Shown in pieces: positions 1 through 34,049 of a stretch of 34,049 nucleotides of DNA (positions are counted from its first letter, which is position 1; each line of letters opens with the position of its first letter). Source of the stretch: Alistipes sp. (GTDB lineage Bacteria; Bacteroidota; Bacteroidia; Bacteroidales; Rikenellaceae); the NCBI GenBank assembly GCA_017483225.1, contig JAFULF010000022.1, forward strand, positions 1-34,049, written 5' to 3'. The position numbers were made by a program, and so were the translations under genes. Below the pieces are notes generated by a model. That model was given only the letters and a program-made list of their open reading frames with translations. It was not told the origin of the DNA and ran no database searches.

Positions 1-127
1 CAGCAACAGCAACAGCTGCAGCAGCTGGCTCAATACCGTACTCCTCTTTGAGGATGGTAGCCAATTCGTTTACTTCCTTAACAGTCAAGTTTACCAACTC
101 CTCTGCCAATACTTTTACATCTGCCAT
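1..127 (-). CDS. rplL: 50S ribosomal protein L7/L12, N-terminal part (cut by window start)
   Basis: The minus strand from the ATG at 125-127 encodes 42 residues beginning [19 protein letters not shown] and continuing into an Ala/Val-rich hinge. This is the L7/L12 N-terminal domain, which dimerises and docks on L10 in the ribosomal stalk; the factor-binding C-terminal domain lies outside the window. The gene follows rplJ after a 41-base AT-rich gap, the universal rplJ-rplL order. Identification is secure from sequence plus position. The reading frame runs open to base 1. Confidence 0.95.
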
Positions 128-168
128 AGTTGTAATTAATTATTAAATTTTTGTTTTTGTTCTTTTGA

Positions 169-693
169 TTAATTGTTTCTTTCTTCGAGAGTCTTAACAA
201 GACCCGCGATTTTCTCACCTGCGTTAGCACGCAATGCGGAGATAACATTCTTTGCAGGGGACTGCAACAGCGCAACGATGTCGCCGATGAGCTCCTCTCT
301 GCTCTTGATGTTGCACAAAGCCTCCAACTGGTCGTCACCTACATAAAGGCAACCCTCTACATTAGCGGCCTTCAATACCGGCTTGTCGCACTTCTTACGG
401 AACTCCTTGATGAGAACCGCAGGAGCCTTACCGGTGTTTGCAAACATCACAGAGGTTGGACCCTCCAAAACTTTAAGCAAATCAGCGTCAGCCTTATCTA
501 CCTTTTCGAGAGCCTTGCCGAGCAATGTGTTCTTAACGACTACCAACTTGATGTCGTTCTCGAAGCACTTGCGGCGCAACGCAGCTGTCTGCTCTGCGTT
601 CAAAGCCTCAATATCGGTCACGTAGAAGTGAGGATACTCGTTGAGCTGAGCAGCAATGTTATCGATTACGATAGCTTTTTCTTCTCTTGTCAT
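169..693 (-). CDS. rplJ: 50S ribosomal protein L10
   Basis: The product is 174 residues, a normal length for L10. It starts MTREEKAIVIDNIAAQL and contains the family segments FYVTDIEAL, VVKNTLLGKAL and GPTSVMFA, with a helical C-terminal tail (residues about 140-174) that would bind L7/L12 dimers. L10 anchors the stalk on 23S rRNA, and in many bacteria the L10-L12 complex represses its own mRNA. A strong Shine-Dalgarno-like GAGGAGG lies 9 bases before the ATG and touches the rplA stop codon, which is unusual for this phylum. Start and identity are secure. Confidence 0.97.
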   Translation of the reverse strand: MTREEKAIVIDNIAAQLNEYPHFYVTDIEALNAEQTAALRRKCFENDIKLVVVKNTLLGKALEKVDKADADLLKVLEGPTSVMFANTGKAPAVLIKEFRKKCDKPVLKAANVEGCLYVGDDQLEALCNIKSREELIGDIVALLQSPAKNVISALRANAGEKIAGLVKTLEERNN

Positions 694-702
694 TGTCTAT
701 AT

Positions 703-709
703 CCTCCTC
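703..709 (-). promoter_or_regulatory. Shine-Dalgarno-like site of rplJ
   Basis: The minus strand reads TAAGAGGAGGATATAGACAATG, so a GAGGAGG core directly follows the rplA stop codon and sits 9 bases upstream of the rplJ ATG. Most other starts in the window lack such a core, as expected for Bacteroidota, which largely initiate without Shine-Dalgarno pairing. Spacing and sequence are both close to ideal for anti-SD pairing. Confidence 0.7.
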
Positions 710-1408
710 TTATTTGGTTTCTACTGATTTTGGCTCAACCTGCAAGCCCGGGCTCATTGTTGTCGAGAGATAGATGCTCTGGACATAAGTACCCTTTGCA
801 GCTGCCGGTTTGAGTTTGATAATAGTTCCGAGTACCTCCTTGGCATTCTCCTCAATCTGCTGTGCAGAGAACGAAACCTTACCGATAGAAGTGTGGACGA
901 TACCGTACTTGTCAACCTTGAAGTCAATCTTTCCGGCCTTCACATCCTGAACAGCCTTGCCTACCTCCATAGTAACCGTACCGGTCTTAGGGTTTGGCAT
1001 CAAGCCACGAGGACCGAGGATACGACCGAGCGCACCTACCTTACCCATCACGTTAGGAGTACAGATGATAACGTCAACATCGGTCCATCCGGACTTAATC
1101 TTGTCAACGTACTCATCCAAACCTACGTAATCAGCACCCGCTGCCTGTGCCTCTGCCTCCTTCTCCGGTGTACAGAGTACGAGTACACGTACTACCTTAC
1201 CGGTTCCGTGAGGAAGAGTTACAACACCACGAACCATCTGATTAGCCTTACGAGGATCTACGCCCAAACGCACGTCAATATCAACCGAAGCATCGAATTT
1301 CGTAAAGGTAATTTCCTTCAAGAGAGCGGCGGCCTCACTGAGCTTATAAGCCTTGTTAGGCTCAATCTTTGCGTAGGCAATCTTTTGATTTTTTGTCAAC
1401 TTACTCAT
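710..1408 (-). CDS. rplA: 50S ribosomal protein L1
   Basis: The product is 232 residues, typical for L1. Family segments include [13 protein letters not shown]-like [17 protein letters not shown] (residues about 39-55), the GTGK region, and the signature [16 protein letters not shown] (about 130-145). L1 binds 23S rRNA at the mobile L1 stalk that moves deacylated tRNA out of the E site; in many bacteria it also represses its own mRNA. It lies 8 bases after rplK, the conserved order, so cotranscription is expected. Confidence 0.97.
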
Positions 1409-1416
1409 CTTTGTAA

Positions 1417-1857
1417 TTACATTTTAGGAAATTCACCAACTACGTTGATACCCATACTGCGTGCAGTACCAGCAACCATACGCATTGCAGCTTCAAGAGT
1501 GAAGCAGTTAAGGTCAGGCATCTTATCCTTCGCAATCTCTGCGACCTGCTCCCACGTTACCTGACCGACCTTTGCACGGTTAGGCTGTGCGGAACCCGAC
1601 TTAACCTTGGCTGCCTCTTTGAGCTGGATGGCTACAGGCGGCTGTTTTACGACAAAATCAAATGACTTATCGCTATAAACTGTGATGATGACTGGAAGCA
1701 CTTTTCCTGCCTTGTCCTGGGTGCGAGCATTGAACTGCTTACAGAAGTCCATAATATTGACTCCCTTAGAACCCAAAGCCGGACCTACCGGAGGAGAAGG
1801 GTTGGCAGCACCACCTTTGATCTGCAACTTAATAAATGCAGCAACCTCTTTTGCCAT
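1417..1857 (-). CDS. rplK: 50S ribosomal protein L11
   Basis: The product is 146 residues. It has the L11 N-terminal domain ([16 protein letters not shown], then [18 protein letters not shown] with the conserved Pro-rich loop) and a C-terminal rRNA-binding domain ending in the family signature around [11 protein letters not shown]11 forms the GTPase-associated centre with 23S rRNA and is needed for RelA activation in bacteria that use it. It sits between nusG (16 bases upstream) and rplA, as in most bacteria. Confidence 0.97.
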
Positions 1858-1873
1858 AATTTTCCTTGGTTTA

Positions 1874-2434
1874 TTATTCTTTTTCTACTTGTGTAAAGCT
1901 CAACTCCATTGGAGTCTTGCGACCAAATATCTTCACCGAAACAACGAGCTTTCGTGCCTCGCTGTTGACACTCTCAATGGTACCTTGGAAGCTTGAGAAT
2001 GGGCCGTCTGTAACCTTTACGACCTCGCCAACAACATACGGAACCTCTTGTTCCTCATCCATCTCGTTCATCTCATCGACACGGCCGAGGATACGGGCCA
2101 CCTCTTGTGGACGCAGTGGCGTAGCCTTCAACTTGCGACTCTCCTCCTTGGTATCGCCAAGGAAGCCGAGAACGTTTGGAGTATTTCTGATGATATATGG
2201 AATTTGTCCTTCTAATACGGCCTCCACCAACACATAGCCCGGATAAGAAACTTTCTCCTTCGAAACTTTCTTTCCGTTGCGGATGGTGTAAACCTTCTCT
2301 GTTGGGATAAGTATCTGCGATATGCTGTCCTGCAAACCATTGCGGCGAACCTCGGCTTCAAGATACTCCTTGACCTTGTTCTCCTTGCCGCCGATTGCTC
2401 GGACTACATACCACTCCTTCTTATTCTCGCTCAT
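1874..2434 (-). CDS. nusG: Transcription termination/antitermination protein NusG
   Basis: The product is 186 residues. An N-terminal NGN domain ([18 protein letters not shown], residues about 8-25, to about 115) would bind the RNA polymerase clamp and help elongation. The C-terminal KOW domain ([18 protein letters not shown], about 130-186) contacts Rho or ribosomal protein S10 in known NusG proteins. No large insertion is seen, so this is ordinary NusG rather than a specialised UpxY/LoaP-type paralogue. Its place between secE and rplK supports this. Confidence 0.95.
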
Positions 2435-2455
2435 AACCGATTAACCTGACTGCGA

Positions 2456-2650
2456 TTAACGACCCAAATTACCAAGCAACTCATAGATGCCGCCCATAAT
2501 TCCCTCGAACGACATATCCATAGCCAACACGATAATTGCAAAAATAAGCGATGCAACCATTACTACAATGGTCGAACTCTGTAACTGAGCAAAAGAAGGC
2601 CACGAAACCTTCTCTACGAGTTCTTTGTATGCATTCTTAATGTATCCCAT
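2456..2650 (-). CDS. secE: Preprotein translocase subunit SecE
   Basis: The product is 64 residues from the ATG at 2648-2650: MGYIKNAYKELVEKVSWPSF, then a single hydrophobic segment (about residues 30-48). The amphipathic helix with KVSWP followed by one membrane span is the hallmark of the short SecE form, which clamps SecY in the SecYEG channel. An in-frame start at 2674 would add eight mostly Lys residues and begin immediately next to the tRNA-Trp 3' end, so the downstream ATG is preferred. It is 21 bases upstream of nusG. Confidence 0.92.
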   Translation of the reverse strand: MGYIKNAYKELVEKVSWPSFAQLQSSTIVVMVASLIFAIIVLAMDMSFEGIMGGIYELLGNLGR

Positions 2651-2675
2651 ACTCTTTTTCTTCTTTATTTTCAAG

Positions 2676-2746
2676 CAGGAGCAGAGAGATTCGAACTCCC
2701 ATCAACGGTTTTGGAGACCGCTATTCTACCCTTGAACTATGCTCCT
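2676..2746 (-). tRNA. trnW: tRNA-Trp (anticodon CCA)
   Basis: The minus strand folds into a cloverleaf with acceptor stem AGGAGCA/TGCTCCT, discriminator G, anticodon loop CTCCAAA (anticodon CCA) and T arm with GTTCGAATC. The 3' CCA is not encoded. Placement just before secE is a recurrent bacterial arrangement (tuf - trnW - secE - nusG). A GC-rich hairpin ends 6 bases before its 5' end. Confidence 0.96.
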
Positions 2747-2751
2747 AAATT

Positions 2752-2773
2752 GGGAGGGATTTGACTCCCTCCC
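2752..2773 (-). terminator. GC-rich hairpin between tuf and tRNA-Trp
   Basis: GGGAGGGA (2752-2759) and TCCCTCCC (2766-2773) pair perfectly over 8 bp around a 6-base loop. In the tuf transcript the hairpin starts 17 bases after the stop codon, and the bases that follow (AATTT) form only a poor U-tract. It may be a leaky terminator that sets tuf output against secE-nusG-rpl output, or an RNA-processing or 3'-end protection element; the sequence does not decide between these. Confidence 0.6.
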
Positions 2774-2790
2774 GTTATAGTGTGTCGAGA

Positions 2791-3975
2791 TTACTCAACA
2801 ACCTTCAATACCTGACCTGCACCTACTGTACGGCCACCCTCACGGATTGCGAAGCGGAGACCCTCATTGATAGCAACAGGATAGATCAAAGTTACAGTGA
2901 TAGTAACGTGGTCACCAGGCATTACCATATCTACACCCTCTGGAAGAGCAACCTCACCGGTTACGTCCATAGTACGGAGGTAGAACTGAGGACGGTACTT
3001 GTTGTGGAATGGAGTGTGACGACCACCCTCTTCCTTCTTCAAGATATAAACCTCAGCGGTGAACTTGGTGTGTGGCTGAATCGAGCCTGGCTTAGCAACA
3101 ACCATACCACGCTTTACATCCTTCTTGTCGATACCACGGAGCAAGAGACCTACGTTGTCACCTGCCTCACCCTCATCGAGGAGCTTGCGGAACATCTCCA
3201 CACCTGTACAAGTCGAGTTCATAGACTTCTCGCCGAGACCTACGATCTCAACTGGATCACCTACGTGGATGATACCAGTCTCGATACGGCCGGTAACAAC
3301 GGTACCACGACCGGTAATCGAGAATACGTCCTCAACTGGCATAAGGAATGGCTTCTCGTTCTCACGTGCTGGGATTGGAACGTACTCATCAACGCTGTTC
3401 ATGAGTTCCATAATCTTCTCCTCCCACTGTGGCTCGCCATTGAGACCACCGAGAGCAGAACCACGGATGATAGGGCAATCCTCATCGAAGTCGTACTTTG
3501 CCAACAGGTCACGAACCTCCATCTCAACGAGGTCGAGCATCTCAGCATCGTCAACCATATCGCACTTGTTCAAGAACACAACGATCTTTGGTACGTTTAC
3601 CTGCTTAGCGAGGAGAACGTGCTCGTTGGTCTGTGGCATAGGACCATCAGTAGCAGCAACTACGAGGATAGCACCGTCCATCTGAGCAGCACCGGTAACC
3701 ATGTTCTTCACATAGTCGGCGTGTCCTGGGCAGTCTACGTGAGCGTAGTGACGACCTGCGGTCTGATACTCAACGTGCGAAGTGTTGATGGTGATACCAC
3801 GCTCCTTCTCCTCTGGTGCGTTGTCGATCGAGTCGAACGAACGGAGCTCAGAGAGACCATTCTTTGCAAGAACAGTGGTGATTGCTGCGGTAAGGGTAGT
3901 CTTACCGTGGTCTACGTGACCGATAGTACCGATGTTTACGTGCGGTTTCGAGCGGTCAAATTTTTCTTTTGCCAT
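2791..3975 (-). CDS. tuf: Elongation factor Tu
   Basis: The product is 394 residues, the standard EF-Tu length. The GTPase motifs are intact: G1 GHVDHGKT (residues about 19-26), G3 [10 protein letters not shown]4 NKCDMVD and G5 GSALG, followed by beta-barrel domains 2 and 3 ending in [13 protein letters not shown]-Tu delivers aminoacyl-tRNA to the ribosomal A site. It lies downstream of three tRNA genes and upstream of tRNA-Trp, like the tRNA-tufB arrangement of other bacteria. A long open frame on the opposite strand (2761-3993) is a shadow. Confidence 0.98.
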
Positions 3976-4049
3976 AGTTGTAAAATGTATTAAATTTTAT
4001 AAAAGTTACTTTTATTTTGTAAAGTTTTAAGTCTCTTTGCACGATGCAA

Positions 4050-4085
4050 GCAATGCACCCTTTAACTCTCTTAAAGGTGCATTGC
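4050..4085 (-). promoter_or_regulatory. Long hairpin in the tRNA-Gly to tuf spacer
   Basis: Bases 4050-4065 (GCAATGCACCCTTTAA) pair with 4071-4085 (TTAAAGGTGCATTGC) over 15 bp with one bulged C and a 5-base loop. It lies 12 bases beyond the mature tRNA-Gly 3' end and 74 bases before the tuf ATG, with no T-tract after it on the minus strand. A small palindrome TTGCA-CGA-TGCAA (4037-4049) adjoins it. Likely roles are separation of tRNA precursors from tuf mRNA or stabilisation of the tuf 5' end; both are inferences. Confidence 0.6.
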
Positions 4086-4097
4086 TAACATTACAAG

Positions 4098-4170
4098 AGC
4101 GGAAGACGAGGCTCAAACTCGCGACCCTTAGCTTGGAAGGCTAATGCTCTATCAACTGAGCTACTTCCGC
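4098..4170 (-). tRNA. trnG: tRNA-Gly (anticodon TCC)
   Basis: The minus strand gives a cloverleaf with acceptor GCGGAAG/CTTCCGC, D arm GTAGCTCAGTTGATAGAGC, anticodon loop CTTCCAA (anticodon TCC, read UCC in RNA) and discriminator T. CCA is not encoded. It is the third tRNA of the Thr-Tyr-Gly group upstream of tuf. Confidence 0.95.
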
Positions 4171-4207
4171 ATTTGCGCCAGCAAGTTACTCGCTCGGCTC
4201 TTTCGAG

Positions 4208-4290
4208 TGGGAAGAGATGGATTCGAACCACCGAAGGTAAAAACCAGCAGATTTACAGTCTGCCCCATTTGGCCACTCTGGTATCTTCCC
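4208..4290 (-). tRNA. trnY: tRNA-Tyr (anticodon GTA)
   Basis: The minus strand gives acceptor GGGAAGA/TCTTCCC, anticodon loop ACTGTAAAT with anticodon GTA, a long class II variable arm, T arm GGTTCGAATCC and discriminator A. The 83-base length fits tRNA-Tyr. CCA is not encoded. Confidence 0.95.
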
Positions 4291-4316
4291 AAGTTCCTGT
4301 TGAGTATCTCGTTTTG

Positions 4317-4390
4317 AGCCGATGGAGGGATTCGAACCCCCGACCAGCTGATTACAAATCAGCTGCTCTGGCCAACTGAGCTACATCGGC
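4317..4390 (-). tRNA. trnT: tRNA-Thr (anticodon TGT)
   Basis: The minus strand gives acceptor GCCGATG/CATCGGC, D arm with AGCTCAGTTGGCCAGAGC, anticodon loop TTTGTAA (anticodon TGT) and T arm GGTTCGAATCC, discriminator T. CCA is not encoded. It is the first gene of the tRNA-tuf unit and its 5' end lies about 20 bases after the promoter -7 box. Confidence 0.95.
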
Positions 4391-4409
4391 AAAACTCTCA
4401 ACCGGTGTG

Positions 4410-4440
4410 CAAAGATAAGCGATTTTTTTTAACCTGCAAA
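4410..4440 (-). promoter_or_regulatory. Promoter of tRNA-Thr-Tyr-Gly-tuf unit
   Basis: On the minus strand TTTG (4437-4440), 19 bases, then TATCTTTG (4410-4417) match the Bacteroidota primary-sigma consensus TTTG-N19-21-TAnnTTTG exactly. Transcription would begin roughly 10-15 bases before tRNA-Thr. Confidence 0.85.
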
Positions 4441-4523
4441 ATTTATTCGCAAATTTCTTATTTTGTTCAAAGAACCCTCTCTTTGCGCCACGACCTTGCT
4501 GGTAGAGTGCGCAAAATCGAGTG

Positions 4524-4554
4524 CAAAGATAGAATAGTTTTGTGAAATATGAAA
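4524..4554 (-). promoter_or_regulatory. Possible second, upstream promoter of the tRNA-tuf unit
   Basis: A second TATCTTTG (minus strand, 4524-4531) has TTTC (4551-4554) 19 bases further upstream, three of four bases matching the -33 box. Tandem promoters would be plausible for a highly expressed translation operon. The weaker -33 box makes this tentative. Confidence 0.5.
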
Positions 4555-4698
4555 AACTCTGCCGTTTTTTTGCAAAAAAAGTTTCAGTTTCGCCCAATTC
4601 GGAGGCATACCTATATTATAATATAAGGGAGAAGTGGCAAACTTTATATCTATTATGAAATTTTTAATGTACAAATGTCCAACTCTCAATTATTTTAT

Positions 4699-4706
4699 TA
4701 CCTTTG
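4699..4706 (+). promoter_or_regulatory. -7 box of the oxoamine synthase gene
   Basis: TACCTTTG fits TAnnTTTG and predicts a transcript start near 4713, leaving a leader of about 33 bases before the ATG at 4746. No clean TTTG lies at the expected -33 distance, so the promoter may be weak or activator-assisted. Confidence 0.6.
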
Positions 4707-4745
4707 CATAGCCAAAATGTGTAACAACACAAACTTATTATAAAT

Positions 4746-6017
4746 ATGGTAGATATTTTTGAACGCCTGGAAAGAAATACAGGCGGACCTATCGGTCAGT
4801 ACATGCAGAATGTACACGGTTATTTCGCTTTCCCTAAGCTCGAAGGAGAGATTGGCCCACACATGCGCTTCCGTGGCAAGATGATGCTCAATTGGAGCCT
4901 CAACAACTACCTCGGCCTGGCTAACCACCCTGAGGTACGCAAGGCAGATGCTGCCGGTGCCGCAGAGTTTGGTATGGCTGCCCCTATGGGTGCACGTATG
5001 ATGAGTGGTCAGACCAAGTACCACGAGCAGTTGGAGCGTGAGCTTGCGGAGTTCGTCGGCAAGGAGGATGCCTTCCTGCTCAACTTCGGCTATCAGGGTA
5101 TGATTTCGATTATCGACTGCCTGCTCTCGCCACGTGACGTTGTCGTTTACGATGCAGAGTGCCACGCTTGTATCATCGATGGTCTGCGTATGCACAAGGG
5201 CAAGCGTTTCGTATATGCTCACAACAACGAGGAGTCTTTGCGTCTGCAACTCCGTCACGCTACCGACCTCGCCGAGGAGCAGAATGGTGGTGTATTGGTT
5301 ATCACCGAGGGTGTATTCGGTATGAAGGGCGACCTCGGCTTCCTCGACGTAATCGTAAATGCGAAGAAGGACTTCAACTTCCGTCTGCTCGTTGATGATG
5401 CTCACGGCTTCGGTACTATGGGCCCCGGCGGTCGTGGTACAGCGGCTCACTTCAACGCTACCGAGGGTGTGGATGTTCTGTTCAACACCTTCGCAAAGTC
5501 GATGGCAGGTATCGGTGCATTCGTTGCCGGTCCACGTTGGCTCATCAACCTCTTCCGTTACAATATGCGCTCGCAGCTCTATGCAAAGTCGCTCCCTATG
5601 CCGATGGTTATCGGCGCATTGAAGCGTCTTGAACTGATTCGCAACCACCCTGAGTATCAGGAGAAGTTGTGGGAGATTACCCGTGCATTGCAGGAGGGCT
5701 TCAAGGCTAACGGCTTCGAGATTGGTGTGACCCAGTCACCTGTTACCCCTGTATATATGAAGGGTGGTAACGAGGAGGGTACCAACCTCATCGTTGACCT
5801 GCGTGAGAACTACGGCGTATTCTGCTCCATCGTAATCTACCCTGTGATTCCGAAGGGCGAGATTATCCTGCGTGTCATCCCTACTGCGGCTCACACAATG
5901 GAGGATGTTGAGTACACAATCAACGCATTCAAGGCTGTTCGTGATAAGTTCGAGTCCGGATATTACAGTTCGATGCCTATCCCAATGAAGGCTGACCCTG
6001 AGTTCAAGGTTCGCTAA
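4746..6017 (+). CDS. spt: Alpha-oxoamine synthase, serine palmitoyltransferase-like
   Basis: The product is 423 residues, fold-type I PLP enzyme of the alpha-oxoamine synthase family (serine palmitoyltransferase, KBL, BioF, HemA). Visible features are NNYLGLANHPEV (53-64), the cofactor-stacking His in DAECHACI (H140), VDDAHGFGTMG (217-225, with PLP-contacting Asp and His) and the Schiff-base Lys in NTFAKSMAGIG (K251). It condenses an amino acid with an acyl-CoA. In Bacteroidota a close homologue makes 3-ketosphinganine, the first step of sphingolipids, which fits the extended N-terminus and the GYYSSMPIPMKADPEF tail. 2-Amino-3-ketobutyrate CoA ligase is the main alternative. The gene stands alone, ending at a terminator. 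Confidence 0.8.
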   Translation: MVDIFERLERNTGGPIGQYMQNVHGYFAFPKLEGEIGPHMRFRGKMMLNWSLNNYLGLANHPEVRKADAAGAAEFGMAAPMGARMMSGQTKYHEQLERELAEFVGKEDAFLLNFGYQGMISIIDCLLSPRDVVVYDAECHACIIDGLRMHKGKRFVYAHNNEESLRLQLRHATDLAEEQNGGVLVITEGVFGMKGDLGFLDVIVNAKKDFNFRLLVDDAHGFGTMGPGGRGTAAHFNATEGVDVLFNTFAKSMAGIGAFVAGPRWLINLFRYNMRSQLYAKSLPMPMVIGALKRLELIRNHPEYQEKLWEITRALQEGFKANGFEIGVTQSPVTPVYMKGGNEEGTNLIVDLRENYGVFCSIVIYPVIPKGEIILRVIPTAAHTMEDVEYTINAFKAVRDKFESGYYSSMPIPMKADPEFKVR

Positions 6018-6039
6018 CGATTCACAACACATACCGAAG

Positions 6040-6075
6040 GAGTCTGTCTAACACGTTTTGGCAGACTCTTTTTTT
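6040..6075 (+). terminator. Rho-independent terminator after the oxoamine synthase gene
   Basis: GAGTCTG (6040-6046) pairs with CAGACTC (6062-6068), extendable by a T-G wobble, around a 14-base loop, followed by seven T (6069-6075). It starts 22 bases after the stop codon. Its stem matches that of a terminator near the right end of the window. Confidence 0.85.
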
Positions 6076-6210
6076 CGTATTGAAGAAGAGGATTTCTCGT
6101 GATGGCCGACACCCCTTCCGCCCTATCCTCAACCATTTGTACTGCATATCCGCATAAATATCCGAGATGCCTGATTTGTAGCCCTTTTTTGCTCGTTTTA
6201 TCTCCACTTT

Positions 6211-6242
6211 TTTGCTCGTTTGATATATATATGCTACCTTTG
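6211..6242 (+). promoter_or_regulatory. Promoter of the SusC/SusD-protease operon
   Basis: TTTG (6211-6214), 20 bases, then TACCTTTG (6235-6242) match the Bacteroidota consensus. The susC-like ATG begins only 5 bases after the -7 box, so the transcript start should fall at or beside the start codon, implying a leaderless or nearly leaderless mRNA. No obvious operator palindrome is seen. Confidence 0.8.
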
Positions 6243-6247
6243 CGGGT

Positions 6248-9220
6248 ATGAAGAACTTGAAATATTATTGTCTGTTGTCGGGTATGTTGCTCGCCCTGAT
6301 TTTTGGCTCAGCGACAAACCTCTCTGCCCAAAATAGCGGAGGACAAAAAGTTACGGTAAGCGGTATTATCACCTCTGCGGAGGATAGCCAGCCGCTTATT
6401 GGTGTTGCTGTGGTGGTTGCCGAGACACTGCAAGGAGTAACGAGCGGCATTGACGGCTCCTACTCCATTGATGCAGTTGCCGGCCAAACCATCTCTTACA
6501 CCTTCCTCGGGTGTAAGGAGGTGCTCTATACGGTACCTGCGGGTGCAGCGACCGCCAAGTATGACGTTGTGATGCAGAGCGACACGGAGTCTATCGACGA
6601 CGTTGTCGTTATCGCCTATGGTGTCCGCAAGAAGGGCACGGTGGCGGGTTCGGTGTCGAGCGTAAAAATCGAGAAGATTGAGAGCACACCTACGGCGGCC
6701 TTCGACCAAGCGTTGCAGGGTCAGGTTCCGGGCTTGTCGGTTATGTCGAATACGGGAGAGCCAAGTGCCTCTGCCACAATGACTATCCGTGGCACCAACT
6801 CCATCAACTCGGGCACCGCACCGCTCTACATTCTGGATGGCGTGCCTATCTCGGCGAGTGACTTCAACACCATCAACCCTGCCGATATCGAGTCTATCTC
6901 GGTGCTCAAAGATGCCTCCTCGACATCTATCTATGGTGCTCGTGCTGCCAATGGTGTGATTGTAATCACCACAAAACGAGGCCGCAAGGCGGAGCGTCCA
7001 CGCATCGACTATCGTATGCAGCTCGGATTCTCGCAGGTGGCCAACAACGGCAAGTGGGACTTGATGAATACCGCCGAGCGTATCCAGTACGAGAAGGAGA
7101 TAGGAATGACCGAGGGTCAGGACTACAACCTCCTCGCCAAGACCGACGTGAACTGGCTCGATATGGTCTATAACCGTGCGGCACTGTTGCAGAGTTACGA
7201 ACTCTCGGTGTCGGGTGCTGACGACAACACCTCGTACTACGTTTCGGGTGGCTACTACAATCAAGATGGTACGGCTCTCGGCTCCTCGTTCCAGCGTTAC
7301 TCGCTGCGTGCAAACTTGGAGCAGAAGGCGGCTAAGTGGCTGAAACTCGGCACAAACACGATGCTCAACTATCAGGGCATAGAGCAGGCCGACGAGGGTA
7401 GCTACACCCTTGTAACCCCTATCTCGGCATCCCGCTTTATGCTCCCGTATTGGAACCCTTATAAGGCTGATGGCAGCCTCGCCTCCATCGCTGACGGCGG
7501 CTGGAAGGGCAACGGACAGAACCCTATCGAGTGGTTGCAGAACAACCCGGTGACATACAAGAAGTACAAGCTGCTCTCGACCGTCTTTGCGGAGGCGTAT
7601 CCGGTCAAGGGACTGACACTGCGCTCGCAGTTTGGTGCCGACTTCTCGCACACCACGGGCTTTGCGCAGTCGTTCCCAAGTTATGCGCCTAATCAGGGTC
7701 AGGGCTCGGCATCACGCAGCTCTACCGATAGCTACACCCTCACCATCACCAACACGGCGAACTACCGCTTTGACATCAATGGCGACCACAACTTCAACCT
7801 CCTCGTAGGTCACGAGGGCGTGGATACACACTACGAGGCGTTCAGCGTCTTTACGGCCGGTCAGAACAACGACCGCCTGACGGATATCTCGTCAGCAACA
7901 CGTGCCACGGGATGGGACGATACGACCGACTCGGATTACGGTTTCCTCTCCTTCTTTGGACGAGGCGAGTACAACTATGCCAACCGCTACTTCTTCGAGG
8001 TTGCAGCACGTGCCGACGGCTCATCACGCTTCGGCATCTCCCGCCGCTGGGCAGGATTCTGGTCTGTGGGCTTTATGTGGGATATGCGCAACGAGGGCTT
8101 TATGCAGCCTTATGCACACTGGCTGACCAACGCACAGGTGGCTGTATCTACGGGTACGTCGGGTAACTCCTCAATCCCTAACTATGAGCACTTTGCCCTC
8201 GTGGGCGGAGGTCTGGACTATGTCGGCAATGCCGGCGTGGGATTGGCACAGCCGGGCAATGAGAATCTGGGCTGGGAGAAGCCGTGGACAACCAACGTGG
8301 GTCTGCACTTCGGCTTCTGGAACCGCCTCAATGTCGATGTCGAGTACTACTACAAGCTCACCTCCGATATGCTGATGCAGGTGCCTCAGTCATACGCCGA
8401 GACGGGCTTCGGATACTACTGGGACAACGTGGGCGAGATGCTCAACACCGGTTTCGAGGTCAATCTGAACGGAGTGCTCATCCAGAGCAAGGACTTCCTC
8501 TGGACGGTGAATGCCAACGTGTCATATAACCACAACAAAATCACGGAGTTGTACAACGGCGTTCAGGAGTACGAGAACTCCGGCACCAACACCAAACTCG
8601 TGGTAGGGCACTCGCTCGGCGAGTTCTTCATCAACCGCTATGCGGGCGTGAACCCTGCCAATGGTGATGCCCTCTGGTACACGAAGGATGGGGAGCTGAC
8701 CAACAAGTTGCGTGACGAGGATAAGGTGCTTGTCGGCAAGAGCTATATCGCCCCTTGGCAGGGTGGTTTTGGCACCAACCTCTCGTGGAAGGGCCTCTCG
8801 CTCAGCGCACAGTTCAGCTGGGTGGCCGACCGTTGGGTGCTCAACAACGACCGCTACTTCGACGAGAGCAACGGCCGCTTCGCCTCCTACAACCAATCAC
8901 GCCGACTGCTCGACCGCTGGAAGCAGCCGGGCGACATTACCGACATCCCTCGCCACGGCGTATATACGGAGTTTGACAGCCGTCTGTTGGAGGATGCTTC
9001 GTTCCTGCGACTTAAAAACCTGATGCTCAGCTACTCGTTCCCGCAGAAACTGCTGACCAAGAGCCGAGTATTCCAAGGCATACGTATCTATGCGCAGGCG
9101 CAGAATCTCTTCACGGCGACCAAGTTCTCGGGTCTTGACCCCGAGGGTTCGACAAACCTCTACGCTGCGCAGTATCCTATGGCACGTCAATACACCTTTG
9201 GCGTTGATATAACCTTCTAA
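6248..9220 (+). CDS. susC: SusC-like TonB-dependent outer membrane transporter
   Basis: The product is 990 residues, typical SusC length. A signal peptide (residues 1-28, ending LSAQ) is followed by a carboxypeptidase-regulatory-like domain (about 34-112), a TonB-box-like DDVVVIAYG (117-125), a plug with LYILDGVP and IESISVLKDASSTSIYGARA (about 130-245), and a barrel to the C-terminus ending FGVDITF. It would import a ligand captured by the SusD lipoprotein encoded 15 bases downstream, powered by TonB-ExbBD. The substrate cannot be read from the sequence; neighbours suggest protein or glycoprotein material rather than plain polysaccharide. The upstream ATG is chosen because it gives a Lys-bearing signal peptide. 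Confidence 0.95.
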   Translation: MKNLKYYCLLSGMLLALIFGSATNLSAQNSGGQKVTVSGIITSAEDSQPLIGVAVVVAETLQGVTSGIDGSYSIDAVAGQTISYTFLGCKEVLYTVPAGAATAKYDVVMQSDTESIDDVVVIAYGVRKKGTVAGSVSSVKIEKIESTPTAAFDQALQGQVPGLSVMSNTGEPSASATMTIRGTNSINSGTAPLYILDGVPISASDFNTINPADIESISVLKDASSTSIYGARAANGVIVITTKRGRKAERPRIDYRMQLGFSQVANNGKWDLMNTAERIQYEKEIGMTEGQDYNLLAKTDVNWLDMVYNRAALLQSYELSVSGADDNTSYYVSGGYYNQDGTALGSSFQRYSLRANLEQKAAKWLKLGTNTMLNYQGIEQADEGSYTLVTPISASRFMLPYWNPYKADGSLASIADGGWKGNGQNPIEWLQNNPVTYKKYKLLSTVFAEAYPVKGLTLRSQFGADFSHTTGFAQSFPSYAPNQGQGSASRSSTDSYTLTITNTANYRFDINGDHNFNLLVGHEGVDTHYEAFSVFTAGQNNDRLTDISSATRATGWDDTTDSDYGFLSFFGRGEYNYANRYFFEVAARADGSSRFGISRRWAGFWSVGFMWDMRNEGFMQPYAHWLTNAQVAVSTGTSGNSSIPNYEHFALVGGGLDYVGNAGVGLAQPGNENLGWEKPWTTNVGLHFGFWNRLNVDVEYYYKLTSDMLMQVPQSYAETGFGYYWDNVGEMLNTGFEVNLNGVLIQSKDFLWTVNANVSYNHNKITELYNGVQEYENSGTNTKLVVGHSLGEFFINRYAGVNPANGDALWYTKDGELTNKLRDEDKVLVGKSYIAPWQGGFGTNLSWKGLSLSAQFSWVADRWVLNNDRYFDESNGRFASYNQSRRLLDRWKQPGDITDIPRHGVYTEFDSRLLEDASFLRLKNLMLSYSFPQKLLTKSRVFQGIRIYAQAQNLFTATKFSGLDPEGSTNLYAAQYPMARQYTFGVDITF

Positions 9221-9235
9221 ATCGGAGAAAAGACT

Positions 9236-10753
9236 ATGTTACGAAAGATAAAAATATACATCACTATTGCGGCGACGATGCTCCTGACGGTGTCGTGTCT
9301 GGACAAGGAGCCGCAGTCGGCAATACGCCTCGACAAGGCGATGCAGAGTTTCGACGATGCGGAGCAGACGGTAACCGGCATCTACGCCCTGCTCAAAAGC
9401 GGTGCCCTGTATAGCGGCTACCTCACGCTGCTGCCCGACATTCAGGCCGACTTGGTATATGCTGTGGATGGCTACTCCAACACCTACGGAAGTTTTTGGT
9501 TGTGGCAGATTCGCTCGACGACATCGGAGGTGGGCTCGGTATATGGTGCACTCTACAACGTCATCGCCAACTGTAACTTCTACCTCGACCGCATCGGTGG
9601 CGTGATGGATAAGGAGACCAACGACGAGAAGCTCGAAATCCTCGACACCTACACCGGAGAGGTATATGCAATCCGTGCTCTGGCATACTCGGAGCTCATC
9701 AAGTGCTTCTGCGAGGCATACGACCCCGACAACGCCTCGACACAGTTGGGTGTTGTGTTGCGTTCGAGCTATGAGCGTCCGGAGCCTATCGTGCGTGCCT
9801 CGTTGGAGGAGTCGTACCAATTTGTGTTGAACGACCTGGCCAAGGCGGAGGCTCTCCTTGTCAAGGAGGACGATATGTACAGCAGCGTCTATGCTACGCA
9901 GGCTATGGCGTATGCACTCCACGCACGTGTGGCGCTCTATATGCAGGATTGGGAGGCGGCGATAGACTACTCGACACGCCTGATTGAGAACAAGGAGTTC
10001 TCGCTCTCGTCGGCAAACACGCTCTACACCGATACGATGACCTACTTCGACTATATGTGGAACTACGACTTGGCGACGGAGATTATCTACCGTGTGGGCT
10101 TCACCAACACCTCGTATGGCGGTGCGCTCGGCTCGGTATTCCTCAACTTCACGACCGACTACACGTACTTCTATCCTGACTACGTGCCGGCGCAGTGGGT
10201 CTTGAACCTCTACTCCAACGCCGATATGCGCTACAACAGCTACTTCTACACGGCGGCCACAGGCCATTCGCACGGCTTGCAGTGGCCTCTGCTGATGAAA
10301 TACTATGGCAACCAAGAGTTTATTTCGAGCAGCCTGCTCTACCACGTCTCGATGCCGAAGCCGTTCCGTCTGGCGGAGCAGTATCTGATTCGTGCCGAGG
10401 CGTACTGCCGCCAGAACAAGTTCTCGGAGGGCTCAAAAGATATCTCGACGTTGCGTCAGGCACGATTCTCCTCGGGCGGCTCGCTCAACCTCACGGCGGA
10501 CAACTTCTTGCAGCAGATTTCCGACGAGCGTGTACGAGAGCTCTATATGGAGGGTTTCCGCTTGCAGGACTTGAAGCGTTGGGGCAAGGAGTACAACGAG
10601 GGCAACGGCTTCGAGCGCACTCCGCAGACAAGCTCCCTCACCGAGGGCAGCTCCCTCAAAGTCGATTGGGATAACCCTCTCTTCGTATGGCCGATACCTC
10701 GCCACGAGATTGAGGCTCCGGGGGCAAACATAAAGCCTAACAAGAGCAACTAA
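9236..10753 (+). CDS. susD: SusD/RagB-like nutrient-binding lipoprotein
   Basis: The product is 505 residues with a lipoprotein signal peptide ending LLTVSC (lipid-carrying Cys21). The SusD N-terminal region (about 35-200) includes the segment RALAYSELIKCFCEAY typical of its TPR helices. The C-terminal SusD region holds PFRLAEQYLIRAEAY and the family signature ERVRELYMEGFRLQDLKRWG. SusD proteins form the lid over the SusC barrel and capture the ligand at the cell surface. It is only 15 bases after susC. The family is secure; the ligand is unknown. Confidence 0.94.
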   Translation: MLRKIKIYITIAATMLLTVSCLDKEPQSAIRLDKAMQSFDDAEQTVTGIYALLKSGALYSGYLTLLPDIQADLVYAVDGYSNTYGSFWLWQIRSTTSEVGSVYGALYNVIANCNFYLDRIGGVMDKETNDEKLEILDTYTGEVYAIRALAYSELIKCFCEAYDPDNASTQLGVVLRSSYERPEPIVRASLEESYQFVLNDLAKAEALLVKEDDMYSSVYATQAMAYALHARVALYMQDWEAAIDYSTRLIENKEFSLSSANTLYTDTMTYFDYMWNYDLATEIIYRVGFTNTSYGGALGSVFLNFTTDYTYFYPDYVPAQWVLNLYSNADMRYNSYFYTAATGHSHGLQWPLLMKYYGNQEFISSSLLYHVSMPKPFRLAEQYLIRAEAYCRQNKFSEGSKDISTLRQARFSSGGSLNLTADNFLQQISDERVRELYMEGFRLQDLKRWGKEYNEGNGFERTPQTSSLTEGSSLKVDWDNPLFVWPIPRHEIEAPGANIKPNKSN

Positions 10754-10757
10754 GCAA

Positions 10758-10765
10758 GGGAGGAG
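10758..10765 (+). promoter_or_regulatory. Shine-Dalgarno-like site before the third operon gene
   Basis: GGGAGGAG lies 5 bases before the ATG at 10771, in the 17-base gap after susD. It is one of two strong purine-rich sites in the window, with the one before rplJ. Other genes of this operon lack a comparable site. Confidence 0.55.
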
Positions 10766-10770
10766 TAAAG

Positions 10771-11709
10771 ATGAAAATGATGAATAAGATGAAGATAGCA
10801 ACCATTACCCGAAGCCTGCTCGCCATAGCACTGCTTGCGGGTACAACCTCGTGTAGCGAGCAATACACCACCTACTCGGATGCCGAATATGTGATGTTTG
10901 CCGATACGCTCTCGACAAATATGGTACTTGCCGACGACGAGGCGTTCAAGGTAAAGGTCGCCTCTACCGTGACACGTGACTACGACCGCACCTTCGGCGT
11001 GGAGATTATCGACCGAGGCAGCAACGCCATCGAGGGCGTGCACTATCGCCTGAAATCCAACACCATAACCATCCCCGCCGGCAAGTTGGCAACCGATGTG
11101 GAGGTGTATGGCCGTTACGAGAACTTCGAGGATACCGACTCGCTCGGCTTCTCGCTTCAACTCGTTATGCCGGACAAACTCAAATGGCCTCTGGGCGAGA
11201 ACAGCAACCGCACCAAGGTCGTGATGTACAAGAGTTGTCCGTTTGACATAAACAACTTCACGGGGTATTGCGTACTCTCGTCAATGTTGCTCTACAACTA
11301 TCCGGGATTCTACAATCAGTCGTACCAGAAGTTGGTCAAGACCCGACTCCACCCGACCGAGCCTAACACCATCATCTTGGAGAGCTGCTTCTACACGGGC
11401 TACGACGTGACGATGAAGTTCCATCCCGAGGAGCCTGCAAAGCCGACCCTGACGATGGATAAAGACCAAGTATTCAGCGACGAGGAGTCGGTATTCGGAC
11501 AGATTCTGGGCGACAACCGCATACTCGGTACCCACAGCACCTACTACGACAACTACTTCAACTCGTGCCAACGATTTGCCGTGCTATGGACACACGTCTA
11601 TGTCGAGGATATAGGCACAAGCATCGGCACCGTGGGTCACTTCTACAACATCCTCGAATGGGTAAGCGACGAGGAGGCCGAGCGACTCAAACGTGAAGAG
11701 GGCTGGTAA
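10771..11709 (+). CDS. SusCD-associated lipoprotein with Calx-beta-like N-terminal region
   Basis: The product is 312 residues with a lipoprotein signal ending LAGTTSC (Cys28). Residues about 45-125 contain AIEGVHYRL and TITIPAGKLATDVEV, the pattern seen in DUF4843/Calx-beta-like domains of proteins that often follow SusD genes. The remainder (about 140-312) is rich in Tyr and short strands with no family I recognise; it could be a lipocalin-like or immunoglobulin-like fold. A surface-exposed accessory role, perhaps ligand binding alongside SusD, follows from the context only. It ends 71 bases before the next gene. Confidence 0.75.
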   Translation: MKMMNKMKIATITRSLLAIALLAGTTSCSEQYTTYSDAEYVMFADTLSTNMVLADDEAFKVKVASTVTRDYDRTFGVEIIDRGSNAIEGVHYRLKSNTITIPAGKLATDVEVYGRYENFEDTDSLGFSLQLVMPDKLKWPLGENSNRTKVVMYKSCPFDINNFTGYCVLSSMLLYNYPGFYNQSYQKLVKTRLHPTEPNTIILESCFYTGYDVTMKFHPEEPAKPTLTMDKDQVFSDEESVFGQILGDNRILGTHSTYYDNYFNSCQRFAVLWTHVYVEDIGTSIGTVGHFYNILEWVSDEEAERLKREEGW

Positions 11710-11780
11710 ACAAGAGAGTGGCGGCAGCGTAAAACGGAGCGGCAAACAACTGAGATTGAATGAATTAAAAACAAGATAAT

Positions 11781-13826
11781 ATGAAGCAGATTTTTAACAT
11801 ATTTGGCGTAATGCTCCTCTGCGTGGCGATGCTCTTCGCCTCCTGCGAGAACTCCTCGACAGACGATAACGGCGGAGGCAATGGGGGCGAGATTGAGGAG
11901 GTTACTCCGCAGTGGCCCGAGGCGATTGAGGCCGACGTGCTTGCCGGTGAAACCTATACGCTCACCATCGAGCCTAACGTGGATTGGGTATTGTCCATTC
12001 CGGAGAGTATGGCGGCATACTTTCAGATTCAGGATGGTGAGAATCAGGTATATACACTGCGTGGCAAGAAGGGCGAGCATAAGGTAACCATCAACATCTC
12101 GAACACCGAGGATTTCGACCTTGACCGCACCTGCGAGGTGTCGCTGACGATGAAGGGCGAGACACGCATCATCGCAACGCTCACCAAGAGCAAGAAGGAG
12201 CGTGAGCTGAAAATCTACGCTGCACAGGTCGATGAGGGGGCTTTCGTCTATGAGTCCGACAGCGAGTCGGCTCTCACCTTCGCATACGAGAGCGAGGATA
12301 TGACCGCCAATGCCTCGGCGACGATGTTTTGGCCGGAGGGTATGGGCTCATACATGGCCCGTGTGAAGGTGGAGTCCAACTTCGAGTGGATGGTCGATGG
12401 CGTGCCGACGTGGATTACGCCTATAAAGAATGGCGAGGCGGGCACCACCGAGTTGTGGTTGCAGGGCGCAGCGGCATACTACCCTATGGAGGCCTCGACG
12501 GCGACCCTCTCGTTTGTCGCTGCGGCAAATTCGGAGGTTGTGATGGCAACAATGGAGGTGTCGATTCCGAGTGCCAAGGATATATTTATGGCCGAGAGTT
12601 TCAGCGCAGAGTCCATATTCAACTATGTGGGCGACTTCTACAACGCCTCTATCGACAGCTATATCGAGGGTGGCAAGGGCCGTGGCAGCATCACCGCCAT
12701 TGATGGTGCGCAGGTTTGTGCCGTAGCTTTCTCCGAGCAGGTGGGTGTCACCGTGGCAGAGATGAACCCTGCGTGGGTAACCATCTCCATCGATGAGTGG
12801 GATGCCACCGATGCCTCGCTCATCCAGCGTCGCTACATCGAGTATGGCGTTACGACCAACAACGATGCCGCTCGTCAGGCATATCTGTTTGTCATTCCTG
12901 CCGACGTGGAGGCCGACCTCAACTCTATATGCGAGCGTGAGGGCGACTCCTACACGGGTAATATCACCGAGGCGTATAAGCCTTATATGGTGACCACAAT
13001 CTCGCAGAGCGAGACCCCGGGCAATATCGAGATGTTGCAGGCGGCAATGTTTGCCGACACGGGAGGTCAGTTCGAGCGTCTGCCTTCGGGCTCCTACGTA
13101 TCGACACTCTTCCCTGACGTGTTCGAGGCATACAGCATCCTCTTCATCAACCTCGCACAGAACGAGAGCGACTCGGCTCTGCTCAAAATAGCACGTGAGG
13201 TGACCTCCGTAGCATACTACTACTTCGCCGACGAGAGCGGCAAACTTACCGCTATGACGGGCGAGGAGTCGTGGTTGAACCTGACCTACTCGGCAGAGGG
13301 CTCTCGTATCACAATGAGCCCCGACAAGAGCACCGCAACATCATACGGCCCGACCAAGTGTCAGGAGGGTTACATCACACTGGCGGATGAGCAGGGTGTA
13401 TTTGCTGCAATACGCTGCATATACAACCCTAATGCGAAGGTTGAGTTGCCGGCGTTGAAGTTCTACTCGGAGACGGGAGCCAAGGGCAACGGCTCGACAC
13501 TCGTGCGCCTTACCGAGGGTGAGCTGTTTACGACCTACAACCAGAAGTATCCGGGTACAAACATCTACCACCTGACCTTCACCTCCGCACGACCAAACCT
13601 CTCGATGTTGACAGGTCTGTACAACACAACGACCGAGATGCCTTACAACTGCATCTTCGACAACGAGGATGACCGCAGTTGGCTGGGATTTGAGGCCGCC
13701 ACGGAGTATCAGATGATTACCATGAAGGCCGACGTGGGCAATGGAAAGACGGGAGCGTTGGTATTCCTCAACAGCGAGGGCAAATACAACTACGTGCTCG
13801 TATGCACGCTCAACATTGCACAATAG
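11781..13826 (+). CDS. Large lipoprotein with BACON-like repeats (DUF5003-like)
   Basis: The product is 681 residues with a lipoprotein signal ending LFASC (Cys22) and a Gly-rich spacer (about 30-37) that would hold it away from the membrane. Two or more beta-sandwich segments resemble BACON domains: one with VDWVLSIPES (about 65-130) and one with FEWMVDGVPTWI (about 200-270). The C-terminal half is not recognised beyond a resemblance to DUF5003-type proteins, which I hold with low certainty. Such proteins are usually surface-exposed glycan or mucin binders in SusCD loci. No catalytic motif is visible. Confidence 0.7.
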   Translation: MKQIFNIFGVMLLCVAMLFASCENSSTDDNGGGNGGEIEEVTPQWPEAIEADVLAGETYTLTIEPNVDWVLSIPESMAAYFQIQDGENQVYTLRGKKGEHKVTINISNTEDFDLDRTCEVSLTMKGETRIIATLTKSKKERELKIYAAQVDEGAFVYESDSESALTFAYESEDMTANASATMFWPEGMGSYMARVKVESNFEWMVDGVPTWITPIKNGEAGTTELWLQGAAAYYPMEASTATLSFVAAANSEVVMATMEVSIPSAKDIFMAESFSAESIFNYVGDFYNASIDSYIEGGKGRGSITAIDGAQVCAVAFSEQVGVTVAEMNPAWVTISIDEWDATDASLIQRRYIEYGVTTNNDAARQAYLFVIPADVEADLNSICEREGDSYTGNITEAYKPYMVTTISQSETPGNIEMLQAAMFADTGGQFERLPSGSYVSTLFPDVFEAYSILFINLAQNESDSALLKIAREVTSVAYYYFADESGKLTAMTGEESWLNLTYSAEGSRITMSPDKSTATSYGPTKCQEGYITLADEQGVFAAIRCIYNPNAKVELPALKFYSETGAKGNGSTLVRLTEGELFTTYNQKYPGTNIYHLTFTSARPNLSMLTGLYNTTTEMPYNCIFDNEDDRSWLGFEAATEYQMITMKADVGNGKTGALVFLNSEGKYNYVLVCTLNIAQ

Positions 13827-13888
13827 AGGGGCAGCACAGGCTGACAGTGAGAAGAATAAGAAGTAAAAAAAATAAAAACAGAGTTTCG

Positions 13889-16582
13889 ATGATGAAACAG
13901 ATGAGATTTACCGTATATATGGTTGCGTTTCTGGCAGCACTCGGCCTGGTGAGCGGTTGCTCGCCGGAGGGTGTGGCCGATTATCGTGAGCCTGACTACG
14001 GATATGTACAATTCAAACTCTACAAGAAGGCCTCCTACGAGGCTCCCGTGGCAGAGTTATCCTCAACACGTGCCATCAAGACGACGTTGGACTACTTGTC
14101 CGAGGCGTGCAAGGTGAAGGTTACGCTCAAATATGAGGATACCACCCTTGCGCAGACGCTCAACCTCTCGGCGGCAGACGATGACGCTGCGGAGTTCGGG
14201 TTGCGTAGCGACAAGCTCAAACTGCTTGTGGGCAACTACAACGTGGTGGTCTTCTCGTTGTACGACAACAACGACCAGCACATCTACACGGGCAGCCCTG
14301 AGGGCGAGAGTAGCTTCACGGTCATCTCCGGCGGCCTCTGCTCGCACGACCTGACCGCCGATGTAACCCCTCGTGGCAAGGTGCGCTTCACGCTCAAAAA
14401 GGATATGTCGGGGCTGACACGTGCCGTAGAGCGAGAGTACACATTCGACGAGATAAAGTTCGTGGATATCACGGTAGGTCGTGTGCTCGCCTCGGGAAGC
14501 GTCACCAACCCGACCTCATTCCAGAAGCTGCCTGCGAAGTTCTCGATGCACTTCGACGAAGAGGACGAGGTGAGCGACAAGGAGGGCTACCGCACCTCTT
14601 CGAGCCTCTGCGACACGTTGCTGTCACTCCCTTCGGGCAAGTACCGCATCGTATCGTACAGCACCTTCGACGAGAAGAAGTTCCTGCTCGAAAACAACGC
14701 CAACCCGCCACTCTCGGAGTTCGAGGTGGAGGATAACGTGACGACCGAGGCTGATGCCCGCATCCGCCTCTACGAGAGTGACGAGTATATCAAGGACTAC
14801 TACGCCCTGCGTGAGATATGGAGGGCGTTAGATGGCGAAAACTGGTACTACGACGGCGAGAACTACACCCGTGGCATCAACTGGGAGTTCAACAAAGACC
14901 CCGACCTGTGGGGTGACCAGCCGGGAGTGTCACTGCACTCCAACGGCCGTGTGGCACGCATAGATTTGAGCAACTTCTCATTCCGAGGCGATATGCCTGC
15001 TGCCATCGGACAGCTCACGGAGCTGGTGGAGCTCTACCTCGGCACACACAACGACACCAACTCGTTTGGCTACGACTCCTCGATACCTATGGACCAGAGC
15101 CTCGCCGAGCGAAGCCGCAACCGTATGGAGAATAATCGCAAGTACCTCGCCTCCATACACCCTGCTACGCAGATGTCGGAGCCTTGCGCTCGTGCCTTGG
15201 CAGAGCAGGGCATCCGTATTCCGGAGACGGCACTCTACGACACCCTCTCAGAGAAGGAGATTATCGACCCTCGCACGGGCGAGCAGCGTCAAATATCGCT
15301 GATGGATACCAACCACGGAACGATAAACAACGGCTTGAAGTCGCTGCCGAAGGAGATTGGGGCCTTGAAGAAGTTGGAGTATCTCTATATCGCAAACAGC
15401 GAGATTGAGAGCCTGCCGGAGGAGTTGGCACAACTGGAATCCTGCACCGACTTGGAGATTTATAACTGTCCGAAACTCACCACCTTCCCTACGGCGCTGG
15501 GACTGATGCCTGAGCTCATATCGCTCAACATCTCCAACAATGCGCAGTGGAGCGCCGAGGAGTGCTACAAGGGTTTGGATGCGTTGGCTACGGGCCCTGC
15601 GAAGGAGAAGATACAGATTCTCTACGCCCGACAGAACAACCTCAAAGAGTTGCCAGCATCGTTCTCGAATATGAAGAAGCTCGGTCTGCTCGACCTTGCA
15701 TACAACCAGATTGAGAAGATACATCCGCTGGGCAAGGATATCAGCATCGTTCAGCTGTACCTCGACCACAACCGTCTGACCAGCATCCCGACCGTCAAGG
15801 ATGAGGATGGCAACGACTACTTCTGCGGCTATAACGACATAGAGACCTTCTCTGTCAAGTATAACAAGCTGACCAAGTTCCCTAACATCTTCTCGGCAAA
15901 GAGTCCATACTCGATTACCTCTATCGACTTCTCCGGAAACGATATTGACGGCTTCGAGGGCGAGGAGAATGGTACGTTCAAGGGAGTGAAGGTGCAGACG
16001 CTGACACTCGCCTGCAACCCTAAACTGACGAAGTATCCGAAGTGTCTGGCCGACACCAACTCGCTCGTCTCCTACATCATCCTGCGTGCTTGCAGCCTCG
16101 ACGAGGTTCCGAAGGGGTCGTTCACATACCGCAACTCGGTGGACCTGATGTCGCTCGACCTCTCGTACAACAACCTCACGAAGTTGCCACAGGAGATGCA
16201 CGCCGGCAACCTTCCATACCTCTATGGTGTGGAGCTCTCGTTCAACTCGTTCAGCGAGTTCCCTTACGAGCCGCTTGACAGCCCGGGCCTCACGGTATTC
16301 GCCGTGCGCAGCCAGCGCAACAACAAGGGCGAGCGATGCCTGCGTGAGTGGCCTACAAGTATCGGTATGCACAAGGGCCTGCGAGGTCTGTACCTCGGCT
16401 CAAACGATATAGGTCGTGTTGATGATACCATCTCAACACTGATTTACTACCTCGATATCAGCGACAATCCGAACATCATCTTCGATGCGAAGGATATCTG
16501 CTACGCTTGGCGTGTGGGTGCCTACATCCTTGTCTATGACAAGACACAGGATATACGCAACTGTGACTATATGAAGGAATAA
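13889..16582 (+). CDS. DUF4458-like lipoprotein with leucine-rich repeats
   Basis: The product is 897 residues from the ATG at 13889, which gives a lipoprotein signal ending LVSGC (Cys24); an earlier in-frame ATG at 13802 overlaps the previous gene and lacks a signal peptide. The segment GYVQFKLYKKAS (about 37-48) and the Ig-like N-terminal part resemble DUF4458. A capping region near residue 305 (YYALREIWRALDGENWY) precedes many leucine-rich repeats of the LxxLPxxIxxLxxLxxLxIxxN type, running to about residue 885. LRRs bind proteins or peptides, so this is a likely surface receptor or scaffold for the operon's substrate. Confidence 0.85.
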   Translation: MMKQMRFTVYMVAFLAALGLVSGCSPEGVADYREPDYGYVQFKLYKKASYEAPVAELSSTRAIKTTLDYLSEACKVKVTLKYEDTTLAQTLNLSAADDDAAEFGLRSDKLKLLVGNYNVVVFSLYDNNDQHIYTGSPEGESSFTVISGGLCSHDLTADVTPRGKVRFTLKKDMSGLTRAVEREYTFDEIKFVDITVGRVLASGSVTNPTSFQKLPAKFSMHFDEEDEVSDKEGYRTSSSLCDTLLSLPSGKYRIVSYSTFDEKKFLLENNANPPLSEFEVEDNVTTEADARIRLYESDEYIKDYYALREIWRALDGENWYYDGENYTRGINWEFNKDPDLWGDQPGVSLHSNGRVARIDLSNFSFRGDMPAAIGQLTELVELYLGTHNDTNSFGYDSSIPMDQSLAERSRNRMENNRKYLASIHPATQMSEPCARALAEQGIRIPETALYDTLSEKEIIDPRTGEQRQISLMDTNHGTINNGLKSLPKEIGALKKLEYLYIANSEIESLPEELAQLESCTDLEIYNCPKLTTFPTALGLMPELISLNISNNAQWSAEECYKGLDALATGPAKEKIQILYARQNNLKELPASFSNMKKLGLLDLAYNQIEKIHPLGKDISIVQLYLDHNRLTSIPTVKDEDGNDYFCGYNDIETFSVKYNKLTKFPNIFSAKSPYSITSIDFSGNDIDGFEGEENGTFKGVKVQTLTLACNPKLTKYPKCLADTNSLVSYIILRACSLDEVPKGSFTYRNSVDLMSLDLSYNNLTKLPQEMHAGNLPYLYGVELSFNSFSEFPYEPLDSPGLTVFAVRSQRNNKGERCLREWPTSIGMHKGLRGLYLGSNDIGRVDDTISTLIYYLDISDNPNIIFDAKDICYAWRVGAYILVYDKTQDIRNCDYMKE

Positions 16583-16596
16583 AAAGAGTGCGAGAT

Positions 16597-18243
16597 ATGA
16601 AACTGAGAAACTATATACTTATGTCGGTGATGGTCGTAGCGGCAATAGCCTGCACCCCCGACAATACAGAGGACAATGCCTTCTCGACGGAGCCTATAAG
16701 CCTGAACTTCGGCCCGGAGGGTGGTGTGGAGACACATCGCATAACCTCCAACGCCCGTTGGATAGCATCTACCGACAACGCTTGGATTGTAGTGTCGCCG
16801 GCGAATGGCCGTGGCACGACGGAGTGTCAGTTTATCATCGACTCGACGCTGGTGGCCGACACTCGCAACGGTGTTGTCCGCATCCAGAACCTTGACACCT
16901 GGGAGGAGAAGGAGATTCGCATCAGTCAGGCGGGCTTCCCGTACACTATCGAGGTGGAGAAGCGTGAGATAGAGATTGAGAACTACAAGAACTACGGCGA
17001 GAGATACTTCGACGTGAAGATTCGCTCCAACGTGGAGTTCAAGACCAAGATTTCGGATGGTGCTACGTGGTTGAGCAACGAGGATTACAAACTCAACCTC
17101 AACCGAGGTGTGCGCCCTCGTGAGGTCTCCCTGCGCTTCAAGTGGGATATCAACACCTCGGACAAGGAGCGTCTTGCGGAGGTTATCTTCGAGCCAAAGA
17201 CGGCCGTGGAACTCTCCCGTCACGACAACCTCAACATCCGTCAGGATGCTGCCGAGCCAATCATCCCCGACACTCGTGCGGGCGACTCCGTGGCGATGCT
17301 CTGCATCTCCCGCTCGTTGCAGATGCTGGCGCAGATTGATGCCTCGAAGAGAATGGAGGAGTGGAGCGGCGTAACCCTCTGGGTAGAGGGTATGGAGGGC
17401 TGCACTCCGGAGAAGGTAGGCCGTGTGAAGTCGGCAGAGTTTACCTTTATGAACACCAAGGAGAAGCTGCCATACGAGTTCCGCTACCTCACGGCGGCCG
17501 ACGAACTCTACATCTTCGGTAATACCAACACCTTCCAGCGCAGTTTGGAGCTGGGTGACGACATCTGCGAGCTCACGCAGCTGCGCCGCCTAACCGTAGG
17601 TGCCTACGGATTGGTGTCGTTGCCAAAGAGTCTGGCAAAGCTCAAGAACTTGGAGTACCTCAACATCTGCTCCAACAACTTCCAGACCGTGCCGGATGTG
17701 CTCACGAAGGAGAACTTCCCTAACCTGCGCTCTCTGGTGATGAATGCCAACCAGCGCAGTGTAATCTACGATTTGAGCAACACGACACGTACCGACCTCG
17801 GCGGCTTCATCGACGAGCCGGAGTTCCCTGTGGACCTCATCAAGTGGAATCTCGACACGCTGGTACTCTCGGTGAACTACCTCCACGGCAAGTTGCCGGA
17901 TTTCCTCGACGATGACGAGGTACCTTGCTACGAGCAGGCGGACATTGATGCCGTAGATACCCTGCCGCAATACTTGGCAGACAAGCGAATCAAGAAGGTG
18001 ATGACCAAGACCAAGCGTTTTGCCATCAACCACAACCGTCTGACGGGCAACCTGCCGGATTGGTTGCTCTACCACCCTGCGCTGGACTTGTGGGTTCCAT
18101 ACAGCCTCGTATTCTCGCAGGAGGGTCGTGGCAGGGATAACAAGCAGGCGGGATTCGACAACGAGCCACCGAGCCTCTCCTACTACTACAAGTTATACAC
18201 AACGAAGCAACAGCCTACCGGAGAAGAGGAGGGTGCCGAATAA
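16597..18243 (+). CDS. BACON-domain lipoprotein with leucine-rich repeats
   Basis: The product is 548 residues from the ATG at 16597; a GTG three codons earlier is possible. The lipoprotein signal ends VAAIAC (Cys19). A clear BACON domain (residues about 32-112: ISLNFGPEGG, ARWIASTDNAWIVVSP, IRISQAG) is followed by a second beta-sandwich and then a short leucine-rich block (about 300-480: LRRLTVGAYGLVSLPKSL, LEYLNICSNNFQTVP). BACON domains are linked to carbohydrate or mucin binding in Bacteroidota, and LRRs to protein binding. It follows the DUF4458-like LRR gene by 14 bases and may be a partner or divergent relative. Confidence 0.85.
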   Translation: MKLRNYILMSVMVVAAIACTPDNTEDNAFSTEPISLNFGPEGGVETHRITSNARWIASTDNAWIVVSPANGRGTTECQFIIDSTLVADTRNGVVRIQNLDTWEEKEIRISQAGFPYTIEVEKREIEIENYKNYGERYFDVKIRSNVEFKTKISDGATWLSNEDYKLNLNRGVRPREVSLRFKWDINTSDKERLAEVIFEPKTAVELSRHDNLNIRQDAAEPIIPDTRAGDSVAMLCISRSLQMLAQIDASKRMEEWSGVTLWVEGMEGCTPEKVGRVKSAEFTFMNTKEKLPYEFRYLTAADELYIFGNTNTFQRSLELGDDICELTQLRRLTVGAYGLVSLPKSLAKLKNLEYLNICSNNFQTVPDVLTKENFPNLRSLVMNANQRSVIYDLSNTTRTDLGGFIDEPEFPVDLIKWNLDTLVLSVNYLHGKLPDFLDDDEVPCYEQADIDAVDTLPQYLADKRIKKVMTKTKRFAINHNRLTGNLPDWLLYHPALDLWVPYSLVFSQEGRGRDNKQAGFDNEPPSLSYYYKLYTTKQQPTGEEEGAE

Positions 18244-18252
18244 TAAACGACT

Positions 18253-20298
18253 ATGGATATGAGAAGATTTGTATATATACTGCTGACCATCTCTCTGCTG
18301 GCACTGAGCGGCTGTCACGAGGGGGTGACCGACTCGGTTATCAGCCCGAATGACACAAGTGCCGAGAAGCCATACTTCGATGGTACTATTCTGGTAAAGT
18401 TCAGCCCCGAAGTGGCTGACATAATCGCCGAGAGTGCCGCTGTAAGCAGCCGCACACTCACCCGTAGCGGGGTCCCTTCGGTGGACGAGGTGCTCGCCGC
18501 CATTGACGGCTTCGCCTTGGAGCGTGTATTCCCGATAGACTCGGAGTGCGAGGAGCGCACACAGAAGAGTGGCCTGCACCTCTGGTATGCCATCCACTTC
18601 AACGCCTCGCAGCACACCGTTGCGGAGGCTGCCGAGAGATTCTCGGCGCTGGGACAGGTGCAGAAGGTGGATGTAAACCACACCATCAAGCGTGCCCACA
18701 ACGGCAAGGCTACCCCTCTGTCGAAGGAGCGTATGGAGGCCTTGGCCTCGCTCTCGACACGCAGCGACGCAACGACAGACCCTCTGCTGGGTGCACAGTG
18801 GCACCTGATTAACAATGGCGACCTCTTCTGCAAGGATGGCGTGATAAAGTCCGTGAAGGGTGCCGACCTGCAATGCGAGAAGGCGTGGGAGAAGAGTATG
18901 GGCGACGAGTCCATCATCGTAGCGGTGCTCGACGAGGGTGTCTGCATAGAGCACCCCGACCTGAAAAACAACATCTGGGTCAATGAGGATGAGCAGGAGC
19001 GCTCGACAGAGGATAACGACAACAACGGATATGCGGGCGACCGCCACGGATATAACTTCGTGAAGCAGACCGGCACAATCACCTGGAACGACTACCTCGA
19101 CTCGGGCCACGGCTCGCACGTTGCCGGCATCATCGCCGCCGAGTGCAACAACGGCATCGGCGTAGCCTCCGTAGCAGGAGGTAACGGCTCGAAGGGGGGC
19201 GTGAAGATTATGGTCTGCCAGCTCTTCTCCGGAAATACCGCCACCGACATACTCTCCACGGTGCGTGCCATAAAGTATGCGGCGGATAACGGAGCGGTAG
19301 TGCTCCAATGCAGCTGGGGCTACGTCTCCGGCACGGCCAACCAATACGACTGGGGAGAGCCGGGATTCGCCTCGCAGAAGGAGTGGGAGACAGGCTCGCC
19401 ACTCGAAAAGGAGGCTCTCGACTACTTCACCCACAACGCCGGCTCCCCTAACGGGGTCGTCGAGGGAGGTATTGCAGTATATGCCAGCGGCAACGAGTAC
19501 GCACCAAGCGCAGGCTACCCCGGAGCTGCTCCTGAGTATATCTCCGTCGCTGCCACAGCCGCCGACTTTACTCCTGCCGTATATACCAACTATGGCACAG
19601 GCGTAACCATCTCGGCACCGGGCGGCGACCAAGACTACTACTTCGAGTATGTTGACGATACACACCGATACGGCGAGGTAGGATGCATCCTCTCCACACT
19701 CCCATACCATATCAGCGACAGCGGCTACGGATTTATGGAGGGAACATCTATGGCTACGCCGTGCGTCTCGGGCGTGGTGGCTCTCGGATTCTCGTATGCA
19801 GCGCAGATGCGCCGCCACTTCACCGCCAAGGAGTTCCGTGACCTGCTCTACAAGACCGCTACGCCTATCGACGAGTATATGGTTGGCAAGAAGACGTACA
19901 GCCGCTATGTGGCGGATGTGGGCCCTATACAGCCGATGACGATGAACCTCAACGAGTACAAGGGTAAGATGGGCTATGGTCAGGCAAACGCTGCGGCGTT
20001 GCTTGCTGCCATAGATAACGGTGCCGGCGCACCTATGCTCTTCCCTAACATATACATCGCCGAGGGCGGTGTGTCGGCAGTTGCGCCATCGCTCTACTTT
20101 GTGGGCGGGGACTCGCTCACCTATACGGTAACGATAGCCGACACCTCGATTGCCACCTGCACCGAGAACGAGGGCAAGTTGCTGTTCAGCGGCGTGAAGA
20201 GCGGCGTAACCACAGCAACCATAACCGTCAACAACGGCACCACACAGGAGTTTAACATCACCGTCCGCAAGGCGGCAAGTGGCAACGGCTGGCTATAA
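18253..20298 (+). CDS. Subtilisin-family (S8) serine protease lipoprotein
   Basis: The product is 681 residues. The lipoprotein signal ends LALSGC (Cys21). A propeptide-like region (about 42-150, ILVKFSPEV) precedes the S8 domain with an intact triad: D227 in AVLDEGV, H286 in SGHGSHVAG and S499 in GTSMATP, plus the oxyanion Asn in ASGN (414). A Big2-like Ig domain (about 600-675, SLTYTVTIADTSIATC) closes the protein. Lipidation within a SusCD operon suggests a surface protease that cuts the ligand before import. DEGV replaces the commoner D[TS]G, and a Cys follows the active-site block (ATPCVSG). The substrate is not deducible. Confidence 0.92.
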   Translation: MDMRRFVYILLTISLLALSGCHEGVTDSVISPNDTSAEKPYFDGTILVKFSPEVADIIAESAAVSSRTLTRSGVPSVDEVLAAIDGFALERVFPIDSECEERTQKSGLHLWYAIHFNASQHTVAEAAERFSALGQVQKVDVNHTIKRAHNGKATPLSKERMEALASLSTRSDATTDPLLGAQWHLINNGDLFCKDGVIKSVKGADLQCEKAWEKSMGDESIIVAVLDEGVCIEHPDLKNNIWVNEDEQERSTEDNDNNGYAGDRHGYNFVKQTGTITWNDYLDSGHGSHVAGIIAAECNNGIGVASVAGGNGSKGGVKIMVCQLFSGNTATDILSTVRAIKYAADNGAVVLQCSWGYVSGTANQYDWGEPGFASQKEWETGSPLEKEALDYFTHNAGSPNGVVEGGIAVYASGNEYAPSAGYPGAAPEYISVAATAADFTPAVYTNYGTGVTISAPGGDQDYYFEYVDDTHRYGEVGCILSTLPYHISDSGYGFMEGTSMATPCVSGVVALGFSYAAQMRRHFTAKEFRDLLYKTATPIDEYMVGKKTYSRYVADVGPIQPMTMNLNEYKGKMGYGQANAAALLAAIDNGAGAPMLFPNIYIAEGGVSAVAPSLYFVGGDSLTYTVTIADTSIATCTENEGKLLFSGVKSGVTTATITVNNGTTQEFNITVRKAASGNGWL

Positions 20299-20299
20299 G

Positions 20300-21103
20300 A
20301 TGAGTGGCGGAGGCAGTGGTTTTCGATGGGTGGTCGCATTCTTATCGCTTGCGGCCCTACCCGACAGAGCCCCTGCCCAGATAAAGATAATACCACAGCA
20401 GAGTGTTCGGGAAGCGGCCGAGAGCACGACAATCGGAGAGAGCGATATGCTCCTGCCCGATGGTGATACGCTCGACTTCGGCACGCTCGACGAACTCGGA
20501 GGTGCGTGGCAGGGCGAGATAGAGTGGCGCAACAGAGGCGACAAGCCGATAGTTGTCACCCGCATAAACACCACCTGCGGATGTTTGCAGGTCGTAGCGG
20601 CGGAGAGTGTTGTCCAAGGGGGAGCGACGAGCCGATTTCGTCTTACCTACCACCCGAAGGGACACCCGGGCAGTGTAAGGCAGAGGGCTTTCGTATATAC
20701 GAACCTCTCGGAGAAGAGCCCTACGGCAGTACTCCACATTACGGGAGAGGTCACCGCCTCGGCCGACCGCAGTGGCGACTACTCCTACCGACGAGGTGCG
20801 TTACTGCTACGGCAGGAGCGTGTTACGTTTGCCTATGGGGTGACGGAGGTGGCACGTATAGCCTGTATGAATGGCGGCACAACGCCGTTGGAGATAGGCG
20901 CAGAGCCCCACTTCACGCCGCAAGGCATAAGCCTGCACACGGAGCCACGACGCTTGGAAGCGGGAGCAGAGGGGGACCTGATTATAGAGTATGACCCTCG
21001 CACGATGCCTCGTGAGGGCGTTGTAAAGGTGATGCTTGAAGGGTTGCAACTGCCACCCAGAGAGCGTACAATAGAGATTTTGATTGACAAAAACGAGAAA
21101 TAA
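20300..21103 (+). CDS. DUF1573-domain secreted protein
   Basis: The product is 267 residues from the ATG at 20300, one base after the protease stop codon, so translation is probably coupled. A GTG at 20279 would overlap the protease gene and is not preferred. A short signal peptide (WVVAFLSLAAL, then APAQ) precedes a DUF1573 domain with GEIEWRNRGDKPIVVTRI and the family CGC motif (C93, C95 in TTCGC). A second beta-sandwich (about 160-265) repeats the same Ig-like layout. DUF1573 proteins are common Bacteroidota envelope proteins of unknown biochemical role. Here the gene is locked into the protease operon. Confidence 0.85.
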   Translation: MSGGGSGFRWVVAFLSLAALPDRAPAQIKIIPQQSVREAAESTTIGESDMLLPDGDTLDFGTLDELGGAWQGEIEWRNRGDKPIVVTRINTTCGCLQVVAAESVVQGGATSRFRLTYHPKGHPGSVRQRAFVYTNLSEKSPTAVLHITGEVTASADRSGDYSYRRGALLLRQERVTFAYGVTEVARIACMNGGTTPLEIGAEPHFTPQGISLHTEPRRLEAGAEGDLIIEYDPRTMPREGVVKVMLEGLQLPPRERTIEILIDKNEK

Positions 21104-21118
21104 AAACGAGATTCAGAT

Positions 21119-21598
21119 ATGAAAAACAGATTCAGAGTTATCCTTATGGCGATTGTCGCCGTGATGTTGTGCGGATGCGAGGAGAATACCCCCGAGCCTT
21201 CTACCTTCTTGGAGGTTACGCCTAATAATATCGCAGGCACTTGGGCCTTGGAGAGCTTCGACGGAGTGGCACTCCACGAGGGGAACTACGTATATATAGA
21301 GTTTGTGCGCAAAGACCGCACCTATAAGATGTTCCAGAATACGGATAGTGCCTACACACGAGTTCTCACGGGCAAATACAACATCTACACCGACAGCGAG
21401 GCGGGCTCCATCATCCGTGGCAACTACGACTACGGGCAGGGCGACTGGTCGGCACGCTACATCGTCACGGAACTTACCGAGGAGCGGATGTGCTGGGCAC
21501 CGCTCAATGACCCGTCGAGTATCTGTGTCTATATCCGCAGCGACATTCCGGAGGATATCTACTCGGCATACGTGCCCGACGTGGAAGAGGAGGAGTAG
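21119..21598 (+). CDS. Small lipocalin-like lipoprotein
   Basis: The product is 159 residues with a lipoprotein signal ending MLCGC (Cys20). The segment IAGTWALESFDG (38-49) carries the GxW-type start of the lipocalin/calycin barrel, followed by alternating short strands, and the C-terminus is acidic (DVEEEE). Lipocalin-like lipoproteins are common beside SusCD genes, and their ligands are mostly unknown. It is the last gene of the operon, 15 bases after the DUF1573 gene and 16 bases before a terminator stem. Confidence 0.75.
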   Translation: MKNRFRVILMAIVAVMLCGCEENTPEPSTFLEVTPNNIAGTWALESFDGVALHEGNYVYIEFVRKDRTYKMFQNTDSAYTRVLTGKYNIYTDSEAGSIIRGNYDYGQGDWSARYIVTELTEERMCWAPLNDPSSICVYIRSDIPEDIYSAYVPDVEEEE

Positions 21599-21614
21599 AA
21601 GCTATCTAACAACC

Positions 21615-21659
21615 AGAGAGCGTATCCAACAAGGTTTTGGATACGCTCTCTCTTTTTTT
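21615..21659 (+). terminator. Terminator of the SusC/SusD-protease operon
   Basis: AGAGAGCGTATCC (21615-21627) pairs perfectly over 13 bp with GGATACGCTCTCT (21639-21651) around an 11-base loop, followed by seven T from 21653. It lies 16 bases after the last stop codon and marks the operon end. The next gene is convergent. Confidence 0.92.
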
Positions 21660-21711
21660 ACCCGTCCCGAAAGGGCGTTCATCCGCACCATCTAAACCAT
21701 CTGAACCATCA

Positions 21712-22176
21712 TCAGCGCAGCGGAATAGCATACTCGTGCTTCACCTCCGCCATAACAAACGTACTCATCAACGAGCCAAGACAAGGGATTGTTCCCAGAA
21801 CATTGAGAACAAACTCCTGATAATATTTCATATCGGGGGCGTGAATCTTCAACAAATAATCGTAATCTCCGGAGATATTGTAACACTCGACCACCTCCGG
21901 AATATTCTTTATCGTGCAGGCAAACTCCGTTGCAATCTCCCGATTCAACTCTTTCAGTTTTACGCTACAAAATACCACAAAGCCACATTTTAACCTCTGG
22001 TGGTCAAGTACGGCAACATACTTCTTTATATAGCCTTCACTCTCTAACCTCTTCATACGCTCAAATACGGGCGTAGAGGATAGATGCACCCGCTGAGCAA
22101 CCTCCTTGGTGGTCAAGCGTGAGTTCTGCTGCAATATACGCAGAATCTCGATATCCTTCTTGTCAAGAGTCTCCAT
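21712..22176 (-). CDS. Lrp/AsnC-family transcriptional regulator
   Basis: The product is 154 residues from the ATG at 22174-22176; a longer frame from 22245 adds 23 unlikely residues. The N-terminal helix-turn-helix (about 5-55: DIEILRILQQNSRLTTKEVA, then SSTPVFERMKRLE) is followed by the RAM ligand-binding domain (about 68-150, with EVVECYNISGDYDYLLKI). Lrp/AsnC proteins sense amino acids and form octamers or dimers on DNA. Divergent placement 164 bases from the sulfhydrylase gene suggests that it senses an amino acid such as methionine and controls that gene, which is an inference. Confidence 0.92.
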   Translation of the reverse strand: METLDKKDIEILRILQQNSRLTTKEVAQRVHLSSTPVFERMKRLESEGYIKKYVAVLDHQRLKCGFVVFCSVKLKELNREIATEFACTIKNIPEVVECYNISGDYDYLLKIHAPDMKYYQEFVLNVLGTIPCLGSLMSTFVMAEVKHEYAIPLR

Positions 22177-22242
22177 AAGAAAATTATTCTTTTTTGTATC
22201 TGTTTTGCCTCCCCGTTTAGAACAGCCGAGAGGTTTTCGCAA

Positions 22243-22250
22243 CAAATATA
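22243..22250 (-). promoter_or_regulatory. -7 box of the lrp-like gene
   Basis: The minus strand reads TATATTTG, matching TAnnTTTG. A partial -33 match TTGG (22271-22274) lies 20 bases further upstream. The predicted leader is about 60 bases. Confidence 0.5.
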
Positions 22251-22277
22251 GTGTTATTTTCCATATTTACCCAATTT

Positions 22278-22309
22278 CTTGTTTCTTTTTTCTGTCGTAA
22301 GTAATTTTG
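22278..22309 (+). promoter_or_regulatory. Promoter of the O-acetylhomoserine sulfhydrylase gene
   Basis: CTTG (22278-22281), 20 bases, then TAATTTTG (22302-22309) fit the consensus with one -33 mismatch. The start codon is at 22341, giving a leader of about 25 bases. The -33 boxes of this promoter and the divergent lrp-like one overlap, so a single regulator bound here could affect both genes. Confidence 0.6.
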
Positions 22310-22340
22310 CATTAAGAAAAAACCAAAAATATCACTTATT

Positions 22341-23630
22341 ATGGAGACAACAAGACTACATTTCGAAACTCTTCAACTACACGTAGGGCAGGAGGTGCCC
22401 GACCCTGCTACCGGCTCACGTGCGGTACCTATCTACCAGACGGCATCCTACGTCTTCCGAGATTCGCAACACGCCGCCGACCGCTTCGGGCTGCGTGATG
22501 CCGGCAACATATATGGAAGACTCACAAACTCCACCCAAGATGTATTCGAGCAGCGCATAGCGGCGCTGGAAGGGGGTGTTGCGGCATTGGCGGTAGCCTC
22601 CGGAGCCGCCGCCATAACCTATGCTCTGCAAAATATATTGCAGGCGGGAGACCACGTCGTTGCGGCAGACAACCTCTATGGAGGCTCCTACAACCTCATT
22701 ACCCACACGCTTGCAGCGCAAGGGGTGAGCCATAGCATCGTAAATGTAAACGATGTGCAGGCACTTGAATCTGCCCTGCGTGACAATACGAAGGCGATAT
22801 TTGCCGAGACATTTGGAAATCCGAACTCTAACGTGCTGAACATCGAGGCGGTAGCTGAGGTGGCGCACAGACACCACATCCCACTAATTGTGGACAACAC
22901 CTTTGCTACGCCATTCTTAATGCGCCCACTGGAACGAGGTGCCGATATCGTCGTACACTCGGCAACGAAGTTCATCGGAGGTCACGGCACCTCGCTCGGC
23001 GGAGTTATCGTAGATGGAGGCTCCTTCGATTGGAGAGCCCTCCCGAAGAAGTTCCCGACATTGGCACAACCCGACCCAAGCTACCACGGTGCAACATTTG
23101 CCGATATTGCAGCCGAAGCTCCCTTTGTAACACGTGTACGAGCCGTACTGCTACGAGATACGGGCGCTACCCTATCGCCATTCAACGCCTTCATCCTCTT
23201 GCAGGGACTCGAAACACTCTCGTTACGTGTTGAGCGTCACGTGGCAAATGCGCTGCGTGTAGTGGACTTCCTGTCACACCACCCGAAGGTGGCCCGTGTA
23301 AACCACCCTTCGTTGACAAGTCATCCCGACCACAAACTATATCGGCACTACTACCCAAATGGTGCAGCAAGTATATTCACCTTCGAGCTGCGGGGCGGGC
23401 AACAGGAGGCGTGGCGATTTATCGACTCCTTGCAGATATTCTCCCTGCTGGCAAATGTCGCAGATGTCAAAAGTCTGGTCATACACCCGTACACCACGAC
23501 CCACTCTCAACTCTCTGCCGAGGAGCTATCGGAGCAGCACATCACACCATCCACAATCCGCCTATCTATCGGCACGGAGCATATTGACGATATCCTTTCC
23601 GATATTGAGCAGGCTCTGGCAAGCGTATAA
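22341..23630 (+). CDS. metY: O-acetylhomoserine sulfhydrylase (Cys/Met metabolism PLP enzyme)
   Basis: The product is 429 residues, the length of O-acetylhomoserine aminocarboxypropyltransferase rather than the shorter (about 380-400 residue) cystathionine enzymes. Features are [31 protein letters not shown] (9-39, part shown by key residues Y32 and S36), [13 protein letters not shown] (58-70), PLP-contacting D185 in VDNTFATP and the Schiff-base Lys in [13 protein letters not shown] (K210). It would make homocysteine from O-acetylhomoserine and sulfide in methionine synthesis. The divergent Lrp-like regulator and the asd gene nearby fit aspartate-family amino acid metabolism. Cystathionine gamma-synthase activity is the alternative. 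Confidence 0.9.
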
Positions 23631-23636
23631 CAAAGC

Positions 23637-23676
23637 AGTGACCATAAATGCACCTACATTGGCATTTATGGTCACT
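23637..23676. terminator. Bidirectional hairpin between convergent genes
   Basis: AGTGACCATAAATGC (23637-23651) pairs perfectly over 15 bp with GCATTTATGGTCACT (23662-23676) around a 10-base loop. It lies between the ends of the sulfhydrylase and sulfatase genes. Neither side has a good T-tract, so it may stabilise 3' ends as much as terminate. Confidence 0.7.
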
Positions 23677-23699
23677 ACACTATATCTGTTCGTCAGGTC

Positions 23700-25277
23700 C
23701 TACTGCTGCGGGTAGGTTATATCAAGTCTAAACAGCGGATTCTCGATAGGCGTATGCTCGTTGCGGATAACCTCCCACATTCGGGCGATAATCTGCGGAT
23801 GCTGCGCCGCAAGGTTGTGCTCCTCACGAGGGTCCTCGGTAATCTTGTAGAGCTGCATATCGTTATTTCCCGCCGCAACATTCTCCACAAGGCCCTTCCA
23901 CTCGCCCATTCTCACGCAAAGCCAGCCATTGCCGCCCTTGAATACCGGAAACTCCCAATAGAGGAACGGGTGGCTCTTCTGCTCCGCCGTGCGGCCTTGC
24001 AGCGTAGGCAGGAAGGAGATGCCGTCGCTCTGCGGCAGCGCATCCGACTCAACACCTGCGATATGTGCCAGCGTAGGCATCACGTCGGGGAAGTAGCCCA
24101 CGAAGTCGCTCACGACAGGGGTCAGTCGCTCGCCCCACGCCACGATGAACGGCATACGGATACCGCCCTCGTGCAGCGAACGCTTGGTCCACCCTTTGTC
24201 GCTACGAAATGGCGCAGCGCAATCGAACCACGAGGTATTGGTGTAGGCGTTGTGCGTAGGGCCGTTATCGCTGGTTACCATTATGATGGTATTATCGTAC
24301 AGGCCCCTCTTTTTGAGGTGCTTGACGAGTTCGCCAATCTGGTAGTCGAGGTACGAAATCATCGCCGCAAAGGTCGCCTTCGGATAGCGGGTCGGGAAGT
24401 AACCTTTACCCTTATATACCGGCTCCTCATCGCCGAACTTCTTGACGTAGTAGTCCACCCACTCGTCAGGCGCCGTGAGGGCACTATGCGGGATGGTGGT
24501 CGTCCACATCAGGAAGAATGGGTCACGGCGGTTGTTGTCGATAAACTCCTCAATCTTATCGTATATGGCATCCGGGCTGTACGTATCGCCACGGAACTTG
24601 TCGTAACTCTTTCTGTCATAAGGGTCTGCACCATCATCCAATCTGTCACCCAAGTCCATTCGAGGGTTGCTCGTATATTCACGCAGGCGCTCGTTATAGA
24701 GGTATGGCGGGTAGTAGCACTGCGCCATACGCTGACAGAGGTAGCCGTAGAAGTAGTCGAAGCCCATATCCATAGGCGTACTCTGTGATGCAGGGCCTCC
24801 CAGACCCCACTTGCCAATTATCGCTGTACGGTAGCCCGCACCACGCATCACGCTGCCGAGGGTTGCCGTGCCGGGAGCCAGCGGTGCCTGACCCTCCAAC
24901 TCCGGATTCTCCCGCATAGCGTTGATACTCCACACGTTACCACGTCCCACCATCTCGTCATTCGAGCGTATCTGTGCGTGGCCCGAGTGGAGGCCCGTCA
25001 TCAGGCAGCAGCGGGATGGTGCCGAGACCGGTGCTCCGGCATACATATCCGTAAATCGCACGCCCCGCTCCGCCAGTGCGTCGATATTCGGCGTCTCAAT
25101 CTTGGTCTGTCCATAGCAGCCAAAGTCGCCATAGCCGGCATCGTCGAGCAAGATAAAAATCACGTTAGGTCGCTTCTCGCCCTTGTCGGCAGCATTAGCG
25201 GCCTGCGCCTCCTCGCCGGAGGCAGCCACGGCGGCACACAACAACGTCGCCGTAGAGATTATCCTCTTATTGTCCAT
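23700..25277 (-). CDS. Secreted sulfatase (S1 family, serine-type)
   Basis: The product is 525 residues from the ATG at 25275-25277, which gives a signal peptide cleaved near AQAAN; a GTG eight codons earlier is rejected. The metal-site start NVIFILLDDAGYGD (38-51) and the formylglycine site SAPSRCCLMTG (85-95) are intact. Residue 85 is Ser, so activation needs the radical-SAM maturase (anSME), not the cysteine-type enzyme. GKWGLG and VTSDNGPTHN are further family motifs. It would remove sulfate from a glycan or small molecule in the periplasm or at the surface. It stands alone with no glycan-degrading neighbours, so the substrate is unknown. Confidence 0.92.
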   Translation of the reverse strand: MDNKRIISTATLLCAAVAASGEEAQAANAADKGEKRPNVIFILLDDAGYGDFGCYGQTKIETPNIDALAERGVRFTDMYAGAPVSAPSRCCLMTGLHSGHAQIRSNDEMVGRGNVWSINAMRENPELEGQAPLAPGTATLGSVMRGAGYRTAIIGKWGLGGPASQSTPMDMGFDYFYGYLCQRMAQCYYPPYLYNERLREYTSNPRMDLGDRLDDGADPYDRKSYDKFRGDTYSPDAIYDKIEEFIDNNRRDPFFLMWTTTIPHSALTAPDEWVDYYVKKFGDEEPVYKGKGYFPTRYPKATFAAMISYLDYQIGELVKHLKKRGLYDNTIIMVTSDNGPTHNAYTNTSWFDCAAPFRSDKGWTKRSLHEGGIRMPFIVAWGERLTPVVSDFVGYFPDVMPTLAHIAGVESDALPQSDGISFLPTLQGRTAEQKSHPFLYWEFPVFKGGNGWLCVRMGEWKGLVENVAAGNNDMQLYKITEDPREEHNLAAQHPQIIARMWEVIRNEHTPIENPLFRLDITYPQQ

Positions 25278-25325
25278 CGGTATAGTAGGTTTTATTATCA
25301 CAAAAATAGCGATTTTATAGAAAAA

Positions 25326-25358
25326 TTTGCACCGTTACTACATTTTTTTATATCTTTG
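25326..25358 (+). promoter_or_regulatory. Promoter of the CAT-anticodon tRNA gene
   Basis: TTTG (25326-25329), 21 bases, then TATCTTTG (25351-25358) match the consensus exactly. Transcription would start about 18 bases before the tRNA. Confidence 0.8.
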
Positions 25359-25382
25359 CACTCGCAAAAGAGTGAAACTCTC

Positions 25383-25459
<77 letters not shown>

Positions 25460-25460
25460 A

Positions 25461-25495
25461 AAGGAGCCTGTCTGAATTTGGACAGGCTCCTTTTT
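25461..25495. terminator. Terminator shared by the tRNA and asd
   Basis: AAGGAGCCTGTC (25461-25472) pairs over 12 bp with GACAGGCTCCTT (25481-25492) around an 8-base loop, with five T on the plus side and four on the minus side. It starts right after the tRNA CCA and lies 23 bases beyond the asd stop codon, so it can serve both convergent units. Confidence 0.88.
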
Positions 25496-25517
25496 GAGTA
25501 GTATAAACGATGGGGGG

Positions 25518-26528
25518 CTACTTAATGTGTCCGTTACGAATCAACCACTCGGCAATCTGCACCGCATTTAGGGCTGCGCCCTTCTTGATTTGGTCGGCAA
25601 CACACCAGAACGAGAGTCCGTTCTCGTCGGTCAAATCCTCACGGATACGTCCCACATATACAGGCTCCTTGCCGGCGATAAACAGAGGCATAGGGTACTG
25701 CTTCTGCGACGGGTCATCCAGCACCACAACACCCTCGGCAGCCTCAAAGGCGGCACGTGCCTCGGCTACACTTATCGGGCGCTCGGTCTCTACCCAGATG
25801 CTCTCTGAGTGAGCACGCATAACGGGAACACGGATGCAGGTGGCCGACACACGTATATCGGAGTGCATAATCTTCTGCGTCTCGTTGAACATCTTCATCT
25901 CCTCCTTCGTATATCCGTTCTCCATAAATACGTCGATATGCGGGATGACGTTATAGGCGAGCTGGTAGGCGAACTTCTCGACCGTAGGCTCCTCGCCACG
26001 GGTGAGTGAGGCGTACTGCTGCTCCAACTCCGCCATCGCCGATGCGCCGGCACCGCTGGCAGATTGGTATGTAGCCACCTTCACACGGCGGATATGCGAC
26101 ACCTTCTCGATAGCGGCCAGAGCCACCACCATCTGTATCGTTGTGCAGTTAGGGTTTGCGATGATGCGACGTGGGGCGTTGAGAGCATCCTCGGGATTCA
26201 CCTCCGGAACCACCAACGGCACATCCTCATCCATACGGAAACAGCTCGAATTATCAATCATCAATGCTCCGTGCTTGGTTATCGTCTCGGCATACTCGCG
26301 AGATACGCTCGCACCTGCCGACACGAGGGCGATATCCACACCCTTAAAGTCGTCGTTGTGCTGCAACAGACGAATCTCCAACTCCTCACCACGGAACGTG
26401 CGCTTCTGTCCTGCGCTACGACCCGACCCGAAGAGTACGAGCTCGTCGCACGGGAAGTTGTGCTCTTCGAGAATCTTCAAGAACTCCTGTCCTACGGCGC
26501 CACTTGCGCCTACGATTGCTACCTTCAT
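25518..26528 (-). CDS. asd: Aspartate-semialdehyde dehydrogenase
   Basis: The product is 336 residues from the ATG at 26526-26528, which starts directly with the Rossmann motif [16 protein letters not shown]; a frame extended to 26561 adds 11 unlikely residues. The active-site Cys is in NPNCTT (C128), the substrate region follows (TYQSASGAG), and the catalytic His is in [10 protein letters not shown] (H240). It reduces aspartyl phosphate to aspartate semialdehyde with NADPH, feeding lysine/diaminopimelate, threonine and methionine synthesis. It follows the penicillin-binding protein gene by 42 bases; supply of peptidoglycan precursor gives the pairing some logic. Confidence 0.96.
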
Positions 26529-26570
26529 AATGTTTGGATTTTTTATCTGATTTTTATTCACGTTTATTCG

Positions 26571-29015
26571 CTATTCAAAGAACTCGTCGGCCTCCTCCGC
26601 TGCACTCTGCGACATATCTGCCGTCTGCTCGCACACGGGGAGCTGCCACATCGGCGGCACGATAAACTTATCGTCACGGCTCACACGGCAACGCTCGTCG
26701 TTATGCACCCGTTGCAGGAAGTCGCCGACGATAGGCAGAGCCATCACCGAGCCCTCGCCTCGACGACGGAGGTGTATGGATTGGTCCTCGGCACCTACCC
26801 ACGCTCCGGCCACAAGGTTTGGAGTGAGGCACATAAACCAGCCGTCACGGTTATCGTTCGACGTACCTGTCTTGCCCGCTATATCCACGCCGTGCATATT
26901 AAACTGCCAGCCCATACGGCGACCCGTACCATCCGTAATCACATTTTTGAGCATCGAGACCATTGTCGCCGCCGTCTCCTTGCTTATTGCATCCTGCGAC
27001 GATGATGAGAAGGTCGAAATCAGGTTGCCCTGACGGTCCTCAATATGCGTAACGAAGAGTGGCGACACATATACGCCCTCGTTGGCAAAGGTCGAGTAGG
27101 CACTCACCATCTCAAAGACATTCGACTCGAAGGTACCCAGACAGAGGGCATATACGGGGTCGATAAAACTATGGATGCCCATATTGTGGATAAAGTCGGC
27201 TACCGCCTCCGGCTGCTTGGCCTGCTTCATAATCCACGCCGAGTAGTTGTTGCGGCTATGTGCCAAGCCCCATTGCAGAGGGTGCAGCACGCCGTCATAC
27301 TCCACATTTCCTGCCTCCTTTGGTGACCACGCCGTGCCCACCGCCGTCTCAATCGTCACCGGAAGATTAGGCACCGGCGTACAAGGCGACATTCCGAGGT
27401 GGTCGATGGCAAAGGTGTAGATGAACGGCTTGACGGTAGAACCAATCTGTCGCTTGCCCTGCTTCGCCATATCGTACTTGAAGTATTGGAAGTTCGGGCC
27501 GCCGACATACGCCTTCACGTGTCCCGTCTGCGGCTCCATAGCCACAAATGCAGCACGCATAATGCGCTTGTGGTGCAGGATAGAGTCCCGCGGGGTCATC
27601 AACGTATCCCGCTCGCCCTCGTAGGTAAAGACCTTCATCGGGCACTTCTGCTCGAAGCTTGCGAAGATATCCTTCTCGCCCACACCCGCCTGCTTCATAT
27701 TGCGGAAGCGGTCGGAGTTGCGCATCGCTCGGCGCATAATCTTCTCCACATCCTCGGCATCCGTGTCGATGAAGAGGGTTCGGGTCTTGCGCACCTGCTC
27801 GTCCATCGCCGGCTGAATCACCGTGCGCAACTGCTTGACCAGCGCAGCCTCGGCATACTCCTGCATCGAGGCGTTGATTGTCGTGTATATTTTCAGGCCG
27901 TCACGATAGATGTTGTACTCCGTGCCATCCGCCTTGCGGTTCTTGTGGCACCAGCCATAGAGCGGATTCTCGTCATACTCCTTGCACGCCTGCTCGTAGT
28001 CCCACGCCGTATAGTAGTTGCGGCGCTTTGGCGGCTGTGCGTTCATCACAAGACGCAGCATCTCACGGAAGTAGGTCGCCTGTCCGTAGTTGTGCGACAC
28101 GGGGCGGAAGTTGAGCGTTATAGGCAGGGCAGAGATTGAGTCATACATCTCTCTGGTGATACCCCCCGCCTCGCACACTCGCTTCAAGACGAGGTTGCGA
28201 CGTTTGAGCGCATTCTCGGGGTTGCGCACGGGCGAGTAGCGTGTCGGAGCATTCACAACGCCGACCAGCACCGCCGCCTCCTGCAAGTTCAGCTCATCGG
28301 GCGACTTGCCGAAGAAGGTCTGTGCCGCCGACTTGATACCGAAGGCGTTGGAGCCATACTCCACCGTATTGAGGTACATAGCCACAATCTCCTCCTTCGT
28401 ATAGTTGTATTCGAGTTTTATCGCCGTAATCCACTCCTTGAACTTCGCCACGACAAGTTTCAGCGTGCGCACAATCTTATTGTCGCCACGTGTATAGTCA
28501 CGAGGAAAGAGGTTCTTCGCCAGCTGCTGCGTCACGGTCGAGCCTCCACCCTGCGAAGAGCGACCCAGCAGGATGGTCTTGATGCCCACACGTGCCAGCG
28601 ACTGGAAGTCGATGCCCGAGTGCGAGTAGAATCGTGCATCCTCCGTGGCAATCAACGCCGCCGCCACAGGGGGCACCTGTCGCCCTGCAATCTCCAAGCA
28701 GGCGGTCGAGTCCTGCGGGAAGAGGTCGGCATACTGCACATAGGAGCGGTTCTGCACGAAGAAGCTGCCTATGACACGCCCGTCGTCGGCATATACCTCC
28801 GTAGCGAGGTTGCTCTTCGGATTCTCCAACTCCTCAAATGATGGCATACGGCCGAATGTGCCCACGGCGGTAAGCAGGAGCATAAGACCCATCAACGCAA
28901 ACGGTGTCAGGCAGATAATCCACATCCACCGAACAATCTTTCGGCTCTTTGCGCCCTTGCCCGCCTTACGTTTCGGGGCGGTACGAGTTCTCTTTTTATT
29001 TAAGTTCTTCTCCAT
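26571..29015 (-). CDS. Class A penicillin-binding protein (PBP1A type)
   Basis: The product is 814 residues. A Lys/Arg-rich cytoplasmic tail and one membrane span (about 30-52) lead into the GT51 glycosyltransferase domain with ATEDARFYSHSGID (catalytic E125), GGSTVTQQLAKN (158-169) and the later EIVAMYLN motif. The transpeptidase domain has the nucleophile in GSTVKP (S526), SRN (587-589) and KTGT (715-718). The enzyme polymerises lipid II and cross-links peptidoglycan in the periplasm. All catalytic motifs are intact. It lies 20 bases after the protease/barrel gene. Confidence 0.95.
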   Translation of the reverse strand: MEKNLNKKRTRTAPKRKAGKGAKSRKIVRWMWIICLTPFALMGLMLLLTAVGTFGRMPSFEELENPKSNLATEVYADDGRVIGSFFVQNRSYVQYADLFPQDSTACLEIAGRQVPPVAAALIATEDARFYSHSGIDFQSLARVGIKTILLGRSSQGGGSTVTQQLAKNLFPRDYTRGDNKIVRTLKLVVAKFKEWITAIKLEYNYTKEEIVAMYLNTVEYGSNAFGIKSAAQTFFGKSPDELNLQEAAVLVGVVNAPTRYSPVRNPENALKRRNLVLKRVCEAGGITREMYDSISALPITLNFRPVSHNYGQATYFREMLRLVMNAQPPKRRNYYTAWDYEQACKEYDENPLYGWCHKNRKADGTEYNIYRDGLKIYTTINASMQEYAEAALVKQLRTVIQPAMDEQVRKTRTLFIDTDAEDVEKIMRRAMRNSDRFRNMKQAGVGEKDIFASFEQKCPMKVFTYEGERDTLMTPRDSILHHKRIMRAAFVAMEPQTGHVKAYVGGPNFQYFKYDMAKQGKRQIGSTVKPFIYTFAIDHLGMSPCTPVPNLPVTIETAVGTAWSPKEAGNVEYDGVLHPLQWGLAHSRNNYSAWIMKQAKQPEAVADFIHNMGIHSFIDPVYALCLGTFESNVFEMVSAYSTFANEGVYVSPLFVTHIEDRQGNLISTFSSSSQDAISKETAATMVSMLKNVITDGTGRRMGWQFNMHGVDIAGKTGTSNDNRDGWFMCLTPNLVAGAWVGAEDQSIHLRRRGEGSVMALPIVGDFLQRVHNDERCRVSRDDKFIVPPMWQLPVCEQTADMSQSAAEEADEFFE

Positions 29016-29035
29016 ATTCTTCTCGATAACCTTAT

Positions 29036-32032
29036 CTAAAATGGAAGTCCAAGACCTCCCGTTACAAACATTCCCCTCTTGCCGTGAGGCTTATAGATGG
29101 AGAGCGTCACGGCGACTGTCGCTGCCGACGGCATACGAAAGAGATTGACATCGAAGATGACATCTCCACCATAGGAGAACAGGTGTTTGCGCCGCTCCAC
29201 GAGCGTAGCCACATCCGACTGTCCGTCGCCCCTAAACTCCGGCTTATCAAACGATGCGTAGTCGAAGCCGAGGTTCAGACGTATGCGCTTGAAGTAGAGT
29301 ATCGTCGGGATACCACCCTCCGGATAGCATACCGGCAGCTGGTAGTTGACCGACGTTGCCACATAGTTTTGGTTCATAATATCGCCCTGATTAAAGCCTC
29401 TCGGGGTCAGCTGCGATGACTTGAACTGCAATGTCGTGGCGATATTCTGCGTCTTCAAGCCTCCGAGCGTGGTCTGATACAGACCGGCAATGCTCAGCGA
29501 GTGGTGTTTGGCAAATCCCGGCAGGTACAACTTACCATAGAGCGCAACAAGATGGCCGAAATCCCTATCGGCAGGATTGAGCGCATAGGTAAATTGCAGG
29601 GTGTGGCCCTGTCGTGGCAGAAAATCCTTGTGAGCCATCTTCACGGTGCTCTGGTATGCCGCACCAAACTGCAAGATGTGAACACCCTCCTTATAGCCAA
29701 TCTTGGCAATATTGGAGAGTTGTCCCGTCTGAATCATATTTACGATATTGCGCACCCTCGCCACCAAGCCATTCGAGTAGTTCCACGAGGCACTCAACCC
29801 CACATAGCGGGTGCGATGGCCAAGTTCGAAGTAGAGAGGCAGGGACGCCGAGGCGGTAACGTCGTAGTACTTGCGCAGACGAGGTGCATCCGTCAGCACC
29901 AGCTCGTACTTATCCGTCTCCTCGTTCAAGACGTACGTGTAGGCTTGGTACACCTTCTGCGTACCGCCGTATGTTGCACTTACACCGAGGTTTACACCGA
30001 GGCCATAGTAGCGGAGCGTTCCCTTATAGACCGACCCCTCGTCCTTGTTCCAGCCCCACGTGAGGAATCCCTCCGTATTGGAGAGCAGGCTCTGCGACAT
30101 AACCGTCACGCCGAGGTTGAAGTCGATATTCCCCTCTTTGAGAGCAAACGGGTCGTAGGATGCCGGAGCCCACGAGTGCACATTGAACAGGTGTGTGAAC
30201 TTGGAGTATCGTCGAGGCTTGTGCTCCTGTTTCGCCTGCTCGGCAGTAGCCCCATCGAAGCGCACCGTATCGAGGTTCACGACATCCCAACTCTTGCGTG
30301 GCGGATTGACCACATTGCGAGGGAGCAGTGACCTCTGCACCCGCACCATACTACTGCGGTCGAGGCGTTGCTCGGCAAGGTGGTAGCCACCCTTATCGTA
30401 GGTTGTCATCAGCAGGCGGTTGCCCCACATAGGCATAGGCGAGAAGGAGCCGTAGCGTGAGTTGCTTATGCGGTACTCCTCCCCCGAGGCGAGGTCGTAG
30501 CAGTGCACCTCATCCTTACCCGACTCTATGGAGCCGAAGTAGAGCACTCCATCCTTCGCCTGCAAATCGCTTAGCGTGATATACGCCCCCGAGGTGATAT
30601 GCGAGAAGGTGCCGTCACGATTTACACGGCCGAGCCACATACCCTCGTCGGAGGTGGCGATAAAATAGAGGTGTTGCGTCTTATTGTCATACGTAAGCGA
30701 GTGCAGCTCAACGCACTGCGGCATCCGGGCTATCGTGCGCCGTCCCTTGCGGACACCCATAGCAACGGCGTAGGTGCCATCGGGGCGATACTCCACCCAG
30801 GCGAGCGAGTCGCTCCCCTCGATAGCGGTAGGGAACTGCACGTTACGGTGGCGGAAGATGGTGCGAGGGCGACGTTTATCCAAATCAACATAGCAGAGGC
30901 GGGAGTTGACCCTCTGCTGATATATCACACTGCGGCGGTACTCGGTCCACCAGATGCGGCCATCCTTCATCGTCGGGCGTGTCGAGATGTCGCCCGTGTA
31001 GCAGATGCGCTCCTGCTCGCCCGTCTCCACATTGGTCGAGACCAACGCCATAGGTCTATCCAAATCCTCCTTCAACGATATCACGTGCTTGGCCCCAAAC
31101 GGCATCGGGTAGCGGTAGGTCGTATAGCTGCGCTGTGGCGGCGTAGGGATAGGTGTCGAACTATCCGCAACCTCCGCAAGCGGCCTCCAATGGGCATTCA
31201 GGTCAGTGAAGGTCTCTCGGAAGAGGCGGTTTGTGCTGGTGCCGTAGAACTTCTTCATCGCCACGGCAGTAGTGGCAAAGACGTATGGGTTGCGCACGGC
31301 GTAGCGCACAATCTTATCCCAGATATTCTCGCCATACTTGGTGTCGGCGTATGATGTTATCTGGTAGCCGAGCTGATAGTGGTCGGGCACATACTCCAAA
31401 TATGAGCCGCAGAACCACTTATCGTTGTTCTTGCGACGGAGAATATCCTCTCCCAGAGCACGGTAGTGCATCGTAAAGGATGGTTGCAGGCCTCGCCCAA
31501 ATGACGACATCGCCGTCTCGGAGATTACGGCATCGCCCTCCATACCCCACAGAGGCATAAAGAGCAGGCCTATCGTCTTGCTCTGCTGGCCGAGGATGTA
31601 GCTGAACACCCGCACCCACCCTCGATTGAGGTTGTTGTACTGCACGGCGTGACGATATTCGTGCGCCGCCAACTGTTTAAGCCACGGCATCGAGTAGCTG
31701 CTGATGGCCGGCGACGAGAGAATCTCCACACGCTTCGGCAGCCACATAACCATACCGTTGGAGCGGGCATTCTCGGGGTGCACCACAAACGGGATGTTCA
31801 TAGCCCCATGGCGGAATCCGAAGTCTATGGTCGGCTGTACCGCCTTGACATAGTGCATAAGTTTATAGCCGAGGCTCGCAGCCGTGTCGGGATATATGAC
31901 AGAAATCTTGTCCCCCTTAATCTTCTTCCAGTGCATAGACTCCGGGTCGGCACCCCACGAGTAGTATTGCGCCGACACCGTGCCACACACAAAGAGGGCA
32001 ACAAGTGTTACTATGTGTCTGAGTATCTTCAC
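29036..32032 (-). CDS. Secreted gluzincin-like metalloprotease fused to propeller-like and outer-membrane-barrel-like regions
   Basis: The product is 998 residues starting at a GTG (32030-32032) that overlaps the last base of the preceding stop codon. A signal peptide ends TVSAQ (21-22). Residues about 23-260 look like a peptidase-MA domain: HEYRH (H124, E125, H128) with a second element LWGMEGDA (E165) in the place of the third zinc ligand. Residues about 285-590 have repeated WD/TolB-propeller-like strands (HVISLKEDL, YFIATSDEGMWLGRV, VLYFGSIESG). Residues about 640-998 show alternating aromatic strands ending GLGLPF, as in an outer membrane barrel. Bacteroidota encode similar unnamed proteins. 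The function is unknown. Confidence 0.8.
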   Translation of the reverse strand: MKILRHIVTLVALFVCGTVSAQYYSWGADPESMHWKKIKGDKISVIYPDTAASLGYKLMHYVKAVQPTIDFGFRHGAMNIPFVVHPENARSNGMVMWLPKRVEILSSPAISSYSMPWLKQLAAHEYRHAVQYNNLNRGWVRVFSYILGQQSKTIGLLFMPLWGMEGDAVISETAMSSFGRGLQPSFTMHYRALGEDILRRKNNDKWFCGSYLEYVPDHYQLGYQITSYADTKYGENIWDKIVRYAVRNPYVFATTAVAMKKFYGTSTNRLFRETFTDLNAHWRPLAEVADSSTPIPTPPQRSYTTYRYPMPFGAKHVISLKEDLDRPMALVSTNVETGEQERICYTGDISTRPTMKDGRIWWTEYRRSVIYQQRVNSRLCYVDLDKRRPRTIFRHRNVQFPTAIEGSDSLAWVEYRPDGTYAVAMGVRKGRRTIARMPQCVELHSLTYDNKTQHLYFIATSDEGMWLGRVNRDGTFSHITSGAYITLSDLQAKDGVLYFGSIESGKDEVHCYDLASGEEYRISNSRYGSFSPMPMWGNRLLMTTYDKGGYHLAEQRLDRSSMVRVQRSLLPRNVVNPPRKSWDVVNLDTVRFDGATAEQAKQEHKPRRYSKFTHLFNVHSWAPASYDPFALKEGNIDFNLGVTVMSQSLLSNTEGFLTWGWNKDEGSVYKGTLRYYGLGVNLGVSATYGGTQKVYQAYTYVLNEETDKYELVLTDAPRLRKYYDVTASASLPLYFELGHRTRYVGLSASWNYSNGLVARVRNIVNMIQTGQLSNIAKIGYKEGVHILQFGAAYQSTVKMAHKDFLPRQGHTLQFTYALNPADRDFGHLVALYGKLYLPGFAKHHSLSIAGLYQTTLGGLKTQNIATTLQFKSSQLTPRGFNQGDIMNQNYVATSVNYQLPVCYPEGGIPTILYFKRIRLNLGFDYASFDKPEFRGDGQSDVATLVERRKHLFSYGGDVIFDVNLFRMPSAATVAVTLSIYKPHGKRGMFVTGGLGLPF

Positions 32033-32370
32033 TATACCCGTTTCGTTCTCGAATAACCCTTACCGAGCAGCAACTCCGTCACACGGTCACGATGCTCGCC
32101 CTGAATGATAATCTCGCCATCCTTGACCGAGCCTCCAACGCCGAGGGAGCGTTTGAGTGAGCGACCCAGCTCCTCCAAATCCTCCTGCGTGCCGACAAAG
32201 CCTCGCACGACGGTAGCCACCTTGCCTGCCCGACCGTGCGTATCACGCCAAACACGGAGGTTCTGCCTATCGGCCGGCAGAGTCTGCTCCTCCGCCTGCT
32301 CGCCGGTATCGTATGCAAAGTCGGGGTTGGTCGAATAGACAACTCCCAATCGCTCTTTCCAGTCGCTCAT
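32032..32370 (-). CDS. yciH: SUI1/eIF1-family translation factor (YciH-like)
   Basis: The product is 112 residues. A variable N-terminal arm precedes the SUI1 fold (about 38-108): VATVVRGFVGTQEDLEELGR, LKRSLGVGGSVKDGEIIIQG and HRDRVTELLLGKGY. Bacterial YciH resembles eIF1 and is thought to affect start-codon choice or translation under stress; it is not essential in E. coli. It is the first gene of a four-gene minus-strand block, and its TAG overlaps the GTG of the metalloprotease gene by one base, so translation of the latter is probably coupled. Confidence 0.92.
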   Translation of the reverse strand: MSDWKERLGVVYSTNPDFAYDTGEQAEEQTLPADRQNLRVWRDTHGRAGKVATVVRGFVGTQEDLEELGRSLKRSLGVGGSVKDGEIIIQGEHRDRVTELLLGKGYSRTKRV

Positions 32371-32428
32371 ACCCTAAATATCTGCTTAAAATTACCATTT
32401 AATGTTTACAAAACATTAATCCAACGTG

Positions 32429-32436
32429 CAAAAGTA
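32429..32436 (-). promoter_or_regulatory. -7 box of the SUI1-protease-PBP-asd unit
   Basis: The minus strand reads TACTTTTG, fitting TAnnTTTG, about 60 bases before the SUI1 start. The -33 position (32456-32459, TCTG) matches poorly. It overlaps the region of the divergent DUF4435 gene promoter. Confidence 0.5.
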
Positions 32437-32444
32437 ATCATTAT

Positions 32445-32475
32445 TTTGCAATACGCAGATAAATTCCTATATTTG
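32445..32475 (+). promoter_or_regulatory. Promoter of the DUF4435-like gene
   Basis: TTTG (32445-32448), 19 bases, then TATATTTG (32468-32475) match the consensus exactly. The transcript would start near 32482, about 20 bases before the ATG at 32503. This position also rules out the longer open frame that begins at 32236. Confidence 0.8.
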
Positions 32476-32502
32476 TTATATCAAAGATATAATTTGTCTG
32501 CT

Positions 32503-33591
32503 ATGGGGAAACGTGAAGAGAACGCCGCACGTCGTCGTCAAAATATGATAGAGAAGATGCGCACCCGTGCTCTGCTGTCAGGCAAGGTCGATTTGGCAAC
32601 ACTGCCCGAACCTATGCGCATAAGCGACGGAAAACGCCTCGTGAGGGTCTTTGTCGAGGGGTATGAGGATGTGGCCTTCTGGCGTGGAATATTCGACCAC
32701 TTCATAAACCCATACCTGCGCTTTGAAATCTCCGTGCCCACACGTGAGGACCTCCCCAAGGGCAAGAAGGTGCTGCTCAAAGCGGCAGACAAGGCGTGCG
32801 AGGAGCTGCTCCTGTGTATGGATTCCGACTTCGACTACCTGCTGAGCGACGAGGACGAAAGCTCCCGACAGATTATCGAATCGCCGTTTATGTTCCACAC
32901 ATACGCCTATGCCACAGAGAATTACCTCTGCTACGCCCCCTCGTTGCACAACGTCTGCGTGAAGGCGACGAAGAACGATACCCGCATATTCAGTTTCGAG
33001 CAGTTTATGGCGGACTACTCCCGCACGATATACCCCGTATTTCTATGGTACGTCTATTCGGCAAGCAAGCATACAGAGAATGTCTTTACGCTGGCGGAGT
33101 TCAAGGCGACGGTGCGACTTGGGTATCTCGACCTCGAAAATAATGGAGCCAACACCATAGCCTGGCTCAAACGCCACGTCGAACAGCGGGAGCAGATTCT
33201 GCGCAGCACCTACCCCGATATGGCAAAGGATATGGCCCCCTTCGCCGACTATCTGGAACGCAAGGGGGTGCACCCCGAACTTACATACCTCTTTATGCAC
33301 GGCCATACGCTGATGGACAACGTCGTGATGATTATGCTGCAAGGCGTATGCGAGAAATTGCGCCAGATGTCCGTTGCAAAGATTGTCGCCTCCTCGAAAG
33401 AGGGTGTTGCCTTGAAGAACGAGATGAGCAACTACACCAACTCGCTACGCTCCATACGGGATGTTCTTCTCGACAACGAGAACTACACCTCCTGCCCTCT
33501 CTACAAATCGTTGCAGGCCGACATCCAACGCTATATCGACACCACGATTTCGAGGATGATTTCTCTCGAAAAAGGCACATTTGAGAGGTAA
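32503..33591 (+). CDS. DUF4435 / TOPRIM-like protein
   Basis: The product is 362 residues from the ATG at 32503, which follows a consensus promoter. After a basic N-terminal helix (MGKREENAARRRQNMIEKM), residues about 46-150 carry the TOPRIM-like DUF4435 pattern: RVFVEGYEDVAFWRGIF (E52, D56), acidic CMDSDFDYLL (D107, D109, D111) and ATENYLC (E139, N140). The C-terminal part is helical. TOPRIM folds bind Mg2+ and cut or join nucleic acid; DUF4435 proteins are sometimes found with ATPases and in defence or mobile regions, but no partner is adjacent. It could be a nuclease; activity is unproven. Confidence 0.85.
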   Translation: MGKREENAARRRQNMIEKMRTRALLSGKVDLATLPEPMRISDGKRLVRVFVEGYEDVAFWRGIFDHFINPYLRFEISVPTREDLPKGKKVLLKAADKACEELLLCMDSDFDYLLSDEDESSRQIIESPFMFHTYAYATENYLCYAPSLHNVCVKATKNDTRIFSFEQFMADYSRTIYPVFLWYVYSASKHTENVFTLAEFKATVRLGYLDLENNGANTIAWLKRHVEQREQILRSTYPDMAKDMAPFADYLERKGVHPELTYLFMHGHTLMDNVVMIMLQGVCEKLRQMSVAKIVASSKEGVALKNEMSNYTNSLRSIRDVLLDNENYTSCPLYKSLQADIQRYIDTTISRMISLEKGTFER

Positions 33592-33723
33592 TCAAGCAGA
33601 ATTTCGCCCCTAAATAGCCATTTTCACCATCAAAATCCGCATTTTTCTCCCAACGACAGGGGCGGTGTCACTATTATTTTTTTCGCACGAACAAAAAGTC
33701 CGATATTCGCTGTCGGAAATGAT

Positions 33724-33776
33724 AAATCTCTGCCGTGTGCGAATGATTTGTGAAGGATGATTGCAGGGATTTTTTT
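33724..33776 (+). terminator. Possible terminator of the DUF4435-like gene
   Basis: AAATCTCTGC (33724-33733) can pair with GCAGGGATTT (33763-33772) over 10 bp with one G-T wobble, followed by T residues to 33776. The 29-base loop is long, so this is a weak candidate. Confidence 0.4.
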
Positions 33777-33873
33777 CGACAACAGATTGTCCGCCCGACC
33801 CTCTTCTCGGGATTTGTTGGGGTGGTAACGAGTTACCGCTTATGGACAAACAAGTATAATAATGTGTGTGTCG

Positions 33874-33908
33874 GAGTCTGTCGAATACCATTCGACAGAC
33901 TCTTTTTT
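33874..33908 (+). terminator. Strong rho-independent terminator
   Basis: GAGTCTGTCGAAT (33874-33886) pairs perfectly over 13 bp with ATTCGACAGACTC (33890-33902) around a 3-base loop, followed by six T. It is 282 bases after the DUF4435-like stop codon with no gene between, so it either ends a long untranslated tail or an unseen small RNA. Confidence 0.88.
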
Positions 33909-33912
33909 AGGC

Positions 33913-33933
33913 TTAATGGTCAAAAAGAGACCT
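33913..33933 (+). repeat. Direct repeat, copy 1
   Basis: The 21-base unit starts TTAATGGTCAAAAA and ends GAGACCT. It matches the second copy (33954-33975) except for one inserted T in the latter. Each unit contains a GGTC...GACC inverted pair. Confidence 0.7.
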
Positions 33934-33953
33934 GCGAAAGGGGATAAAATTGT

Positions 33954-33975
33954 TTAATGGTCAAAAATGAGACCT
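33954..33975 (+). repeat. Direct repeat, copy 2
   Basis: The 22-base unit starts TTAATGGTCAAAAAT and ends GAGACCT, 41 bases after the first copy. It lies directly upstream of a second terminator. Two copies are too few to call an array. Confidence 0.7.
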
Positions 33976-33981
33976 AAACAG

Positions 33982-34013
33982 ACTGTCGAGAGATTATTTC
34001 GACAGTTTTTTTT
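33982..34013 (+). terminator. Second downstream terminator
   Basis: ACTGTCGA (33982-33989) pairs over 8 bp with TCGACAGT (33999-34006) around a 9-base loop, followed by seven more T (eight in a row from 34006). Its stem shares CTGTCGA with the terminator at 33874-33908. Confidence 0.75.
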
Positions 34014-34049
34014 GTGGGTATATGAACTCAATTTTAAATATATTTTGTA

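Follow-up and report, generated by a model that had tools for sequence, protein, structure and literature searches.

A SusC/SusD operon of Alistipes sp. with an S8 protease and LRR lipoproteins has a six-gene core that occurs in two forms

The window analysed here is a 34,049-nucleotide stretch of DNA from Alistipes sp. (contig C13; the assembly has 1.86 Mb and a completeness of 90%), and it carries a putative single operon which, judged from its sequence, is a SusCD-type outer-membrane uptake system. Its first six genes form a core that is found in two forms, with and without an S8 protease module, and the tree of the SusC proteins divides exactly by form. This division is the new observation of the present study, and the literature search found no description of this gene composition or of the two-module split.

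The operon comprises nine open reading frames (g1 to g9), all on the plus strand, from 6248 to 21598. With the starts of g5 and g8 placed at 13889 and 20300, as chosen to fit signal peptides, the gaps from g1 to g9 are 15, 17, 71, 62, 5, 9, 1 and 15 bases. A Bacteroides-type promoter (TTTG-N20-TAnnTTTG) is positioned at 6211..6242 on the plus strand, with its -7 box ending 5 bases before the ATG of SusC. The strict pattern has three matches on the plus strand of the whole window, including this one, and one on the minus strand; two of the other three are directly upstream of tRNA genes. A generic sigma-70 scan of the window did not list the 6211-6242 promoter. Downstream, an intrinsic terminator (21615..21651, plus strand) consists of a 15-pair stem followed by seven T and has by far the longest stem among the 20 sites found, where shuffled sequences predict 14.3 +/- 3.0 sites; the five plus-strand terminator-like sites within the operon have stems of only 5-6 pairs. 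The nine genes with gaps of 1-71 bases, the consensus promoter and the one strong terminator given in the preliminary description are thus confirmed. Lipobox cysteines are present in SusD, g3, g4, g5, g6, g7 and g9 and in neither SusC nor g8, which agrees with the six lipoprotein signals besides SusD described before.

A polysaccharide utilisation locus (PUL) is recognised by a CAZyme encoded together with SusCD. Pfam and NCBIfam detected no CAZyme, CBM or sugar-kinase domain in the nine operon proteins, and the earlier statement that the operon holds no carbohydrate-active enzyme stands. Most of the flanking genes have housekeeping roles (tRNAs, EF-Tu, PLP enzymes and a penicillin-binding protein). 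A sulfatase gene is located 2.1 kb downstream of the operon on the opposite strand. Seven flanking proteins were sought in 23 relative loci, among which three pairs are the same contig and several stop near the cassette, and the single occurrence was the sulfatase, in one locus.

The gene g1 (6248..9220, plus strand) encodes a SusC/RagA-type TonB-linked outer membrane transporter of 990 aa (TIGR04056, 785 bits against a cut-off of 368), for which no STN signalling domain is listed. Its closest solved chain is RagA (6sli, 583 bits), followed by the SusC 8aa4 (375 bits). As a control, three other SusCs of the same genome, drawn from six other SusC places in it, prefer 8aa4 over RagA. After a 15-base gap, g2 (9236..10753, plus strand) encodes a SusD/RagB-type lipoprotein lid of 505 aa with a lipobox and the families PF14322 and PF07980 (the latter 72 bits, cut-off 23), and its best solved chain is RagB with 77 bits.

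The next four genes encode predicted receptor lipoproteins. The g3 product (10771..11709, plus strand) is a DUF4984 lipoprotein (PF16372, E 8.8e-42) in the slot of a surface binding protein; a DUF4843 match lies below the cut-off. The top Foldseek matches of its model (pLDDT 84), Bacteroides proteins of the DUF1735 type and related nutrient binders, reach TM-scores of just 0.25-0.34, and in its modelled fold g3 seems to resemble weakly the surface nutrient-binding proteins of PULs. The g4 gene (11781..13826, plus strand) encodes a fast-evolving lipoprotein of 681 aa with predicted tandem Ig-like domains (model pLDDT 78), for which the fold search gave generic Ig-rod matches only, and its length ranges from 648 to 983 aa across the named loci. 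The g5 product (13889..16582, plus strand) is a DUF4458, LRR_10 and LRR lipoprotein with strong LRR matches in Pfam, and it has a solved full-length relative, 4ecn (542 bits), which we take to be the product of BT_0210. The g6 product (16588..18243, plus strand; translation more likely begins at the ATG at 16597) is a BACON and LRR lipoprotein in which every LRR model is below the Pfam cut-off, the lowest E being 5.6e-5. The claim of two LRR proteins holds, strongly for g5 and beneath the Pfam cut-offs for g6; proteins of this kind commonly act as receptors.

The preliminary description also counted two BACON-like proteins and connected them with mucin or glycan binding. The BACON domain of g6 barely passes (25.3 vs 25 bits). 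The g4 of the window matches no Pfam family, BACON included, though among the six proteins of this slot searched in Pfam BACON passes in two, L042 (31.7) and L045 (34.0); L044 falls short of the cut-off (23.0), L046 is a DUF5003 protein and L040, like the window, is without matches. The BACON domain of an M60 mucin peptidase bound none of the sugars tested in the cited work, which favours a linker role (PMC11992087). BACON thus argues only weakly for the binding of mucin or glycans, and the present analysis lends no support to mucin as the substrate.

The last three genes form the 3' part of the operon. The g7 gene (18253..20298, plus strand) encodes a lipoprotein subtilase of peptidase family S8 (PF00082, E 2.4e-39; PF16361, E 8.5e-34), in which the S8_N propeptide (residues 44-189) sits between the lipid anchor and the catalytic S8 domain (220-537). 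The triad D227/H286/S499, reported earlier as intact, and the oxyanion Asn N414 do not vary among 11 aligned sequences, one of which is that of the window, and these four positions are intact in all 39 S8 proteins encoded in the fetched loci (30 cassette, 9 other). The g8 product (20300..21103, plus strand) is a DUF1573 protein (PF07610, E 2.4e-17) with a signal-peptide-like start and no lipobox, and g9 (21119..21598, plus strand) encodes a lipocalin-like lipoprotein (PF13648, 25.2 bits, cut-off 22.4).

Several further properties of the protease were considered. The C-terminal GWL of S8 was rejected as a cassette-specific docking tag because all nine non-cassette S8_N proteins examined also end in GWL. 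A general partnership of S8_N proteases with SusCD was not borne out either: SusCD, sought by likeness to the SusC of the window and by Pfam only, adjoins two of the nine non-cassette S8 paralog loci (L057 and L062). Of 148 genomes sampled from the order, 28 have a PF16361 match (22 with one over the cut-off), and 40 of the 46 matches are in open frames of at least 794 aa; the cassette form is 680-710 aa long. The same genome holds a second SusCD operon of another SusC clade, which likewise terminates in an S8 lipoprotein and whose SusC does not have RagA as its closest solved chain. S46 dipeptidyl peptidases are the enzyme type that acts downstream of RagAB in Porphyromonas gingivalis. No S46 match was found in the genome of the window (assembly 90% complete), and this enzyme was dropped as support for peptide use.

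The gene order is conserved beyond the window. A search through named genomes yielded 11 loci, on contigs labelled Alistipes, Tidjanibacter, Rikenellaceae, Cryptobacteroides or just Bacteroidales, and the order is the same in 10 of them to the extent of each contig (L011 and L016 stop short of SusC, and L014 ends inside the S8 gene). In the eleventh, L019, the genes from SusD to the lipocalin are ordered, SusD is truncated at its beginning, and next to it on the opposite strand is the start of SusC; this arrangement could be either an inversion or a misassembly. The same order also occurs in families f9 and f60 and in a second clade of the same genus. The fetched loci L052, L053 and L054 duplicate the contigs of L009, L013 and L010, respectively. 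Across 9-11 named loci, the median identity of the best tblastn piece is 78% for SusC, 55-58% for SusD, DUF4984, LRR and S8, 49% for g6, 42% for g9, 35% for g8 and 30% for g4.

The LRR protein is present in 127 of 250 genomes of the Alistipes family, belonging to 3 of its 22 genera. Among the matches listed, the LRR gene is located 1.6-3.0 kb upstream of a strong S8 on the same strand in 124 of 126 genomes, with G481 and G631 as the exceptions; since kinship inflates genome counts, these numbers describe linkage and should not be read as so many independent events. Across the order few genomes have the cassette: 7 of 393, including that of the window, in five families. In family f60 it was found in 34 of the 301 genomes examined, which belong to 8 of 30 genera, and in family f3 in one of four genomes. 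The proposal of a conserved cassette is upheld by the gene order, and the proposed co-occurrence of the S8, LRR and BACON genes with this SusCD clade is borne out by the linkage and by the SusC tree.

The two forms were recognised in a sample of 20 loci fetched from 19 genomes of family f60. Twelve loci carry the S8, DUF1573 and lipocalin genes; in L081 and L082 the latter two were detected by tblastn, as antisense ORFs overlie them. In the other eight (L075-L080, L085 and L086), a second DUF4458-LRR-type protein, named from tblastn alone, replaces S8, DUF1573 and lipocalin and is followed by a protein of 359-388 aa or 657-953 aa. Three of the six longer proteins have a T9SS tail model above the cut-off, and no other known domain was found in any of the six. 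The S8-less form was also seen in three loci from families f79 and f3, and the genome G903 holds both forms (L074 and L075). The S8-less cassettes of f3, f60 and f79 keep the core SusC-SusD-DUF4984-g4-LRR-BACON/LRR, and for this reason the earlier wording that the operon is built around a protease is not supported. No peptidase domain was detected in the S8-less cassettes by Pfam on 14 swapped-in proteins or by NCBIfam on four, and an unrecognised protease may be present within them. The S8-less genome G121 (family f3) has two S8_N matches on other contigs, and thus a protease may serve the cassette in trans or have nothing to do with it.

In an unrooted tree of 32 SusCs, one branch separates 22 S8-bearing from 10 S8-less cassettes (100/100, in all 200 bootstrap trees); L079 was left off because its SusC falls past the contig end. 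In a separate tree with distant SusCs as the outgroup, the branches of which are very long, the S8-less clade is nested in the S8 group. From the exact agreement between SusC clade and S8 module, the transporter and the 3' protease module seem to have evolved together. The SusC of an S8-less sister cassette is equally RagA-like (599 vs 410 bits), showing that RagA likeness is independent of the protease.

On balance, the cassette is probably a RagAB-like peptide importer that brings its own receptors and surface protease and feeds on protein, and to this extent the earlier interpretation as a whole is partly supported. The nine genes would be expressed on one transcript, with the products at the cell surface. 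The LRR lipoproteins g5 and g6, the Ig/BACON-like g4 and the DUF4984 lipoprotein g3 around SusCD may capture a protein ligand, the anchored S8 protease g7 would cut it, and the peptides would pass through SusC beneath the SusD lid, driven by TonB. The division of labour, the physical complex and the peptide cargo are all part of this proposal. In its favour are the RagA and RagB likeness of SusC and SusD, the intact S8 triad, the lack of a CAZyme domain, the conserved order and linkage, the agreement of SusC clade with S8 module, the weak likeness of g3 to nutrient-binding proteins and the second SusCD operon that terminates in an S8 lipoprotein. Against it count that the core can do without the protease, that S8-less cassettes are just as RagA-like, that the SusC of the second S8 operon is not closest to RagA, the S8_N matches elsewhere in G121, the missing S46 match and the EspB cleavage kept by a BT_0212 mutant of B. 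thetaiotaomicron. More tentatively, and held with somewhat less than even confidence, the cassette could be a "peptide utilisome", a system dedicated to protein use in Bacteroidales. Its core, made up of a RagA-like SusCD, a surface binder, an Ig rod and two LRR receptors, would be constant, its 3' module would be exchangeable, and the fast-evolving g4 would set specificity. The module would consist of protease, DUF1573 and lipocalin in one clade and of an extra LRR receptor in the other. If the transporter diverged with its module, the two forms would differ as cut-and-import versus capture of pre-cut peptides.

A glycan or glycoprotein uptake locus with its CAZymes elsewhere, in which S8 would cut the protein backbone in the manner of the M60 peptidase of BT4240-50, is unlikely. 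That system does unite a surface peptidase, SusCD and a surface glycan-binding protein (PMC11992087), and a sulfatase is encoded close to the operon; however, the operon lacks CAZyme, CBM and sugar-kinase domains, the sulfatase adjoins the cassette in just one of 23 loci, and RagA is the nearest SusC. Still less probable is cofactor piracy, in which the LRR and BACON proteins would seize a carrier protein, S8 would release a metal, haem or vitamin, and SusCD would import it. Bacteroides do acquire iron and B12 by means of TonB transporters paired with surface lipoproteins (PMC13142918, PMC10404256), but under iron limitation the B. thetaiotaomicron genes BT0207-08 showed fold changes of -12.7 to -2.5 and BT0211-13 of -5.9 to -2.6 (p values 0.084-0.57 and 0.152-0.241), i.e. 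were not induced (PMC10434189).

We give an equally low probability to a reading with nutrient import as a secondary role, in which S8 would serve to mature or defend the surface complex, or the cassette would function in adhesion or contact with the host. The common receptor role of LRR proteins would fit adhesion. The position of the S8_N propeptide would fit maturation, which would then alter the attachment of S8. Against both, SusCD with a TonB-type plug implies import, and the S8-less form retains all six core proteins, so S8 is not needed to make them.

The peptide importer proposed here can be compared with several known systems. SusCD systems are read nearly by default as glycan importers. 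The cassette, conserved, with a protease, LRRs and no CAZyme, and by annotation found in B. thetaiotaomicron too, would make a test case for protein feeding by gut Bacteroidales. The table of PMC10434189 annotates BT0207 as RagB/SusD, BT0208 as DUF4984, BT0211 as BACON, BT0212 as S8 and BT0213 as DUF1573, i.e. the same five annotations in order, with two slots left for g4 and LRR. By order, BT_0206-BT_0213 is thus the same cassette, in which BT_0206 would be SusC; the table gives no difference, the match being one of annotation and order. No text on the function of BT_0206-0214 was found in the literature searched, supplementary files and most subscription papers lying outside it, and the main text of a paper on B. 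thetaiotaomicron vesicle serine proteases is without any BT_02xx tag. Besides the table, these gene tags turned up in a paper on EspB and in two papers with no bearing on the cassette. A BT_0212 mutant retained EspB cleavage (PMC6282197), which may reflect mere redundancy.

Import of peptides by SusCD is already known from RagAB and BT2261-64 (PMC7782687, PMC11817032), and a peptidase inside a SusCD locus from BT4240-50 (PMC11992087). The mucin O-glycopeptide system BT4240-50 of B. thetaiotaomicron shares with the cassette a surface lipoprotein peptidase, SusCD and a surface binding protein, but it is described with an M60 peptidase, CBM32s and glycoside hydrolases (PMC11992087), whereas the cassette has S8, LRRs and DUF4984, and Pfam and NCBIfam found no M60, CBM32 or glycoside hydrolase domain in its nine proteins. 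BT2261-64 and the glycan utilisomes likewise combine SusCD with extra surface lipoproteins, and BT2261-64 holds peptide (PMC7782687); the enzyme of the glycan utilisome is a glycoside hydrolase and that of the cassette an S8 protease, and BT2264 is a far weaker match to the SusC of the window (130 bits). RagAB of P. gingivalis is the nearest in score, since RagA and RagB are the best-scoring solved chains for the SusC and the SusD. RagAB is a ragA-ragB pair importing gingipain-cleaved peptides (PMC11817032), whereas the operon adds a protease and predicted receptors. The same paper asks whether RagAB cooperates with surface protein-binding molecules and peptidases (PMC11817032), and such partners are encoded together in the cassette.

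The S8 lipoprotein protease of the cassette (window 18253-20298) carries the residues GWL at its extreme C-terminus (20287-20295). Among the complete cassette rows, to which the count was restricted (n = 29; the S8 protein of the related locus L014 is truncated ahead of its C-terminus), 17 proteins end in GWL, 10 in GWM and one each in GWI and NWM. The GWL terminus was also found in all nine examined proteins that carry the S8_N propeptide domain (PF16361) outside the cassette. Judging from these sequences, the GWL-type ending is a tail common to the whole S8_N family.

At window 6235-6250, the ATG of susC begins 5 bases past the end of the promoter -7 box; in the related loci L052 and L054, about 6 bases separate the box from the likely ATG, the box of L054 being a loose match only. 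These short distances suggest that the cassette mRNA is leaderless or nearly so. The spacing is 24-32 bases in L040, L046 and L055, and a search of L041, L042 and L047 found no comparable -7 box.

The tandem Ig-like lipoprotein (window 11781-13826) diverges far faster than its neighbors, with a median identity of 30% vs. 78% for SusC, and ranges from 648 to 983 aa among the named loci, the pattern anticipated for a surface that faces ligands or phages. In another related locus, L019 (1-2330), the beginning of susC is found in reverse orientation, adjoining a susD whose product is missing residues 1-222, and the remaining cassette genes keep their normal order; either the DNA was inverted at susC/susD or the contig is misassembled.

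A minus-strand sulfatase gene (window 23700-25301) lies 2.1 kb past the operon, and a sulfatase occurs near the cassette in only one of the 23 loci examined (L009). A minus-strand ORF of 998 aa (29036-32032), which adjoins a penicillin-binding protein gene, had no Pfam match at E 0.001.

In some genomes, the last gene of the S8-less sister cassette encodes a large protein that carries a type IX secretion tail and no other known domain (L076, 457-3255; L079, 9778-12516). The same genome as the window also carries a second SusCD-S8 operon (contig C14, locus L062, 1064-10906), ordered SusC, SusD, an 868 aa lipoprotein and an S8_N/S8 lipoprotein. Its SusC belongs to another clade than the cassette SusC, and a similar operon is present in the related locus L057.
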